A stretch of DNA of 64,000 nucleotides from an uncultured Candidatus Melainabacteria bacterium (lineage in GTDB: Bacteria > Cyanobacteriota > Vampirovibrionia > Gastranaerophilales > Gastranaerophilaceae): NCBI GenBank assembly GCA_934754775.1, contig CAKVIM010000010.1:4535-68534 (forward strand). The letters run 5' to 3'. The translations under genes were made by a program, and so were the position numbers. Positions 1 to 64,000 of the stretch are shown one piece after another; position 1 is the stretch's first letter; each line of letters starts with the position of its first letter. A model generated the notes under the pieces. It had not been told where the DNA came from. It did no database searches and worked only from the letters and a program-made list of their open reading frames with translations.

Positions 1-2
1 AT

Positions 3-404
3 ATAAGTGATTTAGAAAAATATTCTATGAACAGAAGTTTTTCCGGCGAGAATGATATTCAGAGATTGCAAAGACTTGAAATGCAAGCCTTTGGTGCAAT
101 ACAGCAAGGGGACATTCAATCCAGATATGAGAATGTTAGAGGAGCGATTTTAGCAAGACCCAAAGATAACTATAAGACCTCTCTTTTACGTGGCATAGGG
201 AATTATTTTGCAGGACAAATGACAGGCTACACACCATCTCTGGGAAGTTCTTCACCATTTAATAACTCCGGATTTTCATATTATCCGTATCCGACAACCT
301 ATGACAACACTGCTGGCGTAGAATTCTCAAGCCCGTTCCACAGCGGTTATCGAGTAAATAATTATAGCACAGGTTCTTCAAGCGGAGTCCGAATCTTGGA
401 CTAA
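3..404 (+). CDS. C-terminal part of a larger unknown protein, cut by window edge
   Basis: The frame is open from the first complete codon of the window, and an internal Met at 27 is not preceded by a ribosome binding site, so this is most likely the tail of a longer gene. The first 50 residues hold a motif of the type 'I-x-x-LE...RLxRLExxxFG...RxxxV' (RLQRLEMQAFG visible). I recall such repeated motifs from uncharacterised cyanobacterial and melainabacterial secreted proteins, but cannot name a function. The rest is a Ser/Tyr/Asn/Gly-rich low-complexity tail. The stop overlaps the stop of the convergent sigma factor gene by 4 bases. The function is unknown. Confidence 0.6.
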   Translation: MSDLEKYSMNRSFSGENDIQRLQRLEMQAFGAIQQGDIQSRYENVRGAILARPKDNYKTSLLRGIGNYFAGQMTGYTPSLGSSSPFNNSGFSYYPYPTTYDNTAGVEFSSPFHSGYRVNNYSTGSSSGVRILD

Positions 405-1219
405 ATAATACTGCGTTTAAGTCTTTCGGAACGATTTTCGCTTAGCAAGTTTTTGAGTTTCATGATAGCTTGTGCGTGAAGCTGCGATATTCTTGATTCA
501 GAAACATTAATTGCTTCGCCAATTTCTTTTAGGGTCATGTTTTCGTGGTAGTAAAGAACCATAATAGTTCTCTCTCGTTCAGGTAATCTTTTCAAAGCGT
601 CCTCCAGCTCCTTCTTAACATCCTTTTCTTCCAATTGTTCGTGAGGAGCCAAATTATGTGAATCCTGAATGGTATCAATAATTTCAATATCCCCGTCCGT
701 TGAACCTTTTTTGTCATATATTGATGTAACGGTTGTGTCGTCAGACAGAAGCTGTTCGACTTTTTCTTTCTCTATTCCTAAATAGTTCGCAATTTCAGTG
801 TTGGTTGCACTACGTCCGAATTGTTTTTTAAGCACCTCTTGTGCTTCTTTGACATCTTTAATCTTTTTACGCACACTTCTTGGCAAAAAATCTTGAGAAC
901 GAATCTTGTCAATTATGTTTCCTCTAATTCTTACAAGAGCATAGGTTTCAAATCTTGCACCCATTTTTGGAGTATATTTTTCTACAGCATCAATTAAGCC
1001 TTCCACGCCATAACTTGAAATATCTTCATATGAAAATGTTGGCGGAAGTGCAACTTTTACACGACCAACAACATATCTTGTAAGATATATGTATTGAAGT
1101 ATTAGGGCATCACGGAGTTCCTTATTATTGTGGTCATCAAAATAACGAGTCCACATTTCTGTCAACTCTTCATTCGAAGCACGTTTTATTTTATTGTAAG
1201 AAGTGTCTAGTTCTTCCAT
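401..1219 (-). CDS. fliA: RNA polymerase sigma factor, FliA/WhiG (sigma-28) family
   Basis: This 272-residue sigma-70 family protein has regions 2, 3 and 4 in order and no region 1.1, the architecture of group 3 sigma factors for flagellar genes. Region 2 runs about 40-110 (YLTRYVVGRV, SYGVEGLIDAVEKY, FETYALVRIRGNIID), followed by the FliA-like SQDFLPRSVRKK segment. Region 3 is about 118-165, and region 4 about 205-262 ends in a helix-turn-helix (LKEIGEAINVSESRISQLHAQA). It would direct RNA polymerase to TAAA-N15-GCCGATAA type promoters, and such a site precedes the flagellin gene at 21741-21767. An HLR1-like box lies 29-46 bases upstream of the start. It stands alone, away from flagellar structural genes. 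The family is certain. The choice of fliA over another group 3 sigma is an inference. Confidence 0.88.
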   Translation of the reverse strand: MEELDTSYNKIKRASNEELTEMWTRYFDDHNNKELRDALILQYIYLTRYVVGRVKVALPPTFSYEDISSYGVEGLIDAVEKYTPKMGARFETYALVRIRGNIIDKIRSQDFLPRSVRKKIKDVKEAQEVLKKQFGRSATNTEIANYLGIEKEKVEQLLSDDTTVTSIYDKKGSTDGDIEIIDTIQDSHNLAPHEQLEEKDVKKELEDALKRLPERERTIMVLYYHENMTLKEIGEAINVSESRISQLHAQAIMKLKNLLSENRSERLKRSII

Positions 1220-1247
1220 CCCTCTGTCCTAATACATGTCTCATTCT

Positions 1248-1265
1248 ATTGTAACGTTTTGTAAC
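1248..1265 (-). promoter_or_regulatory. HLR1-type RpaB box upstream of the sigma factor gene
   Basis: Read on the minus strand the 18 bases are GTTACAAA-AC-GTTACAAT. The published cyanobacterial HLR1 consensus is two direct repeats of (G/T)TTACA(T/A)(T/A) separated by two bases, and every position fits. The box ends 29 bases before the sigma factor start codon, and its second half contains a possible -10 element (TACAAT). This layout would suit repression, or control by occupancy, of the promoter. An RpaB-like regulator is encoded at 7540-8325. The match is seen in the sequence. The regulatory role is inferred. Confidence 0.6.
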
Positions 1266-1367
1266 GAAAATACTATCGTGTATATGGATGAAATTGTTGT
1301 CATTTTACTAAAGAGTTGATTATAAGCGTTTTTCAAGGAGATAAGGGGATTTATTCCATTATTCCTA

Positions 1368-1395
1368 TTTACAATAAATCTTGAAAAGATATGAT
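1368..1395 (+). promoter_or_regulatory. Candidate promoter of the sugar/glycosyltransferase operon
   Basis: TTTACA (1368-1373) and TATGAT (1390-1395) are separated by 16 bases and point toward the operon that begins at 1532. The predicted leader is about 130 bases and includes a possible 30-codon ORF. The 312-base gap 1220-1531 otherwise holds only this promoter and the divergent sigma factor control region. Confidence 0.4.
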
Positions 1396-1438
1396 AATAT
1401 TATAGGCTTGAGTCGTAAACAAGAAATTTATAAAACTT

Positions 1439-1531
1439 ATGAGAGTAAAGCCAAGGCTCAATGTAATCTGCGTAACATGCGACTATAGAGCTTACATCAC
1501 AAAACATTGGGCGATCAAGGAAAGGATATAA
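1439..1531 (+). CDS. Possible 30-residue leader ORF abutting the GT2 start
   Basis: An ATG at 1439 opens 30 codons ending in TAA at 1529-1531, immediately followed by the ATG of the glycosyltransferase (TAAATG). The peptide has a CxxC pair (VICVTCDYRAY) and a basic composition. No clear ribosome binding site precedes it. It could be a small zinc-binding protein, a translation-coupling leader, or chance. Confidence 0.25.
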   Translation: MRVKPRLNVICVTCDYRAYITKHWAIKERI

Positions 1532-2323
1532 ATGGCTGAGTTTGAACCAAAGAAAATAAGCGTTATTATTCCGACCTTGCAAAGAGATGTTACCGTTTTG
1601 AATAATCTTATTGCAAGCTTTCTGAGAGATGACGCAGTTGGCGAAATTTTGGTCATCGATAATTCAACAAAAGGCTTTAATTACAATGACAATAGAGTGC
1701 GAGTGATTGTCCCACAAGAAAACATGTTTGTTAATCCAAGTTGGAACTATGGAGTAGAAAATTCTAAATATGAGTACATCGCACTTGCAAACGACGATAT
1801 CAAGATTCCGGATAGACTTTGCACTAGGGTTTTGGAAAAAATTACGGATGAAATCGGTATTATTGGAATGTCATCAAAAAATGTTATTGACACTCGAGAT
1901 AAAAATGGAAACGCAATTCTGGACATTAGCACCATAGAGCTTAATGAAGCCGAAGAAATTAAACTTGAACCAACAGAATTTAGAACATTAAGCTACGGAG
2001 TTTTGATGTTCTTTAAGAAAACAAGCTACGTCGAAATACCAAACGAATTAAAAATATTCTTTGGAGATGACTGGATTATAGAACAAGCAAAAAAACTCGG
2101 TAAACAAAACGCAGTTGCTGCTGGTGCCAATATCTATCATTTAGGTTCTTTATCTTCAGGCGAATTTACTGATTTTGGACGCAAGGAGAAAAAAATCTTC
2201 TTCAAACATCTAATTCCTTTTCATAAACGAATTTTTAGCATATACAAAAGCTACACTCACACTACATATTTTATTCTTTTCATGAGTTTTGCTATAAGGA
2301 GAAAAAATGCAAACAGCAACTAA
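1532..2323 (+). CDS. Glycosyltransferase family 2-like protein
   Basis: This 263-residue protein has a GT-A fold N-terminus: SVIIPTLQRD at the start, the EILVIDNS nucleotide-binding strand, WNYGVENSKYEYIALANDD with the metal-binding acidic residues near 88-90, then a shorter, less conserved acceptor half. It lacks membrane segments. It should transfer an activated sugar in the cytoplasm during glycan assembly. The start follows an AAGGA-type site. It overlaps the next gene (wecE) by 17 bases, so the two are co-translated. A clear paralogue is at 54886-55842, sharing the SVIIPT, EILVI, FVN-SWN-GV and ND blocks. The donor and acceptor are unknown. Confidence 0.82.
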   Translation: MAEFEPKKISVIIPTLQRDVTVLNNLIASFLRDDAVGEILVIDNSTKGFNYNDNRVRVIVPQENMFVNPSWNYGVENSKYEYIALANDDIKIPDRLCTRVLEKITDEIGIIGMSSKNVIDTRDKNGNAILDISTIELNEAEEIKLEPTEFRTLSYGVLMFFKKTSYVEIPNELKIFFGDDWIIEQAKKLGKQNAVAAGANIYHLGSLSSGEFTDFGRKEKKIFFKHLIPFHKRIFSIYKSYTHTTYFILFMSFAIRRKNANSN

Positions 2324-3461
2324 TCTTAAAAATATACCGTTCAACAAACCTCATTTTTCTGACGCAGAAATTAATAATGTAATTGCGGCAATTCAGTCAG
2401 GAAAAATTTGCGGAGACGGAAAATTTACACATCTTTGCAATGATTGGTTCAAAGAAAATATCGGCAAAAACACTCTTTTAACAACTTCTTGCACATCTGC
2501 TCTTGAGATGATGGCTATATTGCTTGATGCAAAAGTTGGTGACGAAGTAATAATGCCATCATTCACGTTTGTATCAACGGCAAATGCGTTTGTATTAAGA
2601 GGCTTAGTTCCTGTTTTTGTAGATATACGTCCAGATACTTTAAATCTCGACGAAGAAAAAGTTGAAGCAGCAATAACAGAACGAACAAAAGCAATCGTAC
2701 CTGTTCACTACGCCGGTGTTGGTTGCAACATGGATAGACTAAAAGCTATTGCAAAAAAACATAACCTATATCTATTTGAAGATGCTGCACAAGGGTTTGG
2801 TTCAATGTACAAAGGACAGCACTTAGGAACAATAGGAGATTTAGGAACATACAGTTTTCACGAGACCAAAAATATAGTTTCCGGCGAAGGCGGCTGTTTG
2901 ATTATTAATAATGAAGATTTTCTTGAAAGAGCCGAAATAATCAGAGAGAAAGGAACTAATCGTTCTAAATTTTTCAGAGGTCAGGTTGATAAATACACTT
3001 GGGTAGATATTGGCTCATCTTATCTTCCTTCTGAAATGATTGCTGCATATCTTTATGCCCAACTACAAAGAGCAAACGAAATTAACGGCAGAAGAATGGA
3101 CATTTGGAACACTTATAACACCTTCTTTGAAAAATATGAAAAACAAGGGATTATCAGACGTCCTATAATTCCTCAAGATTGCACGCATAATGCTCATATG
3201 TACTATATTTTATTCAACGATTTAGAAACAAGAACAGAATTCATAAATTATCTAAAATATAATGGCATAACATCATCATTCCACTATATACCACTGCATT
3301 CTGCTCCGGCCGGTAAAAAATATGCAAGGACAAGTGGCGAGTTAGCTGTTACAAATAAAATAAGCGATACATTAGTAAGATTACCTATGTTCTATGATTT
3401 AACTGAAAATGAACTTAATAGAATATTAGCAACTGTAAAAAAATTTTTTGAGGAAGCATGA
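2307..3461 (+). CDS. wecE: dTDP-4-amino-4,6-dideoxygalactose transaminase (WecE/RffA)
   Basis: This is a PLP-dependent DegT/DnrJ/EryC1/StrS aminotransferase of 384 residues, full length for WecE. It reads as WecE throughout: PFNKP at the N-terminus, SGKICGDGKFT, TTSCTSALEMMAILL, GDEVIMPSFTFVSTANAF, the PLP-binding DAAQGFGS, SFHETKN with the Schiff-base lysine at K188, and the REKGTNRSKFFRGQVDKYTW signature. It converts dTDP-4-keto-6-deoxyglucose to dTDP-Fuc4N using glutamate. The product would feed a surface glycan such as an O-antigen, or glycosylation of flagellin. It sits between two glycosyltransferases with overlaps on both sides (17 and 4 bases), so the three form one operon. No other dTDP-sugar genes are in the window. 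Confidence 0.93.
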   Translation: MQTATNLKNIPFNKPHFSDAEINNVIAAIQSGKICGDGKFTHLCNDWFKENIGKNTLLTTSCTSALEMMAILLDAKVGDEVIMPSFTFVSTANAFVLRGLVPVFVDIRPDTLNLDEEKVEAAITERTKAIVPVHYAGVGCNMDRLKAIAKKHNLYLFEDAAQGFGSMYKGQHLGTIGDLGTYSFHETKNIVSGEGGCLIINNEDFLERAEIIREKGTNRSKFFRGQVDKYTWVDIGSSYLPSEMIAAYLYAQLQRANEINGRRMDIWNTYNTFFEKYEKQGIIRRPIIPQDCTHNAHMYYILFNDLETRTEFINYLKYNGITSSFHYIPLHSAPAGKKYARTSGELAVTNKISDTLVRLPMFYDLTENELNRILATVKKFFEEA

Positions 3462-4723
3462 ACATTATATCTTGGTTAAAACATTTGATTAAAGCGGAAG
3501 TCTTTGAAGCAAAAAGAGAGTATGGCTTTTGTTTGGAAGAATGGGCAAAGGCTGTTAACAAAGACAATGCTCCTTACAAGAAATTAATTAATTATGATGC
3601 TAAAATTTTATCAATCGGCGAAAAGATTGTTGCAAAAGAGAACAAGGATTTTGCACCAAAGGTTTTGCCGCCAAAAGTATTAATACTGACTTCTGAAATA
3701 TATGATTCTGGAGGACACACTGAGTTAGCCATAAGATACATACAGAAGAATAATTCAAAAGAGGACTTGTATTTTGCACTAACTGCATTCCACAATGCAT
3801 CTGAAACATCTGCTCCTACTAAATCAAAAGAATTAAAATCAGTTCTTGGCTCAAATTTTATAGAATTTGATGCAACGAGAGAGTTTGATAAAAAAGTTAT
3901 AGAAATTTTCAACTATATAAAATCAAATGGGTTTTCTAAAATTATATCTAATATCCATATGTCCGATACTGTAGGCTGCACGATATTGGGGTTAATAAAA
4001 AAATACTCCGACATAGAAATCTCATTCTGGAACCACGGCGACCACTTTTTTGCACTTGGGACAACCTTTGCAGACGAAATTACGACTAGAGTAAAAAATG
4101 GCTCAGCTCTAACGCCATATTTAAAAAACAATAAGCATTGTACAAATGGTAGATTTATTATTCAATATGACAAAGCAAAGTTATTAACTAAAGACGAAAT
4201 TAGGGAGATTCGTCAAAAACTGAATATTCCAGACGGAGCTTTTTTGACAATGACCGGATGCATTTTGAGCAAAGTAGGCAGAGATTATTATCAATTAATA
4301 GATAAGATGCTAACAAGAGATAAAAACATTTATCATCTGTTTATTTGCCCTAATTATCCAGAGAAAAAGGATAAAATTGAAAAACTGTTCAAACACAACC
4401 CGAGAGTTATTGTTATTGGAGCAACATCGGAGTTTGATAAATACATACAAGCATCTGATTTATATATAGATAGCTTCCCACAAGGCTCAGCTTTAACTCT
4501 TATTGATTACATAAAATACAAAAGACCTGTTGTTGTCAAAATAAATACGCAACATCCAATAAAGAGCTTTGAAGAATATTTGTATCCTAACTACGAGTAC
4601 GCTTTCAAAACCCCTACAGCTATGCTAGACGGAATCTTGAAATTAGCGAATGACAAAAATGAATACACAAGAGTATCCGAAAAATGCTTTGATTACTTTA
4701 TGAATTATTATCTTAAGGACTAA
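3458..4723 (+). CDS. Glycosyltransferase with GT4/GT-B-like C-terminal domain
   Basis: This 421-residue protein has an N-terminal unknown part (1-70), an N-terminal Rossmann-like half opening with KVLILTSEIYDSGGHTELA (a GGH loop typical of GT-B enzymes), and a C-terminal half (about 255-400) with LTMTGCILSK, YHLFICPNYP, RVIVIGATSEFDKYIQASDLYIDSFPQGS and TLIDYIKYKRPVV. It would transfer a nucleotide-sugar residue to a glycan in the cytoplasm. The start ATG overlaps the wecE stop in ATGA, so translation is coupled. The linkage with WecE suggests that Fuc4N or its derivative is one of the sugars handled. No membrane segment is seen. Confidence 0.75.
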   Translation: MNIISWLKHLIKAEVFEAKREYGFCLEEWAKAVNKDNAPYKKLINYDAKILSIGEKIVAKENKDFAPKVLPPKVLILTSEIYDSGGHTELAIRYIQKNNSKEDLYFALTAFHNASETSAPTKSKELKSVLGSNFIEFDATREFDKKVIEIFNYIKSNGFSKIISNIHMSDTVGCTILGLIKKYSDIEISFWNHGDHFFALGTTFADEITTRVKNGSALTPYLKNNKHCTNGRFIIQYDKAKLLTKDEIREIRQKLNIPDGAFLTMTGCILSKVGRDYYQLIDKMLTRDKNIYHLFICPNYPEKKDKIEKLFKHNPRVIVIGATSEFDKYIQASDLYIDSFPQGSALTLIDYIKYKRPVVVKINTQHPIKSFEEYLYPNYEYAFKTPTAMLDGILKLANDKNEYTRVSEKCFDYFMNYYLKD

Positions 4724-4726
4724 TAA

Positions 4727-5347
4727 TTATCTTATAAAATTAGTACGGATTTTTTCTTCAAGAGTTGGATGATTAATACCATTGGCTTTTCCAAGTTCAA
4801 TACATTTCAGTATCCAAGCCATATTGTGTCCGAGGTTTCGCATAATTTGCAAACCTTCCAAATCTTGTTTTGCATCTTGTGCCACGTGACCGTGGATATT
4901 GTTCCAATAGTTTGATGAGACTATCGGCATATTGTTAATAGTAAAATATTTATTCAAGACATCAAAACTTGCTGTTGTGCCGGCTCTTCTTGCGGACGCA
5001 ATAGCTGCCGCAGGTTTAAAAGCAAATGCAGAACTTCCTGCATAAAACACTCTATCTAAAAATGAAAGAATTCTACCAGATGGATGTGCGTAATAGACAG
5101 GAGTTCCAAATACAAAACCATCAAACCCTCTTGCTTTCTTTATAAAATCATTGACCATATCATTAAACACACACTCTCCGGTTGTTCTGCAAGCCTGACA
5201 TCCGCAGCAATCTCTTATTTCCGGATTTCCAAGCTGAAAGATATCTGTTTCTATACCTTCTAGATTTAAAATTTTTGCAACTTCTTCCAATGCTAAATTT
5301 GTGCAACCATTTTTATGCGAACTTCCGTTTAATAATAAAACTCTCAT
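4727..5347 (-). CDS. Flavodoxin-fold NAD(P)H/FMN oxidoreductase, iron-sulfur flavoprotein type
   Basis: The predicted protein is 206 residues from the ATG at 5347, chosen because a GGGGGA ribosome binding site precedes it. A longer 5' extension to 5401 lacks one. The N-terminus MRVLLLNGSSHKNGCTN is the FMN phosphate-binding loop of the flavodoxin/NADPH-dependent FMN reductase fold. A cysteine cluster CCGCQACRTTGECVF near 50-65 resembles the compact cysteine motif of iron-sulfur flavoproteins. GTPVYYAHPSG is the second FMN loop. It probably moves electrons between a reduced carrier and an unknown acceptor in an anaerobe. It is convergent with the glycosyltransferase operon, with 3 bases between the stops. 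Confidence 0.78.
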   Translation of the reverse strand: MRVLLLNGSSHKNGCTNLALEEVAKILNLEGIETDIFQLGNPEIRDCCGCQACRTTGECVFNDMVNDFIKKARGFDGFVFGTPVYYAHPSGRILSFLDRVFYAGSSAFAFKPAAAIASARRAGTTASFDVLNKYFTINNMPIVSSNYWNNIHGHVAQDAKQDLEGLQIMRNLGHNMAWILKCIELGKANGINHPTLEEKIRTNFIR

Positions 5348-5425
5348 TTTTCCCCCTATAATACTTTCTTCACACTGGAAAATCAAAGTCCGGACACACA
5401 TTTAAGATGCATTCCCTGTAAAACT

Positions 5426-5498
<73 letters not shown>

Positions 5499-5643
5499 AC
5501 ATAATTATTTTATTATGGTGAAGTTGCTTTTGCAAGAATAATTTATTGTGTTATGAGTTCAAACTCTATTGCCAAAAAGAGGAGAGGGAAATTTTAGATT
5601 ACATTCATATTTTATAGACTTGAATTAATAGTTAATAAAAAGC

Positions 5644-5675
5644 TGGATCCTTCACACTAATCGTGTTCAGGATGA
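5644..5675. repeat. REP-like imperfect inverted repeat
   Basis: GATCCTTCACAC (left) and GTGTTCAGGATG (right) form an imperfect hairpin around a 5-base loop in the gap between tRNA-Thr and the TPR gene. It resembles short dispersed palindromes of many bacterial genomes. No coding potential is evident. Confidence 0.4.
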
Positions 5676-5742
5676 CGTGAAACTATCGGTTTGGCGTTAT
5701 TTTGAGATGCGATTTTTGCACCTTTACAGATATTTTAAAATA

Positions 5743-5888
5743 ATTTTCCACTTTCCATTTTCAATTTTCCATTCACTCCTCACCCCCTAACGCCCAACTA
5801 GTAGTCTTTCTTCAAACCCAATATATTTACCCCCCACTTTATACGCTTGGCTAGTAGTCCCTCGTCAAACCGATTTCGTTTACCCCCC
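5743..5888. repeat. Intergenic repeat block: 41-base unit plus two degenerate ~53-base units
   Basis: Bases 5743-5783, pyrimidine-rich with repeated TTTTCCA words, are identical to 63853-63893 at the other end of the window. They are followed by two degenerate copies of a unit that begins ACGCCCAACT or ACGCTTGGCT, passes through TAGTAGT and TCAAAC, and ends in TTTACCCC, starting near 5790 and 5843. The same two-copy arrangement follows the distal 41-base block. The gap 5499-5955 holds this block, the small hairpin at 5644 and the promoter of the TPR gene. No gene was found in it. Confidence 0.65.
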
Positions 5889-5891
5889 CCC

Positions 5892-5943
5892 TTGATATGG
5901 ATTTTTTTTGTGTTAGTATTTAATCAAAATCCAACTTGATTAA
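5892..5943 (+). promoter_or_regulatory. Promoter and operator-like palindrome before the TPR gene
   Basis: TTGATA (5892-5897) and TAGTAT (5914-5919) have a 16-base spacer. Directly downstream, TTAATCAA (5920-5927) and TTGATTAA (5936-5943) form a perfect 8-base inverted repeat that would span the transcription start, the position of a repressor operator. The TTGATTAA half merges with an AAGGAG ribosome binding site. Confidence 0.45.
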
Positions 5944-5955
5944 GGAGTACGTATC

Positions 5956-7284
5956 GTGAAAAAAACAAGTTTTATACTTGCTATAGCTATAATGTGTACA
6001 CTCAGTTGCGGGTGCATTTACGCCAATGGAACGCCGATTGAGAGTTCGATTGAAGCGTTTACAAAAGAAATCCAGAACAATCCTGAAGCTTCTTTAGCAT
6101 ATTCAAATCGTGCATCGTTGAAGTTTTTAAAACGTGATATTGAGGGTGCAATTGCAGATTTCGATAAAGCGATACAAATAAATCCTAATAACCCAGAGCT
6201 TTATTTAAACAGAGGTTATATCAAACAGATTGTGAATGATTTAAACGGTGCAATGGCAGATTATAATGCAGCAATAAAAATCAACCCGAAGTTTGCGTAT
6301 GCGTATAATAACAGAGGGGTGCTTAAAGTTGCAATGAAAGATACACAAGGAGCTATGGCCGATTATGCAATGGCTTTGCAGTTAAATCCAAAGTATTCTG
6401 ATGCGTTTTATAACAGAGCGAACTTGAAATATATGCTCGACGATAATAACGGTGCTTTAGAGGATTATAACAGTGCAATTGAGATTAATCCTAAGGATGC
6501 AGAAGCTTATAACAACAGAGGCGTAGTCAAGAAGCGACTTAACTTTAATGTTGGTGCATTGAGTGATTATTCGCAGGCAATTGCACTTAACCCAAATGAT
6601 AGTATTGCTTATGCTAACAGAGGTCGTTTGAAGAAATTGTATTTTGATAACGAAGGTGCAGCTATCGATTTGGATCAGGCAGTTGCGTTGGCTGAAAATC
6701 AGGTATTTATCAAGAATGTTAAGCCGTTGTTGTCAAACGAAAGATATATTGCTGCAATACCGGTTGTTAAAGGAATTACTCCGGAAGTTATATCTCCGAT
6801 TGTCAAATCAGAACGCAATGTTGAAAAAATTGCATTTGCAACTCCGCAACCTAGTTTAAAACCGTCTCAGTCTGTTGAGGAGATAAAAACAAAGGCTGCC
6901 AAGAATGTTGTTGAGACAATTACAGAAAAACCTGCTGCCGGTGTAATCAGTGCGGGAATTGGAACTGTAAGAGCGGCCGCATCACCGGAGATTACGACCA
7001 GTGCAGTTAAAAAGAACCCTACTACAAATGTTAAGTTGGCGGAAAGTTATTATATCCGTGGATTGCAAAAATGTGTGTTAAGAGATTTGCAAGGTGCGAT
7101 TGCTGATTTAAACAAAGCTATTGAAAATAATTCAAACTATGCGGATGCTTATTATTATAGAGCAGCAATTAGAAAAGAATTGGGTGATAGCGAAGGCTTT
7201 AAGAAGGATTACTCAAAGGCTATCCAAATCAATCCGTCTTTACAGGCATTTAATGATTCTAACTGCTTATCGCTAATCAGATAG
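5956..7284 (+). CDS. Secreted tetratricopeptide-repeat protein
   Basis: This 442-residue protein has an N-terminal signal peptide (MKKTSFILAIAIMCTLSCGC), probably cleaved after the CIYA region. The cysteine pair might instead mark a lipoprotein, though the lipobox is poor. About six TPRs follow (residues 33-235), each with the 'AIADFDKAIQINPN-PELYLNRG' pattern typical of cyanobacterial-style TPR proteins. A Pro/Lys/Thr-rich linker of about 130 residues (240-370) and two more TPRs (370-435) complete it. TPRs form a superhelix for protein binding, so a scaffold role in the periplasm is likely. The AAGGAG-type site supports the start. It is transcribed alone and ends in a terminator at 7330-7363. 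Confidence 0.82.
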   Translation: MKKTSFILAIAIMCTLSCGCIYANGTPIESSIEAFTKEIQNNPEASLAYSNRASLKFLKRDIEGAIADFDKAIQINPNNPELYLNRGYIKQIVNDLNGAMADYNAAIKINPKFAYAYNNRGVLKVAMKDTQGAMADYAMALQLNPKYSDAFYNRANLKYMLDDNNGALEDYNSAIEINPKDAEAYNNRGVVKKRLNFNVGALSDYSQAIALNPNDSIAYANRGRLKKLYFDNEGAAIDLDQAVALAENQVFIKNVKPLLSNERYIAAIPVVKGITPEVISPIVKSERNVEKIAFATPQPSLKPSQSVEEIKTKAAKNVVETITEKPAAGVISAGIGTVRAAASPEITTSAVKKNPTTNVKLAESYYIRGLQKCVLRDLQGAIADLNKAIENNSNYADAYYYRAAIRKELGDSEGFKKDYSKAIQINPSLQAFNDSNCLSLIR

Positions 7285-7329
7285 GTAAATAGTTTTGTCG
7301 GAGTGATAAATCCGATATGCAAAGATAAT

Positions 7330-7363
7330 AAAAAAGACTTTAGCTTTTGCCAAAGTCTTTTTT
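7330..7363. terminator. Bidirectional rho-independent terminator
   Basis: AAAAAAGACTTT and AAAGTCTTTTTT form a 12-base stem with a 10-base loop, with T tracts in both directions. It closes the TPR gene on the plus strand and lies just past the tRNA-His gene on the minus strand. Confidence 0.8.
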
Positions 7364-7364
7364 A

Positions 7365-7441
7365 TGGGGCGGATAGTGGGATTCGAACCCACGCATATCG
7401 GAACCACAATCCGAGGTCTTAACCACTTGACGATATCCGCC
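7365..7441 (-). tRNA. tRNA-His (anticodon GTG)
   Basis: On the minus strand the acceptor GCGGATA pairs with TATCCGC. There is an encoded extra G at position -1 opposite C73, the histidine identity pair. The anticodon stem is TCGGA/TCCGA with loop TTGTGGT (anticodon GTG), and the T arm is GTGGG-TTCGAAT-CCCAC. The 3' CCA is encoded (ends at 7365), unlike the tRNA-Thr above. Confidence 0.95.
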
Positions 7442-7501
7442 ATAAGTTCCAACAAGATTAAGTATATCAAATAAATATTTTTTAGCAAGTAAAAAATAAA
7501 A

Positions 7502-7523
7502 AAAAGAGGCCGAAGCCTCTTTT
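7502..7523 (-). terminator. Terminator of the RpaB-like gene
   Basis: AAAAGAGGC and GCCTCTTTT form a perfect 9-base stem with a CGAA loop, 17 bases past the stop of the response regulator. A T-rich tract follows on the minus strand. Confidence 0.75.
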
Positions 7524-7539
7524 ATATTTTGATTAATCT

Positions 7540-8325
7540 CTAATTTATTCTCTGAAACATATAACCAATGCCACGAGCCGTCAATATCAACTCCGGATTA
7601 GTCGGATCTGCTTCTAATTTTGAACGTAGTCTTGAGATGTGAACATCTACTACACGTGTATCAATCCTGTGATCAGCCGGATATGACCATACGTGTTGCA
7701 AGATTTCGTTTCTAGAATATGCTTGACCTGAATTATTAACCAACAATTCTAACAAGCTGAATTCCATTCCAGTAAGTCTGATTCTTTCATTCTTTCTGAA
7801 TACTTGACGTCTTGCTGTATCAATCTTAATAGCACCGGTAGTAATAATATTCTTACCGCCTTTTGAGCTTGAAGCTGTTGATGCGGTTGAAGAAGAAGCA
7901 GGAATAATTACATCCTTACTAATTGTTCTTCTCAATACAGCCTTAACACGAGCTTCCAATTCTTTAGGGCTGAAAGGTTTGATAACATAGTCATCAGCAC
8001 CCAATTCCAAACCGGTAATTCTTTCTGAAACATCACCCAATGCTGTTAATATAATAATAGGAACATCAGATGTTCTGCGGATTTCACGAGTTACACCGTA
8101 ACCATCCATTTTTGGCATCATGACATCTAATACTACTAAATCAGGATTTGTCTTGTTGAAAACTTCTACAGCTTCTTCACCATCTTCTGCTGTAACAACA
8201 TCGTATCCAACCATCTTAAGACGAGTTTCCAAGATTCTTCTGATACTAGCCTCATCATCTGCTACCAATATCTTTTGGCGAGTACCCTCTTCTGTCGCCT
8301 CATGTAATTCTTCATTTTCTGCCAT
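7540..8325 (-). CDS. rpaB: RpaB-like OmpR-family response regulator
   Basis: This 261-residue protein has a receiver domain at about 18-135 with acidic pair D23/D24, phospho-acceptor D67 (VVLDVMMPKMDGYGV), T94 and K116 (YVIKPFSPKELEARV), and a winged-helix DNA-binding domain at about 165-259. Long stretches agree with my memory of cyanobacterial RpaB: DDEASIRRILETRL, ITGLELGADDYV, RIRLTGMEFSLLELLV, and the recognition region DTRVVDVHISRLRSKLE followed by NPELILTARGIGYMFQRI. RpaB is an essential cyanobacterial regulator, phosphorylated by NblS/Hik33, that binds HLR1 boxes. No sensor kinase is adjacent. A perfect HLR1 box lies before the sigma factor gene (1248-1265), and a degenerate one may lie upstream of this gene at 8347-8364. 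An N-terminal acidic extension of about 15 residues and a Ser/Thr/Ala linker separate it from textbook RpaB. Confidence 0.9.
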   Translation of the reverse strand: MAENEELHEATEEGTRQKILVADDEASIRRILETRLKMVGYDVVTAEDGEEAVEVFNKTNPDLVVLDVMMPKMDGYGVTREIRRTSDVPIIILTALGDVSERITGLELGADDYVIKPFSPKELEARVKAVLRRTISKDVIIPASSSTASTASSSKGGKNIITTGAIKIDTARRQVFRKNERIRLTGMEFSLLELLVNNSGQAYSRNEILQHVWSYPADHRIDTRVVDVHISRLRSKLEADPTNPELILTARGIGYMFQRIN

Positions 8326-8431
8326 GCTACCACCTTTAAACTTGTATTTACAAAAATTTGAAATTCTTAATATTTATACATATATCTTAATAGAATTTAA
8401 AGTATTTTGCAAGGGGTAATTATAAAATCTT

Positions 8432-9262
8432 TTATTTTCGCTTGATTTTGCCATAAATAACTCTATCTATTCCGACCAAATCTTTTTCTACCACGATATT
8501 GCAAAAATCTTTTTCCATAAATTCCTTAACCGCTTCAGCCTCATTAATTCCAAGCTCAAACATAAGCCAGCCGTCAGCTTTAAGATATTTTGGTGCCTCT
8601 TGAACAATTTCTCTATAAAGTTTAAGTCCGTTTTCATCAGCAAAAAGAGCTTCCTTTGGTTCATGCATAACTTCCGGAGAAAGCACCGTGCCATAAGGAA
8701 TATAAGGCGGATTAGAGACTATCATGCCAAATTTTTCGTCCTCACGGATTTTTTCAAACAAATTTGACTTCCGAAAAACGGCACGATTATTTATTCCAAG
8801 CTTCGTAACGTTATCCAAAGCTACTCTTAGAGCGTCAGATGATATATCAACGCCCAAAACCACGGCCTTTGTTTGTTTTGCGATTGTACAAGCAATACAT
8901 CCGGAGCCGGTTCCGATATCCAGTACCTCTTGAATACCTTCCTCTTTAATAATTTCAATCGCTTTGCGAACCAAAATTTCCGTCTCATCACGAGGAATCA
9001 GCACGTTCTGATTAACTTTATAAAACTCGCCCATAAAATACGCTTCACCAATGATGTGCTGAATGGGTTTCCGCCCCCCAATTCTATCCAAAACCTTGTC
9101 CTTAAGTAGCGTAAGTTGGCTTTCTTCAAGAGTTTTACCCATCAATTTATCCTTAGCGGTATATCCGCAAAAATACTCCAGAAGCATTTCCACTTCTTTT
9201 TTTGCTTCATTCGCTTCAATCCCAGCATCAGTCAACATTTTTGTAATCATCTGAATGTTCAT
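8432..9262 (-). CDS. prmC: Peptide chain release factor N5-glutamine methyltransferase PrmC
   Basis: This 276-residue protein, normal for PrmC/HemK, methylates the glutamine of the GGQ motif of release factors RF1/RF2 with S-adenosylmethionine. It has a helical N-terminal domain (1-85), the linker GRKPIQHIIGEAYFMG typical of PrmC, the SAM-binding motif VLDIGTGSGCIACTIA (about 115-130), and the catalytic NPPY motif (VSNPPYIPYG). The first 35 bases overlap the end of the upstream gene at 9228-9734, so the two are probably co-translated. prmC is usually next to prfA, which is not seen here. Confidence 0.93.
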   Translation of the reverse strand: MNIQMITKMLTDAGIEANEAKKEVEMLLEYFCGYTAKDKLMGKTLEESQLTLLKDKVLDRIGGRKPIQHIIGEAYFMGEFYKVNQNVLIPRDETEILVRKAIEIIKEEGIQEVLDIGTGSGCIACTIAKQTKAVVLGVDISSDALRVALDNVTKLGINNRAVFRKSNLFEKIREDEKFGMIVSNPPYIPYGTVLSPEVMHEPKEALFADENGLKLYREIVQEAPKYLKADGWLMFELGINEAEAVKEFMEKDFCNIVVEKDLVGIDRVIYGKIKRK

Positions 9263-9734
9263 TTAAAATACTCTCAATCTCATTTCTCAAATCCAGTTTA
9301 GACAACTCTTCTACATTCTTTTTCTCTATAGAATATTTTTTGCAGAGTCTATCATAATAATAGAGCTGCTTCTTAGTAGGCTTTTCTTTAGACATTTTTA
9401 CTTCTTGCAAAAACTTTCTTTTCTTCTTCTCAAAAGCCTTATTTGCTTCGATAATCGGTCTTTGGCGTTCTTTATACTCATAATACTTAACGCATTCTTT
9501 TATATAATCCTCTGTATCACGCAAAAATTCCGCATCATCAATAACTTCCACCAAAAACGGAAATCTTGAAGCATTTAATTCCAAATAATACCTTTCATCA
9601 TCCAAAAATTTATCCATAATCTCAGAACAAGATAATTCAGGATTTTGTTTCACTAACGCTCTTAAATAATTACATACCCCGCTTTTTTGTGTTTTATCAA
9701 AGGCGGGGTATATTCTGTTTTTAATCTGGTACAT
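9228..9734 (-). CDS. Conserved-looking hypothetical protein upstream of prmC
   Basis: This is a 168-residue, highly charged (Lys/Glu), probably helical protein. Its C-terminal part carries 'KPTKKQLYYYDRLCKKYSI' followed by 'ELSKLDLRNEIESIL'. I recall this pattern (T-x-K-Q-x-Y-x-x-x-L ... LSK-E-SxxI) from short domains found in several bacterial proteins, but it does not give a function. There is no signal peptide or membrane segment. It overlaps prmC by 35 bases and lies 52 bases after a 58-residue ORF on the same strand, so the three probably form an operon. The function is unknown. Confidence 0.6.
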   Translation of the reverse strand: MYQIKNRIYPAFDKTQKSGVCNYLRALVKQNPELSCSEIMDKFLDDERYYLELNASRFPFLVEVIDDAEFLRDTEDYIKECVKYYEYKERQRPIIEANKAFEKKKRKFLQEVKMSKEKPTKKQLYYYDRLCKKYSIEKKNVEELSKLDLRNEIESILNEHSDDYKNVD

Positions 9735-9786
9735 TTAAACCAATTTCCTTTTCTTTCCTCTTTCCGCTTTAGCCACTTGAAATCGT

Positions 9787-9963
9787 CTACCAATTAAGCA
9801 AGTCCTCAACGCTAAATCGTCGTCCGCCCTCATTATTGACAAATTTCATAAACTTTTCTCGCATCGGATCCGTTTGATAATCCGATTTATACTTATGCTT
9901 TTCACGATGTTCCAATTCATGATTAGTTATAACAGCAAGTCTCTTTTTCTCATCTGTTGCCAT
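9787..9963 (-). CDS. Small hypothetical protein, 58 residues
   Basis: A complete ORF starts at ATG 9963 after an AGAGG ribosome binding site and ends with TAG at 9787-9789. The peptide is strongly charged, starting MATDEKKRLAVITNHELEHR and ending FSVEDLLNW. An H-E-L-E-H-R-E-K-H cluster is visible, but it does not match HExxH. It lies head of the prmC operon. The size, ribosome site and position make it plausible. No family was recognised. Confidence 0.5.
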   Translation of the reverse strand: MATDEKKRLAVITNHELEHREKHKYKSDYQTDPMREKFMKFVNNEGGRRFSVEDLLNW

Positions 9964-10167
9964 TTTAAGCCTCTCTTATAGTTAAATATCTCTTATGTAT
10001 ATATAAAGTATTTAACATTTCAAAAATTGCCTTTTTTAACAGCTTATATTAAGAATTGTAACAAAGTCATTAAAATTTTTCAATTTTGTAAACATTTTGA
10101 AATATTGCAATACAAAAAAAAAAGATTTTTTGCTAAACTAATGTTGTATGTAATTGGAAGGAAATTT

Positions 10168-11943
10168 ATGGACATTTTTTCGTTATTCACACTATGTGGC
10201 GGACTGGCATTCTTCCTATACGGAATTACTATTATGTCGTCCGGCTTAGAAAAGATTGCAGGTGGCAGGTTGGAGCGAATACTTCGCAAGGTAACCGCTA
10301 ATCCTATTAAGAGCTTAGTATTCGGTGCAGGGATTACGGCAGCAGTTCAATCTTCGTCAGCAGTGACGGTAATGCTCGTAGGACTTGTAAACTCCGGTAT
10401 AATGAAATTATCGCAGGCAATCGGAGTTATAATGGGTTCCAACATTGGAACAACAATCACAGCTTGGATTTTAAGTTTATCCGGCATTCAGAGTTCAAAC
10501 TTTTTTGTTAGACTGCTGAAGCCGGAATCTTTTTCTCCAATCATGGCACTTATTGGTGTAATCATGATTATGGCAGCAAAGAGCAACAAGCGTAAAAACG
10601 TTGGTGCGGTGCTTACAGGTTTTGCAATTTTAATGTTTGGTATGGAAGTTATGACCGGAGCAATGGCTCCATTAGCTGATATGCCACAATTTACGCACAT
10701 CCTAACAGCATTCACAAACCCTATTCTGGGCGTTTTAGTCGGAACTATCGTAACAGCGGTTATCCAAAGTTCAGCAGCTTCAATCGGTATATTACAAGCC
10801 TTATCAATGGTTGGCGGCATGACATTCGGAATGGCAATCCCAATCGTTATGGGACAAAACATTGGTACTTGTATTTCAGCAGTATTATCAAGCATCGGGG
10901 TTAACACTAACGCAAGAAGAGTTGCGGCTGTTCACGTATTATTCAACGTATTCGGGGTAGTAATCTGCTTATCAGCGTTTGAATTCGGAAATGTTATATT
11001 CAAGTTTGATTTTGTAACGAATTCAATTTCACCATTCGGGATTGCGATGGTTCACTCAATATTCAACATCGTAACCACCGTTTTATTATTCCCGTTCACT
11101 AAAGTCATTGAAAAATGTGCGGTTATGGCAGTTCCTGATAAAAAAGTCAAGGACAAGAACGTATTATTAGACGAAAGACTTTTGCTTGCACCTTCTTTTG
11201 CAATTGCGGAATGTGCTCGTCAAACTACCAAAATGGCTGAAATTGTTGAGTTCAACTTTATCAATTCAACCAAAATGTTAAAAAGTTTCCACTACAAAAA
11301 AGCGGAACAAATCAAGAATAACGAAATTAAAATTGACACTTATGAAGATAAATTAGATTCATTCTTAATCAAGCTTTCAGGGAAAGAATTATCTGAAGAA
11401 GATAACAACAAGATTTCTCAGTTATTGCTTGTTATCGGGGATTATGAAAGAATCGGAGACCACGCTTCTTACATTTTGAAAATTTCTGAAAAACTAAAAG
11501 AAAGCGAAAAAAAGCTTTCTCAAGATGCGGTAGATGAGCTTAAAGTCATTGTTCACGCCGTATCAGAAATCTTCATGATGGCGTTTGAAGCTTATAAGAC
11601 TGACAACATCAAGCTTGCTCAAGAAGTCGAACCGCTTGAAGCAGTTATCAAGAAAATCATCAGAAAGGTTAAAAACAGACACATCCAAAGACTTAAAGAA
11701 GGCTTATGCACTGCTGAAGTCAGCTTTATGTTCTCTGATTTGTTGAATGATTTGAGAAGAATTGCTGCACACTGCGGGAACATCGCAACAAGTGTAATTC
11801 AGCTTCAGGACAAGACTTTAGACAAACACGAATACAATCACAGAAACAAGGACGAGGATATCGAATTTGTAAGCAAATACGAAGATTACAAATCAAGATA
11901 TTCTGTTTCCAGACATAAATCTATTGAGGACTCTAAAGCTTAA
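10168..11943 (+). CDS. Na+/phosphate cotransporter (NptA/PNaS family) with PhoU-like C-terminal domain
   Basis: The predicted protein is 591 residues from the ATG at 10168, chosen for its GGAAGGAAA ribosome site. An upstream in-frame ATG at 10027 gives an unlikely AT-rich extension. It has two Na/Pi cotransporter repeats with the hallmark QSSSA motif (AAVQSSSAVTVMLVG and AVIQSSAASIGILQ), each preceded by glycine-rich membrane helices (about 5-330). The cytoplasmic C-terminal part (about 360-560) is helical and PhoU-like (YERIGDHASYILKISEKL, LNDLRRIAAHCGNIA). It should import phosphate with sodium across the inner membrane, with the PhoU-like part regulating. Its end overlaps the convergent gene by 11 bases. 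Confidence 0.88.
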   Translation: MDIFSLFTLCGGLAFFLYGITIMSSGLEKIAGGRLERILRKVTANPIKSLVFGAGITAAVQSSSAVTVMLVGLVNSGIMKLSQAIGVIMGSNIGTTITAWILSLSGIQSSNFFVRLLKPESFSPIMALIGVIMIMAAKSNKRKNVGAVLTGFAILMFGMEVMTGAMAPLADMPQFTHILTAFTNPILGVLVGTIVTAVIQSSAASIGILQALSMVGGMTFGMAIPIVMGQNIGTCISAVLSSIGVNTNARRVAAVHVLFNVFGVVICLSAFEFGNVIFKFDFVTNSISPFGIAMVHSIFNIVTTVLLFPFTKVIEKCAVMAVPDKKVKDKNVLLDERLLLAPSFAIAECARQTTKMAEIVEFNFINSTKMLKSFHYKKAEQIKNNEIKIDTYEDKLDSFLIKLSGKELSEEDNNKISQLLLVIGDYERIGDHASYILKISEKLKESEKKLSQDAVDELKVIVHAVSEIFMMAFEAYKTDNIKLAQEVEPLEAVIKKIIRKVKNRHIQRLKEGLCTAEVSFMFSDLLNDLRRIAAHCGNIATSVIQLQDKTLDKHEYNHRNKDEDIEFVSKYEDYKSRYSVSRHKSIEDSKA

Positions 11944-12673
11944 TAGTCCTGAAAATAGTAGAATATTTGTGAGAGCCGTAGTAAATAACGATTGAAACAA
12001 AATAATTTTCTAAATCGTTAACCTCTAAGTAGGATTGAATCGGCTCTTTTCTTTTTGTACTTTTGAAGTTGCCAAGAAAATCCAAAACGCCCATATGAAT
12101 TTTTTGAGCCCTTGTATACTTAGGTTTCGGAATATGCTGGTCATAGAACATTTCTGGCGTATAATCTCTATCATAAACAGGGATTATGTATTTCACAACG
12201 CCGTTTTGTTTTAAAAGGATATACCAATTACCTTCGTGTTCTCTCGGAGTAAGCAAATAATACCCGGGCTCTACCGTTATACTCTTAAAATAAATAGGAG
12301 AATTTAGTCTTAGAAGCGGATACATAGACCAAGAAGTATCTTTCATATCATAATATTGCTCAGGGTCTATGTCGTGAAGATAAGAAAATGTCGGGACTTC
12401 CAATTCATTATAAATTTGGGCATAATCTTTCGTAGCCTTTGTTTTTACAGGCGGAATAACAACACCTTCCCCCTCTTCATCATTAAATGCATCCGCATCA
12501 TTTTTCGTAGGAGCTGTATACAAATCCTCGTCATCGTCGTCTAAACTATTCGGATCAATATCATCATAAAACCCGGCAGGTGTACCGGCATGCCCGCCAT
12601 TATCAGCAGGAGCGGCATATAATGACAAAGTAGATAACATTAATACGATTATTATAAAGCTCTTTTTCAACAT
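11933..12673 (-). CDS. Secreted hypothetical protein with acidic linker
   Basis: This 246-residue protein has a signal peptide (MLKKSFIIIVLMLSTLSLYA, cleavage near A20-A21) and a very acidic, low-complexity segment (about 38-75, DDDDEDLY and DEEGEG). A folded C-terminal domain (about 95-246), rich in Tyr and Pro, follows: SWSMYPLLRLNSPIYF, VEPGYYLLTPREHEGNWYILLKQNG. The compact 'PGYYLL' and 'GNWYILLKQNG' strands suggest a beta-rich fold, but no family is recognised. It is expected to be periplasmic or outer-membrane associated. It is divergent from pheS and convergent with the Na/Pi transporter. Confidence 0.6.
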   Translation of the reverse strand: MLKKSFIIIVLMLSTLSLYAAPADNGGHAGTPAGFYDDIDPNSLDDDDEDLYTAPTKNDADAFNDEEGEGVVIPPVKTKATKDYAQIYNELEVPTFSYLHDIDPEQYYDMKDTSWSMYPLLRLNSPIYFKSITVEPGYYLLTPREHEGNWYILLKQNGVVKYIIPVYDRDYTPEMFYDQHIPKPKYTRAQKIHMGVLDFLGNFKSTKRKEPIQSYLEVNDLENYFVSIVIYYGSHKYSTIFRTIKL

Positions 12674-12760
12674 ACAATTATTTTAATGTAATTAGATAAA
12701 AAATCAAGATTCTTTACTTTTCTAACCTACTGCGGTATCATTTTTTTAGGGAGAAAAAGG

Positions 12761-13798
12761 ATGAAAACACAATTAGAAAACATATACAATTCAGCAAAAG
12801 CTGACATCGAAAAAGCTCAATCTATCAATGAAGTCGACGAAATCAGATTAAAATATTTGAGCAGAAAAGGCGAATTTAACTCAATAAAAAAAGGGTTAAA
12901 AGATTTATCTGACGAAGACAAAAGAGTTGTCGGTGCCCTTGCAAACAAGATTACGCAAGATTTGGAAAGCTTATTGAAAGAAAAACACGAAGCTTTCTAC
13001 CAAAAAGAATTAAACGAAAAACTGCAAAAAGAAAGAATTGACATCACTTTGAGCGGTAAATACATTCCAGAAGGCAAAGTACATCCGCTTACTTCCACAA
13101 CAAACGAAATCGTTTCAATCTTCCAAAACCTTGGATTTTCGGTTGTTGCTCCGAATTTGTCACCTGAAGTTGAAACAGAATACTACAACTTTGACATGTT
13201 AAACGTACCGAAAGACCACCCGGCAAGAGATGTTCAAGATACTTTCTACGTAAAAGATATGCCTGGGGTTGTATTGAGAAGCCAAACTTCAGGAGCTCAA
13301 ATCCACGTTATGGAAAACCAAAAACCTCCGATTAAAGTTATTTCTCCGGGGCGTGTTTACAGAAACGAAAACATTAACGCCAGAAAAAATAATTTCTTCC
13401 ACCAAATTGAAGGTCTTTATGTTGATAAAGACATTACTTTTGGGGACTTGAAAGGCGTTTTAAACGAGTTTATCCGATTATATTTCGGTTCTGCTCGTCC
13501 AACTCGTTTCAGAAGCAGCTTCTTCCCGTTCACTGAACCATCTGCAGAAGTTGACGTTCAGTGTATAATGTGTCAAGGTAAAGGTTGCCGCACTTGCAGC
13601 GGTACTGGCTGGTTAGAAGTTCTTGGCTGCGGTATGGTTGATGTAAACGTACTTAGAGGCGTTGGTATCGACCCTGATGTATATTCAGGATTTGCGTTCG
13701 GCATGGGTGTCGAAAGACTTGCTATGCTTAAGTACGCAATTGATGATATCAGATTGTTCTTCAACAACGACAAGAGATTTTTAGAACAATTTAAATAA
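12761..13798 (+). CDS. pheS: Phenylalanyl-tRNA synthetase alpha subunit
   Basis: This 345-residue protein, full length for PheS, has an N-terminal coiled-coil arm (1-90) and a class II catalytic core. Motif 2 lies in the VISPGRVYRNENINARKNNFFHQIEG segment, and HPLTSTTNEI precedes motif 1. Motif 3 is FGMGVERLAMLKY near the C-terminus. A CxxC...CxxC zinc-like insert (CIMCQGKGCRTCSGTGW) is typical of bacterial PheS. It charges tRNA-Phe as an (alpha-beta)2 enzyme with PheT. pheT is not adjacent, as in cyanobacteria where pheS and pheT are also unlinked. Confidence 0.96.
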   Translation: MKTQLENIYNSAKADIEKAQSINEVDEIRLKYLSRKGEFNSIKKGLKDLSDEDKRVVGALANKITQDLESLLKEKHEAFYQKELNEKLQKERIDITLSGKYIPEGKVHPLTSTTNEIVSIFQNLGFSVVAPNLSPEVETEYYNFDMLNVPKDHPARDVQDTFYVKDMPGVVLRSQTSGAQIHVMENQKPPIKVISPGRVYRNENINARKNNFFHQIEGLYVDKDITFGDLKGVLNEFIRLYFGSARPTRFRSSFFPFTEPSAEVDVQCIMCQGKGCRTCSGTGWLEVLGCGMVDVNVLRGVGIDPDVYSGFAFGMGVERLAMLKYAIDDIRLFFNNDKRFLEQFK

Positions 13799-13811
13799 TC
13801 TTAAAAATACA

Positions 13812-13860
13812 TTGCAAAACACCAATCTTAATTCTATACTTGAATAAAGGTTGGTGTTTT
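13812..13860 (+). promoter_or_regulatory. Promoter embedded in a hairpin between pheS and the M48 protease gene
   Basis: TTGCAA (13812-13817) and TATACT (13835-13840), with a 17-base spacer, make a good sigma-70-type promoter for the gene starting at 13864. The same stretch is an inverted repeat, AAAACACCAA (13816-13825) against TTGGTGTTTT (13851-13860), which could act as the pheS terminator. Terminator and promoter therefore share the same DNA. Confidence 0.45.
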
Positions 13861-13863
13861 ATT

Positions 13864-14559
13864 ATGAAAAGATTTATATTATTAATAACTGCAATATTGC
13901 TATTTTCCACTTTAAATGTTTTGGCAAAAGATAGCGAGCTTTTGAATTCAAGAGAAGTAGCAAAACAAGATAATCAAATTAGTGAAATCGGGTTCAAGAT
14001 ACTTAACGCTAATGCAATTCCATATAGAACCGTATTCACATACGATACAGCCAGAACAATTAACGCATACAGCCAATTCAGTAACAGAAAAATCGTTATG
14101 TACAGAGGAATGTACAACAGGTGCGATACAGAAGATGAGCTAGCAGCAATTCTTGCTCACGAGATTTCACACAGCGTTGACAGCTACCAAGGCCCGCTTA
14201 GAGGCTCACTATTTTTCGTAAATTATATGGTAGCTCCGAGAAAATACGAATCAAAAGCAGACAAAAGAGCAATTGATTATATGGTGAACGCCGGCTACCA
14301 CCCTGTTGCAATGATTGTTGCCATGAGCAAAAATTTTCCACAAGGGAGATATGAAGTATTTTCAAGTCATCCGTTAGCAACAAGAAGAATGATGGAAGTT
14401 TACGAATACATTTACAAAAAGTATCCGGAATATCTTGTGAACAACAAATACCGTAAAAATATTTATTATCAAAACTTTTTACTCACATCGAAAGAAAACA
14501 GAGAAAAGTTTCAAGAAAAAGTCAAAACGAATTCTAACAAAAAGATAAGATACAAATAA
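13864..14559 (+). CDS. Secreted M48-family zinc metalloprotease
   Basis: The predicted protein is 231 residues from ATG 13864. A TTG at 13840 in the hairpin is less likely because the ATG places a clean signal peptide first (MKRFILLITAILLFSTLNVLA). The zinc motif HExxH is H99-E100-I-S-H103 (AAILAHEISH). The third ligand is likely the Glu of KYESKADKRAIDYM about 35 residues on, as in M48 (Ste24/BepA-like) peptidases. SSHPLATRRMMEVYEY is the conserved C-terminal 'SxHPxxxxRxxxL' block. It lacks the membrane helices of HtpX and the TPRs of BepA, so it is a minimal periplasmic M48 enzyme, perhaps for outer-membrane protein quality control. The next gene follows after 1 base. Confidence 0.85.
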   Translation: MKRFILLITAILLFSTLNVLAKDSELLNSREVAKQDNQISEIGFKILNANAIPYRTVFTYDTARTINAYSQFSNRKIVMYRGMYNRCDTEDELAAILAHEISHSVDSYQGPLRGSLFFVNYMVAPRKYESKADKRAIDYMVNAGYHPVAMIVAMSKNFPQGRYEVFSSHPLATRRMMEVYEYIYKKYPEYLVNNKYRKNIYYQNFLLTSKENREKFQEKVKTNSNKKIRYK

Positions 14560-14560
14560 G

Positions 14561-15202
14561 ATGAAAAGAATTATCAGTTTAGCGTTAGCATTTTATTTTT
14601 CTATCGCTCAATCGTTTGCAATCATAACAGACGATTTTGTAGAGGAAACGTTGTCTAAAGACCTAAAAATCCGTAAATACACACCAACTATAATCGTCGA
14701 TACATTCGCAGAATCTAACACTGCTAAATCTATACCAATTAAAAAAGTTAAAGTTGTAGAAATTTTACCTACAATAAAAGATAAAAAGGTTTATAAAAAA
14801 TATATCGCATCAAATGATACAACTATCGGAATTAAGCTCATTCAACCGCTCAGCACAAAATCAAAACCTGAAGAAGGAAGTGAAATTTTGTTTGTGACAA
14901 CAAAAGATGTCACACTTAAAGACAAATTTTATCCCGAAAACTCTATCGTAAAAGCAAGAATAGAAACAGTTTCGCCCAATGCAATGTGGGGTGCTCCGGC
15001 AGAAATAATCATCAGCAATTTTACTCTGGACGGAATTCCGCTAGAAGGCGAAATTTCTAAAATCGGGCATAACAATACTCTTTGGGTAAAACCAATATCC
15101 ATTATAGGAGCAGTATTTGGCGGTTCAGGAATTATGTTTATGTTTATTCGTGGCGGGCACGCAAAAATTAAAACTGATGAAGTCTTTAATGTTTGTTATT
15201 AA
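14561..15202 (+). CDS. Secreted or membrane-anchored hypothetical protein
   Basis: This 213-residue protein has a signal peptide (MKRIISLALAFYFSIAQSFA). The mature part has a beta-rich domain (GSEILFVTTKDVTLKDKFYPENSIVKARIETVSPN) and a C-terminal hydrophobic stretch (ISIIGAVFGGSGIMFMFI) followed by RGGHAKIKTDEVFNV. The 'GGHAKI' tail motif and the strand pattern recall conserved unknown proteins of this lineage, a recollection I cannot verify here. It begins 1 base after the M48 protease stop and probably shares its mRNA, which suggests an envelope role. The end overlaps sdaAA (convergent) by 17 bases. Confidence 0.58.
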   Translation: MKRIISLALAFYFSIAQSFAIITDDFVEETLSKDLKIRKYTPTIIVDTFAESNTAKSIPIKKVKVVEILPTIKDKKVYKKYIASNDTTIGIKLIQPLSTKSKPEEGSEILFVTTKDVTLKDKFYPENSIVKARIETVSPNAMWGAPAEIIISNFTLDGIPLEGEISKIGHNNTLWVKPISIIGAVFGGSGIMFMFIRGGHAKIKTDEVFNVCY

Positions 15203-16067
15203 ACAATTTTTCTTCCAACTTAAGAGCCGTCTTTGTTTTAGCCAAACCACCCTGAGAAGTTTCCTTCAAAAGCGGTGACATCAACTGACCCGTAATTTTC
15301 AGCGTATCGACAATTTCATCCAACGGGATTTTGCTTTCAACTCCACATAAAGCGAGTTCTGCAGCAGTAACAGCATGCACTGCAAGAAAAGCATTTCTCT
15401 TTATACAAGGAACTTCCACCAACCCGCAAACAGGATCACACGTAAGTCCCAAAATATTTTTCATAGCTAAAGCGGCTGCGTTTATTACCTCATTAACTTC
15501 ACCACCAAGCATTTCTACAAGAGCAGCCGCAGCCATTGATGACGCAACTCCGCATTCTGCTTGGCACCCTGCAACCGCACCCGCAAGTTGAACTTTGTTT
15601 GATACAATAAGTCCTACAATTCCGGCAGTCAAAAGCCCGTCTATCTGCTTTGATTCCGAGATTTTTCTCTCCTCAGAAACCGCAACAATTACCGCAGGTA
15701 CAATACCACAAGAGCCTGCTGTCGGGCAAGCAACGATTCTACCCATTCTCAAATTTTCTTCTGCAGTAGCCAGAGCATAAGTTGTGATTTTTTCAAACAC
15801 TTTACCGAACAAAGCTCCGCTTTGCTTAAAGCGTTTCGGAAGTTTGACACAATCATCACCACACCAATCGCTTATCGATTTTTCGGTAGAGTTGAGTCCG
15901 TTTTTTATAGAAGCTCTCATTGCAATCAAGTCCTCTAGAACCTTCAAGCGTATAACTTCAACGCTTGATTCCAACAATCTTGACTCCTCTTCCTGTGCAA
16001 TTTCAAAAATCTTCTTAGATTTTTTGGTACAAATTGACTCAAGCTCTGAAAATGATAAAATCGCCAT
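15186..16067 (-). CDS. sdaAA: L-serine dehydratase, iron-sulfur-dependent, alpha subunit
   Basis: This 293-residue protein is the catalytic alpha subunit of the two-subunit [4Fe-4S] L-serine ammonia-lyase that makes pyruvate and ammonia. Conserved blocks include CPTAGSCGIVPAVIVAV, AGCQAECGVASSMAAAALVEMLGG and LGLTCDPVCGLVEVPCIKRNAF, which contain the cluster cysteines. TSQGGLAKTKTAL is near the C-terminus. Its start overlaps the sdaAB stop by one base. The enzyme suggests fermentation of amino acids. Confidence 0.95.
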   Translation of the reverse strand: MAILSFSELESICTKKSKKIFEIAQEEESRLLESSVEVIRLKVLEDLIAMRASIKNGLNSTEKSISDWCGDDCVKLPKRFKQSGALFGKVFEKITTYALATAEENLRMGRIVACPTAGSCGIVPAVIVAVSEERKISESKQIDGLLTAGIVGLIVSNKVQLAGAVAGCQAECGVASSMAAAALVEMLGGEVNEVINAAALAMKNILGLTCDPVCGLVEVPCIKRNAFLAVHAVTAAELALCGVESKIPLDEIVDTLKITGQLMSPLLKETSQGGLAKTKTALKLEEKLFNNKH

Positions 16068-16723
16068 TATTTTAATTTCCTAATATTCGTTACAAAAAAT
16101 ACATCATCAATCTGTTTAACTTTATCGACAACATCATCCCCAACAGGGATATCAAGAGCTACATACATTGAAGCCGTGCCACCTTTTGAGCTTCTGTCGC
16201 AATGCAAAGAGGCAATATTAACCTTTTTCTTTTGGATAATATCACTCACTGTAGAAATCATCCCAGGTTTATCTTTGTACATCAAAAGCAATGTATCGTA
16301 GCTTCCGTCAATATTTACAGAAAAGCCGTTTATTTTGTTTATTCTAATTTCTCCGGCACCAACAGAGTCACCTGAAATTTTCATCTTGCCGTCATCAAAA
16401 ATCACATCTACTGAGTTTGGATGTCTTGAAATATCTTGTCTGTATTCATAAGAATACTCGACATCTTTCACAATATCAAAAATATTCCTAATTGAAGCGT
16501 CATCCACTAAATACCCGAGAACTCCTGCTAGCAGCCCCTTATCAGTACCGTGACCAAAACCGGTTGTTGCAAAAGAGTTATAAAGTACAAATTTAACTTT
16601 TTTACATTTTTCCTTATAAATATTTCGTGCCATGAGCCCGAGCCTAACCGCACCTGCCGTATGCGAGCTTGATGGGCCGACCATAATCGGCGAAATTACA
16701 GAGAATAAAGATTTGGCTTCCAT
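16067..16723 (-). CDS. sdaAB: L-serine dehydratase, iron-sulfur-dependent, beta subunit
   Basis: This 218-residue protein has the N-terminal SPIMVGPSSSHTAGAVRLG signature (substrate-binding SSSHT) and the FATTGFGHGTDKGLLAGVLG block. A C-terminal ACT domain (about 145-215, MYKDKPGMISTVSDIIQKKKVNIASLH) may sense an amino acid. It pairs with SdaAA. It follows the receiver-domain gene by 2 bases in the same operon. Confidence 0.94.
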   Translation of the reverse strand: MEAKSLFSVISPIMVGPSSSHTAGAVRLGLMARNIYKEKCKKVKFVLYNSFATTGFGHGTDKGLLAGVLGYLVDDASIRNIFDIVKDVEYSYEYRQDISRHPNSVDVIFDDGKMKISGDSVGAGEIRINKINGFSVNIDGSYDTLLLMYKDKPGMISTVSDIIQKKKVNIASLHCDRSSKGGTASMYVALDIPVGDDVVDKVKQIDDVFFVTNIRKLK

Positions 16724-16725
16724 CG

Positions 16726-17334
16726 CTAGTAGTCTTCCTCTTCTTCTTTGCCCTCATTTATATAGCCATCCATAATACTGTAAAGAGAGCTTTGCCAATC
16801 ATTATTCTTTTCAAGGAAAAAGTCCGCACCTCTTGCCTTGCTTTGTTGTTCAACTTCTTTTCTCGGAGAAGCGGTAATTACGCCAACAACAGTATTAACG
16901 CCATATGAAGCAGCCATTTTCTTAAGTTCTGTAAGCAGAATAAACCCTTCTCTTTCTGTCGGGATAAATAAATCCATCACAACATATTCATATTTACGTT
17001 TTTTGTATTTATTAACAGCATCATAGATTTCTTGAGAGCAATCGACATCAATATTAAATTGTGACAACAAAACTTTCAGCTGATAAGTGATAACGCCCAA
17101 GTCGTCAACAATAAGAATAGCAGGGCCAGTTGATTCAGTTTCTTCTTCAGCATTCGGAGTCAAAGCCTTACTAAAAATAGGTCTTTTTGCGTTTTCATTC
17201 AAGTCCCTCAATGTGTCTACGACATTAACCAATTGTTTTTTCAAATCAACTATATTAACATTTTGGGGTGGTTTAGCATTTGTTATACTATAAAAAAGTT
17301 CTAAAAATTCGTTATCTAAATCAACCGTCGCCAT
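16726..17334 (-). CDS. Stand-alone receiver-domain protein
   Basis: This 202-residue protein has an unknown helical N-terminus (1-65) and a CheY-like receiver (72-195). The acidic pocket is D77/D78 (ILIVDDLG), the phospho-acceptor D121 (YVVMDLFIP), T154 (GVITASPRK) and K176 (FFLEKNND). No output domain is present and the tail is Glu/Asp-rich. It probably relays phosphate or signals by protein contact. It heads the operon with sdaAB-sdaAA (2-base gap), an unusual link between a phosphorelay protein and serine catabolism. It is divergent from the gene at 17446. Confidence 0.78.
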   Translation of the reverse strand: MATVDLDNEFLELFYSITNAKPPQNVNIVDLKKQLVNVVDTLRDLNENAKRPIFSKALTPNAEEETESTGPAILIVDDLGVITYQLKVLLSQFNIDVDCSQEIYDAVNKYKKRKYEYVVMDLFIPTEREGFILLTELKKMAASYGVNTVVGVITASPRKEVEQQSKARGADFFLEKNNDWQSSLYSIMDGYINEGKEEEEDY

Positions 17335-17432
17335 ATTCGCTCCTATTATTTGACTTTGATTATATCATACCGTGCTGAAAAAATAAAGGCTTATCCTTTG
17401 TTTGGATTATTTATGTTTCAAGCTTTTTAGAG

Positions 17433-17438
17433 TATAAT
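17433..17438 (+). promoter_or_regulatory. -10 element placed for a leaderless transcript
   Basis: A perfect TATAAT ends 7 bases before the ATG at 17446, so transcription would begin at or next to the start codon. No ribosome binding site is seen between them. The -35 region is weak (TTTATG, 17-base spacer). Confidence 0.4.
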
Positions 17439-17445
17439 TTAAACT

Positions 17446-18309
17446 ATGAAGAAGTTATTACTGGTTTTTATATTATCAACATTCTTAACTCCGTGCTCTA
17501 TGGCTGAAAGCAGCCCAAAATTTAGTCTCGGAATATTTCATAATGATTCAAGAGCAATAAAATCTGTTCTGAATTCTCAAGTAAGATACGCTAATCGTAC
17601 AAATTTCAACAAATTTATTGCTACATATGATACAAACTACAAGAATTCTGACGGATTTGATTTAGAAACATATTCTAAGCTTGTAAAAGAGATTTGGGAA
17701 AGTTACGACAAAATCAAATATGGAATAAAGATTAAGGACGTTGCAGTTGATGACGACACTGCAACCGTAAGCGTTATCGAAACATCTTTTGCTAATATGC
17801 CTGCTTCCGCTCACATGGACGGCGTATTGAACAGTGAATCTGATAGCATTTACAACCTAAAAAAAATAAACGGCAAATGGAAAGTGGTTTCTGATTCCGT
17901 GGTTTCAGAAAAGACTTCTATGCTATACGGCGAAGCCAGAAACCTTGACATCAAACTAACTGCACCGGAAGAAATTCAGCCAAACAAAGAATATACAGCA
18001 ACTTTAGAGTTTGAGCCGCCAAAAGATACAATTGCGATAGCTTCTATAGCAAACGACAAAGTTGAATATCCGCAAAAACCGACAAAAGAAGTTTTCAGAA
18101 AACTTCCGGAAGACAATATTTTAGAAAGATTGTTTGTATCTAATTCCGATAACGTCAATGAATATATCGTAGCTTCAATAGGTTTAACAAAAGCAGATGT
18201 ATCGGATTTAAGCATAAAACTTAGCTTAACAGGGTTTGGATACCAGATAACAAGAGTTAACGTTGTTCCGCCAAAAACAAATGAGGAGAAAAATGACGAA
18301 AGCAAGTAA
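17446..18309 (+). CDS. Secreted protein with NTF2/SnoaL-like domain
   Basis: This 287-residue protein has a signal peptide (MKKLLLVFILSTFLTPCSMA). A domain at about 30-160 reads like an NTF2/SnoaL-like fold: VLNSQVRYANRTNFNKFIATYDTNY, then the strand block VDDDTATVSVIETSF and the closing LKKINGKWKVVSDSVVSE. A C-terminal Ig-like or beta domain (about 165-275, LDIKLTAPEEIQPNKEYTATLEFEPP) follows. It may bind a small ligand in the periplasm. The start may be leaderless. Its end overlaps lspA by 17 bases, so lspA and rluD are in the same operon. Confidence 0.65.
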   Translation: MKKLLLVFILSTFLTPCSMAESSPKFSLGIFHNDSRAIKSVLNSQVRYANRTNFNKFIATYDTNYKNSDGFDLETYSKLVKEIWESYDKIKYGIKIKDVAVDDDTATVSVIETSFANMPASAHMDGVLNSESDSIYNLKKINGKWKVVSDSVVSEKTSMLYGEARNLDIKLTAPEEIQPNKEYTATLEFEPPKDTIAIASIANDKVEYPQKPTKEVFRKLPEDNILERLFVSNSDNVNEYIVASIGLTKADVSDLSIKLSLTGFGYQITRVNVVPPKTNEEKNDESK

Positions 18310-18766
18310 AATAATATACTTCATCATATCTGTTATATTTTTTGCATTGTTTGATACAGCTTGCTCTGATTTTGTCATAAAAAACATAAACAACTTACCA
18401 CAAAACAAAATCCTTGATTTAATCTTCATCCAAAATTCCGGAGCCGCATTTAGCATACTTGAAAACTACAAGCTGCTTCTGATTGTGTTCGCAATAATTG
18501 CAATCCTCGGAATATTTTTCTACATAATAAAACATGCAAAGCAAATTTCTACAATGACAACCTTTTGGTTCGCAATGCTTGCTGCCGGAATCTTCTGCAA
18601 CATGTACGAAAGAATTGTTTTCGGATACGTTAGAGATTTTTTCAAGCTTAACTTCGTAAACTTCCCTGTATTCAACATTTCAGACGTTTTTATCAACGTC
18701 AGCGTTTTTGTAATAGTTATAATGATTATAAATAATGAAATTAATAATAGACGAACTAACAGATGA
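18293..18766 (+). CDS. lspA: Lipoprotein signal peptidase (signal peptidase II)
   Basis: The predicted protein is 157 residues from ATG 18293, which follows a GAGGAGAA ribosome site. An upstream ATG at 18263 is less likely. It has four membrane helices. The conserved blocks of LspA are IQNSGAAFSILEN, GIFCNMYERIVFGYVRDFF and VFNISDVFINVSV. The two catalytic aspartates are probably the D of YVRDFF and the D of NISDVF. It removes signal peptides from prolipoproteins in the inner membrane. It overlaps rluD by 32 bases, the same gene pair order as lspA-rluD (ylyB) in Firmicutes. The GNxxDR motif is changed to NMYER, a mild divergence. Confidence 0.9.
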   Translation: MTKASKIIYFIISVIFFALFDTACSDFVIKNINNLPQNKILDLIFIQNSGAAFSILENYKLLLIVFAIIAILGIFFYIIKHAKQISTMTTFWFAMLAAGIFCNMYERIVFGYVRDFFKLNFVNFPVFNISDVFINVSVFVIVIMIINNEINNRRTNR

Positions 18767-19637
18767 AAATAGAATTGACGCATACCTTGCGGATTTAATG
18801 AGTGATTTTTCACGCTCAAAAATACAATCAGAAATCAAAAAAGGTGGAGTTCTTGTTAATTCAAAAATCGTAAAACCTTCTTACTGCATTAAAGAAGGCG
18901 ATGTTATTGAATTTAACGCAACCTCCGAGGTCAAAATCGAACCTGAGAATATTCCGCTAAACATAGTTTGGGAAGACGAAAATATGCTCGTTGTAAACAA
19001 ACCGTCCGGCATGCTTACACACCCCACAACTGTTGAAAAAAGCGGGACTTTGGTTAACGCACTTCTCTTTAAATACGGCGAAAATCTATCTGATATAAAC
19101 GGCGAATTCAGGCGTGGAATACTTCACCGTCTTGACAGAAACACTTCGGGATTGCTTATGGTAGCCAAGAATAACGACACTCACGACTACCTTGTAAAAG
19201 AGATGAAGCAAGGCGGAATGACTAAAAAATATTTGGCTGTAGTTAAAGGCGTGATTGAGCAAGATGAGTTCACAATAAACAAACCAATCGGAAGAAATCT
19301 CCGTCAACCGCAGAAAATGGCAATTATCGAAGGCGGAAAAGATAGTATTTCCGTGGTTAAAGTTCTAGAAAGGTTTAAAGACGCAACGCTCGTTGAAGTT
19401 CACTTAATAACGGGACGCACGCACCAAATACGTGTTCACATGGCAAGCATCGGGCATCCGGTATACAATGACACACTTTACGGCTTCGGGAAAATGAAAA
19501 TCAAAACAGAAGAGCAAGTATTGCAATCATACAAGCTTGAGTTTCCGCACCCGTTCGACGGCGAAAAAATTGCTCTTGAGATACCGACGGACGAAAAAAT
19601 AGAAAAAGTTCTAAACTACTTACGCTCAATTGCTTAA
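18735..19637 (+). CDS. rluD: RluA/RluD-family 23S rRNA pseudouridine synthase
   Basis: This 300-residue protein has an N-terminal S4 RNA-binding domain (about 10-75) and a pseudouridine synthase domain with the catalytic HRLDRNTSGLLMVAK block. KKYLAVVKG and LITGRTHQIRVHMASIGHPVYND are diagnostic RluA-family motifs. It isomerises specific uridines of 23S rRNA. Which ones (RluD-type 1911/1915/1917 or another) cannot be read from the sequence. It is co-translated with lspA. Confidence 0.9.
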   Translation: MKLIIDELTDENRIDAYLADLMSDFSRSKIQSEIKKGGVLVNSKIVKPSYCIKEGDVIEFNATSEVKIEPENIPLNIVWEDENMLVVNKPSGMLTHPTTVEKSGTLVNALLFKYGENLSDINGEFRRGILHRLDRNTSGLLMVAKNNDTHDYLVKEMKQGGMTKKYLAVVKGVIEQDEFTINKPIGRNLRQPQKMAIIEGGKDSISVVKVLERFKDATLVEVHLITGRTHQIRVHMASIGHPVYNDTLYGFGKMKIKTEEQVLQSYKLEFPHPFDGEKIALEIPTDEKIEKVLNYLRSIA

Positions 19638-19780
19638 CGCAAGCCTTGCTCTGGGTGAGCAGAATTTGATTTCACAATCTCGTAATACTCGTTTTTGTCA
19701 ATATTTACGCCCATATTTTTCGTATCAATCGTAAATTTCTTTTTCTTCTTCGGTTTATAAGGATTCTCGAATGATTTCAT
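19634..19780 (-). CDS. Small hypothetical protein (48 residues) coupled to panD
   Basis: This ORF starts at ATG 19780 inside the last codons of panD (26-base overlap, different frame), after a GAAGGAA ribosome site. It ends at 19634, overlapping the rluD stop by 4 bases. The peptide begins [20 protein letters not shown], then contains [15 protein letters not shown], and is basic at its N-terminus. The tight packing between rluD and panD argues that it is real. The function is unknown. Confidence 0.5.
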
Positions 19781-20114
19781 TTCCTTCACCTACCTGAACA
19801 ATTGTTGGTTTATGAGTTTTAATTTCTTCCGGCGTCAAATCAGCGTAAGTCACAATAATAATTTTATCCCCAACTTGAGCTTTTCTAGCAGCTGCACCGT
19901 TTAAACAGAAGCATTTTGAACCACGTTTCCCCTTAATAGCATAAGTTTGAAAACGTTCGCCGTTATTAATATTCAAGATTTCTACTTTTTCCCATTCCAT
20001 AATTTGAGCTTGTTCTAAGAACTCTTCATCTATTGTTATTGAGCCAACATAATTAAGATTTGCGTCCGTAACTGTCGCTCTATGTATTTTTGAATTTAAA
20101 AATTGTCTTAACAT
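19755..20114 (-). CDS. panD: Aspartate 1-decarboxylase proenzyme
   Basis: This 119-residue protein makes beta-alanine for pantothenate and coenzyme A. The self-cleavage site is G24-S25 (NYVGSITID), giving the pyruvoyl cofactor at S25. K9 ([10 protein letters not shown]), [27 protein letters not shown] and the final strand match PanD, and the length is usual. No panB or panC is near. Confidence 0.95.
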
Positions 20115-20211
20115 ATCTACCTCGCATCCTATATACTACCACGAAAATTAATTATGTGGGTGATGAATATTTTTTCCATTAGTTTAAACTGATATAAAAG
20201 GAGGGGGAATA

Positions 20212-20442
20212 ATGCTTGATTTATACATTTTAGAGGATTGTCCTTATTGCAAAAAAGTTCTGACATTCCTAGATGAAATGGGAATAAAATTTAATAAAAT
20301 CGACATCATAGATAAAAAAAACGAAGACACCCTAGTCCAACTCGGTGGCAAACGCCAAGTTCCGTTTCTGGTCGACAAAGATAGAAATATTCAGATGTAT
20401 GAGTCCGGAGATATCATAGAATATCTAAAAACGATAATCTAA
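20212..20442 (+). CDS. Glutaredoxin-like thiol oxidoreductase
   Basis: This 76-residue protein has a thioredoxin fold with the dithiol CPYC site at 10-13, the cis-proline region RQVPFL, and ESGDIIEYL, which corresponds to the glutathione-binding SxDI. It reduces disulfides or mixed disulfides in the cytoplasm. It has its own GGAGG ribosome site. The gene is monocistronic, with a hairpin at 20487-20513 after it. Confidence 0.9.
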   Translation: MLDLYILEDCPYCKKVLTFLDEMGIKFNKIDIIDKKNEDTLVQLGGKRQVPFLVDKDRNIQMYESGDIIEYLKTII

Positions 20443-20486
20443 TACCATAATACCTTTTTCTTTACAATCCTGCTAAAATAAGGCAA

Positions 20487-20513
20487 ACCCTCAGAGCACA
20501 GGACTCTGAGGGT
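20487..20513. terminator. Hairpin between glutaredoxin and flagellin genes
   Basis: ACCCTCAGAG and CTCTGAGGGT form a perfect 10-base stem with a 7-base loop between two converging genes. The T tract is weak on both sides, so it may be a terminator or an mRNA-stabilising structure at the flagellin 3' end. Confidence 0.55.
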
Positions 20514-20562
20514 CATTGAAAGGACCTTTATTATCTCTATTATTATTTCTATTTAACACTCA

Positions 20563-21693
20563 CTAAATCAAGTTCAAAGCGATTGAAGGCATTTGGTTAG
20601 CCGTTGCCAACAATGTTGCTGTTGATTGTTGTAGTATTTGATATTTAATATAATTTGATGATTCAGTTGCTACGTCAGCATCCTTGATTGTTGAGTTTGC
20701 GTTTACAAGGTTTTCTCTTTGAACATCTGTTGAATCAATTGCTGAATCCAATCTGTTCATGTATGCACCAATTTTTGTACATCTTAGAGAAATATTATCA
20801 ATAGCATAGTCGATTTGGTCAATAAATTCACGTGCAGAGTTATCATTTCTATAAATTGCTTTACACATGTCTTCAATTGAAAAAGTCTTATCCTTAGCCA
20901 AAGTAGCACTTGCTTTGCCTTTTGCATAAGTAATTGTGCCATTTTCTGCCATTGCTGCTGCCAAAGCTGATTTATAGTAACCATCTTTGTACTTAACTGT
21001 TCCGTCAGGATTCTTTTCTGGTTCACCATTTGAATCAATTACTCTAGCTCTGTAGATGAAACCATTAGCAGCATCTTCTGCATCTTTTGTTTGTAAGTCT
21101 AAATACCCTTCAGGATTTCCGCTTGCATCTTTTTTATTAGCAGAACCAAAACCAAAAATTACAGTTGATTTTGCACTAGCGAATAAGAATGCATCCATCT
21201 TAATAACGCATCTTGCGTCTGAATACAAACCAACTTGCAAGTTGATATCAGTTTCTCTTGAACCATCAAGCAAATATGTATCATTGAAATCTGTAATCGT
21301 ACATAGACGGTTGATTTCATCCATTCTTTGAACAACTTCGGTAGCAATTGCGTTCAATGATGCTGAACCATAAGTACCGTTCGCTGCTTGCATGGTCAAA
21401 TCTCTAATTCTTTGTAAGTAGTCGTTAATGATATCCAAAACACCTTCTTGAGTTGTTAACATATCCAACCCCATTTGAGCGTTTGTTTCAATAATGTCAT
21501 AACCACTAACTTTAGCTTCCATTCCTGCAGACACTGCATAGCCTGCTGCGTCATCCTTGGCTGAGTTTATCTTGAAGCCAGTAGATAATCTCTCCATTGC
21601 TGTGTTCATTCCCTTAGTAGCACTTCTAAGGTTTGATTGACAGGTCAAAGATGACAAGTTTGTGTTAATTGTAATCGTTGATGTAGCTGTCAT
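20563..21693 (-). CDS. fliC: Flagellin
   Basis: This 376-residue protein is the filament subunit. The N-terminal D0/D1 part (1-145) has TINTNLSSLTCQSNL, MERLSTGFKINSAKDDAAGYAVSAGM and QMGLDMLTTQEGVLDIINDYLQRIRDLTMQAANGTYG. A short variable middle (about 165-270) is followed by a C-terminal D1/D0 part (275-376) with IDYAIDNISLRCTKIGAYMNRLDSAI and ILQQSTATLLATANQMPSIALNLI. It holds five cysteines (18, 131, 162, 277, 305), unusual for flagellin. The gene stands alone with a sigma-28 type promoter at 21741-21767 and a GAAAGGA ribosome site. No chaperone FliS or cap FliD is adjacent. Confidence 0.95.
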   Translation of the reverse strand: MTATSTITINTNLSSLTCQSNLRSATKGMNTAMERLSTGFKINSAKDDAAGYAVSAGMEAKVSGYDIIETNAQMGLDMLTTQEGVLDIINDYLQRIRDLTMQAANGTYGSASLNAIATEVVQRMDEINRLCTITDFNDTYLLDGSRETDINLQVGLYSDARCVIKMDAFLFASAKSTVIFGFGSANKKDASGNPEGYLDLQTKDAEDAANGFIYRARVIDSNGEPEKNPDGTVKYKDGYYKSALAAAMAENGTITYAKGKASATLAKDKTFSIEDMCKAIYRNDNSAREFIDQIDYAIDNISLRCTKIGAYMNRLDSAIDSTDVQRENLVNANSTIKDADVATESSNYIKYQILQQSTATLLATANQMPSIALNLI

Positions 21694-21740
21694 AATAAAT
21701 TTCCTTTCAATAAATTTATATTTTTTGCCTTTCTCTTTTG

Positions 21741-21767
21741 TTTACGGCAGAAATTTTTTGAACTTTA
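21741..21767 (-). promoter_or_regulatory. Sigma-28 (FliA) type promoter of the flagellin gene
   Basis: On the minus strand the site reads TAAA (21764-21767), a 15-base spacer, then GCCGTAAA (21741-21748). The sigma-28 consensus is TAAA-N15-GCCGATAA, so -35 and spacing are exact and the -10 matches at 6 of 8 positions. The -10 element ends 47 bases before the flagellin ATG. A sigma-28 family factor is encoded at 401-1219. Confidence 0.75.
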
Positions 21768-21830
21768 CAACTTTAGTTGGAGAATCATCCATTTGGAGGA
21801 GATAGACATAACATTAATGTTCAAAACAAA

Positions 21831-22227
21831 CGTCATTCGCACCACGAGCTGTAATCTTTAGCACCACGAGCGTCCCTTAGCGAGTGCAAGAGTGCAGGCT
21901 CTGCCTGCTACAGCCATTTGAACCACGCTCGTCAGAGCGTAGGAACATTAGCCGAGGTTCTCTTTCTTTTGGTATCTTTTCTTTCTCTTTAATTGCTTAG
22001 GCAAAGAGAAAGAAAAGTACATTTAAGGAACTTTTTTATTTCAAAATAGTTCTTCATTTTCTTTTCTTTATTGCGAAAAAAGAAAAGAAAACGAAGCAAA
22101 AGAAAAGAAATGACGCACTGTTTTCTACAACCTTACGGTTGTGGATTGAATGGCTATTGCAGGCAGAGCCTGCACTTTTGCACTCGCTATCGCAGCTGGT
22201 CGCTGCACGCTCGTGGTGCGAATGATG
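21831..22227. repeat. Large foldback (inverted-repeat) element
   Basis: The left arm 21831-21926 and the right arm 22141-22227 are imperfect inverted copies. The best blocks are 21831-21849 against 22209-22227 and 21878-21926 against 22141-22189. Words such as TGCAGGCTCTGCCTGC and GCACCACGAGC appear in both arms. The 214-base centre contains two further hairpins made of A/G- and T/C-rich arms (21977-22016 and 22057-22091). Just right of the element, 22243-22259 forms a small hairpin (TTGGGG...CCCCAA). The 739-base gap 21694-22432 holds only this element, the flagellin promoter and the rubrerythrin leader. An apparent ORF at 22071-22304 lies inside it and looks spurious. Confidence 0.7.
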
Positions 22228-22432
22228 TTCTACAGATTGTTATTGGGGTGAAACCCCAACCTACTCGCTCGTGGGGTATAGAGATGTTTGATTTAGATTT
22301 TTAAAATATGGCATGTCTTTCAGACATGCTCATCTCATACTAAAGTTATAGAACTAGCCATGTGGTCCCCACGATTGACTAATATAAAACCACATTCCAA
22401 AAAGTTATTTTATCTTAGTAAGGAGATAAAAT

Positions 22433-23005
22433 ATGAAACTAGAACACTCAGAAACACTACAATGTCTTGTAAACGCATTTGCAGGAGAATCACAAGCCCG
22501 CAACCGTTATACTTTTTACTCAAAAGTCGCCAAACAAGAAGGGTATGAGCAAATAAGCCAAATATTTCTAGACACGGCTTCTAACGAGCAAGAGCATGCC
22601 AAACTATTCTACAAACATATCCCAAACTCTGAGCATCTAACCGTTACAGGTGCTTATCCGTTCTTTTTCGGAAACACTCATCAAAACTTGATGGCTGCAG
22701 CATCAGGCGAAAGAGAAGAGTGGGAATTTTTGTACAAAAATTCGGCACAAGTAGCGAAAGCAGAAGGGTTTGAAGATATAGAAAGATTGTTCAGCAATAT
22801 TTTAGAAATAGAAAAACACCATGCCCACAGATTTGAGCTTCTGGCTGAAGAAGTTAAATCAGAAAGCGTGTTCAAAAAAACTGAAGTCAGACAATGGGTT
22901 TGCAGAAAATGCGGACATATCCAAATCGGGAAAGAAGCTCCTTGTGAATGTCCTGTATGCTCGCACCCGCAAGGATATTTCGAAATCTTTAACGAGAATT
23001 TTTAA
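22433..23005 (+). CDS. rbr: Rubrerythrin
   Basis: This 190-residue protein has an N-terminal four-helix di-iron domain with the glutamate/histidine ligands in NAFAGESQARNRY, NEQEHAKLFYKH, GEREEWEFLY and EIEKHHAHRF. A C-terminal rubredoxin domain has two CxxC pairs (WVCRKCGH and CPVCSHPQGYF). It reduces hydrogen peroxide to water in the cytoplasm of anaerobes. A strong AAGGAG ribosome site precedes it, and a palindrome GCATGTCT/AGACATGC lies at 22311-22329. It is transcribed alone with a terminator at 23026-23061. Confidence 0.95.
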   Translation: MKLEHSETLQCLVNAFAGESQARNRYTFYSKVAKQEGYEQISQIFLDTASNEQEHAKLFYKHIPNSEHLTVTGAYPFFFGNTHQNLMAAASGEREEWEFLYKNSAQVAKAEGFEDIERLFSNILEIEKHHAHRFELLAEEVKSESVFKKTEVRQWVCRKCGHIQIGKEAPCECPVCSHPQGYFEIFNENF

Positions 23006-23025
23006 TAATAAATTTAATGTTACAA

Positions 23026-23061
23026 AAGCTTTACATATATTAATGTAAAGCTTATTTTTTT
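23026..23061 (+). terminator. Rho-independent terminator of rubrerythrin
   Basis: AAGCTTTACAT and ATGTAAAGCTT form an 11-base perfect stem followed by a T tract. Confidence 0.85.
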
Positions 23062-23107
23062 GTATAATTTTATCCATCACTGGAATTAATTTAGCGGAGA
23101 ACTTTTT

Positions 23108-26100
23108 ATGAAAAAGAACAATATTAAGGCATTAGTCTGTATTGCGGCACTCGTGAGTGCAATGTCTGCAAACGCAGTTCTCGCAGACGATTTGACAATT
23201 TCTCAAGGCGAGAATATAACCCACGGAGCATCCGATCCTACGTCTTATGACAATGTAAACAATGCAGGTACGTTTTCTAACGAAGCTCAACTTGATATAA
23301 GCAATACACTTACAAATAACGGAATATTGAACAATATTAACACAATCACTTCCAACACAATCATTAATGAAATCGGTAGTGAATTCAATAACAAAAATAA
23401 TCTCGGTACTTCCAATAATTCTGTTAACAATCTTACTAACAACGGATTTTTTAATAACGGAGAAACTGGAAGCACAGGTAACATCTATGCCAATAACGTA
23501 ACAAATAACGGAGATTTTACCAATAATAACAGTAATATATCTATAGATAGTAGTTTTACAAACGAAGGAACTTTCACAAATGAAGCCGGCAACATTCAAG
23601 CTAAAAATGCGAACGACGGTAAGTTTGAAAACAACAATAGCTTCGTAAACAATGGCGGCAACATAACTATTGGTGAAATTATCAACAAAGGAACGCTAAA
23701 CAACAATAATGGCGGTGGTAACATTACAGGCTCTCTAAGTTTCACAAATGAAGGCGAAATCATTAATAACGGTGGATTCCTTAACACAGCCGGAACATTT
23801 AAAAATACAGGCAATATAATAAACAAAAGCAGTAGTACAAACACCTCTTCTATAATTGCAAAAGAGATTGTAAACAGTGGAAGCGGAGTTATTGACAACC
23901 TTGCAAATATCACTGCGAATACAAATTTTACAAATAGTGCAACCTATACTAATGAGAGCGGAGCAAATCTTAACGCCCCAAATGTTGATAACAGCGGAAA
24001 ATTTACTAACAAAGGAACCGTTACTTCTGACAACTTTACTAACAGCGGTAACGGCAACGTGACAAACTCCGGCACAATCGCTGCGTCAAACAGTTTCACA
24101 AATAGTGCTACATTCACTAATGAAACTGGCGGAACACTTGATTCACCTACCATCGAGAACAGCGGAAAGTTTACAAACAATGGAACTGTTAAATCTACTG
24201 ATTTTACTAACAGCGGTAACGGCAACATAACTAATTCCGGCACAATACAGGTTACTGACCTCAACAATGCGGCTAAAATTGTAAATAACAAAACATTTAT
24301 AGTAAACGGTTCAAATAACACAACTCAAAACAGTGGTTCTATCTTAAACAAAGGTACATTTGATTTTGGTACCGGTTCAGGAAACAAGCTCTTAAACACC
24401 GGTAGTTTTGTCAACGATGGCGGGTTGCTTACAAATGTAATTGTTAATAACACAAATACATTAATTGCTCAAAACTCTGCAACAATGGATATTGAAAGTC
24501 TTACAAACACCGGCAAAGTAGACTTAATTAACGGTTCAAAGCTCATTCTGAACAACCAAGTCGGGGATTTAGGCGGAACCTTTAATGTAATAGGAAATTC
24601 TCAATCAGGCGATACCAACCAGTTAACTATCGTAAATGGAGATAACAATTTCGTTGGAGATTTAAATCTGGGGAACGGACAAGACAAATCAGATTTATTA
24701 ATCAACAACGTTAAAATTACAGAAGATGCGGTTGTTAACATTAATCAAGGCGGCAAGCTTCTTGTAAGCAACGATTCTGAACTTAACCTAAACGACGGCG
24801 ACAATGTTAGCGGCGACATATCTGTCTATAAAGACAGCACAACAGGCAAAGAAGGGACTATTAATCTTAATAACTTCACCTTAATGACAGGAAGTAAATC
24901 CTCTCAAGAAGGAAGCGATATGCCTTATTACTCACAAGTCGGCGGAACTTTGAATTTATTAAACGGTTCAAAATTAGGTCTTGGCGACTCTGCAGCTATG
25001 AATGGCGGCACATTAAACATTGATGGCACATCTCAATTCCTTGTTACGTCAGAAGCTAACGGGACTAAGAATAATTTCTTGGATAATCTAATTATCGCTG
25101 ACGGCGGTAAGTTCGGAGCAATGAACGGCGGTGTAGCGGATTACGCAATCGGAAATATCCAAGTAAACGGAACTACGGACTTCACTATCGATGTCTACGC
25201 AAGAACAAATACAAACCACATGTTCGCAACCGATTTATTTAACGGCAATGCACTTACAGGTGACGGCGTAATCAACGTTGCGGATTGGAGTTTAGGCGGC
25301 GATATCTTTGGTTGGGATGCTCCAATCGATAGAGATTTTAATTTAGGTAACATTTTTGATTACCAAAACATCGCCCCGACAGTTAAGCTAACTGCAACAA
25401 AGAAAGAAACATTCACTCCAATCGGTTGGTATCAACTTAACAACCACAGCGGAATTGATGGTAATTACACATTGAACCTTACAAGATTTAATCCGCAAGT
25501 ATACAGAGGTCAAGTTACAACCTTATCTCAATACATGAACCAACTTGCTATTGATGATATGTTGTTCAACCACTCAATGTTGCTTCCAAGCTTCAAGGAT
25601 GACGATTTGTCCGACAACGGAGCTATGGCAAACAGATACGCAGCTGCAAATCCACTATACGCACCTTACCAATACTCTAAAAAAGATGGCGGGCTATGGT
25701 ACAGAATGTATGGAACATTTGAAACTCTTCAAATGAATCAAGCAGGCTTAGGCAGAGTCGGAAACAACGCTTACGGAACAATAATCGGTGCTGACTTCGG
25801 ACTTAAAGAGCTTAAAAACGGTTGGAAATTTATGCCAACTGCATACATCGGATATAACGGTGCTCACCAATACTTTGCCGGCATGGGTGCTTACCAAAAC
25901 GGCGGTCAAGCAGGTTTCTTAGGAACATGGTACAAAAATAACTTCATCTTAGGCGGTTTAGTATATGGTGGTGTTTATCAAAACAGCATGGATATTGCAG
26001 GTCACACAGATAACACTTTCAACTACTTCGCCGGTGCTTCTGCAAAAGGTGCTTACAACTGGAGATTCCACAGAGATTGGGTGTTGCAACCTAACTTAAT

Positions 26101-26464
26101 GCTTGCATACAACTTCTTCGGGCAACAAAACTGGCACACTGACTTCGGTCAAATGGGTATGATGTCCGGAACTCTTAACGGAATTAACCTTGCTCCGGGA
26201 CTTAACCTAATCTGGGAAAAAGAAACCTTCAGCATCTACGCAACTCTACAATACATGTACAACCTGAACGGGGCTGTTGACGGCAGAGCCGGTAACGTTA
26301 GCCTTCCACACTTATACATGGATAGAGGATATATCCAATACGGTTTCGGGTTCACAAAACGCTTCGCAGACCGTTTCTCCGGATATTTCCAAACGGTATT
26401 CAGAAACGTCGGAAGAACCGGTGTTGGTTTCCAACTCGGATTGAATATCAAAATCGGAAAATAA
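23108..26464 (+). CDS. Autotransporter with Asn-rich repeat passenger domain
   Basis: This 1118-residue protein has a signal peptide (MKKNNIKALVCIAALVSAMS, cleavage around ANA-VLA). The passenger (about 30-840) is dominated by short repeats such as TNNG, FTNSG, FNNG and NSGTI, the composition of a right-handed beta-helix of the AIDA/pertactin type. The C-terminal barrel (about 857-1118) has alternating aromatic strands (LWYRMYGTFETLQ, FMPTAYIGYNGA, GFLGTWYKNNFILGGLVYGG, IQYGFGFTKRF, VGFQLGLNIKI), matching an autotransporter translocator of usual size. The last residue is Lys rather than an aromatic one. It should be exposed on the surface, perhaps for adhesion. Residues 274-329 and 330-385 are a recent tandem duplication. 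A terminator follows. Confidence 0.88.
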   Translation: MKKNNIKALVCIAALVSAMSANAVLADDLTISQGENITHGASDPTSYDNVNNAGTFSNEAQLDISNTLTNNGILNNINTITSNTIINEIGSEFNNKNNLGTSNNSVNNLTNNGFFNNGETGSTGNIYANNVTNNGDFTNNNSNISIDSSFTNEGTFTNEAGNIQAKNANDGKFENNNSFVNNGGNITIGEIINKGTLNNNNGGGNITGSLSFTNEGEIINNGGFLNTAGTFKNTGNIINKSSSTNTSSIIAKEIVNSGSGVIDNLANITANTNFTNSATYTNESGANLNAPNVDNSGKFTNKGTVTSDNFTNSGNGNVTNSGTIAASNSFTNSATFTNETGGTLDSPTIENSGKFTNNGTVKSTDFTNSGNGNITNSGTIQVTDLNNAAKIVNNKTFIVNGSNNTTQNSGSILNKGTFDFGTGSGNKLLNTGSFVNDGGLLTNVIVNNTNTLIAQNSATMDIESLTNTGKVDLINGSKLILNNQVGDLGGTFNVIGNSQSGDTNQLTIVNGDNNFVGDLNLGNGQDKSDLLINNVKITEDAVVNINQGGKLLVSNDSELNLNDGDNVSGDISVYKDSTTGKEGTINLNNFTLMTGSKSSQEGSDMPYYSQVGGTLNLLNGSKLGLGDSAAMNGGTLNIDGTSQFLVTSEANGTKNNFLDNLIIADGGKFGAMNGGVADYAIGNIQVNGTTDFTIDVYARTNTNHMFATDLFNGNALTGDGVINVADWSLGGDIFGWDAPIDRDFNLGNIFDYQNIAPTVKLTATKKETFTPIGWYQLNNHSGIDGNYTLNLTRFNPQVYRGQVTTLSQYMNQLAIDDMLFNHSMLLPSFKDDDLSDNGAMANRYAAANPLYAPYQYSKKDGGLWYRMYGTFETLQMNQAGLGRVGNNAYGTIIGADFGLKELKNGWKFMPTAYIGYNGAHQYFAGMGAYQNGGQAGFLGTWYKNNFILGGLVYGGVYQNSMDIAGHTDNTFNYFAGASAKGAYNWRFHRDWVLQPNLMLAYNFFGQQNWHTDFGQMGMMSGTLNGINLAPGLNLIWEKETFSIYATLQYMYNLNGAVDGRAGNVSLPHLYMDRGYIQYGFGFTKRFADRFSGYFQTVFRNVGRTGVGFQLGLNIKIGK
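23927..24262 (+). repeat. Tandem 168-base repeat within the autotransporter passenger
   Basis: Two in-frame copies of 56 codons (23927-24094 and 24095-24262) encode closely similar segments. Each begins FTNSAT and contains NSGKFTN and FTNSGNGN. The period equals 56 residues, suggesting expansion by slippage or recombination of beta-helix rungs. Confidence 0.8.
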
Positions 26465-26478
26465 AAATTGATTTACTG

Positions 26479-26512
26479 AACGTTCCCGCCGAATTCGTCG
26501 GGAACGTTTTTT
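26479..26512 (+). terminator. Rho-independent terminator of the autotransporter gene
   Basis: AACGTTCCCG and CGGGAACGTT form a 10-base perfect stem, followed by TTTT. Confidence 0.88.
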
Positions 26513-26604
26513 GTTAATTGAATGTTAACATTTATTAAAATTATCTAGCGGTGTACTGCATGGTTAATATGTTTGTAATACAATACAAACGGGAGATTAG
26601 TGTG

Positions 26605-27408
26605 ATGTTAAATAGTGCAGTCGAGTTTATTAAAGAGAAAATTGGCGATTTTAAGCCGGAAGTTGGTATTATCCTTGGGTCAGGGCTTGGTGATTTAGCG
26701 GACGAATATTGCCTAAAATCAATTTCGTATTCAGAAATTCCAGGGTTTGAAGCCTCAACAGTTTCCGGACACAAAGGACAGTTAGTCTTTGCGGAGATTA
26801 ACGGCAAAAAAGTTGTTATGATGCAAGGGCGTTTCCATTTTTACGAGGGTCATTCAATTCAAAAAGTCGTTTTTCCTGTTAAAGTTATGAAGAAATTGGG
26901 TGTAAAAACCCTTATCGTAACCAACGCAGCCGGTGGAGTTAATCCTAATTTCAGACCGTCTGATTTGATGATTATAACCGACCACATCAACTACATGGGC
27001 GTTAACCCGCTAATAGGGCCAAATGACAACTCTATGGGCGAAAGATTCCCTGATATGAGCGAAATCTACACTCCTGAGTATGTTGAGCTCATCAAAAAAG
27101 TTGCAAAAAATCAAAGCATTGACATTCAAGAAGGCGTATACATGGCACTTACAGGTCCTTCTTACGAAACGCCTGCTGAAGTTAAAATGGCTCGTATTAT
27201 CGGTGCAGACGCTGTCGGAATGTCTACAGTACCTGAAGCCGTTACAGCTTGCTGGGCCGGCATGAAGGTTATCGGACTAAGCTGCATCTGCAATTCAGCA
27301 GCAGGAGTCAGCACAGTTGGACTTTCTCACGCAGACGTAATCCACGCAGCAGGGGTTGCAAAAGACAAGTTCAAAAGATTGGTTAAAGAAGTTATCAGGG
27401 AAATATGA
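26605..27408 (+). CDS. punA: Purine nucleoside phosphorylase
   Basis: The predicted protein is 267 residues from ATG 26605, after a GGGAGA site. An upstream ATG at 26551 adds an unconserved extension. It has motifs of the trimeric PNP family (PNP-I): GIILGSGLGDLAD, phosphate-binding VSGHKGQLVF, MQGRFHFYEGH, VTNAAGGVNP, TGPSYETPAEV and MSTVPEAVTACWAGMKVIG. It cleaves guanosine/inosine with phosphate for purine salvage. It heads the operon punA-rqcP-yjbQ-bioD-rsmD, and its last four bases overlap rqcP. Confidence 0.94.
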   Translation: MLNSAVEFIKEKIGDFKPEVGIILGSGLGDLADEYCLKSISYSEIPGFEASTVSGHKGQLVFAEINGKKVVMMQGRFHFYEGHSIQKVVFPVKVMKKLGVKTLIVTNAAGGVNPNFRPSDLMIITDHINYMGVNPLIGPNDNSMGERFPDMSEIYTPEYVELIKKVAKNQSIDIQEGVYMALTGPSYETPAEVKMARIIGADAVGMSTVPEAVTACWAGMKVIGLSCICNSAAGVSTVGLSHADVIHAAGVAKDKFKRLVKEVIREI

Positions 27409-27650
27409 GATTAGACAAGTTTTTAAAAGTTTCCAGATTAATCAAACGTCGCACCGTCGCAAACACAGTTTCAGAAATGGGACGTGTGCTTGTTAACGGG
27501 AACAGTGCCAAACCGGCAAAACAATTAAAAGTCGGCGATATCATAGAGATTGAATACGCTTCTAAAACCGAAAAAGTTGAAGTTTTAGTAATTCCAACAG
27601 GAAACGTAAGCGTGCAAGACGCTTCCTCACTATACAAAATTTTAGAATAA
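27405..27650 (+). CDS. rqcP: S4-domain RNA-binding protein RqcP (YabO family)
   Basis: This 81-residue protein is little more than one S4 domain. MRLDKFLKVSRLIKRRTVAN, GRVLVNGNSAKPAKQLKVGDIIEIEY and the C-terminal SSLYKIL match RqcP/YabO of Bacillus in length and order. RqcP binds the peptidyl-tRNA/50S complex and helps RqcH add alanine tails in ribosome quality control. The assignment over Hsp15 rests on length and sequence. Confidence 0.85.
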   Translation: MRLDKFLKVSRLIKRRTVANTVSEMGRVLVNGNSAKPAKQLKVGDIIEIEYASKTEKVEVLVIPTGNVSVQDASSLYKILE

Positions 27651-27663
27651 AACAGGATTTATA

Positions 27664-28080
27664 ATGACTATTATTAACGAACATTTTTCTATTAACACTA
27701 ATGGTAACAACGATATTATTAACATAACAAAGCATGTGCAAAATTGCGTTTACCAACACGCACTGAAAGATGCGTTGGTTTGCGTTTCAGTACAAGGAAG
27801 CACATCCGCAGTTACAACAATTGAATATGAAAGCGGGCTTGTTCAGGATTTACAAGAAGCATTAGAGAGAATAGCACCAACAGGCAAAGAATATCATCAC
27901 GATGAAATCTGGCATGACGGAAACGGTTATGCACACGTTAGAGCAGCTTTAGTCGGAAGTTCCGTAAACATTGCACTTAAAGAAGGGCTGCTCAATCTCG
28001 GAACTTGGCAGCAAGTCGTTTTGATTGACTTTGACAACAAAGAACGCTCAAGAAATATTACGGTACAAATTGTATGTTAA
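27664..28080 (+). CDS. yjbQ: YjbQ/UPF0047 family protein
   Basis: This 138-residue protein of the YjbQ fold has the conserved histidine/aspartate cluster YHHDEIWHDGNGYAHVRAALVGSS and the C-terminal LGTWQQVVLIDFDNKERSR block, which are the hallmarks. Members of the family have weak thiamine phosphate synthase activity, but the true role is unsettled. It lies 13 bases after rqcP and overlaps bioD by 7 bases. Confidence 0.9.
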   Translation: MTIINEHFSINTNGNNDIINITKHVQNCVYQHALKDALVCVSVQGSTSAVTTIEYESGLVQDLQEALERIAPTGKEYHHDEIWHDGNGYAHVRAALVGSSVNIALKEGLLNLGTWQQVVLIDFDNKERSRNITVQIVC

Positions 28081-28787
28081 ACCTATACGTCACATCCTCA
28101 AAAAGAAGCGAAGGAAAGACTTTTATAACCGCAGGAATTGCAGCCACAATGCAGAGCCTGGGCTATTCCACCTGTGTATATAAGCCTATCCAAACTGCGG
28201 GAATTGAGCGTAACGGGTTTATGCAATCGCCGGATTTAACGTTCATCAAAACGATTGACCCATACATAGACACACATTTTTCATACCTGTACAAGACAAA
28301 AACGGAACCGCTCATCGCTGCCGAATCAGAAAACGAGATTATTGATATTGGGTTAATTAATCGAGAATACCAACGGATTTCGGGAGTGTCTGATTGCGTA
28401 CTGCTAGACGGAGATAGCGGTTTAATGAGTCCGATTGCTACCGGATACCAAAATATCGACATGATAAAATTATTAAATTTGCCGGTACTACTGGTTTTAA
28501 CACCGAACGAAGAGTCTATAAACGACACGCTATTATCAATTACAGCTCTTCAAGAAAAAGGTTTGACCGTAAGGGGTGTGATTATAAACAACATAACGGA
28601 AGATACCCCAAAATCGCTCATTACTTCTATTTCTCGGGTTATTGAAGAATATTCAAATGTCAAAATTCTTGGGCTTGTGCCACATCTTGAGCAAGGTTTT
28701 TCTCCTGAAGATTTAATCACTGGAATATTAAACGGAATTGACATAGAAAGCGTGTTCAACGTTAAAATAGAAAAATTGGAATTATGA
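28074..28787 (+). CDS. bioD: BioD-like dethiobiotin synthase/AAA_26 ATPase
   Basis: This 237-residue protein has a modified Walker A (TSSKRSEGKTFITAGIAA), the motif VYKPIQTAG of dethiobiotin synthases, DCVLLDGDSGLMSPIATG in place of the usual EGAGG, and NLPVLLVLTPNEESINDTLLSI and LGLVPHL. It should carboxylate 7,8-diaminononanoate to dethiobiotin with ATP. The first glycine of the P-loop and the EGAGG glycines are changed, so a different substrate of the CobQ/CobB-type ATPase family is possible. No bioA or bioB is present in the window. Confidence 0.68.
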   Translation: MLNLYVTSSKRSEGKTFITAGIAATMQSLGYSTCVYKPIQTAGIERNGFMQSPDLTFIKTIDPYIDTHFSYLYKTKTEPLIAAESENEIIDIGLINREYQRISGVSDCVLLDGDSGLMSPIATGYQNIDMIKLLNLPVLLVLTPNEESINDTLLSITALQEKGLTVRGVIINNITEDTPKSLITSISRVIEEYSNVKILGLVPHLEQGFSPEDLITGILNGIDIESVFNVKIEKLEL

Positions 28788-29302
28788 TTATAACAGCCGG
28801 AATATACAAAGGACGCAAGCTTGCAGTCCCAGATAAAAGTATAACAAGACCAACTCTTTCTCAAGTCAGAATGGGCGTTTTTAACACGCTCTATTCAATT
28901 ATGGGCGAGTTTGAAGGTAAAACCTTCCTTGACCTGTTCGGCGGTTCCGGCATTATGGGTTTAGAAGCCTTATCAAGAGGTTTTAGTCGGGTAAAAGTTT
29001 TTGAAAAGAACCCTAAAGCTGCTCAAATTATTCGAAAAAATTACGAACAATTGGGACTAAAAGCAGATTTAGCACAAGGTGACAGCGTCAAGTTAATTGA
29101 AAAATTTGATGAACACTTTGATGTCGTCTACATTGACCCGCCGTATTTAAGCGGAATTTACGAAGCTATTTTACCAAAAGTGAATGGCGAAATAATAATT
29201 GCTGAGCATTCTGAAAAAATGCTATTTGAAGGATTTACGCTCCTCAAAGAGAAAAATTATGGCGGAAAATTAATCAGTTATCTACAAACTCCGACAAAAT
29301 AA
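28784..29302 (+). CDS. rsmD: 16S rRNA (guanine-N2-)-methyltransferase RsmD
   Basis: This 172-residue protein methylates G966 of 16S rRNA with SAM. Motifs are ITAGIYKGRKL, RPTLSQVRMGVFNTL, SAM-binding FLDLFGGSGIMGLEALSRG, and the catalytic DPPY (VVYIDPPYLSG). It overlaps bioD by 4 bases and is convergent with hemW by 29 bases. Confidence 0.94.
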   Translation: MIITAGIYKGRKLAVPDKSITRPTLSQVRMGVFNTLYSIMGEFEGKTFLDLFGGSGIMGLEALSRGFSRVKVFEKNPKAAQIIRKNYEQLGLKADLAQGDSVKLIEKFDEHFDVVYIDPPYLSGIYEAILPKVNGEIIIAEHSEKMLFEGFTLLKEKNYGGKLISYLQTPTK

Positions 29303-30356
29303 CATTACTCAAAAGAACTCCACGTAAATTCAAGCGATAACCACACGGCGTTTTTTCAAAAAATTCGGAGTATTGTTTAAGAATACCAGAGTATTTTTTC
29401 TCAAAATCGACACCAAAGCGTTCTTGAATTCGCTCAATATTTATCCCTTCGGTTTTTCTAAATCCGAGAAAAATTTCTTCTTCCAACTGCTCTTTCGGAG
29501 TCAAAATATGCCCTGTTTCGTGCGTTGCAGGGTTTTGCATATAATCTGCTATACTCCTATAATTTGAATACCTAACTCCGTCAACATATCCGTGAGCAGC
29601 AACTCCAAATCCATAATATTCATCATTATTCCAATAATTGAGGTTGTGTCTGGATTCGAATCCCACTTTCGCAAAATTACTCACCTCATAGCGAAAAAAT
29701 CCACGCTCTTCCATTCTGCGATTTATAAGTTCGTACATATCTGCCTGAATATCATCATCAGGAACCTCGGGCGGATTCTTTCCCCAGAAAGAATCCGCCT
29801 CAATCTTAAGCCCATAGGTTGAAAGGTGCTTAATATCAAGACTTAAAAATTTATCTAAATCTGAGTTTAATCCTTCTAAAGTCTGGGTCGGTAAGCCATA
29901 TATCAAATCAAGACTTATATTATCAAAACCGGCCTTTCTTGCTAAATCAATTGCATTGACGATTTGAACAGAATTATGGCGTCTTCCGATTAATTTCAAA
30001 ATCTCATCATCAAAAGTTTGCGAGCCCATGCTCAATCGGTTCACACCAATGTTTTTTAATCCGCTTAAATACTCAAACGAAGCGTCATCCGGATTAATCT
30101 CCACCGTTAATTCATAGTCTACTGAGAGTTTAAACTTTTTAACAACCTTTGCCAAAAGTTCTACAGGAACCAAAGAAGGTGTTCCGCCGCCAAAATACAA
30201 AGTGTTTAAGCTTTCTCCCTGATAATTGTCAGAAATATCTCTAAGAAGAGAAAACATATAGCCCGTAATCAACTCCGGTTTATTAAAAGAAACAAAAGAG
30301 CAGTACTTGCACTTTGATTTACAAAACGGAATATGGACATAAGCACTTTTTGGCAT
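29274..30356 (-). CDS. hemW: HemW-like radical SAM protein
   Basis: This 360-residue protein has the HemW cluster motif HIPFCKSKCKYCSF (CxxxCxxC plus aromatic and F), the SAM-binding YFGGGTPSLVP, VNRLSMGSQTFDDEILKLIGR and the YGLPTQT block, followed by the C-terminal HemN-like domain. It is full length. HemW inserts heme into proteins and is not a coproporphyrinogen oxidase, which in HemN needs an extra N-terminal stretch that is absent here. It lies last in the murC-murB-ddl-ftsQ operon, 2 bases after ftsQ. Confidence 0.9.
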   Translation of the reverse strand: MPKSAYVHIPFCKSKCKYCSFVSFNKPELITGYMFSLLRDISDNYQGESLNTLYFGGGTPSLVPVELLAKVVKKFKLSVDYELTVEINPDDASFEYLSGLKNIGVNRLSMGSQTFDDEILKLIGRRHNSVQIVNAIDLARKAGFDNISLDLIYGLPTQTLEGLNSDLDKFLSLDIKHLSTYGLKIEADSFWGKNPPEVPDDDIQADMYELINRRMEERGFFRYEVSNFAKVGFESRHNLNYWNNDEYYGFGVAAHGYVDGVRYSNYRSIADYMQNPATHETGHILTPKEQLEEEIFLGFRKTEGINIERIQERFGVDFEKKYSGILKQYSEFFEKTPCGYRLNLRGVLLSNVILSEFVDN

Positions 30357-30358
30357 AA

Positions 30359-31213
30359 CTACTCATCCAATTTAATATAGTTAGTATCCCAACGCAAATC
30401 GATATATTTAACTTTTTTGTTTAACATCTTAACCTGCGGAAGAAGTGACGGAATTCTGTGTATCTTATCGTAAGTACCCGCATTAAAGCTGCCCAATCTG
30501 ATATTTGCAGTAGGAATTTTTACATAAACATCACGTGGGTTTCTATAGTCAATATACTCAACCGCTTCGCCTGAATCCATTTCAACAGTTGCTGCCAATT
30601 TTTTGAAATTGCTAATTTTTGTTTTATCCCAGTTCCTATAATCATCTCCACTGCCGTATGTTATAACCCTAACAGCCTTAAAATCAGGACTTAATGGCAT
30701 ATAGTCACGTCCGATAAGTTTGCCGTCAGAAGAGAAAAACGCAATCGGCGGAACTTTTTCATCCGGAGCAATCGTAATTACCGGAGTTCTTTCAATTACA
30801 ATAATTTGCATCCTCGCAGGAAACCAAAAACGCCTTATATAAACATCTTGAATCGGATCAAGCTGCATAATGCTCTTTTTCAAATGGTCAGTCTTAACCA
30901 TAAAAATCGGTTGTAACGGAACTTGATTTCGTCTTAGGGCTGATAAAATTTTCTGCGAAGGGACAATCCTATTATTCACAATCTCCAGAGCAGGACTATT
31001 CAAGCTATCAAAAGCATTTGTGTGCAATCTCCATTGCGGAAGTTTCAGAATAAATAACCCAAAACAAATCATACCCACAACGAGAATGAGTTTCCACAAA
31101 GAACGCAACTGATTGAGGCGTCTTTGCGAACGTCTTACTTGACGCTGCATTTTTGCTTGCTGCAAACGTCTGTTCTGATGATATCTGGGATGTTGTTGTC
31201 CTTCGTTTGACAT
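30359..31213 (-). CDS. ftsQ: Cell division protein FtsQ (POTRA domain)
   Basis: This 284-residue protein has a basic, Gln/Arg-rich cytoplasmic N-terminus (1-40), one membrane helix (LWKLILVVGMICFGLFIL), a POTRA-like region (VVPSQKILSALRRNQVPLQPIFMVKTDHLKKSIMQLDPIQDVYIRRFWPARMQ-type pattern) and a C-terminal beta domain. It joins FtsB/FtsL in the divisome. The position immediately after ddl fits the classical dcw order, and one base is shared with ddl. Confidence 0.85.
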   Translation of the reverse strand: MSNEGQQHPRYHQNRRLQQAKMQRQVRRSQRRLNQLRSLWKLILVVGMICFGLFILKLPQWRLHTNAFDSLNSPALEIVNNRIVPSQKILSALRRNQVPLQPIFMVKTDHLKKSIMQLDPIQDVYIRRFWFPARMQIIVIERTPVITIAPDEKVPPIAFFSSDGKLIGRDYMPLSPDFKAVRVITYGSGDDYRNWDKTKISNFKKLAATVEMDSGEAVEYIDYRNPRDVYVKIPTANIRLGSFNAGTYDKIHRIPSLLPQVKMLNKKVKYIDLRWDTNYIKLDE

Positions 31214-32154
31214 TATTTATTTAACCCTACACTATTAAGTATCATTAAAACAAGATTGTCATAATCAATGCCACAAACCTTTGCTTGAGCAGGCAAATCA
31301 CTGGTATCAGTCATTCCCGGGTTTGTGTTTATTTCCAAGAAATAAGGTTTGTCGTCTTTTACCATAAAATCGACTCTTGAAACGCCTGAGCAACCTGCGG
31401 TTTCGTGTGCTTCAACCGCAAGCTTTTTAGTTAATTCTGTTGCTTCTTTAGATAAGCCTGTTGCGGGAACGATAAATTCTGACAAGCCTTTTGTATATTT
31501 TGCATCAAAATCATACCATTCAGTTTTTGTTCTTATTTCCAAAATTTCTGTAGCAAATGCCTTGCCATCTTTTTCTAAAACACCAACTGTGATAAAAAAG
31601 CCATCAATAAATTCTTCTATCAAAACGTCATCATTGTATTTTAAAGCTTCTTCATAAGCGGCTTTCAATTCTTCCGGCTTATTAACCTTTGTCATACCAA
31701 AGCTTGAACCTTCTGAAACAGGTTTTGTAATCAACGGATATTGAAGTCCTTCAACCGCCTTCATCAAATCTTCGCCTTTTCTTACAAAAGCTGATTTAAT
31801 AAGCGGAATATTTTTGTTAGTCGAAAGAACTTTTTTTGTGTATTCTTTGTTCATACAAATTGCACTAGACATAACACCGCAGCCTGTATAAGGTATTTTC
31901 ATGATTTCTAAGACACCTTGAATACAGCCGTCTTCACCATATTTGCCATGAAGAGTATTATAAGCGTATTCAAAACCCTTTAAATCATTCATAACGTTTG
32001 GCGAAACATCAACAATTTCAGCGTTTTTGTAACCCAATCTGTGCAATGCACCCAAGCAGTTTTTGCCGGAACGTAATGAAACTTCACGTTCAGACGACAT
32101 ACCGCCGCATAAAACTGCTATTTTTGCGTCTTTGTTTTGTATAGTATATTGCAT
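31213..32154 (-). CDS. ddl: D-alanine-D-alanine ligase
   Basis: This 313-residue ATP-grasp enzyme has the N-terminal VLCGGMSSEREVSLRSG block, HGKYGEDGCIQGVLE, PYTGCGVMSSAICMNKEYTK, LITKPVSEGSSFGM and the metal-binding C-terminus CSGVSRVDFMV...FLEINTNPGMTDTSD. It makes D-Ala-D-Ala for peptidoglycan in the cytoplasm. Its start overlaps the murB end by 37 bases. Confidence 0.95.
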   Translation of the reverse strand: MQYTIQNKDAKIAVLCGGMSSEREVSLRSGKNCLGALHRLGYKNAEIVDVSPNVMNDLKGFEYAYNTLHGKYGEDGCIQGVLEIMKIPYTGCGVMSSAICMNKEYTKKVLSTNKNIPLIKSAFVRKGEDLMKAVEGLQYPLITKPVSEGSSFGMTKVNKPEELKAAYEEALKYNDDVLIEEFIDGFFITVGVLEKDGKAFATEILEIRTKTEWYDFDAKYTKGLSEFIVPATGLSKEATELTKKLAVEAHETAGCSGVSRVDFMVKDDKPYFLEINTNPGMTDTSDLPAQAKVCGIDYDNLVLMILNSVGLNK

Positions 32155-33029
32155 AATTCTTCCTCTTTTTCCGTTTTATCACCGATAAAAATAATTTCCG
32201 GCTTCAATTCTATTGTATAAATATCTTTAACCGCTTGATACATCTTCACCATAAGTTCAAGCACATCTTCCGAAGTCGCTCCGCCTTTATTAACAATAAA
32301 GTTAGCGTGCTTCTCCCAAACTTTCACAGTATCCAAATCGAAACTCTTCACGCCAGCTTTATCCAATAATCTACCTGCTGAATCGTTTTCAGGGTTTTTG
32401 AAAACGCTGCCCGCATTCGGGTCTTTTAGTGATGGTTGAATATTTCTTCTGAATGTCAAATTTCTTTCCATCAATTCTTTGATTTCATCTTGTGGAAGTT
32501 TCTTTAACTCAAATTCAGCCGCCAACAAGATATAGCGTCCGTCGTGCAAGATTGAATGTCTATAAGAAAAGTCCATTTCAGCCTTTTTCTTATATACAAC
32601 TTCTTTTGTTTCCTTATCAAACAAACAGCATGAAGTTATTACATCTGCGATACACTGACCGTGAGCACCTGCGTTCATATAAACAGCTCCGCCAATTGTT
32701 CCCGGAAGTCCAATCAGAAATTCCAATCCGCTTAAAGAAACATCCGCAACTTTTTGAGATAAAAGCGGGTCTTTGACTCCACAATCTGCGTAAACTTTCG
32801 TTCCACGGATATCAAAATTTTTCATCTCCGTTGTTAAGATAATATTTCCTTTATACCCGTTTGACGAAAACAAAACATCAGAACAGCTGCCAAGAACAAT
32901 ATAGCTATCAAGCTCTCTTAGCAAATTAGTAAATTCTTCCAATGTTTCAGGAAAGTAAAGTTTCTCAACTTTACCACCGATTTTGAATGTTGTTAAATTT
33001 TTTATTTCAAAGTTTTCTTTTATTTGCAT
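32118..33029 (-). CDS. murB: UDP-N-acetylenolpyruvoylglucosamine reductase
   Basis: This 303-residue FAD enzyme makes UDP-MurNAc. Motifs are NLTTFKIGG, GLEFLIGLPGTIGGAVYMNAGAHG, FSYRHSIL, PNAGSVFKNP with the proton-donating serine, and the C-terminal ELKPEIIFIG glutamate. The FAD loop GSCSDVLFS departs from the common G-x-G-S-N-L-L, keeping only G, S and L. The rest is canonical. It overlaps ddl. Confidence 0.93.
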   Translation of the reverse strand: MQIKENFEIKNLTTFKIGGKVEKLYFPETLEEFTNLLRELDSYIVLGSCSDVLFSSNGYKGNIILTTEMKNFDIRGTKVYADCGVKDPLLSQKVADVSLSGLEFLIGLPGTIGGAVYMNAGAHGQCIADVITSCCLFDKETKEVVYKKKAEMDFSYRHSILHDGRYILLAAEFELKKLPQDEIKELMERNLTFRRNIQPSLKDPNAGSVFKNPENDSAGRLLDKAGVKSFDLDTVKVWEKHANFIVNKGGATSEDVLELMVKMYQAVKDIYTIELKPEIIFIGDKTEKEEELCNILYKTKTQK

Positions 33030-33194
33030 AATTTTCCTTTTTTGCCCTTGCGGGATAAAACCTCACCCTAGCCCTCTGTCTTGACCTGCTCACATTAAAC
33101 AAGCTCGCTCACGCTTCAGCTCTCTGTTCGCAGGTCGCTCCCTTAAGGCGAGGGAATGACCAAGAATCGTAGGTTGGATTTTCAACAATAACAT
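33030..33194. repeat. Repeat remnant in the murC-murB gap
   Basis: The 165-base gap between murC and murB, in an otherwise packed operon, contains a stretch (33169-33193, starting GTAGGTTGGATTTT) that resembles the inverted form of 22234-22262 beside the large foldback element. CTAGCCCTCT and GAGGGAATGA also lie in it. No gene is seen. It seems to be repetitive DNA inserted between two co-oriented genes. Confidence 0.45.
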
Positions 33195-34532
33195 TTACTT
33201 ATTCGCCCCTTCCAATTCTTTACCTAACGCTGTTATTGTACCTGCTCCCAGACCAATTACTACATTACCGTTTTCAAGCGTTGGCAATAATTTTTCCGCA
33301 ACTTCCTGCATATTACCGCCAAGATATTCCGCACCCAAATCTTTTGCGAAAGCTTCACCACTTATACCTTCAATCGGGTCTTCTGACGCAGCATAAACAT
33401 CTGTTACTACGACTCTGCCGGCTTCTGCAAAAGCATTCTTAAACTCACTCCAAAGGGATTTGAGTCTTGTGTATCTATGCGGTTGAAACACTGCCACAAT
33501 GTTATCTTTACCAAATTTCAAAGCCGCTGCGTCCAATGTAGCCTTAATTTCAGTTGGGTGGTGAGCATAATCGTCATAGACTTCAACACCTCTAACCTCG
33601 CAAACCTTTTGAAATCTTCTTCCCATGCCGGTAAATTCAAAGAAATAATCCTTTATCGCACGAACATCGACTCCGGCTTCATTCAAAGCCGCAACAACAG
33701 CTAGAGAGTTATAAACATTATGTACACCTGCAAGCTGCAATTTAATATCCGTAAGCAATTTACCTTTAAAATAGATTTCAAAAGTTGTACCGTCTTGAGA
33801 GAACTCAATATTTTTCGCAACATAATCAGCTTCATCAAGCCCAAATGTTATAAAATCACCGCTCAACTCTTGAACACCTTCATTATCGACATTTACGAGA
33901 ACTTTTTTCGCCTGAGAAATAGCCTGATTAAAAGTCTTAACCAAGTCGCTCATACCGTTTTTGTAAAAATCCAAATGGTCTTCTTCCAAGTTATTGATAA
34001 CCAAAATATCAGGATGATATTTAACAATCGTTCCGTCACTTTCATCAAGCTCTGCAACAAATTGTTTACCGCTCTTATGTTGAGCATTTGTATTAATTTC
34101 AGGAATAATTCCACCATCAACAAAAGAAGGCTTCAAACCGCCTTTTTCCAATACAAAAGACGCCATACCGCTTGTTGTAGTTTTTCCATGAGTACCGGAA
34201 AACCCGATAAAGCACTTTCCGCTATCTTGTGCTGATTTTGCTATTTCTGCCAATAAATCAGAGCGGTGATAAATCGGAAGCCCCAATTCCTTTGCTCTAA
34301 CAACCTCCGGATTATTATCACGAATTGCTGTACTTTTAATTATTATTGCATCTTTAGGCACATTTTCAGCCTTCTGACCGATAAAGATTTTTGCACCTAA
34401 TTTTCTTAGTTTATCAACATATTTTGAATCAACAATGTCAGAACCTGATACAGTATGCCCGTCTTCCAACAAATACTTTGCAAGACCGCTCATCCCGATT
34501 CCGCCAATTGCTATAAAATGATATCTTCCCAT
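33195..34532 (-). CDS. murC: UDP-N-acetylmuramate-L-alanine ligase
   Basis: This 445-residue protein adds the first peptide residue, L-Ala, to UDP-MurNAc. It has the N-terminal HFIAIGGIGMSGLA, the ATP-binding GFSGTHGKTTTSGM, ELDESDGTIVKYHP, NNLEEDHLDFY, the YDDYAHHPTEIKATL block and FQPHRYTRLK, the full set of MurC signatures. It heads the minus-strand run murC-murB-ddl-ftsQ-hemW. Confidence 0.96.
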   Translation of the reverse strand: MGRYHFIAIGGIGMSGLAKYLLEDGHTVSGSDIVDSKYVDKLRKLGAKIFIGQKAENVPKDAIIIKSTAIRDNNPEVVRAKELGLPIYHRSDLLAEIAKSAQDSGKCFIGFSGTHGKTTTSGMASFVLEKGGLKPSFVDGGIIPEINTNAQHKSGKQFVAELDESDGTIVKYHPDILVINNLEEDHLDFYKNGMSDLVKTFNQAISQAKKVLVNVDNEGVQELSGDFITFGLDEADYVAKNIEFSQDGTTFEIYFKGKLLTDIKLQLAGVHNVYNSLAVVAALNEAGVDVRAIKDYFFEFTGMGRRFQKVCEVRGVEVYDDYAHHPTEIKATLDAAALKFGKDNIVAVFQPHRYTRLKSLWSEFKNAFAEAGRVVVTDVYAASEDPIEGISGEAFAKDLGAEYLGGNMQEVAEKLLPTLENGNVVIGLGAGTITALGKELEGANK

Positions 34533-34603
34533 AATCTCTCCAATTCTAAAACAATTATATTAAAAGAGGAGAGCATTTACAAGCAAAGAATAAAAAATTT
34601 AAA

Positions 34604-35890
34604 CTATTGTATCAATCCGTATTCACGCCCCAATTCTGTAATGATTTCAACTGCCTTATCGATTTGTTCAAAGCTCAAATCTTTCATAACGCAAAGCCTC
34701 AAACGGCACTCTTTACGTCTTACAGCCGGATAAGTCACTATATTAACGTAAACTCCACGTTTTCTGAGTTTGTCATACATCTCAAACAAAATCGGCTCGT
34801 TATAAACCATAACAGGAACGACAGCAGACTGTGAATGCCCAATATCAAAGCCCCTTTCAGTCAATTTAGTTTTCAAATATCGGGTATTTGCCAAAAGTTT
34901 TTCTCGCCCCGCATTATCAGATTCCATAAGTTTGAACGCCTCATTAAGTCCGCCCGCAATCGGAGCCGGCATAGCTGTCGAAAAGAAATAACTTCGGGCA
35001 TACAGTCTTAAGTATTGGATAACATTTTTTGAAGCAGCACAATATCCGCCAAGCCCTCCAGGGCTTTTGCTCAACATTCCGACATTCAAATCTATTTTAT
35101 CCATCACACCAAAATATTCGGCCGTACCACGCCCGGTTGCACCAACAACTCCGACGCCGTGAGCGTCATCTACCATAATTCGAGCATTATACTTTTGAGC
35201 AAGTTCAACAATTTTATCAAGCGGAGCTAAATCACCGTCCATCGAAAAAACTCCATCAGTAATAATCAATCTACCCGTTTTCTCATCCGGAATTCTTGAA
35301 AGCACCCTCTCAAGCCCCTTCATATCCCTATGCGGAAATACTTTGATTTCCGCACCCGAAAGGAGACCGCCGTCAAAAATGGATGCATGGTTTGCACTAT
35401 CATTTATAATAACGTCATTTTTACCACAAAGAGCAGACACAATCCCAACATTCGCACCATAACCGCTCGGGAAAACAATTGCATCTTCTGTTCCATAAAA
35501 ATCAGCAATTCGCCCTTCCAGCTCCTTGTGTATATCGGTTATCCCCGCATAATTGGAAACTGCCCCCATACCGTACCCGAATTTTTCCAACGCACGCATT
35601 GCACCCTCAACTACTTGAGAATGAGTAGATAAATTAAGATATGAGTTTGAACCAAGCATAATTACATGGTGTACACTGCCTTCTTTCTCTTTAATATCAA
35701 GTTCTGGTTTAACCTTATCCATTGTGACCATACCGAGAGCTTCATTCCCCGTCAAAATTCCACTGGACAAGATTTCATCCAATCGGTTTGTTTTATCCAA
35801 CAAATCCTCGCCGTATAAGGTATCCACAAAGTTCTCAAATTTGACATTCATACAAACTTTATCCAAATCTAACACGTTTATTGACCTCAT
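34604..35890 (-). CDS. Alpha-oxoamine synthase (BioF/serine palmitoyltransferase family)
   Basis: This 428-residue PLP enzyme of fold type I has SNSYLNLSTH, the substrate loop GYGMGAVSNYAGITDIHKELE, FPSGYGANVGIVSAL, NDSANHASIFDG, VDDAHGVGVVGATGRG and the lysine loop LSKSPGGLGGYC with the Schiff-base lysine. It joins an amino acid to an acyl-CoA or acyl-ACP with loss of CO2. The members AONS (BioF), KBL and serine palmitoyltransferase cannot be separated by motif alone. A leading segment resembling the SPT N-terminus and the length above 400 residues favour SPT or a related lipid enzyme. The ATG at 35851 is an alternative start. It lies 71 bases upstream of murC on the same strand. Confidence 0.78.
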   Translation of the reverse strand: MRSINVLDLDKVCMNVKFENFVDTLYGEDLLDKTNRLDEILSSGILTGNEALGMVTMDKVKPELDIKEKEGSVHHVIMLGSNSYLNLSTHSQVVEGAMRALEKFGYGMGAVSNYAGITDIHKELEGRIADFYGTEDAIVFPSGYGANVGIVSALCGKNDVIINDSANHASIFDGGLLSGAEIKVFPHRDMKGLERVLSRIPDEKTGRLIITDGVFSMDGDLAPLDKIVELAQKYNARIMVDDAHGVGVVGATGRGTAEYFGVMDKIDLNVGMLSKSPGGLGGYCAASKNVIQYLRLYARSYFFSTAMPAPIAGGLNEAFKLMESDNAGREKLLANTRYLKTKLTERGFDIGHSQSAVVPVMVYNEPILFEMYDKLRKRGVYVNIVTYPAVRRKECRLRLCVMKDLSFEQIDKAVEIITELGREYGLIQ

Positions 35891-36070
35891 ATTTTGTGAC
35901 GATAATATTTTAATATGAACAACTTCAAAATTACCTGCTCTAGCAAGCTATAAACAGATTATTATATTTTTTAGACTAAAATTTTATTATCAAAAATGAA
36001 ACGCCAAAAGGTTTTGAGCTTATTGCATTTAGCCAATCTTTGGATTATCATTATCAAAAAGGAGTAGCTT

Positions 36071-36391
36071 ATGAGCGATTGCATTTTTTGTAAAATTATT
36101 AACGGGGATTTTAACACAGAATTCGTTTATGAAAATGAATACGCTGTAGTTTTCAAAGATATTAACCCTAAAGCGGACACACATTTGCTTGTTGTTCCGA
36201 GAAAACACGTAGAATCATTGAACGAGCTTGATGACGAAGTACTGTTAGGCAAATTAATGATGACAGTAAAAGAAGCTGCAAAAAAAGCAGGCTTAAAATC
36301 CTTTAGAACAGTTATTAATACAGGAAAAGAGGCAGGACAGGAAGTTTTCCACCTGCACATACATATATTAGCGGGGAATATTAAACTATGA
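36071..36391 (+). CDS. hinT: HIT-family nucleotide hydrolase (HinT-like)
   Basis: This 106-residue protein has the N-terminal CIFCKIINGD (CxxC), KADTHLLVVPRKHVES and the catalytic histidine triad HLHIHILAG. It hydrolyses AMP-linked phosphoramidates in the cytoplasm. The stop overlaps speE by four bases. Confidence 0.92.
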   Translation: MSDCIFCKIINGDFNTEFVYENEYAVVFKDINPKADTHLLVVPRKHVESLNELDDEVLLGKLMMTVKEAAKKAGLKSFRTVINTGKEAGQEVFHLHIHILAGNIKL

Positions 36392-37224
36392 CACAATTCT
36401 ACAAAGAAATTACACCATCTGGTTATGGTATAGCAATCAAACAAAAAGAGATTTTGTTTTCAGAACAATCACCTTTCCAAAAAGTTGAGATTTTCCAATC
36501 AGATTCAACATTGGGAAGGGTTCTAACGCTTGACGATTTGATGATGACAACAGAAGGTGATGAATTCCATTACCACGAAATGATTGCACATATACCTATG
36601 ATGCATCACAAAGCTCCAAAGACAGTTCTTGTAATTGGTGGTGGAGACGGCGGTACAGTTAGAGAAGTTCTAAAACACGACACAGTTGAAAAAGTAGTTT
36701 TGTGTGAAATCGACGGAATGGTTATTGATGCTTGCAAAAAATATCTTCCGACTATTGCTTGCGAACTTGATAATCCAAAATGCGAAATCCTCGTAGAAGA
36801 CGCAATTGAATATATCAAAGACAAAAAAGATATGTTTGATATCGTCCTAATTGACTCAACAGACCCGATGGGACCTGGAGAAGGCTTGTTTACAGAAGAA
36901 TTCTACACAAATGTTAAAAAATCAATGAAAAAAGGCGGCATTATGTGTGCACAATCAGAATCACCTTTTGCAAACAAAGAAGAAATCAAAAAAATGTACA
37001 ATCTTCTTAAAAAAGTGTTCCCGATTTGTTCGACATTCACTTCAAACATTCCAACATACCCGGGCGGATACTGGGCTTGGGCATTCTGTTCAGAAGAAGT
37101 TGAACCGCTTTCTTACTGGGATGAAAGAAGAGGCGAAGCAATTACAAAAACTTGCAAAATCTACAATAAAGAATACCATAACGCAAGATTTGCTCTGCCA
37201 AACTATTTGAAAGAATTATTATAA
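36388..37224 (+). CDS. speE: Spermidine synthase
   Basis: This 278-residue aminopropyltransferase has the decarboxylated-SAM pocket VIGGGDGGTVREVLKH, CEIDGMVIDACKKYLP, the catalytic DSTDPMGPGEGLFTEEFY, MCAQSESPF and PTYPGGYWAWAFCS. It makes spermidine from putrescine. The length is usual. A strong bidirectional terminator follows. Confidence 0.95.
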   Translation: MTQFYKEITPSGYGIAIKQKEILFSEQSPFQKVEIFQSDSTLGRVLTLDDLMMTTEGDEFHYHEMIAHIPMMHHKAPKTVLVIGGGDGGTVREVLKHDTVEKVVLCEIDGMVIDACKKYLPTIACELDNPKCEILVEDAIEYIKDKKDMFDIVLIDSTDPMGPGEGLFTEEFYTNVKKSMKKGGIMCAQSESPFANKEEIKKMYNLLKKVFPICSTFTSNIPTYPGGYWAWAFCSEEVEPLSYWDERRGEAITKTCKIYNKEYHNARFALPNYLKELL

Positions 37225-37232
37225 TTAAAAAG

Positions 37233-37278
37233 AATAAACAATCGGTGCGAAAATAAATTTCCGCACCGATTGTTTATT
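37233..37278. terminator. Strong bidirectional terminator
   Basis: AATAAACAATCGGTGCG and CGCACCGATTGTTTATT are a perfect 17-base stem with a 12-base loop, between the convergent speE and the island of small unknown genes. Confidence 0.9.
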
Positions 37279-37712
37279 TAACTATTTTTAGTCGATTGTT
37301 TATATAAACTTCCAATTACAGCTCCGACAACACCTGCTAGGGCATAATATTTTCCCGCAACACCTTTTCCGGAAATTTTAGACCAATCATTTACCAATAA
37401 GAAAAGCATAGTTGAAACAGATGCTAGAAGAGCATTCCTTAGATGGTACTTGAAGGAAGTATCAATATATTTATCAGTTAACATTTTACCACCCCAAAAA
37501 CATCCACCAACAGCCATATATCCTGTAATAAATTTTGAAACATTCCTATTCTTATATGTAGACTTATAACTATCCCCGTCAACTATAGGAAGCAATGGCG
37601 ATAAAATAGCAGCGGTAGCCGCACCTGCTAACCATTTTTGTTTTGAATTTCCTTTTTGATACTCATTTGTCTTTCGAAATGACAAATTTCCTTGCCCTAC
37701 TATATTCAACAT
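37278..37712 (-). CDS. Hypothetical membrane protein of the small-gene island
   Basis: The predicted protein is 144 residues. The N-terminal MLNIVGQGNLSFRKTNEYQK fits loosely the 'short polar leader then SF' pattern of the neighbouring genes. Three or four hydrophobic stretches follow (WLAGAATAAILSPLLPIV, FITGYMAVGGCFWGG, NALLASVSTMLFLLV, YYALAGVVGAVIGSLY), so it is an integral membrane protein. An AAGGA site precedes the start. Its stop lies in the terminator. No family was recognised. The 16-base gap to the next gene suggests co-transcription. Confidence 0.6.
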   Translation of the reverse strand: MLNIVGQGNLSFRKTNEYQKGNSKQKWLAGAATAAILSPLLPIVDGDSYKSTYKNRNVSKFITGYMAVGGCFWGGKMLTDKYIDTSFKYHLRNALLASVSTMLFLLVNDWSKISGKGVAGKYYALAGVVGAVIGSLYKQSTKNS

Positions 37713-37728
37713 TCAAATGTTCCTTATA

Positions 37729-37920
37729 CTAAAATGTATCCAAGATTTTTACAACCATATCAAACATACGCTTTGCACACTTAATTAAATTTTCTTTAAA
37801 GTTAAAAGTAACATTGTTATTATTAAACAATTTGGATTTCTCCACCATATTTAAGCGTTTCTTGGTAAATGGGAGTTTTCCATATGTTATATTATAATCT
37901 TCAACTCTTTTTATATTCAT
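37729..37920 (-). CDS. Small hypothetical protein, 63 residues
   Basis: A complete ORF with an AAAGGTG ribosome site. It starts MNIKRVEDYNITYGKLPFTK and continues with NNNNVTFNFKENLIKCAKRM, which holds a TF word like its neighbours, and a C-terminal amphipathic stretch. The Asn/Lys-rich composition and low GC match the island. The function is unknown. Confidence 0.5.
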   Translation of the reverse strand: MNIKRVEDYNITYGKLPFTKKRLNMVEKSKLFNNNNVTFNFKENLIKCAKRMFDMVVKILDTF

Positions 37921-37931
37921 TTATAACACCT

Positions 37932-38318
37932 TTAATCTTCCATTACACTATCCACAATACAATTTCTTGCTTTTCCCCAGCCTAATAGTGTTCCTAAATA
38001 TCCTATCGTTGCTCCAATTGCAGTACCTGCCCCTGGACATATAACACTTCCTATTGCAGCACCTTTGGCAGCAACGGCAACTGCAACCGACTGCTTCACC
38101 GGCTGTAAGACAATATTGTCAACAGCTCCTACAGCTTGTTTTACAGCTCCTTTGGTATCACCGTCGCCAATCTTATACAATGTACGCCCGACTTTATATA
38201 AAGGCATTACTTCAGATGCAAATTCTTTCAGTCCTTCTGAAACTATTTCATCTTTTGTACCGTTAAAAGTCTGCATTTTATATGAATTATACGTATAATT
38301 AATAGGATAAATTCGCAC
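37932..38318 (-). CDS. Hypothetical protein with glycine/alanine-rich hydrophobic core
   Basis: The start is GTG at 38318, preceded by GGAGG, and gives 128 residues. The N-terminal MRIYPINYTYNSYKMQTFNG is a short polar Asn/Tyr leader ending in TFNG. The core (about 60-115) alternates Gly, Ala, Val and Ile (AVGAVDNIVLQ, VAVAVAAKGAAIGSVICPGAGTAIGATIGYLGTLLGWGKA), a glycine-zipper pattern seen in membrane-inserting peptides and some toxins. This is only a resemblance. It shares orientation and spacing with the other island genes. Confidence 0.55.
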   Translation of the reverse strand: MRIYPINYTYNSYKMQTFNGTKDEIVSEGLKEFASEVMPLYKVGRTLYKIGDGDTKGAVKQAVGAVDNIVLQPVKQSVAVAVAAKGAAIGSVICPGAGTAIGATIGYLGTLLGWGKARNCIVDSVMED

Positions 38319-38337
38319 TCAATACCTCCATTATAAT

Positions 38338-39027
38338 TTAAAATAAATCATCTAAAAAATCCAAAATAGCATCTATTATTCCACCGTCGTCATCAATATC
38401 AGCACCCACATCATCTAAACCACTTATTTCGTCTATATCTGAATCATTATTAATTCCACCGAAACTAACATCTGAATAAATAATATCCTCGCTATGGTAA
38501 TTACTTTTTGCTAGACTATTTATAATATCTCGTTTTTGCATATCATTGAGAAGATATGAAGGAGCCCCTTTCACTTTTTCTATAATATCTCTATATGCAC
38601 CTTCGGTTAAAATCCCATTGTGAAAGCGTGGAGGATCATATGGATATTCGGGCTTAATTATACGTTTATTTTCTAACTCTGTTAATACTTTTGCAATATT
38701 GGAAATATTCGGAGATATATATTCATTTTTTAAAGTTCTTTCAATTAGTTCTTTTTTAAATTCTTCTTCTTTTTGTAATCCCATAAAAAAAAGAACCATC
38801 GCAGAAGAAACTACCGGCAATTCTTTCTCTGAGGGTTTTAATATTTGCATCACTTTGTTTAACAAAACTTTTATATTATATTTTTCAGTAATACTTGCAT
38901 GTTTTTGACTCTCTTTTTTAAATAAGTCAAAGTACTGTTTTAGTACAGGTTTAAATTGTCCTCTAAAAGTTAAATTTCTATTCATTTGTGACATTGGAAC
39001 ATATTGATTTCTAATATCTATTTTCAT
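38338..39027 (-). CDS. Hypothetical protein with acidic C-terminus
   Basis: Starting at ATG 39027 gives MKIDIRNQYVPMSQMNRNLT followed by FRG, the same leader type as the 128-residue neighbour. An ATG three codons earlier (39036) is possible. The body is helical, Lys/Glu-rich (residues 30-180), and the tail after 190 is very acidic (DIDEISGLDDVGADIDDD) ending in a hydrophobic IIDAILDFLDDLF. No signal peptide is seen. The function is unknown. It heads the minus-strand island operon. Confidence 0.55.
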   Translation of the reverse strand: MKIDIRNQYVPMSQMNRNLTFRGQFKPVLKQYFDLFKKESQKHASITEKYNIKVLLNKVMQILKPSEKELPVVSSAMVLFFMGLQKEEEFKKELIERTLKNEYISPNISNIAKVLTELENKRIIKPEYPYDPPRFHNGILTEGAYRDIIEKVKGAPSYLLNDMQKRDIINSLAKSNYHSEDIIYSDVSFGGINNDSDIDEISGLDDVGADIDDDGGIIDAILDFLDDLF

Positions 39028-39171
39028 CACACACATATTCTTATTGGCATATTACATCTACAATGATATATTAAAATTAAGTAAAAATAAAAGCAAGTAA
39101 TTGTAAATTTATATTAACAACAAAAAGAAAAATACATTTTTTGTTTTATTATTAGTATAAAGGAGTTTAAA

Positions 39172-39861
39172 ATGAAAATATCAGGAATAAACCGTTATTC
39201 ACAGGTATTCTATCAAAAAACAACGCAAAACAGGCAGCTAAATTATATAAACCGTACTACAGAAACGAAACCTAGTTTTCAAGCTGGCAACAAGAACTTT
39301 AATTTAATGTTAGTCGATACTCAACAAGAACCATTTATATCTTTTGAAGTTCAAGTAACACAGCCTTTTTCACATAAACAGGGAGTTGTTCCCTTGTTTG
39401 AATTAGCTATGCATGATAAAATGCAAGAAATACAACAAGCAAATAAGAATTTAAAACAAAATAACTTTTTTTATGATGGACGAATTATAAAAACTGAAAT
39501 TTCCTGCAACCCCGAGAATATAAATACTATATTTTCTAATGCAAAAGAAAATTATATTGATTTCAAATTTACTCAAGATGAACTTGAAAAAGCGAAATCC
39601 TTTGCCAGTAAGGCATATGCCCTACAAAATGCAGATTACTACTACAGAGGAGTAGATTTTGACGACACCCCTAAAGGCTTATCTACCGAAGATTACACGA
39701 AATTCCTTGAAACAATTTCCTTAGATGATTTGCAAAAATATAGCGATGATAGATTAAAAAATTCTGATATAAATATCGTACTGGTTACCGATAAGAATTC
39801 ACTAAAAAATTATAATAATACACTTAAACAAAACTCAACCAATGTGATACAAACAATCTAA
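39172..39861 (+). CDS. Truncated M16 (insulinase-like) peptidase fragment or derived protein
   Basis: The predicted protein is 229 residues. The start MKISGINRYSQVFYQKTTQN leads to KPSFQAGN, the same leader style as its neighbours. The second half, FKFTQDELEKAKSFASKAYALQ then LSTEDYTKFLETISLDDLQKYSDDRL and DINIVLVTDKNSL, resembles the C-terminal domain of M16 peptidases (E-L-E-x-A-K, 'I-x-x-V-S-x-E-D-L-x-x-Y-A', then a V-x-V-x-TD strand). The HxxEH zinc motif is absent. It may be a non-catalytic partner or decayed gene. A GGAG site precedes it. It faces the convergent aldolase gene with 3 bases between. Confidence 0.55.
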   Translation: MKISGINRYSQVFYQKTTQNRQLNYINRTTETKPSFQAGNKNFNLMLVDTQQEPFISFEVQVTQPFSHKQGVVPLFELAMHDKMQEIQQANKNLKQNNFFYDGRIIKTEISCNPENINTIFSNAKENYIDFKFTQDELEKAKSFASKAYALQNADYYYRGVDFDDTPKGLSTEDYTKFLETISLDDLQKYSDDRLKNSDINIVLVTDKNSLKNYNNTLKQNSTNVIQTI

Positions 39862-39864
39862 ACC

Positions 39865-40488
39865 TTATCTCAATTTCAAGATTTCTTCTGCTTCAAAGTC
39901 GCTCAAGATTTTAGCTCCGCCTAATAAGCGAGTATTCAAAACAACTTGTGCATAAGATTCTGCAAGCTCAAGTTTCATATACGCATCCTCAATCGTCTTT
40001 GATGCAACAACAAAACCGTGGTTTGCCATTAAAACAGCGTCATATTTGTCAAAAAATTTAACCGTATTATCCACCAACTGCATTGTAGAAGGAAGTGCAT
40101 ATTCAGCAAGCGGAATTCCACCGAAATAAAAAACGTTTTCCGCCATAATCGGTTCCATCAAATCCTTACCTGCTGATGCAAAACTACTCAAATAAGGTGC
40201 ATGAACGTGAATAATAAAATTGAATTCAGGACGCTTAGTATAAATACCGGCATGCAAAAACTTCTCACTGGAAGGCTTCTTCCCTTCTTCTCTTGAAACG
40301 CCGTCAAAACCAGTGAATACAATGTCATCATTTGTCAAATATCCGTTAGAAGAACCTGAAACCGTTATTAGCATACCATCTTCGTATCTTGCGGAAATAT
40401 TACCGGAATACCCCGGAGTATAGTTCTTTACCCCGCATAGTTTACCGTATTCAACAATTTTTCTAACTAATTCATCTCTAGAGTACAT
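39865..40488 (-). CDS. Class II aldolase/adducin-family protein
   Basis: This 207-residue protein has the zinc-binding set of class II aldolases: ISARY and MLITVSGSSNGYLTNDDIV, SSEKFLHAGIY with the catalytic glutamate, HVHAPYLSSFAS (two His ligands) and MANHGFVVASKT (third His). It probably cleaves or dehydrates a phosphorylated sugar such as L-fuculose 1-phosphate, L-ribulose 5-phosphate (epimerase), or methylthioribulose 1-phosphate. Its start overlaps the LptD-like gene end by 11 bases. The substrate is unknown. Confidence 0.82.
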   Translation of the reverse strand: MYSRDELVRKIVEYGKLCGVKNYTPGYSGNISARYEDGMLITVSGSSNGYLTNDDIVFTGFDGVSREEGKKPSSEKFLHAGIYTKRPEFNFIIHVHAPYLSSFASAGKDLMEPIMAENVFYFGGIPLAEYALPSTMQLVDNTVKFFDKYDAVLMANHGFVVASKTIEDAYMKLELAESYAQVVLNTRLLGGAKILSDFEAEEILKLR

Positions 40489-42637
40489 CTTCCACCGTTT
40501 TCACATCTTCTACTACAGCTTTTTGCAATACTGGCGTTGATTGTGCTTCCTTAAAGTCTTCTTCGTCTTTTATTTCTTCTTTCTTAGTCGATTTCTTAAC
40601 CTGTCTAAGCTCCATTCTGTCATAATCAACGTGAGTACCTTTAGCATTCATCATGATTTCAACCATAAAGTAAGTATTTTCTCTTACACAGTCATAGCCT
40701 AGGTGGAATTTAACATCATCAGGGCCAACTGAAATATAGAATGCGTTTTCTTGAAATGCTTTACCGTTAGGTGAATCGTTTGAAAGGTTAATAGAGCCAA
40801 ACCAAGAAAATGCTAAATATCGGGTTAATCTAAACGTTTCTCTTAAATAAACATTTGAACGTCCGTAACGGTATGAGTCATAAACCGGCAATGGAGAATG
40901 ATCATCATATACAGATTGGAAATATCCAATATCCTGCATCCAACGTCTATATTGAGTATGCAACATAGGTCCGATTCTACCGATAACCTGTGTATCACCT
41001 GTACCATATAACGCAGCTGAGAATTGTCCTAATACATCCAAGCTCAATGCAGTTTGTTTATCTTCGTTTCTATATGACCAGAAGTTTTGCATAGCTTGTG
41101 CCATATATCTTGTTCTCATGGTGCCGATTTGAGCACCATGCAATCTGTCATAAGTTTTATCTTGATCTATATCGTGGAAATAACCAACATCAAATTTATG
41201 ACCAAATGTTGATGGACGTCCCTTCAGTAAGAAATTATTACTTCCGTAGAAATTTTCATAAACTAAATCCAAACCGTATTTAGGACGACGTCTGCCCAAG
41301 AACCATTCATCAATATAATCATTCATACCGTATTGCAAGTACAAATGATCGTCCAAACGTTGTTTACCTCTGATTAAGATTTTGCTTTGAGTTGTACCAT
41401 AAGCAATTTGGGTTTTATTTGTTGCATTTTGGTATCTTGCTAAACCACCGACACCAATCTTTTTATAATAGTTCAAGAATGGAACAATTTTCAAAATAGA
41501 GCTTTTTGGCATTTCAATAACGAACCCTGGTCCGATGAACATACCCAAACCTCTATAAGAACCTAATTCCCAAGAGTTTGTATCTGCAAAGTCAACATTT
41601 TTGTTTGTATAAACCTTTAACCCAGGAACTTTTACAACTTTCCATCTGCCTTTAAAAATTGTCGCACGCTTTAAAGCAAGAACTTCCAAATCACCCTTCT
41701 GAGTGATTTTCATATCCTTAACTTTAATTCTTACCAGCCCTCTTTCCAAATCATCTGTTAAAGTCTGATCCTTTGGAATTATCATGTTGCTCATGTATGG
41801 CCCCATTTTAGAAGTTCTAAATTGTAGTGGAAAAGATTCTTTCATATCAATAGAACCATTTTCTTGAACAATTTTATCGCCGTAAACGTAGCCTTTTTTT
41901 GCTTTAATTTCCAATGTAGAAGTTCTTGTCAACGGATTTTCAATCAAAGCATTTTCTTCGTTCATATCAACGAAAATATAGTCACCTGTTATAATTTGAC
42001 CATTCTTATGAATCTCAACATTACCTTCTGCCTTGATAGTATTATTCATTCTGTCATAAGTAATACTATCAGCTTTAATTACTGTATCCTGTTTGACAAA
42101 AGTTACAAGAACATTTCCGGTCGCATACATACAATAGTTTTCTGTATCATAATCCATATTTTCACAATCTAGGATTATGTTTTCTGTATCTTCAACCTCT
42201 GCAGCCTTCTCCTTTTTAGACTTTTTGTTCCAGAAATGTCTACCTTTCTTTTGCTCTGCGATAGATTCTTCATCCGCTTCGAACCCGTCCGGCATCATAT
42301 TTTCGTCGAAGTTTTCTTCAATTTCTTTTGATGCATATTGTGAAGTTTCAGCACCGGCAGCATAAGTTTCATCAGGTGCCATCGGAGCCAGTTGCATTTT
42401 TTTTGCGTTATGTTCTTTAATCTTTTTCTTTGTTATCAAACGCAACTTTTTTAAAGGTGGCATTGTACTTTCATGATCAAAACCACTCTTTTTATCTTCT
42501 TCCGCTTCCCTTTGACTCGGAAGCATAAAGAAAGAATCGCCAGTGAAATCTGACGGGTCTATAAATGAATATTCTGCAAATGCAGAACCCGCAGTAAGAA
42601 AAAATATTATAAATAATGCTATGCTTTTTTTATTCAA
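40478..42637 (-). CDS. LptD/OstA-like outer-membrane protein
   Basis: This 719-residue protein has a signal peptide (MNKKSIALFIIFFLTAGSAFA) and a long charged, Lys/Glu-rich low-complexity linker (about 45-155). An OstA/LptA-like beta-jellyroll domain follows (about 155-265, ADSITYDRMNNTIKAEGNVEIHKNGQIITGDYIFVDM). The large C-terminal part (about 290-690) of Tyr/Arg/Phe-rich strands suggests an outer-membrane barrel. It would insert lipopolysaccharide in the outer leaflet, indicating a diderm envelope. LptE is not adjacent. The charged linker is longer than in the family as I know it. The last residues are Lys/Glu-rich. It overlaps the aldolase gene by 11 bases. Confidence 0.78.
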   Translation of the reverse strand: MNKKSIALFIIFFLTAGSAFAEYSFIDPSDFTGDSFFMLPSQREAEEDKKSGFDHESTMPPLKKLRLITKKKIKEHNAKKMQLAPMAPDETYAAGAETSQYASKEIEENFDENMMPDGFEADEESIAEQKKGRHFWNKKSKKEKAAEVEDTENIILDCENMDYDTENYCMYATGNVLVTFVKQDTVIKADSITYDRMNNTIKAEGNVEIHKNGQIITGDYIFVDMNEENALIENPLTRTSTLEIKAKKGYVYGDKIVQENGSIDMKESFPLQFRTSKMGPYMSNMIIPKDQTLTDDLERGLVRIKVKDMKITQKGDLEVLALKRATIFKGRWKVVKVPGLKVYTNKNVDFADTNSWELGSYRGLGMFIGPGFVIEMPKSSILKIVPFLNYYKKIGVGGLARYQNATNKTQIAYGTTQSKILIRGKQRLDDHLYLQYGMNDYIDEWFLGRRRPKYGLDLVYENFYGSNNFLLKGRPSTFGHKFDVGYFHDIDQDKTYDRLHGAQIGTMRTRYMAQAMQNFWSYRNEDKQTALSLDVLGQFSAALYGTGDTQVIGRIGPMLHTQYRRWMQDIGYFQSVYDDHSPLPVYDSYRYGRSNVYLRETFRLTRYLAFSWFGSINLSNDSPNGKAFQENAFYISVGPDDVKFHLGYDCVRENTYFMVEIMMNAKGTHVDYDRMELRQVKKSTKKEEIKDEEDFKEAQSTPVLQKAVVEDVKTVEDVL

Positions 42638-42651
42638 AATTCAATTTCCTA

Positions 42652-43758
42652 TTATATATAATTCAACGGATTATTAGGTTGACCGTTAACCCTTACCTCA
42701 AAGTGACAATGCGGACCGGTACTATAACCTGTTGTACCCTCATATCCGAGAACTTGTCCTTTTGAAACCCTTTGACCGTTTGAAACAGCTGTAGAATTCA
42801 TGTGTGCATAAAGCGTTGTAATCGGTTTCCCGTTAACAATCCCGTGCTCTACAATTACGACCTTGCCATAACCGCCATACCAGCCGGAATAGATAACCTT
42901 TCCGGAATTAGAAGCTCTGATTGCTCCCAAATTAGGCCCACCGATATCCACACCTGAGTGGAAAGATTTACTGTTAAATATCGGGTGAGTTCTCCATCCA
43001 AACGGAGAAGTAATTCTACCCTGAATCGGTTTAATAAATCCGGAAGCGACCTGAATGTCTTTGTCTTTAGCCGTTTTATTGATATAAGAACCGATACTTG
43101 CAGACTGTTTTGCAAGTTCTCTTTCAGCTCTTTGATAAGCAACTCTGTCAGTTCTCAACTTGTTAATCATGCTCTCGTTTTTAGCAATAGCTCTTTGAAT
43201 ATCAGATTGTTGCGAATTAATTGAAGCTACAGAACGTTCCAAATTACGTTTTTTGGCTTCAATATTATATTTAAGCATTGCAATCTCTTGAGCCTTCTTC
43301 TTTGCTCTATTCATACGGTCGTAATCATCTTTCAGAATAATTTTCTGGAAGTAGACTCTATCGACCAGCATGTTGATATCCTCAGAAGTTATCAACAGTT
43401 CAAAGAAAGCTTTTCTTTGAGATTTAAACACTTTTCTTATGTGATTTGCCAAAACATAATTCAAGCTGTTATACTCTGCAGAAGCTCTATCCAATTGAGC
43501 TTGCATACCGTTTAATTCTTTTTGAGCAGTAATAATTTGCGACTTTGATTGGTGTAAATTATTTGTCGCATTCTCTAATTTTTGTTGGTTTTTATAAAGT
43601 TTATTGGTTTCAACATTTTCTAGCCATTTCAAATGATTGATTTTAGCTCGGGTTTGACGTTTTTTAGTTTCCAAATCTTGTGCAGCATAAGAATCGCAGC
43701 ACGCAAAAGTGCTGAAAACTACTCCAAAAAATATTAATATGCTTAATATTTTCTTCAA
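42652..43758 (-). CDS. EnvC-like murein hydrolase activator/M23 peptidase
   Basis: This 368-residue protein has a signal peptide (MKKILSILIFFGVVFSTFAC), a long coiled coil (about 28-235, with repeated Glu/Lys/Gln heptads) and a C-terminal M23/LytM domain. The M23 zinc residues are present: HSGVDIGG (H, D), and GPHCHFEVRVNG with HxH. GWRTHP, the glycine-rich strand GKVIYSGWYGGYGKVVIVEHG and TLYAHM are also present. With intact ligands it can cut peptidoglycan cross-links, unlike E. coli EnvC. It acts at the periplasmic septum. It follows a 37-residue membrane ORF by 13 bases. Confidence 0.88.
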   Translation of the reverse strand: MKKILSILIFFGVVFSTFACCDSYAAQDLETKKRQTRAKINHLKWLENVETNKLYKNQQKLENATNNLHQSKSQIITAQKELNGMQAQLDRASAEYNSLNYVLANHIRKVFKSQRKAFFELLITSEDINMLVDRVYFQKIILKDDYDRMNRAKKKAQEIAMLKYNIEAKKRNLERSVASINSQQSDIQRAIAKNESMINKLRTDRVAYQRAERELAKQSASIGSYINKTAKDKDIQVASGFIKPIQGRITSPFGWRTHPIFNSKSFHSGVDIGGPNLGAIRASNSGKVIYSGWYGGYGKVVIVEHGIVNGKPITTLYAHMNSTAVSNGQRVSKGQVLGYEGTTGYSTGPHCHFEVRVNGQPNNPLNYI

Positions 43759-43771
43759 AACTCCCCCTGAA

Positions 43772-43885
43772 CTACTTGCTAAACACAGGGAGTAGCATTA
43801 ATAACCCCATGCCGGCTGTCCATAAAATAAAAGACACCGTAATCAATCCAACTATTAGTTTTTTATGTTGCCTAAAAAATTCCAT
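43772..43885 (-). CDS. Small single-pass membrane protein, 37 residues
   Basis: A complete ORF starts at ATG 43885 after a strong AGAGGTGAAG site and ends at TAG 43772-43774, just before the EnvC-like gene. It starts MEFFRQHKKLIVGLITVSFI, then LWTAGMGLLMLL and a short tail. The basic head plus one hydrophobic helix recalls the anchor of SurA/PpiD-type periplasmic chaperones without the rest. It was too small to be seen by most gene finders. It may help membrane assembly of the neighbouring envelope genes. Confidence 0.6.
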   Translation of the reverse strand: MEFFRQHKKLIVGLITVSFILWTAGMGLLMLLPVFSK

Positions 43886-43951
43886 CTTCACCTCTCTTAC
43901 TATATTTTAATACAAAAATAGAGCAAAGACAATTTGTAAATTTTTATGGCA

Positions 43952-44704
43952 CTAACTAATCAAATCTTTTACAACTTCTCCTGCAATAATCAATCCGACA
44001 ACAGATGGCACAAACGCATTACTTCCGGGAATTTGGCGTCTTGCAGTACATTTTCTTACAGTCCCCGGCGGGCAAACACAGTGTTTTTTGCAGCTTATTT
44101 CGATATCATCATTAGGTTTTATCGGAATTTCTTTTGAATAAACGACTTTTACTTTTCTTATTTTTCTCTTCTTCAATTCTTGTCGAATAACCTTCGCAAG
44201 TGGACAAACCGAAGTTTTAGAAATATCAGCAACTTCAAATGCGGCAGGATACATTTTATTACCTGCACCCATTGAAGAAATCACCTTCACGCCGGCTTTT
44301 TTAGCACGCTCAATAATTTCTAACTTCCCAACAACGGTATCAATCGCATCCACAACATAATCATACCCCGAAAAGTCAAACTCATCAGCGTTTTGAGGGG
44401 TATAAAACATTTTATATGTATTAACTACAGCATTCGGGTTGATGTCAAGAATTCTCTCCTTTGCAACATCTACCTTATATTTGCCGACAGTACTACGTAG
44501 TGCATAAATTTGGCGGTTAATATTGGTAATACAGATTTTGTCATCATCTATCAAATCAAAAGTGCCAACACCGCTTCTGGCAAGAGCTTCTACGGTATAA
44601 CCTCCAACTCCGCCAATACCAAATACTGCAACACGGCTTGAAGCAAGTTTCTCCATACCGTCTTTTCCAATTAAAAGTTCGGTTCTTGAAAATTGATTAA
44701 GCAT
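43952..44704 (-). CDS. tcdA: tRNA threonylcarbamoyladenosine dehydratase TcdA
   Basis: This 250-residue E1-like protein has the nucleotide-binding VFGIGGVGGYTVEALARSGVG, the DDDKICITNINRQIYALRSTVGKYKVD signature, VVDAIDTVVGKLEII and the GNKMYPAAFEVADISKTSVCPLAKVIR block of TcdA (YgdL/CsdL). It makes cyclic t6A in tRNA with ATP. It lies 15 bases after secG. Confidence 0.92.
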   Translation of the reverse strand: MLNQFSRTELLIGKDGMEKLASSRVAVFGIGGVGGYTVEALARSGVGTFDLIDDDKICITNINRQIYALRSTVGKYKVDVAKERILDINPNAVVNTYKMFYTPQNADEFDFSGYDYVVDAIDTVVGKLEIIERAKKAGVKVISSMGAGNKMYPAAFEVADISKTSVCPLAKVIRQELKKRKIRKVKVVYSKEIPIKPNDDIEISCKKHCVCPPGTVRKCTARRQIPGSNAFVPSVVGLIIAGEVVKDLIS

Positions 44705-44719
44705 GCTAGTTCTCGAATA

Positions 44720-44944
44720 CTACTTAATAATACCAAAGCCGAGCAAGAATACACATACAACAAACACACCGGCTACAATTGCAGTAAGTTTGTTCAATCC
44801 TTTTTCTGCACTTTTTTGCGAAGAAAACATTTGAGCTGCGTTACCAATCCCTGCAATTCCATCACCTTTTGGTGAGTGCATAAGAATTAACACGATTAAT
44901 AATAAAGCTGATAAAACTTGTATAGTCCAAATAAATGCTAACAT
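44720..44944 (-). CDS. secG: Preprotein translocase subunit SecG
   Basis: This 74-residue protein has two membrane helices and the SecG loop: IQVLSALLLIVLILMHSPKGDGIAG and a C-terminal hydrophobic segment. It is part of SecYEG in the inner membrane. It overlaps nrtR by 7 bases. Confidence 0.92.
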   Translation of the reverse strand: MLAFIWTIQVLSALLLIVLILMHSPKGDGIAGIGNAAQMFSSQKSAEKGLNKLTAIVAGVFVVCVFLLGFGIIK

Positions 44945-45618
44945 TTAGTCTCCTTTTTGATAAAATGTGCACGTTTTGAATTTAATTTAATATTATCGAA
45001 AGTATAGAGTCGTGCAGGTCTCTTTGATGATGATTTAGAAAACTCGTTGAGCTCTCTCAATCCATCAGTCGTAATAACTTTCTTACGGAAATTACGCTTA
45101 TCCAATTTTTTCTGCATAATCATTTCATATGCCTTTTGCATCTCTGTAAGCGTAAATTTCTCGTTCAACAATTGGTAAGCTACAGGGCACATTTCCAAAC
45201 GTTCTCTTGTACGTTTAAGAGAGTATTCAATAATTTCCTTGTGGTCGAATGCCAAAGGCGGTAAATCGAATACTTTATGCCAAGCCAAATCAGGTGTTGT
45301 AACTACGTCAAAATCTTCAGCTCTAATCAAGGCAAAATATGCACAAGTGATAACTCTTGAAACAGGGTGTCTCAAAGGGTCACCGAATGTATAAAGCTGT
45401 TCAAGATAAATATTATCAACATTTGTCTTTTCTTTAAGAACACGCATTGCTGCTTCATCAAGGTTTTCAGACATTCTAACATATCCGCCGGGGATTGCCC
45501 ATTTATCCTTGAAAGGTTCATTGTTACGCTTTACCAGTAGCACTTGCAGTGCATCATCTTTTATTGTCAAAATTACAATGTCGACTGTTATCTCGTGTGT
45601 TTTGATTTCGTTAAACAT
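44938..45618 (-). CDS. nrtR: NrtR-type Nudix-related transcriptional regulator
   Basis: This 226-residue protein has an N-terminal Nudix fold (5-140) with HEITVDIVILTIKDD, KWAIPGGYVRMSENLDEAAMRVLKEKTNV and RHPVSRVITCAYFALI, and a C-terminal winged helix (about 150-215) with TLTEMQKAYEMIMQKKLDKRNFRKKVITTDGL, typical of NrtR. The Nudix box lacks the REUxEE glutamates, so it binds but does not hydrolyse ADP-ribose-type ligands, as in NrtR repressors of NAD metabolism. Co-location with secG and tcdA (7-base overlap) is unusual, since NrtR normally sits by nad or pnc genes. Confidence 0.85.
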   Translation of the reverse strand: MFNEIKTHEITVDIVILTIKDDALQVLLVKRNNEPFKDKWAIPGGYVRMSENLDEAAMRVLKEKTNVDNIYLEQLYTFGDPLRHPVSRVITCAYFALIRAEDFDVVTTPDLAWHKVFDLPPLAFDHKEIIEYSLKRTRERLEMCPVAYQLLNEKFTLTEMQKAYEMIMQKKLDKRNFRKKVITTDGLRELNEFSKSSSKRPARLYTFDNIKLNSKRAHFIKKETKC

Positions 45619-45698
45619 TTCTCACCTCAAAATAATTGTATAATAAATAATAAAAAAATGTAACAAGTTTGAATACGAATAAGTGTATTTTGTTACAA

Positions 45699-45908
45699 TT
45701 ATTTTAATTTATGGTGATAATACTCTATTAAGCCTATATGTAAAGCCGTTAGAGCCGTTGCGAGGTATGCAAAAAATTTGTGAGATTTCCTAAAAGATTT
45801 GTTTTTACTAATTCCGCTTAAAACACTTAATCCTAAAGCAGCCGTTGCACCATATCCGGTTGTCTTTGGCGTTAATAGAGGTGTTGATTTTACTGGTTGA
45901 ACTTTCAT
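45699..45908 (-). CDS. Small hypothetical membrane protein
   Basis: This 69-residue protein begins MKVQPVKSTPLLTPKTTGYG and has two hydrophobic stretches (ATAALGLSVLSGI and FFAYLATALTALHIGLI) with a basic loop. The leader, short and polar ending in an aromatic-Gly word, recalls the island proteins at 37-39 kb. It lies 23 bases after the metzincin gene start region. The function is unknown. Confidence 0.5.
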   Translation of the reverse strand: MKVQPVKSTPLLTPKTTGYGATAALGLSVLSGISKNKSFRKSHKFFAYLATALTALHIGLIEYYHHKLK

Positions 45909-45931
45909 ACACTTAAACTAACATAAATTAA

Positions 45932-47386
45932 TCAAAACAACAACATCTTATAAGGAGCAAATTTTTCGTTGTTTTTTTCATTAGGGTTGTTCTTCAAAAA
46001 ATTCTTTAGAACAGCTCTTGCCCTTATGTAATCGTGTTTTTTTAGATATATATTTGCCAGATAAACAGCATAATTTATATTATCAGGAGAAACTCTTACC
46101 AAATAGCGATATTCAGCTATTGCTGCATCATAATCATTTTGATGCAATTTAATTTCCGCCCTCAAAAAGTGCAATTCTTCGCTTTGTTTTATTTCAGCAG
46201 CTCTATCCAAATAGTCCTCTGCAAGTTCAAAGTGATTGATATAATAATAAGAAACCGCAAGATTATAACAAACAATATATTTCGCATCCTTATTATCCGC
46301 AAGCTGTAGAGCCTTCTCCAAAACTCTTATTGCCTCCGGATATTTTTTCTGTGCGACATAACTCTCCGCTAAATCAATATATCCGCCTGCAAGTTCCGGT
46401 GCATGCTGGATATAATTCCGAGCCTCTTTTTCTTTAGAAAAGCTAACCTCTTCATCGTCACCCAATACCAAATACGGAACATAGTCTCCAACCAAATCAC
46501 CTTTATTTGTTATATCAGGTTTTATCTTATAAAGAAGTTCGAGCGTCATCTTATCAGCGTCTGTAAGCTCTGTATCTCCACCCTCGGAAGCTGCATCCTT
46601 AGTTAAATACATAATGTTGTTTTTATCATAGCTGTGCCCCATAAATCCCAATGCGTGGAAAATTTCGTGCAGAGCAGTGTTATAAATTTGAGTCGAACTA
46701 AAAGGAGTGCCGTCAGGGTTTTGGGTGTAAAATTTAATCTCCATACTCTTCAACTCATCGGCTGCAATAATCGGTGAAGTGTACGCTATCACATACTTCT
46801 CACCAAACTCAACTTTCTCTTGTTTTGGTGGCAAAAATTCAATTTGAATATTCGCATCATTATTATTAGTTTCCGCAAAAAGTACAACACCCTGATGTTC
46901 CCATTCAGAAAACGCTGCATCAATTTCTCTCACGAATTCTTGCGGAACAGCATCTCTATTTTTGTAAGCATAACTAATCGGTAATTTGCTCCATCTTACA
47001 ATCCTCTGGTTGTAAGGTGCTTGTTTAATATAATTTAGCGGATATTTTCTATGAATTTCTCTTTTTAAATCATACAAAAAATATTTTGCACTAACAGACG
47101 CCGCATCCGTAACCTCACCATCTGCAATTTTAACCAGTTTTTCCTGATTTTCAACAGTTAGAGGAGAATTTATGATTGAATTAACGTATACTTCTCTAAG
47201 CTCTTCATCACGATTACCGAGAATAAACGCTTTTTCATAGTACTTCTGGGCTTTTGCAACATGATTGTGTTTGAAATAATAATTTCCAACAAATGCATAC
47301 ACCTCAGCAGCATTAAAATGAAAATAAATTGCACCTGCTAAAAGCAGAGCCAGCAATGAATAAAACGCAATTCTCAACCTGTTCAT
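45932..47386 (-). CDS. Metzincin zinc protease with tetratricopeptide repeats
   Basis: This 484-residue protein has an N-terminal membrane helix (AFYSLLALLLAGAIYF), a first TPR-like segment (40-70) and a metzincin catalytic domain (about 130-280). The zinc motif is H240-E241-I-F-H244-A-L-G-F-M-G-H251 and the Met-turn is NIMYLT (M259), as in matrixins and related M10-like enzymes. C-terminal TPRs span about 330-475. It is anchored and likely faces the periplasm. It starts 4 bases after scpB, so it is co-transcribed with the condensin partner genes, an odd pairing. Confidence 0.83.
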   Translation of the reverse strand: MNRLRIAFYSLLALLLAGAIYFHFNAAEVYAFVGNYYFKHNHVAKAQKYYEKAFILGNRDEELREVYVNSIINSPLTVENQEKLVKIADGEVTDAASVSAKYFLYDLKREIHRKYPLNYIKQAPYNQRIVRWSKLPISYAYKNRDAVPQEFVREIDAAFSEWEHQGVVLFAETNNNDANIQIEFLPPKQEKVEFGEKYVIAYTSPIIAADELKSMEIKFYTQNPDGTPFSSTQIYNTALHEIFHALGFMGHSYDKNNIMYLTKDAASEGGDTELTDADKMTLELLYKIKPDITNKGDLVGDYVPYLVLGDDEEVSFSKEKEARNYIQHAPELAGGYIDLAESYVAQKKYPEAIRVLEKALQLADNKDAKYIVCYNLAVSYYYINHFELAEDYLDRAAEIKQSEELHFLRAEIKLHQNDYDAAIAEYRYLVRVSPDNINYAVYLANIYLKKHDYIRARAVLKNFLKNNPNEKNNEKFAPYKMLLF

Positions 47387-47390
47387 CAGC

Positions 47391-47963
47391 TTATTCCTGA
47401 ACTTCGGTTACAGAAGGTTGTACAGTTTGTTGAACTGCAGTGCCGAAATCTTCATTATCATCCTTCACGCCTTTATCAATATTAAGAGTTTTGACCAAAG
47501 CTCGCACGTCGCCTTTCAATTTGAAATACTCAGCAAATTTCGGAGTAGTTTTGATATTAAAAGAACGTCCGTTTTTGTCTTTATGGCGTGAAATCAGTCC
47601 CTTTTCCAAAAGCTCTTGTACATGTTCATAAGCGTTTGAGCCTCTCAAATCTTTAAGCAAAGATTGACGGATAGGCTCTTTTAATGCAATAACAGTTAAA
47701 GTTTTTAACACAGGCGGTTTAAGTTCAACAGGACAAAGTTTCTCGACAATATCAAGGTGTTCTTGTTTAACCTGCAAAATATAACCATTCTCGTCGTCGA
47801 TTTCTAAAGCCCCGTCACGAGAAGCGTAATCCATAATCAGTTCCAACAAAGCTTCTTCAACAGCTTCCGGCTCTTCTTCCAAGATTTCTGCAATATCTTT
47901 TATTTGAAGCACTTTTGCTGTTACAAACAAAACAGCCTCAATTCTTGATTTCAACTGTTCCAT
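47391..47963 (-). CDS. scpB: Segregation and condensation protein B
   Basis: This 190-residue protein has tandem winged helices. Motifs are LKSRIEAVLFVTAKVLQIKDIAEIL, VLKTLTVIALKEPIRQSLLKDLRGSNAYEHVQELLEKGLISRH and FNIKTTPKFAEYFKL. It forms part of the SMC-ScpAB complex that organises the chromosome. The start shares one base with the scpA stop. Confidence 0.9.
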   Translation of the reverse strand: MEQLKSRIEAVLFVTAKVLQIKDIAEILEEEPEAVEEALLELIMDYASRDGALEIDDENGYILQVKQEHLDIVEKLCPVELKPPVLKTLTVIALKEPIRQSLLKDLRGSNAYEHVQELLEKGLISRHKDKNGRSFNIKTTPKFAEYFKLKGDVRALVKTLNIDKGVKDDNEDFGTAVQQTVQPSVTEVQE

Positions 47964-48856
47964 TATGCACTCACCTCGCTATTATCAACCAAAACATTTT
48001 TAACATTATCAATACTGTTATCCAAATCTTCTGCAACCTCGTTTTGCTCAACATGAGGGCGTTTCACAACGTACAAATCAGAATAAAATTCATCTTGCTC
48101 CAAATCATAATCACTCTCAACCGTCAAAAACAGAAGAGAAATGTATGCACTAATCTTATCCATTCCAAGAAGTGTAAGCTCATTCAACTCAATTTTATCT
48201 TGTCTGCTCAAAATCTCTGATAAATTAGCTTTTAGCCTCTGAACTCCATTTTCGATATATTCATCGTGAGCTAGATTAATAATATCATCAGGCGAAAGTT
48301 TTGCGTAATTCTGCACACGGCGTTTCGCACGTTCATGAGCATTCTTTAATGATTGCTTTTTATCAAGCATTTCATAGAATTCCAATTGTCTAATCAAATC
48401 ACGCAAAGTAACAACACGATTGTGGTTCAAACGCACACTTGTTCTTCTCTGCAAAACTTCATCAATAGAAATTACATTATTAGTCGGAATATACTCTTCA
48501 TCCTGATAATCCAATGGTGCGTCATCATATTCCAAATCAATCTCAGGTTGAGGTTCAAAATCCAAAACATCCAACCCCTCAAGCACATTCGACTTAAGCT
48601 TAAGCAAAATCGCAGCAAATAAAAGAGTTCTACCAGTCAAACGTAAATTTTGAGCCTTTGACTGGAACAAATGCATCAAATATTTATCCGTAACTTCAAC
48701 AATATCTACATTCCAAGGGTCGATTTTCCCGTGTTTTGCCATATCAACAAGGATTTCAATCCCGTCGACTTCTGCTTCCTGAACATATTCTTCTTGTTTA
48801 GCGGTCAATGCTTGATGATGTAAATTATTCAAACTATCAATATTATTTACTGCCAT
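47963..48856 (-). CDS. scpA: Segregation and condensation protein A
   Basis: This 297-residue kleisin has the N-terminal DGIEILVDMAKHGKIDPWNVDIVEVTDKYL...RTLLFAAILLKLKS and a C-terminal winged helix with KIELNELTLLGMDKISAYISLLFLTVESDYDLEQDEFYSDLYV. It bridges the SMC heads. It is larger than the common ~250 residues because of a Glu/Asp-rich middle. It lies between smc and scpB, all on the same strand. Confidence 0.9.
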   Translation of the reverse strand: MAVNNIDSLNNLHHQALTAKQEEYVQEAEVDGIEILVDMAKHGKIDPWNVDIVEVTDKYLMHLFQSKAQNLRLTGRTLLFAAILLKLKSNVLEGLDVLDFEPQPEIDLEYDDAPLDYQDEEYIPTNNVISIDEVLQRRTSVRLNHNRVVTLRDLIRQLEFYEMLDKKQSLKNAHERAKRRVQNYAKLSPDDIINLAHDEYIENGVQRLKANLSEILSRQDKIELNELTLLGMDKISAYISLLFLTVESDYDLEQDEFYSDLYVVKRPHVEQNEVAEDLDNSIDNVKNVLVDNSEVSA

Positions 48857-49037
48857 ATTTATATTTTAATTTATACCTTAAATCTTTTTATCCTCTGTAT
48901 TCATGAAGCCGAATTTTTCGGCTCCTGCTTAAAAGGTAGTTACGATTCTCCATCCAAATCCCTTTTGTTATTTTAACATAGTATTAAGCATGACTGCAAA
49001 TCGTTACAAAAGTTATAATCCGCACCCACCAGCCGGA

Positions 49038-52000
49038 TTAATCTCTGAGTTTAACGCCAGTAACCTTTGAAATACCTTTTTCTTTTTGAGTTACACCAAT
49101 AGTTCTGTTTGCAGACTCAATCATAGGTTTTCTGTGGCTAACTACGATAAATTGTGTTGTTTCAGCTTGTGATTGTACGATATGTGCCAATTTTTCCACA
49201 TTAATACCGTCAAGGCTGGCATCAACTTCGTCAAACGCATAGAATGGTGCCGGCATGTATTTTTGGATAGCGAATACAAATGATAAAGCAGTCAAAGCTT
49301 TTTCACCACCGGACATACCCGCAAGACGTTGTTTCTTCTTATCTCTAGGTTGTGCCTCAATATCAAGTCCACCCTCGAACGGTTTTTCTTCATTTTCAAG
49401 AATAAGAGTACCTTCACCATCTGAAAGTCTGTGGAAAATATCCTTGAAGTTTTCGTTAAGCACGTTATAAGTTTTCAAGAAGGTTTCTTTCTTCAAATCC
49501 TCATATCCACGCATACGTTCCAAAATCTGTTCTCTTTCAGAACTCAAAGTATCTATCTGGCTCTGCAATTCTTGTTGACGAGCCAAAACTTTTTCGTAAT
49601 CTTCAAGAGCCTTCATATTAACCGCACCTAAATCATCCATACGTTTTTGCAAACGTTGAATACGTGTTGTTATTTCCTCAATTGACATTTCTACAGGCGT
49701 AAGCTCATTCGTATTAACTCCCGCATCTGCCAAAATCTTACGTGTCTCTTCGAGTTGTGGTTCCAATTCACGTCTGCGTGCTTTAAATGATTCAATCTGT
49801 TCAGCGATTTTTTCGATATCAGAAGCCTTCAAATTACGCTGAGTTTCAATATCAACCAAATCTTTATTAATATCATCCCTCTGTTTAAGAAGCTCACCTA
49901 ACTTATCCGTAATCTCTTTTATCTGAACTTCTAAAACTTCTAACTGCTCTTGAAGCCCTTTTATTTCCTCATTGAATTTAGCCTTATCAAGTTCTAAATC
50001 CTTATTAGTATTTAAAGAGCGTGCAATTGTTTCATTGTGAGTCTTAATCGTAGTCGTAAAGAAATCTATCTGTTGATGTAAACCTTCAATATCATTCTGA
50101 GCGTTAGCCATATTCTTTTCGTAACGTTTAATTTCGGCTTCTACTCCCGCAGTTTTTTCTTTCAAATCCTTCAAATCAGAATCATTCATAAGCTTTTCAA
50201 CTTCTGAAATAGAAGTTTGAACATCGGTCATTTTTTCAGAAATCAAGATGTGCTCTTCTTCCATCTTATCAAGATTTTTTTCTAAAGACACAATTTCAGG
50301 TTCTGTCGCCTTAATCAATTCCTGTTTTTCATCAATATTTTTTTGAGTATTTGCAAAATTTGCTTCCAAGCTTGTTAATTCTAATTTAGCCTTATTAAAT
50401 TCTGTAGTAGAAGCTGAATACTTACCACGAACATCTTCCATCTTAGCTTCCAAGTTTGAGCGTTTTGAAATCAAAGCCGCATACTTAGTTTCCATTTCAC
50501 GAAGTCTTGCTTTAAATGTGTCTAATTCACTATCAGAATTTTGAGAAAATTTAAGTCCCGTTTTTCTAATCGCACCACCGGTAATTGAACCCGATTTTTC
50601 GAATAAATCGCCGGAAAGAGTTACCATTCTATATTTTCCGATTAATTTATTAGCAACACTTCTGTCTTCAACAACAAGAGTTTCACCAACTGCATAATAA
50701 AACGCATTCAAATACTCGTCATCAAAGTCAATTAAATTAATCGCAAAATCAATTACACCCTTTTCCTTCGGAAGATTCAAACTCCTCGGGCATTTCACAA
50801 TCTTATTGAGCGGAACAAAAGTTGCTCTGCCGGCATTTGCAGACTTTAGAAGTTCAATACAAGTTGCGGCAACATGTTCATCATCAACAACAATATGTGA
50901 CATTCTACCGCCAACCGCAATTTCCATAGCTGTAGAATACTCTTCATCTACCTGCCCCAATTTAACAAGAGGGGCATGTACACCTTGAATATTAGCGTTT
51001 ACAACGGTATCAACGGCACGCCCAAGGTTAGCTTCTTCACTTGCTTGTTTAGACGCTTCAAGCATGTATATCTTCTTGCGTGCTGCTTGAACATCATAAT
51101 CCACATCTTCAATTTCGTTTTTAGTTTTATCCAAATCATTTAATGTATTCTTAAGGATAATTTTGAAATCGTCAAGTTCTTTACCCAACTGCTCAATCAA
51201 AAGCTCTTTAGAAGCCTTTGTTTCAGAAAAGTTTGCCTTGAAGTTTTCAAGCTCTTTTAATTTTGTCTTAGCTTCCTCAACCAATTTCTTTTTAGATGAT
51301 AAATCCGCTTCCATTGGGGCTTGTTTTTGAATAAGCTTAGTTTCTTTATCTTGTAATTCCTCAAGCTCTTTTCTTAAAGTATTTCTTTTCTCAATATGTT
51401 TCTCTGCCGTTTCATTCAAGCCGGACATATCTTCCAAAATTTTATGTAAGATAGCCTTCTGTTCTTCTATATTTTTCTCAATTCCTTTAATTTCATCCTG
51501 TTTTAAAGAAATTTTTAATTCAGAATCTTTAATTTTGCCTTGTTGAACTTCAATCCCATTTTTAGTATTTTCAATAGTTTTTAAATTATCTTGAATTTGT
51601 TTATCCGCAAAAACGATTGAAGAATTTTTTCTGGAAATAGAACCCTTGATTTCTTCAGCCTTTTGTTTAAGCTCAAGCTGATGCCCTTCACCCTTTTCCG
51701 TAATCGTTTTTGAAATCTCATCGTACTTTTCTTTTATAAGTTTTAAACGTTCTTCGAGATCTTTTGATTTAATCTCCTCTTCCTTCTTACGCTTGGTAAA
51801 CTCAAGAATATTTTCGTGTGCTTTTTCAAGATTTCGTCTTAAATCGAAGAATTTAACAGTATTAATCTGGCTTTCAAGCCCAGTCTTTTCTTCCTTTAGT
51901 TTTTGATATTTAAGAGCAACTTCTTTTTCTTCATTAAGTTGTTCAAGACGAGTATTAACTTCATTCAAAATCAATGTAGAATTAACAACACGCTTCTCAA

Positions 52001-52529
52001 CGGTTTCCAACTCGTTCGTTGCCTGTTCTATTCTTCTATCAAAATCAGCAACACCTGCTATTTCGTCAATAATTTTACGGCGTTCATTTGGAGTACAATT
52101 TGTAATACTCATAACATCGCCTTGCATCATTACGTTATAACTGTTTGGCGTAATGTTGTATTTTTCCAACCTTGCGTGAATATCAGACAAAGTCGCAATC
52201 TTGTCATCAAGATAATAAATACTCACAAACCCTTGAGAAGATTTTCTAATCCTTCTGGCTACAGAAAAATCACCATCCTCAGTTTCACCAAAAGTAACTT
52301 TTACAAAAGCTTCATTCCTTTTATTATAAGTAGAAATCAGATGAAAAAGCTTTTCAGCACGCAAAGTTCTACTCGTAGAAAGCCCAAGAGCAAAAAGAAT
52401 ACTGTCAATAATATTACTCTTACCAGAACCATTCGGCCCTGATATTGTAGTAAACCCCTTCAGCATAGGAATTTCAACTTTATTTGCAAAAGACTTAAAG
52501 TTATCAATCTCCAGCTGCTTTATAAACAT
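49038..52529 (-). CDS. smc: Chromosome segregation ATPase SMC
   Basis: This 1163-residue protein is full length. The N-terminal Walker A is SGPNGSGKSNIIDSILFALG, with the adjoining GRXXXHL-like arms. Long coiled coils (about 165-500 and 670-1000) flank the hinge (about 515-650, GVHAPLVKLGQVDEEYSTAMEIAVGGRMSHIVVDD). The signature motif LAGMSGGEKALTALSFVFA and Walker B APFYAFDEVDASLD are at the C-terminus, followed by the D-loop/H-loop VVSHRKPMIESANRTIGVT. It forms the SMC-ScpAB condensin with the products of the two genes downstream. Confidence 0.96.
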   Translation of the reverse strand: MFIKQLEIDNFKSFANKVEIPMLKGFTTISGPNGSGKSNIIDSILFALGLSTSRTLRAEKLFHLISTYNKRNEAFVKVTFGETEDGDFSVARRIRKSSQGFVSIYYLDDKIATLSDIHARLEKYNITPNSYNVMMQGDVMSITNCTPNERRKIIDEIAGVADFDRRIEQATNELETVEKRVVNSTLILNEVNTRLEQLNEEKEVALKYQKLKEEKTGLESQINTVKFFDLRRNLEKAHENILEFTKRKKEEEIKSKDLEERLKLIKEKYDEISKTITEKGEGHQLELKQKAEEIKGSISRKNSSIVFADKQIQDNLKTIENTKNGIEVQQGKIKDSELKISLKQDEIKGIEKNIEEQKAILHKILEDMSGLNETAEKHIEKRNTLRKELEELQDKETKLIQKQAPMEADLSSKKKLVEEAKTKLKELENFKANFSETKASKELLIEQLGKELDDFKIILKNTLNDLDKTKNEIEDVDYDVQAARKKIYMLEASKQASEEANLGRAVDTVVNANIQGVHAPLVKLGQVDEEYSTAMEIAVGGRMSHIVVDDEHVAATCIELLKSANAGRATFVPLNKIVKCPRSLNLPKEKGVIDFAINLIDFDDEYLNAFYYAVGETLVVEDRSVANKLIGKYRMVTLSGDLFEKSGSITGGAIRKTGLKFSQNSDSELDTFKARLREMETKYAALISKRSNLEAKMEDVRGKYSASTTEFNKAKLELTSLEANFANTQKNIDEKQELIKATEPEIVSLEKNLDKMEEEHILISEKMTDVQTSISEVEKLMNDSDLKDLKEKTAGVEAEIKRYEKNMANAQNDIEGLHQQIDFFTTTIKTHNETIARSLNTNKDLELDKAKFNEEIKGLQEQLEVLEVQIKEITDKLGELLKQRDDINKDLVDIETQRNLKASDIEKIAEQIESFKARRRELEPQLEETRKILADAGVNTNELTPVEMSIEEITTRIQRLQKRMDDLGAVNMKALEDYEKVLARQQELQSQIDTLSSEREQILERMRGYEDLKKETFLKTYNVLNENFKDIFHRLSDGEGTLILENEEKPFEGGLDIEAQPRDKKKQRLAGMSGGEKALTALSFVFAIQKYMPAPFYAFDEVDASLDGINVEKLAHIVQSQAETTQFIVVSHRKPMIESANRTIGVTQKEKGISKVTGVKLRD

Positions 52530-52593
52530 AAAATCCCCTTCTCAAGACTCCCCTCACCCTTAAAATTACACTAAAAGTCGGACTGTGTCAACT

Positions 52594-52621
52594 AAAAAAG
52601 GACTCTTTCGAGTCCTTTTTT
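52594..52621 (-). terminator. Terminator of the TpsB-like gene
   Basis: AAAAAAGGACTC and GAGTCCTTTTTT form a 12-base stem with a 4-base loop, 8 bases past the stop. A T tract follows on the minus strand. Confidence 0.88.
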
Positions 52622-52628
52622 ATTGTTA

Positions 52629-54401
52629 TTATAATTTTTCCGGATTTCTCAGCGGAATCAATCTGTCTAAGTCTGAGTTCAAGCTGAAGTAGAATCTTGC
52701 GGTGCTTTCACTATACGAACGAGTAAGTGGGAAGCCGATACCGATTTGTGCTGTCAGCCAATCAGTGAAGTTGATGTATGTACCGACACCTACTGAATGC
52801 AAGAAGTTTTGCGGATAATTGTAGATGTGACCGTTTTCTCTCAACCAGCCCCAATCATAGAATACAGCCAGTTTCAAACGTTCATCAACTTTCGGAAGTA
52901 TTCTGTCTAAGAATGGAACAGGGAATCTATATTCAACAGTACCTGTAACACCATAGTCACCGATTAATTCAGCCGGTTGGTAACCTCTTAATGAGTAAGG
53001 ACCACCCATTTGCATTTGTTCTGCTGCGAACAATTTGTTTGGTGAGTACTGACCGTTAACTCTTACGATACCCATGCTACGTCCGAACAATCTTTGAACA
53101 CGAGTAGCGCCTGCTGTCAACTTGAAGAATGTTGTATCTTGTTGAGCACCGTGACCGTCACCGCCCATACCGAAGTCAACACCTAAGTTGCCTAACCAAC
53201 GACCGTAATTGTCATCAGTCATACCGTACAATCCTGAACGCCATACGTTCAAGTTGTAATTTGACAATCTAGCAGGATTATTTGTATTGTTAAATGCAGA
53301 TGTATTAGCATTTACGTAATCGTAACCTGTATATAAAACTAAATCAGTCTTAGCTGTTTGAATCAATGGTTGAGTTAATTTAAAGAAGTAACTTTGTGCA
53401 TTACCTTTAACATCTATTCCTTTGTAAGGGCCGCCCAATCTTACGTGTGAATCAGAAAAGTCAAATGACAATCTTGTGCCATATGAAGATACCGGAAGTG
53501 AATATCCAGCCATCCAACCGGTAGCACCTGATGATAAGATTGTACCACCGTAGATTTTATCGCCCAAACCTGTCAAGTTATCCATACCTACAAGGAATGA
53601 AACTCTTTGAGCACCTGTATAAGAACGACCGTAATCGTCATATGAGAAGTTCAAGTTAACAGGGAATCTGTCTCTAACATTCAATGTAATTGCAGTGTCT
53701 TCATCGCCTGTTTGTTGTCTTTCAACTTCAGTTTGAACTTGAACATAATCTTCTTTATTGATTTCCTTCATTGCTCTTTGAAGGTTTTTAGCGTTAAATA
53801 CATCTCCTTCACGAAGACCGGCTTTACCCATAATGATATGTCTTAAGTACCATTCACGAGTCCATTTTTCGCCTTCGATATTGAGTTCGCCAACTTTACT
53901 TTCAATAATCTTGATAGTTGCAACACCATCCACAATTCTTTGAGGTGGAACAGTTGCATATGAAGTCAAATAACCTTTTGCACGATAATAGTTTGTAACT
54001 TTTTGACAAACTTCCAACAATTCATCAAAGTAAACATCTTCACCCAAAACTTCCAAACCCAGTTTTTCCAACTCATCGGAAGATATTTTGGTATTGCCTT
54101 CAAAATTTATCTTTTGCAACAAGAAGTGAGGATTGTATATCATACCCTCTCTTGCTTGGTTTTCTTCAATTGAAGCATCATAAATCTGTTCATCTTTTGT
54201 TACGTCATCAAAAGACTGAATATAGCTCTTATCTATTTTGAAATGGTTAGAGTTCAGTTCTTCTAAGGTATTATACATACCGCCGGAACCTTGTCTTTCC
54301 AATTCAGCTTGAAATCTTGGAGATAAGGCAGGATCTGCGAACGCTTGATTTACTGCAAGCAAGCATAATGCAGTGAGCAAATAGCTTATTTGTTTCTTCA
54401 T
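52629..54401 (-). CDS. Outer-membrane transporter of the TpsB/ShlB (Omp85) family
   Basis: The predicted protein is 590 residues from ATG 54401, chosen because it starts the signal peptide MKKQISYLLTALCLLAVNQAFA. Two upstream in-frame ATGs add a non-signal extension. It has two POTRA-like domains (about 95-250, LQKINFEGNTKISSDELEKLGLEVLGE and IVDGVATIKIIESKVGELNIEGEKW) and a ShlB/FhaC-type barrel (about 255-590) with the conserved VRxxDG-like loop GGPYSLRGYQPAELIGDYGVTGTVEYRFPV. It would export one large exoprotein across the outer membrane. No TpsA partner is next to it. The end strand has aromatic residues (FYFSLNSDLDRL). It lies just upstream of smc on the same strand. Confidence 0.87.
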   Translation of the reverse strand: MKKQISYLLTALCLLAVNQAFADPALSPRFQAELERQGSGGMYNTLEELNSNHFKIDKSYIQSFDDVTKDEQIYDASIEENQAREGMIYNPHFLLQKINFEGNTKISSDELEKLGLEVLGEDVYFDELLEVCQKVTNYYRAKGYLTSYATVPPQRIVDGVATIKIIESKVGELNIEGEKWTREWYLRHIIMGKAGLREGDVFNAKNLQRAMKEINKEDYVQVQTEVERQQTGDEDTAITLNVRDRFPVNLNFSYDDYGRSYTGAQRVSFLVGMDNLTGLGDKIYGGTILSSGATGWMAGYSLPVSSYGTRLSFDFSDSHVRLGGPYKGIDVKGNAQSYFFKLTQPLIQTAKTDLVLYTGYDYVNANTSAFNNTNNPARLSNYNLNVWRSGLYGMTDDNYGRWLGNLGVDFGMGGDGHGAQQDTTFFKLTAGATRVQRLFGRSMGIVRVNGQYSPNKLFAAEQMQMGGPYSLRGYQPAELIGDYGVTGTVEYRFPVPFLDRILPKVDERLKLAVFYDWGWLRENGHIYNYPQNFLHSVGVGTYINFTDWLTAQIGIGFPLTRSYSESTARFYFSLNSDLDRLIPLRNPEKL

Positions 54402-54626
54402 AATTTCCGTATTCCTAATTTTCATTATTGGGTTATAACTTTGTACTTCTTCTAACATTATATTTAAACTAAAAACTCAAAACAAATTAAATTGCTAGAA
54501 TGTTACAAAATATTAACTTTATAATTTTAACTCATTTATTAAAATTTGTAAAGATGTTTTCCGTGGATTGTTACTTTCTGAAAAATTAGTGGAATATAAA
54601 AATTAGCACGGATAAGGAGTTTAATT

Positions 54627-54929
54627 TTGGTAGCCGCAATAGGAGCAATAAGTTCATACAGTGACCCTGAATATCTTCGGATATTACAAGAATTAATGCA
54701 GCTTGGAATAACACCGAGCTACAACAAGTCTACTGACAAATCAAAGCTTCAGCAGGCAAAACTTGAGCTAACACATAAAATTCAGCAGAAGCAGGCCGAA
54801 GAACAAAAACAAAACCTGCAAGTACAACCGCTTGAAGCCCCGCAAAACGCTGAACGAGCAAAAATGGAAGAGTCAAAACTCGGAGCTATGACGGTTGCAG
54901 AACTGAACAAGATTTATTTTGGGCTATAA
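54627..54929 (+). CDS. Small hypothetical protein, 100 residues
   Basis: TTG at 54627, seven bases after AAGGAG, is the likely start. The protein begins MVAAIGAISSYSDPEYLRIL and continues with QELMQLGITPSYNKSTDKSK, then a Gln/Lys/Glu-rich helix of about 40 residues, ending GAMTVAELNKIYFGL. It looks like a coiled-coil protein of unknown role. It overlaps the convergent GT2 gene by 44 bases. Confidence 0.5.
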   Translation: MVAAIGAISSYSDPEYLRILQELMQLGITPSYNKSTDKSKLQQAKLELTHKIQQKQAEEQKQNLQVQPLEAPQNAERAKMEESKLGAMTVAELNKIYFGL

Positions 54930-55842
54930 TATCGTTCACGATTTTTTCAACTAGCCTCAAATCATTATCCTTCGTATGTGCAAAAACCTCTTGCACCAAA
55001 TAATTCGTGGGAAGCAGCTCTTCTCCGTTGCGATATTTCATAAAAATTGTTATTTTTTCACCAATTTTAATTACACAAACTTGCCCCCTATACGTAATCG
55101 AATACCCATCCTGTCGTGAAGGCGATTTAATAGAATTTGTAGCCACATTGAAAATTTTCTTTGAATTTTTAATATCACCACCTACTGTTGATGAATATTC
55201 CGGAGAAGCACTGGATGAAGAGTGAATATGATTCACATAAAGTCCCCCAACGGAGTAATTTTGTTTGCCGTTTTCTTGGTTCTTTTTCAACAAGTAATTA
55301 TCTCCATAAATAATTTTCAGCTCTTTCGGAATCTTATAATAATTTTCTTTTTTCCCAAATATTGCAATACCCCAATCACTTGTCGACAATATCTTATTTT
55401 GAGGGATGAAAGACAATTTTCTTTCAGACTTTGGAACTTCTAGTTCTTCATACTCATTGCGTTTAAATTGATTAATATAAGCCGTTGACATACCAACAAG
55501 TCCTGTATCAGGGGCATTAAAGATTTCAGAGGAAATAATTTTTTTACAGAAATTTTTACACACAAGTATATCATCGTTCAAAAGAGCAAAATTTTCTGTT
55601 TTAATCTCGTCAACGCCAAGATTCCAAGACTGATTTACAAAAAGATTTTTTTGAGGAGTAATAACTCGAACTTTCTTGCGTCTAAAATGCAGCGATTCTT
55701 CCGGCTTATTATTGATAACAAGAATTTCCGCCACAGAACTATCCTCTGACAAAATTTTTATCAAAGAATTTAAAACTTTCAGCTTTTTCTGAACCGTAGG
55801 AATAATAACAGATAACATAAAATTAATATAACAAAATTTCAT
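54886..55842 (-). CDS. Glycosyltransferase family 2-like protein, paralogue
   Basis: The predicted protein is 318 residues, or 310 if it starts at ATG 55818, which places MLSVIIPT first. Neither start has a clear ribosome site. GT-A features are SVIIPTVQKK, EILVINN, RVITPQKNLFVNQSWNLGVDEIKTENFALLNDDI with the acidic pair, and an unconserved C-terminus (about 180-318) that could dictate the acceptor. The gene is a paralogue of 1532-2323. It sits alone between an unknown gene and the hydrogenase-like operon. Confidence 0.78.
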   Translation of the reverse strand: MKFCYINFMLSVIIPTVQKKLKVLNSLIKILSEDSSVAEILVINNKPEESLHFRRKKVRVITPQKNLFVNQSWNLGVDEIKTENFALLNDDILVCKNFCKKIISSEIFNAPDTGLVGMSTAYINQFKRNEYEELEVPKSERKLSFIPQNKILSTSDWGIAIFGKKENYYKIPKELKIIYGDNYLLKKNQENGKQNYSVGGLYVNHIHSSSSASPEYSSTVGGDIKNSKKIFNVATNSIKSPSRQDGYSITYRGQVCVIKIGEKITIFMKYRNGEELLPTNYLVQEVFAHTKDNDLRLVEKIVNDIIAQNKSCSVLQPS

Positions 55843-55860
55843 CTGGGATACAAGTGTATA

Positions 55861-55897
55861 GAAAAAGGTCGACGCTTAAAAAGCGTCGACCTTTTTC
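55861..55897 (-). terminator. Terminator of the Hyf-like operon
   Basis: A perfect 17-base stem (GAAAAAGGTCGACGCTT and its complement) with a 3-base loop ends 14 bases past the last gene. It has a T tract in both directions. Confidence 0.9.
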
Positions 55898-55910
55898 AAA
55901 CATCATAATC

Positions 55911-56648
55911 CTATTTTTTATATGAGATAAAATCCAAGATTCCATTAATAAATGTAAGCGGATGAATAGGGCATCCCGGAATATACAAATCAATCGGATA
56001 TTTTTCCAAAAATTCTCTGTTCAGTTTAGAAGAGTTTTGGAATACACCACCTGAAATTGCACAAGCACCGGCCAAAATAACGATTTTAGGGTCTGGAGTT
56101 GATTTGTAGCAATCTTCTAATGCATAAGCCATATTTTCTGAAATTGGGCCGGTTACAACCAAACCATCTGCGTGACGAGGTGATGCGACAAAATCAATAC
56201 CAAATCTACCCATATCAAAGTTACAGTTTGAGCAAGCATTCAATTCCATCTCGCAGCCATTACAACCTGCAGCTGATACTTGTCTTAGCTTCAAAGATTT
56301 ACCAAAAACTTTTTTGATTTCTTTTCTTACTTCGACAGCAGTTTTTTCAAACTCCTCAGGTGTCATATTTTCAGTGATTATTAATTTATTTCTGTCTGTA
56401 GAAGCCAATTTGTAATAATTACTGAACTTCACAGCTTCACATTCGCATTGTCCGCAAAGTGTGCATTTACCCATATCAATTGACAACGGGTTAGCCTTAA
56501 GAGCCCCGGTAGGACAAATTGATTCATCTACACCTGAACCACTCTTTAAGATAGGGAACCCTCTGAATTGGCTACGCATTGGTGCGTTTGGAATATCAGG
56601 GATATATTGTTTTCCTTGAAAATATTTTAATTTTAGTGTGTCTAGCAT
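55911..56648 (-). CDS. HyfI/NuoB-like small subunit fused to a ferredoxin domain
   Basis: This 245-residue protein has two parts. The N-terminal part (about 40-75) has C45 plus C62, C65, C68 (CPTGAL and KCTLCGQC), enough for one [4Fe-4S] cluster, so it is a half-sized version of the HycF/HyfH ferredoxin. The C-terminal part (115-245) is NuoB/HyfI: AAGCNGCEMELNACSNCNFDMGRFGIDFVASPRHADGLVVTGP, with cluster ligands C129, C132, C196 (GAC) and C226 (PGCP). In E. coli these are separate genes. It transfers electrons from a ferredoxin-like donor to the large subunit. It is last in the operon, separated from the large subunit gene by an inverted repeat (56672-56809). Confidence 0.8.
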   Translation of the reverse strand: MLDTLKLKYFQGKQYIPDIPNAPMRSQFRGFPILKSGSGVDESICPTGALKANPLSIDMGKCTLCGQCECEAVKFSNYYKLASTDRNKLIITENMTPEEFEKTAVEVRKEIKKVFGKSLKLRQVSAAGCNGCEMELNACSNCNFDMGRFGIDFVASPRHADGLVVTGPISENMAYALEDCYKSTPDPKIVILAGACAISGGVFQNSSKLNREFLEKYPIDLYIPGCPIHPLTFINGILDFISYKK

Positions 56649-56671
56649 TTTTTGTTCCTTTTTATATTTTT

Positions 56672-56809
56672 AAGGGAATAGGGGAATAAGGTAATGAGGG
56701 AATAAGTTGTTTTAATATTCTTAAATAAATACTTGTTTCACTGAAGTAATTTTGAGCATTAGCGAATATAATCTCTTATTCCCTTATTACCCTATTACCT
56801 CATTCCCTT
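56672..56809. repeat. 35-base imperfect inverted repeat inside the Hyf-like operon
   Basis: Arm 56672-56706 (AAGGGAATAGGGGAATAAGG start) and arm 56775-56809 are reverse complements at 30 of 35 positions. They leave a 68-base centre and fill the gap between the large and small subunit genes. Each arm itself repeats the word GGGAATA. It may be a MITE-like insertion or an RNA structure that sets the gene ratio. Confidence 0.7.
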
Positions 56810-56817
56810 TTTATTTC

Positions 56818-58281
56818 CTACAAATCATTTCCACAATAAGATAAGTTGAAGCTCTTATTACACAATGGGAAGTCTGAAACGCCATTATTTCTTACTGCCA
56901 TTGCGAGCATATACCAGTTATTAAATGAAGGATCTTTCATTTTATATCTCAAAAGTTCTCCATTTGCACCGGTAACTGCGATATGAACAATCTCACCTCT
57001 CCAACCTTCTGTCATTGAAACAACAAAAGAGTTTGGTGTCAACTTAGTATTTGGTGTAACCTTAAGCGGTTCAGCTTTATATTCCTTAAGTTTTGCAAGT
57101 AATTTTTTAACAATCTGCATAGATTGTTTAACTTCCTTGTATCTCAACTTAAATCTTGAATGGACATCCCCTGTAGCCTTGAAAGGTTTAACAACGTCAA
57201 GAGATGTGTACCACTTATCATTAAAGTCAAATCTTGTATCAATATCCACGCCTGAAGAACGAGCAGCCATACCAACTGCACCTAGAGCCTTTGCGGTTTC
57301 TTTGCTTACAACACCGGTTCTTTCCATTCTGGAAATACAAGATGGTGTTCTTAGCATAATCTTAGTTGTTCTATCAACAGTTTTAGCGACCTTATCAAGC
57401 ATTTCAACAATCTTATCTGACATCTTTTCATCAATATCAAAGTTTACACCGCCGACATTAATCAAACCTCTGCCAAAACGGCTTCCTGAGATTTCTAACA
57501 TTGTATTGATAACCAAAGTTCTTGTAATACCAAATATTGACGCACCCATCAAGTATGCCATATCTCCGCCAATAGCACCCATATCACCTATGTGAATAGC
57601 CATTCTTTCCATTTCTAAAGCGATACGACGAATGATTTGAGCCTTATTAGAAACAGTTGAGTCTGACAAAGCTTCCATTGCTTGAGAGTATGTCATATTA
57701 TAACCGATTACTGAATCACCACAAACAGATTCAGCCAATCTGTTATTATATCCTTTACCCTTCAAGAACAATTCTTCCACGCCTCTGTGTTGGTATCCGA
57801 GCATAATTTCTAAGTCGTAAACCTTCTCACCCTGGCACATAAATCTAAAATGCCCCGGTTCAATAACCCCTGCGTGAATAGGTCCAACCGCAACCTGGTG
57901 GATATCTTCACCTTCCATTTCAAAGAACGGATACTTGTCTTGATTTACACGAACCGGCTTTAACCAAGGGTGATGCAACGGTTCAATTCCGAATTCTTCA
58001 TAAAATTCTCTTTCAAAAATATGAAAAGCAGGAATTGTTTGTGTAAATGATTCGTAAGACTTCATTTCAGGAGTGAACAAAGTTGATGTCACATAAAGTT
58101 TACCAACCTTATCGTCAGCCATAACAACATACAATCTTACATTTGCGAATTCTTGTTTTCCAAAGAACCCTACAACTCTCATTTTCATCTTCTCGACATC
58201 AGACTTGATTTCGTCTATAGAAATGGTCGGAATATCCAATGCGTAAATTTTCTTATTATTTTCAGTTATTATCCAATTCAT
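56818..58281 (-). CDS. HyfG-like large subunit (NuoCD type) with altered NiFe ligands
   Basis: This 487-residue protein has an N-terminal NuoC-like domain (about 1-120) and a C-terminal NuoD/HycE-like domain. VGPIHAGVIEPGHFRFMCQGEKVYDLEIMLGYQHRGVEELF is the standard group 4 block. At the first NiFe-ligand site, where hydrogenase III/IV has CGIC, the protein reads C187-G-D-S190. At the C-terminal site, where the family has DPCxxC, it reads SYC483-G-N-D486 and ends one residue later. So only the first cysteine of each pair is kept, and there is no C-terminal extension for maturation cleavage. This matches the idea of an Ehr (hydrogenase-related) subunit more than a hydrogenase. No maturation genes are near. 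Confidence 0.82.
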   Translation of the reverse strand: MNWIITENNKKIYALDIPTISIDEIKSDVEKMKMRVVGFFGKQEFANVRLYVVMADDKVGKLYVTSTLFTPEMKSYESFTQTIPAFHIFEREFYEEFGIEPLHHPWLKPVRVNQDKYPFFEMEGEDIHQVAVGPIHAGVIEPGHFRFMCQGEKVYDLEIMLGYQHRGVEELFLKGKGYNNRLAESVCGDSVIGYNMTYSQAMEALSDSTVSNKAQIIRRIALEMERMAIHIGDMGAIGGDMAYLMGASIFGITRTLVINTMLEISGSRFGRGLINVGGVNFDIDEKMSDKIVEMLDKVAKTVDRTTKIMLRTPSCISRMERTGVVSKETAKALGAVGMAARSSGVDIDTRFDFNDKWYTSLDVVKPFKATGDVHSRFKLRYKEVKQSMQIVKKLLAKLKEYKAEPLKVTPNTKLTPNSFVVSMTEGWRGEIVHIAVTGANGELLRYKMKDPSFNNWYMLAMAVRNNGVSDFPLCNKSFNLSYCGNDL

Positions 58282-58293
58282 AATTATTCCTTC

Positions 58294-59718
58294 CTAAAAA
58301 CCTGCTACTGCAGCCAATAACATTTGACTAAGCCCCTGCGGCATATAAATACCGATAATAAATGCTATAAGAAGCATAGCTATTTGAGGGAAATACATGT
58401 TCCAAGCCAATTTTTTCGGAGCAATTTCTTCACCTGATTTTGCAGAGAATGTCATCTTGATAACAGCCTTTGCCAATCCGTAAATTACAATCGTTAAAAG
58501 TAGCAAGAACAATGCACATATTATAAAATGTCCTCTTAAAAACATTGATTTTACAATCAAAAATTCACTTATAAACAAAACTGATGGCGGGAATGCTGCA
58601 ATACCCAAGAAAGATATTACCCACAACCAACCTGTCTTTTTATCAGTTTTCAAAAGGCCTGTTACTGATTTAATCTTCTTTGTTCCATAGATTTCCAAAA
58701 TATTACCGGAAGTTAAGAAGAAAGAAGCCTTAATCAAAGAGTGACCAATCAAGTGAATCATAGCAGCCAACATACCGATACCGCCCAACGCCGTACCAAT
58801 TGCAAGAATACCCATATTCTCAATTGATGAATAAGCAAGCATTCTCTTGTAATTATTGATATGATAAACAAATACTGCTGTGATAAACAAAGATATCAAG
58901 CCCATTGTCATTAGCATTATTCTTGCATAATCAGAGCAACCCGCCAAAACAAGAATTCTGAATACATTCAAAATCATCAAGAAAGCTGAATTCAAAAGTG
59001 TTGCAGATAAAAGTGCTGAAATCGGTGACGGAGCTTCTGCGTGAGCATCAGGTAACCAGAAGTGAACAGGTGCAAGACCCATTTTTGTACCGATACCAAA
59101 TAATATAAATACAAATGACAACTTTAACCAGAATTGGTTAAACAAAGGTGCATTATGATATAAATCGTTATAGAACAATGTGTTCAAATTGCCGGTTGCA
59201 ATTGTCAAAAGAATAATACCAACAAACGCTAAAGCAATACCGATAGAACAAATAAATACATACTTCCAAGCAGCTTCAATTGAATGTTTTGTCTTGTGGA
59301 AATAAATCAAATAAGCACTTGCCAAAGTAGTACCTTCAATGAATACCCAAGTGATACCCAAGTTTTCACTCAACACAGCACCTGTCATTGAGAAAACAAA
59401 GAACAACACCATATAGGTATAATGTCTGATTTTTCTTACCTGTTCTTCAACATCCTTGTGGTAACCGTTATTATAAATAGCAACACCCAAGAACACGATT
59501 GACATAACCATCAAAAAGATTTTATTAGTATCGTCAATTGCGAAAAATTTGTTGCCGCCCCACATTGGTAAAAAGTCAACGTTAAAGAACAAAGCCGTTG
59601 AAACGATAAAATGTAATATTGCATACAAATTTATCATTAAATTATTCAAGCAACCTTTCTTGAATATAAATAATATTAAGCACGCTAAAAGCGGAAATAA
59701 CAAAATTAAATTAATCAT
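58294..59718 (-). CDS. hyfF: HyfF-like antiporter-type membrane subunit (NuoN/M/MrpD-like)
   Basis: This 474-residue protein has about 13 membrane helices and the antiporter motifs WVFIEGTTLASAYLI, GTKMGLAPVHFWLPDAHAEAPSPISALLS and YSSIENMGILAIGTAL. Conserved Lys and His residues in mid-helix could carry protons or sodium. It is the third membrane gene of the Hyf order. Its last bases overlap hyfE. Coupling of electron transfer to ion pumping is inferred from homology. Confidence 0.82.
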   Translation of the reverse strand: MINLILLFPLLACLILFIFKKGCLNNLMINLYAILHFIVSTALFFNVDFLPMWGGNKFFAIDDTNKIFLMVMSIVFLGVAIYNNGYHKDVEEQVRKIRHYTYMVLFFVFSMTGAVLSENLGITWVFIEGTTLASAYLIYFHKTKHSIEAAWKYVFICSIGIALAFVGIILLTIATGNLNTLFYNDLYHNAPLFNQFWLKLSFVFILFGIGTKMGLAPVHFWLPDAHAEAPSPISALLSATLLNSAFLMILNVFRILVLAGCSDYARIMLMTMGLISLFITAVFVYHINNYKRMLAYSSIENMGILAIGTALGGIGMLAAMIHLIGHSLIKASFFLTSGNILEIYGTKKIKSVTGLLKTDKKTGWLWVISFLGIAAFPPSVLFISEFLIVKSMFLRGHFIICALFLLLLTIVIYGLAKAVIKMTFSAKSGEEIAPKKLAWNMYFPQIAMLLIAFIIGIYMPQGLSQMLLAAVAGF

Positions 59719-60418
59719 TGTACTCGTAATCCTTTAAATCTGATAATTGTGAAACTTCTAAATCGTCAAATTCATTGTTAATCTCTTTAACTAACATACC
59801 CAAGATGAATACGGCGATAAATATATCAAGCAAAACACCAAGGTTTACAATAATTGGCATTTCCTTCGCTACAGAAAGTGAAAGTAAAAAGATACCATTT
59901 TCCATTGTGATAAAACCAATTACGTTTGACAGAACTTTGTGCTTAATTGTAATCAACCACAAACTTGTAATTATGATTGCGATTGATACGCCAAAATACA
60001 TTGGGTCAACTAACTTAAATTGCGGAGCATCAATATTCGCAACCAAGAATCCTGCAAACAAAATTACGCTTGAAATGAACAAGCAATAAAAGTGCGGAAT
60101 GTTTGCATCTGTATCTCTGTGTGCATGAGTCTTTTTAACAACTTTCTTCAAAAACAAAGGAATTACAAATGCCTTTACTATCAAAGTTTCTACAATTACA
60201 AACAAAAATCCTAAAATGTGTGGCATATTTGCAATAATAGATTCCGGACCGGATATCATTGACCAATTAAACCAAGGTTCTTTTGCAAAACCGGTTAAAC
60301 ATACAAAGAACAACAACCAACCTTGAATAATCAGCATGTTTACGTGTGCCGCCAAACGGCTCGTTGCTGCAATGTATATCATAGATAAACCTAATAAAAT
60401 TATAAATATGTTTTCCAT
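59711..60418 (-). CDS. hyfE: HyfE-like membrane subunit
   Basis: This 235-residue protein has about six membrane helices and corresponds in length and order to HyfE: MIYIAATSRLAAHVNMLIIQGWLL, ILGFLFVIVETLIVKAFVIPLFL and VIGFITMENGIFLLS. Its exact role in the complex is unknown. It overlaps hyfF by 8 bases. Confidence 0.8.
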   Translation of the reverse strand: MENIFIILLGLSMIYIAATSRLAAHVNMLIIQGWLLFFVCLTGFAKEPWFNWSMISGPESIIANMPHILGFLFVIVETLIVKAFVIPLFLKKVVKKTHAHRDTDANIPHFYCLFISSVILFAGFLVANIDAPQFKLVDPMYFGVSIAIIITSLWLITIKHKVLSNVIGFITMENGIFLLSLSVAKEMPIIVNLGVLLDIFIAVFILGMLVKEINNEFDDLEVSQLSDLKDYEYND

Positions 60419-60470
60419 AATATTTTCCTTTAACTACCTAGTTCCTTTTCATTACTCGCCAAACGAGAGT

Positions 60471-61388
60471 CTAGCCGCCATAAACTCTATATGTTACCAA
60501 AGCTAACATAATTAGAGCCGTAATAGACATAATGAATATAAATTCAAATACGTGTGTCATTCTGAATCTTGCCATTGATGATTCTACAGTACCAATGATT
60601 ACTGCAAGAATAAATACAATTGCCAAGAATGCCAACAATGCTGCCCAACCTGTCATTGACGCAGGTATAATCAAATTAGCTATCAAAGCTTCAAACAGAA
60701 GCATCTTGATTGCTGAACCCCAAGTTATCATACCTAAATCAACACCAGAGTTATCAAGAATCATAACTTCATGAATCATTGTTAACTCCAAGTGAGTTGT
60801 AGGATCATCAACCGGAACTCTGCAGCCTTCGATTAACAACATTATGAATAACGTAATCACTGCTAAGACAATGATTAAGAATCCATAACCACCAGCATTT
60901 GAAAGAATTAATTTGAAACTGTCAAATGTGTAATTTTGGCTCAAAGCCGCAATTGATGCCATACCGATAAAGAATGCCGGTTCAACAATTGTTGAGAAGC
61001 AAGCTTCACGAGAAGCACCCATTCCTTCAAAGCTGCTACCTGTATCCAACGCAGCAATCAAAGAGAAGAACTTACCAAAACCGAGTACATAAGAAAATAC
61101 TACAAATGCAAACGGAATATTGATAACAGCTCTGCCGGAAGCCAAAGGTACAAACAATGCTGCAAATATTACAGAAGCAAATCCCACAATAGGAGCAAAC
61201 TTAAACACCCATGATGTAGTCTCGCTGATTACTGAGTCTTTTTTCATAAGTCTTAAGAAATCCCACAAAGGTTGCCAAATACTTACACCCTTTCGGCCTG
61301 CCCAAAAGGCTTTTGTTTTCTTTATTACGCCCACCATCAAGAAAGGCACTATTAATAGAATTAATATATTAACTAATAAATTAATCAT
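60471..61388 (-). CDS. hyfC: HyfC/NuoH-like membrane subunit
   Basis: This 305-residue protein has about eight membrane helices. KTKAFWAGRKGVSIWQPLWDFLRLMKKDSV is the NuoH/HycD cytoplasmic loop, followed by FAPIVGFASVIFAALFVPL, GSSFEGMGASREACFSTIVEPAFF, a VPVDDPTTHLELTMIHEVMILD acidic block, and GWAALLAFLAIVFILAVI. NuoH-like subunits link the peripheral arm to the ion channel. It lies 52 bases upstream of hyfE. Confidence 0.87.
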   Translation of the reverse strand: MINLLVNILILLIVPFLMVGVIKKTKAFWAGRKGVSIWQPLWDFLRLMKKDSVISETTSWVFKFAPIVGFASVIFAALFVPLASGRAVINIPFAFVVFSYVLGFGKFFSLIAALDTGSSFEGMGASREACFSTIVEPAFFIGMASIAALSQNYTFDSFKLILSNAGGYGFLIIVLAVITLFIMLLIEGCRVPVDDPTTHLELTMIHEVMILDNSGVDLGMITWGSAIKMLLFEALIANLIIPASMTGWAALLAFLAIVFILAVIIGTVESSMARFRMTHVFEFIFIMSITALIMLALVTYRVYGG

Positions 61389-61394
61389 CTCTAA

Positions 61395-63380
61395 CTAACC
61401 CCCAAAGTAAATCATACCGATTATTGCAAGTATCAAGAATATCAAACCGAATAAAATATACTGCTGTATATTACCGCTCTGAATTCTTTCAAACTTAGCA
61501 AGAAGTTTTTCATCCCATTGAAGCAATGGCTTAACAATATAAGCTTCTTCAATATCTTCAATTTCTAATTCATAATAAGCTTCCTTAGGGAATAATTCCT
61601 TTGGTTTCTTAATATGTGAAACTCTCTTGAACAAAGGTTTCAATGTTGAAATGAATAAATTAGCGTAAGATGAAGCTGTGTACTGCATATGATTGTTTGC
61701 TCTATTATATCCGCAGCCCCAAGTGCAATGTTTTGCAGATTTCTTTCTCATTGCAGCTTTTAAAGCAAACAAAACTACAATCATCACGAAGAAAATTAAG
61801 AAGCAAACACTTATAGCACCTGTTAAATCAAATATTGAATTAAATACTTGATATGCCATTCTGTTCCTTACAAACATCGCAGTCGGCATCAAAACTCCGC
61901 CAATAAAGTATTGAGGGAACATACCAATTAACAACGTTGCAACAGATAAAATTCCCATCGGAACCAACATAACCGGTGATACATCTTCCTTCACATTAGC
62001 AGCCTTTTCTGTTCTCGGATTACCCAAAAACATAATACCGGAAGCCTTTGTGAAACAAAGCATCGCCATTGTACCAACCATTGCCAAACCAGCAATAGCA
62101 AATACCAACGTTATAAACAAGTTAAGTTCTGAAGAAGGAATTCCTTGGAACATACCTGCGTATATCAAGAATTCACTTATAAATCCGTTAAACGGTGGCA
62201 AACCGCAAATCGCTACAGAACCAACTATAAACATCAAAGCGGTATAAGGCATCCCCTTAATAAGTCCGCCCAACTCTTCAATATTTCTTGTATGTGATTT
62301 CAAATAAGCACTACCTGCTGCAAAGAACAAAAGTTCCTTGAATATAGAGTGGTTCAAGATGTGCAAAATACCGCCGGCAAATCCTAAAGCCGCAACGACA
62401 GGACTTCCATAAGCTAAGCCCAACATACCAACCGCAATACCGATACCAATAATACCAATATTTTCTATACTGTGATAAGCAAGTAATCTTTTTATATCGT
62501 GCTGTGTAATTGCATACAAAACACCATACAAAGCAGATATTACTGCAATTACCAAAACTGTATAAGAAATCATTTTTGAAGGCGTACCCACAAACAACAA
62601 TGTTCTTAAAATACCATATATACCAGTCTTAATCATCACACCTGACATAATACCTGATACATGGCTTGGTGCAGCAGGGTGAGCGTCCGGCAACCAGTTA
62701 TGGAACGGAACAAAACCTGCCTTGATACCAAAACCTACAAATGCAAGCAAGAATACCAAGTTTGACAATGCTTCTTTACCTTGCAGTGCTGCTGCAAAGT
62801 CCATGAAGCTTAAGCTGTTTGATTGCAAGTTTAATAAAACAAATGCAGCAATAATAAACACTACTGACAAGTGCATATAAACTAAATACTTAATGCCCGC
62901 AGAAAGAACCTCTTTCTTTTGTCCCTCGAATATTACCAAGAAGAATGATGAAAGTGACATCACCTCCCATACAATCAAGAAGAACAATGCGTTCTGAACA
63001 GTTACGACCATAAGCATTGACATAATCAACATCATCAAAAAGAAACAATGTGATGAAACGTTCATACCCTTATCCAAATAAGGTTTCATATAACCGTTCG
63101 CATACAAAGTTCCTAAGAAACTCATAATCGAAATTACAATAACAAAAAATGCTGATAAAGGATCAATAACAAAACTTACATCACCCAAAACAGGTGACAT
63201 ATAAATAGTTTGACCCAACGGCATTCCTGTCAACAATACAGCGGCAGCCGGTAAAAGCATTGCAACTGCAGATAAAAATGAAAAAATTGAGCATACCTTA
63301 AATTTTAAATGCTCTCTCACTACCGTCGAAAGTAAAGCCCCCAACAATAGCATTCCTAATGATAAAAAATAAATTTTCAT
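61395..63380 (-). CDS. hyfB: HyfB-like antiporter-type membrane subunit
   Basis: This 661-residue protein has about 14 membrane helices in the antiporter fold (WEVMSLSSFFLVIFEGQKKEV, GIKAGFVPFHNWLPDAHPAAPSHVSGIMSGVMIKTGIYGI, LAYHSIENIGIIGIG, GILHILNHSIFKELLFFAAGS). A C-terminal segment holds the HycC/HyfB hallmark (CTWGCGYNRANNHMQYTASSYANLF). It is the first gene of the operon. HyfD has no counterpart here. Confidence 0.88.
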   Translation of the reverse strand: MKIYFLSLGMLLLGALLSTVVREHLKFKVCSIFSFLSAVAMLLPAAAVLLTGMPLGQTIYMSPVLGDVSFVIDPLSAFFVIVISIMSFLGTLYANGYMKPYLDKGMNVSSHCFFLMMLIMSMLMVVTVQNALFFLIVWEVMSLSSFFLVIFEGQKKEVLSAGIKYLVYMHLSVVFIIAAFVLLNLQSNSLSFMDFAAALQGKEALSNLVFLLAFVGFGIKAGFVPFHNWLPDAHPAAPSHVSGIMSGVMIKTGIYGILRTLLFVGTPSKMISYTVLVIAVISALYGVLYAITQHDIKRLLAYHSIENIGIIGIGIAVGMLGLAYGSPVVAALGFAGGILHILNHSIFKELLFFAAGSAYLKSHTRNIEELGGLIKGMPYTALMFIVGSVAICGLPPFNGFISEFLIYAGMFQGIPSSELNLFITLVFAIAGLAMVGTMAMLCFTKASGIMFLGNPRTEKAANVKEDVSPVMLVPMGILSVATLLIGMFPQYFIGGVLMPTAMFVRNRMAYQVFNSIFDLTGAISVCFLIFFVMIVVLFALKAAMRKKSAKHCTWGCGYNRANNHMQYTASSYANLFISTLKPLFKRVSHIKKPKELFPKEAYYELEIEDIEEAYIVKPLLQWDEKLLAKFERIQSGNIQQYILFGLIFLILAIIGMIYFGG

Positions 63381-63478
63381 AACTATTTACATTCCCAAAA
63401 CTATTGTACTAATTTTTCCACATACCGTTATATTGCTAACAAACTAAAATTTCAAGCCCTTCTTTTTCTGTAGAAAAA

Positions 63479-63584
63479 GAAGGCAAAAAGACTTTAAACC
63501 TTTTGTCGGGTGACATTGACGACACTACAAAATCATCAAAAAATCACATGTCACCCTCAAAAATAAACTACTAGCATAATGCAT
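63479..63584. repeat. Intergenic direct repeat, copy 1, with internal hairpin
   Basis: This 106-base unit begins GAAGGCAAAAAGACTT and ends AATGCAT. It is repeated with small changes at 63697-63803. Inside, GGGTGACAT (63508-63516) and ATGTCACCC (63548-63556) are perfect inverted arms. The unit lies 99 bases upstream of the Hyf-like operon and may include its upstream control region. The gap 63381-64000 otherwise holds the second copy and the terminal 41-base block. No gene is seen. Confidence 0.75.
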
Positions 63585-63696
63585 AAAAAAGAAAAAAGTA
63601 AGCAAAAAGAAAAGAACACTCTGTCGGCTACTTTTATTACTACTTGCATTTTTTAAAAACTACCAACTTCGCCTCAAAGTGATACCACTAAATAAA

Positions 63697-63803
63697 GAAG
63701 GCAAAAAGACTTGGAACATAGTGTCGGGTGACATTGACGACATTACAAAATCATCAAAAAAACGACATGTCACCCTCAAAGACAAATTACTGGTTTAATG
63801 CAT
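63697..63803. repeat. Intergenic direct repeat, copy 2, with internal hairpin
   Basis: This is a 107-base copy of the unit at 63479. It contains the arms GGGTGACAT (63726-63734) and ATGTCACCC (63767-63775). The two copies are separated by 112 bases and differ mainly in the segment before GTCGGGTG. Confidence 0.75.
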
Positions 63804-63852
63804 CGTTTTTGTTGGGCAAGTATGAAGCGTACTAAATTATAAACCATTTTCC

Positions 63853-64000
63853 ATTTTCCACTTTCCATTTTCAATTTTCCATTCACTCCTCACTATTCAC
63901 CCATTAACGCCCAACCCGTAGCACCTCACAAAGCACAATACATTTACCCCTACTCACCCCCAACGCCCGACTCGTAGTGCCTCACAAAGCCAAACACATT
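63853..64000. repeat. Second copy of the 41-base/ACGCCC repeat block, cut by the window end
   Basis: Bases 63853-63893 are identical to 5743-5783. Two degenerate units begin with ACGCCC at 63907 and 63963 (56-base spacing) and share TAG(T/C) and TTTACCCC words with 5790-5888. The last unit runs off the window. Confidence 0.65.

Follow-up and report, generated by a model that had tools for sequence, protein, structure and literature searches.

In energy-converting hydrogenase-related (Ehr) complexes, hydrogenase-like subunits that lack the residues of the NiFe site are encoded beside membrane subunits of the complex I/Hyf type. Ehr was reported in four representative Melainabacteria genomes, with the Ni- and Fe-coordinating residues missing and redox-coupled ion translocation suspected (PMC6349859). 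Ehr complexes without the NiFe-binding residues or the CxxC motifs were also described in Nitrospira, CPR, ammonia-oxidising archaea and Sulfobacillus (PMC10284858, PMC7304191, PMC10432482, PMC4378227), and further examples come from Saganbacteria and Geobacter, the subunits of the latter being given in PMC7894505. The role of these complexes is called unknown (PMC10284858, PMC10432482, PMC4378227).

Ligand cysteines have also been lost from the MBS of P. furiosus, in which MbsL keeps two of the four (C85 and C385), neither involved in catalysis, and the proximal cluster has three coordinating cysteines and a shortened loop (PMC7684303). In the hydrogenase subunit HycE, Glu193 has a described role and the canopy residue D529 is called strictly conserved (PMC9474812). 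NiFe hydrogenases have been credited to Gastranaerophilales of the koala gut (PMC4040986).

The stretch of DNA analysed here (the window, 64,000 nucleotides) encodes a protein, EhrL, that a preliminary description took for a hydrogenase-like large subunit keeping the first cysteine of each of the two ligand pairs. EhrL is indeed the large subunit of an Ehr complex, but an ordinary one, of a kind already published, and nothing was found to set it apart from described Ehr complexes save a lineage-specific cysteine, C187.

The Ehr operon of the window

EhrL is the fifth of six consecutive genes on the minus strand, from 63380 to 55911, which make up a complete Ehr operon of four Hyf-like membrane subunits (HyfB-, HyfC/NuoH-, HyfE- and HyfF-like), a large subunit and a small subunit:

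61395..63380, minus strand: EhrA, HyfB-like antiporter-type membrane subunit, first gene of the operon (PF00361; best model HyfB, below its curated cut-off)
60471..61388, minus strand: EhrB, HyfC/NuoH-like membrane anchor (PF00146, E 1e-31)
59711..60418, minus strand: EhrC, HyfE-like membrane subunit (NF008556, E 2.2e-17, below its curated cut-off; no Pfam match)
58294..59718, minus strand: EhrD, HyfF-like antiporter-type membrane subunit (PF00361; best models HyfF, below their curated cut-offs)
56818..58281, minus strand: EhrL, hydrogenase/NuoCD-like large subunit, 487 residues
55911..56648, minus strand: EhrS, small subunit, 245 residues (PF01058, E 8e-29)

Antiporter-like membrane subunits encoded in the same operon as EhrL are among the features expected of an Ehr complex. 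The gene order A-B-C-D-L-S was found in 19 of 20 Ehr loci compared, and the remaining locus (L034) begins inside the operon; two Bacteroidota loci (L067 and L070) have an extra HyfB-like gene ahead of it. Full-length relatives of EhrL share 50 to 91% identity with it in loci titled mostly Gastranaerophilales or Melainabacteria, and 42 to 44% in Bacteroidota, which makes a Gastranaerophilales (Melainabacteria) bacterium the most likely host. Downstream of the operon, at 52629-54458, the window encodes a ShlB/FhaC-type outer-membrane protein with POTRA domains. Genes of this ShlB-like type are the commonest extra neighbour family, and all 24 of them match the protein of the window; as they occur in only 24 of 71 loci, the gene was rejected as a conserved operon partner and taken as unrelated. 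Plasmid 3 of Variovorax sp. PBL-E5 (L114) carries two different Ehr operons close together, at 6851-14135 and 17547-24731, one with a ferredoxin-type domain in its small subunit and the other without.

Wider comparisons used 90 relatives of EhrL: 68 of a Gastranaerophilales type, 5 and 11 from two sets of Bacteroidota and 6 borne on plasmids. The main set of 76 loci was reduced to 73 (68 and 5) by exclusion of end fragments (L073, L074 and L076), and the second set of 12 loci to 11 by exclusion of L129, which is the same gene as L067. Loci L098-L107 overlap with the main set and were excluded from the EhrL counts, and the six plasmid proteins come from 5 of 240 plasmid records. The Gastranaerophilales type is a group defined by sequence, such that it includes loci titled Muribaculaceae (L056) and Fusobacterium (L062), which are probably mislabelled bins.

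EhrS joins one ferredoxin-type [4Fe-4S] site (C45, C62, C65 and C68) to a NuoB/HycG-like domain, in which C129, C132, C196 and C226 are the four cysteines of the proximal cluster. Aligned to HycG, EhrS has no shortened loop and retains the four proximal cysteines, and its CxxC (CNGC) is of the hydrogenase type, in contrast to the tandem cysteines of complex I NuoB. All eight cysteines are present in EhrS and in 67/67 Gastranaerophilales-type small subunits counted; the search yielded no small subunit for L048 or L140. The antiporter-type residues E139, K251, H340, K348 and E403 are kept in EhrA, and E128, H322, K330 and E385 in EhrD. The antiporter-like subunits retain most of the charged residues of HycC, although EhrD has N243 in the place of lysine K239 of HycC.

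Elsewhere in the family the proximal-cluster cysteines have been lost, in 5/5 Bacteroidota small subunits of the main set, in 1 of the 10 counted in the second set and in 1 of the 6 from plasmids, a Meiothermus protein. The replaced sites read D-C-D/E-N in L067-L071 and L130 and T-D-E-S in L115, and the ferredoxin-type cysteines are kept in all of them. The proximal site of the six plasmid-borne small subunits is CCCC in five and TDES in one; the ferredoxin site is CCCC in two, and absent or not cysteine in four. The plasmid-borne operons with a small subunit that lacks the ferredoxin-type site are L116, L117, L118 and the second operon of L114, and no ferredoxin-named neighbour was found in their gene tables, which are incomplete. 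Judged from these residues, the redox chain of Ehr complexes lacking the proximal cysteines seems to stop short. Because some members lose those cysteines and four of the six plasmid-borne ones are without a ferredoxin-type site, one redox mechanism need not fit the whole Ehr family.

Ligand positions of the large subunit

The codons that bear on the ligand positions and on the surrounding pocket are as follows:

57712..57723, minus strand: CGDS, residues 187-190 (C187 at HycE C241, S190 at HycE C244)
56824..56835, minus strand: CGND, residues 483-486 (C483 at HycE S533, not a ligand position)
56830..56841, minus strand: S481-Y482-C483-G484, in register with HycE C531-Y-S-C534, the second ligand pair
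57859..57861, minus strand: E141, at the place of HycE Glu193
57835..57837, minus strand: C149, partner of C474
56860..56862, minus strand: C474, partner of C149

Among solved structures, the best sequence matches of EhrL are MbhL and HycE and the best fold match is HycE (7z0s), with no MBS chain among the best 50 structural matches listed. The CGDS of EhrL aligns with the CGIC of HycE and MbhL, so that C187 takes the first position of the first hydrogenase CxxC and S190 the second. The CGND, which had been read as the second ligand pair, is out of register with the CYSC or CLSC of hydrogenases. From residue 425 to its end EhrL aligns with HycE with no gap, anchored by Y482 and D486, such that S481 falls on C531, Y482 on Y532, C483 on S533, G484 on C534 and D486 on D536. 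The register was tested by scoring the last 19 residues against HycE at shifts of -5 to +5. EhrL alone scores +21 at shift 0 and -12 or lower at each other shift, and 27 distinct Ehr tails average +22.3 at shift 0 and -15.9 or lower at the ten others. In the structural superposition on HycE (7z0s_E) the aligned stretch ends with model residue 473 opposite chain residue 523, an offset of 50 as in the sequence alignment; the tail of EhrL itself is poorly modelled, with pLDDT under 50 at residues 471-487.

Given that C531 and C534 correspond to S481 and G484, with C483 between them, EhrL has one of the four ligand cysteines and not two: on this alignment C187 is the cysteine at a NiFe ligand position, and S190, S481 and G484 replace the other three. 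A misplacement of the two stretches relative to the ligand positions, named in the preliminary description as what would refute it, is shown by the alignment for CGND and not for CGDS. The symmetric loss of the second cysteine from both pairs was a misreading, since C483 is not at a metal-ligand position and the second pair, S481/G484, holds no cysteine at all. The rest of that description stands: both motifs are present at the residues given, the protein has no maturation tail, and it is an Ehr-type relative of the group 4 hydrogenases in which no NiFe site is expected. The last residue of EhrL, L487, aligns with HycE R537, after which HycE is cleaved; the E. coli HycE precursor is 32 residues longer.

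Compared with E. coli HycE (7z0s), EhrL has replacements at C244, C531 and C534 and no C-terminal extension, and it does not carry both of the CxxC ligand pairs of a group 4 [NiFe] hydrogenase. The hydrogenase-pocket residues E141 and R428 are retained, and the canopy Asp529 of HycE corresponds to N479. The MBS of P. furiosus (MbsL, 6u8y) is likewise derived from group 4 with partial loss of the four cysteines, but MbsL has two of the four ligand cysteines beside a three-cysteine cluster, whereas EhrL has one and EhrS a four-cysteine cluster. Complex I NuoD/Nqo4 has a fold in common with EhrL, and the NiFe site is absent from both.

Conservation and descent of the pocket

The CGD and the ending SYCGNDL are kept in 121/121 proteins (EhrL and the best 120 of 8000 matches), so that both cysteines of the preliminary description are constant in this group, a point in its favour. 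This conservation is not chance, because it extends over EhrL and the best 120 of 8000 and because G188, S481, Y482 and D486 are found in 90/90 of the wider set. Position 187 is cysteine in 60 of the 68 Gastranaerophilales-type sequences (N in 5, S in 3) and in 0/22 other Ehr, which have A, T, S, V or G instead. Position 483 is cysteine in 56 of the 68 (S in 10, A in 2) and in 5 of the 22. The exact CGDS/CGND pair, offered as a defining mark, is therefore variable at both cysteines even among the Gastranaerophilales-type sequences. Cysteine occurs at position 190 in 0/90 relatives, and at position 484 all but one of the 90 have Gly, the exception having Ala.

Other residues of the pocket vary far less. 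R428, N475 and K476 join G188, S481, Y482 and D486 as invariant in 90/90, and D189 (89/90, one E) and S477 (89/90, one G) are nearly so. E141 is E in 88/90, with one K and one gap, and at the position of HycE D529 there are 73 sequences with N, 16 with D and one with S. The set G188, D189, N475, K476, S481, Y482 and D486, as a putative Ehr pocket set, appears to be a new point, as does the loss of proximal-cluster cysteines in some Bacteroidota and in the Meiothermus relative. Neither this invariant set nor the exact CGDS/CGND pair was found in the available text of published Ehr descriptions (PMC6349859, PMC7894505, PMC10284858, PMC7304191, PMC10432482, PMC4378227) or in that of PMC4040986, PMC9474812 and PMC7684303, and the available text of the descriptions compared likewise holds neither a regained C187 nor the loss of the proximal-cluster cysteines.

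The descent of C187 was followed on a tree of 48 Ehr representatives (30 of the Gastranaerophilales type and 18 other), to which HycE and two NuoD were added. On this tree, made by a quick method with a single hydrogenase (HycE) and with long branches (HycE 1.45, L115 2.0), the Gastranaerophilales-type group arises from within lineages that carry S, G, V or A at 187. A constraint uniting the 18 other Ehr as one clade was rejected (p-AU 2e-10), the clade having been named after the tree was seen. Because a single regain is simpler than repeated losses on this tree, C187 looks regained, not a relic. Pairs of positions were counted in 89 rows, with the partial L027 and L054 and HycE left out. Positions 149 and 474 are C/C in 80/89, V/I in 4, A/C in 2 and otherwise in 3, and they are V/I in HycE and in several early branches of the Ehr tree. 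C187 and C483 are both cysteine in 52/89.

Candidate functions of the emptied pocket

The reading preferred here, at a probability of about 0.6, is that EhrL is the large subunit of a six-subunit Ehr complex without a NiFe site, which is ferredoxin-linked and ion-translocating and has its acceptor in the emptied pocket. A ferredoxin-linked, ion-translocating oxidoreductase fits because EhrS has two [4Fe-4S] sites and the antiporter-like subunits keep most of their charged residues. Donor use and ion pumping are putative for the present complex, and from sequence features we infer a mechanism in which reduced ferredoxin or a similar donor would feed EhrS, electrons would then reach the proximal cluster, and an acceptor would be turned over in the emptied NiFe pocket, coupled to movement of H+ or Na+. 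The acceptor would be neither a proton at NiFe nor a quinone bound by the His/Tyr pair of complex I. A bolder and doubtful proposal makes Ehr an enzyme in its own right within the complex I superfamily. The emptied NiFe pocket would have been refitted with invariant polar residues peculiar to Ehr (G188-D189-S/T190, N475-K476-S477, S481-Y482 and D486) and would act on something other than H+ or quinone, and in Gastranaerophilales the regained C187 and the C149/C474 pair near the pocket would add a thiol function.

The alternatives were weighed against gene content in 44 Ehr-bearing relatives. These comprise every full-length match in 146 genomes from the same order as a near relative (G001), the partial match G029 being excluded; absences were counted in the genomes of these relatives, whose completeness is not stated, and not in the source genome. 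The likelihoods attached to them are not exclusive, in that a quinone or sulfur acceptor is compatible with the best explanation.

Reduction of a quinone as in complex I, via a different binding pair and possibly with an imported quinone precursor, is unlikely. A UbiA-family gene is present in 44/44 relatives, and G001 encodes both a prenyltransferase that resembles MenA (below curated cut-offs) and a cluster of complex I genes, which is without NuoEFG nearby and whose subunits beyond B, D and I were named from order and look. The quinone pair of complex I, however, is not conserved: Nqo4 Tyr87 corresponds to G188 of EhrL, and H38 has no matching histidine and lies beside a two-residue gap at E141. 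MqnA was found in 5/44 relatives, MenD above cut-off in 0/44 (with two weaker matches) and cytochrome bd in 0/44, and neither MqnA nor MenD is in the six closest genomes (G001, G140, G133, G012, G104 and G115). [FeFe] hydrogenase was found in 26/44 relatives and in none of the same six. Complex I clusters without NuoEFG nearby were seen at 8444-17844 of L126 and 1655-11086 of L128, in close relatives for which searches did not find MqnA, MenD, cytochrome bd, PF00384 or [FeFe] hydrogenase.

It is rather improbable that the complex has given up redox activity and now only transports ions, with its hydrogenase arm a vestige. The proximal cysteine losses in Bacteroidota and on a plasmid would suit such a transporter, but the full complement of Fe-S cysteines in EhrS and its type, and the invariance of the pocket residues, argue against it. 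There is a slim prospect that polysulfide or another sulfane sulfur is reduced as in MBS, the solved relative with partly lost ligands (PMC7684303); the MBS reaction needs the three-cysteine proximal cluster with its shortened loop, whereas in EhrS the CxxC is of the hydrogenase type and none of the four cysteines is missing.

The preliminary description had also raised a different metal centre or a non-metal redox site. Such a metal centre, or a thiol redox site, on C187 and C483, to which C149 and C474 might contribute, is quite improbable. The constancy of both cysteines among the closest matches, their joint presence in 52/89 of the wider set and the frequent C/C state of positions 149 and 474 are consistent with such a site, but C483 is off the ligand position, C187 is N or S in 8/68 and C483 is S or A in 12/68, and C187 is absent from the 22 other Ehr. 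The two cysteines kept by MbsL are moreover reported as non-catalytic (PMC7684303). Most likely, neither C187 nor C483 is a metal ligand.

A link to formate dehydrogenase, as proposed for Ehr in the sibling lineages Riflemargulisbacteria and Saganbacteria (PMC6349859), is very improbable here. PF00384, the family that includes formate dehydrogenase, was found in 0/44 relatives and in 11 of 14 controls, and the Ehr operon of the window contains no formate dehydrogenase gene. A working NiFe hydrogenase with unusual ligands can be practically dismissed, despite the overall similarity to HycE and MbhL and the koala report, because three ligand cysteines are replaced, the C-terminus stops where the HycE extension begins, HypD, which helps build the Fe(CN)2CO unit of the NiFe cofactor, was found in 0/44 relatives (the same search being positive in 4/14 controls, including E. 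coli), and PF00374 was above cut-off in 0/44, the one sub-threshold match being an Ehr large subunit gene itself.

The preferred reading of EhrL as the large subunit of an Ehr complex bears on the koala gut as well. In Ca. Gastranaerophilus phascolarctosicola Zag_221 (G009, locus L066), Ehr is present, and HypD, PF00374 and [FeFe] hydrogenase were not found. What was described as a NiFe hydrogenase in Gastranaerophilales of the koala (PMC4040986) may be the present Ehr.

With the half-loss headline reduced to a two-residue misreading at the C-terminus, the interest that is left lies in the identity of the Ehr acceptor. Selection acts on the pocket even without a metal, and the redox chain is not uniform across the Ehr family. 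Three features make the function of Ehr testable, namely the constancy of the pocket set, the cysteine that looks regained and the absence of proximal-cluster cysteines from some lineages.
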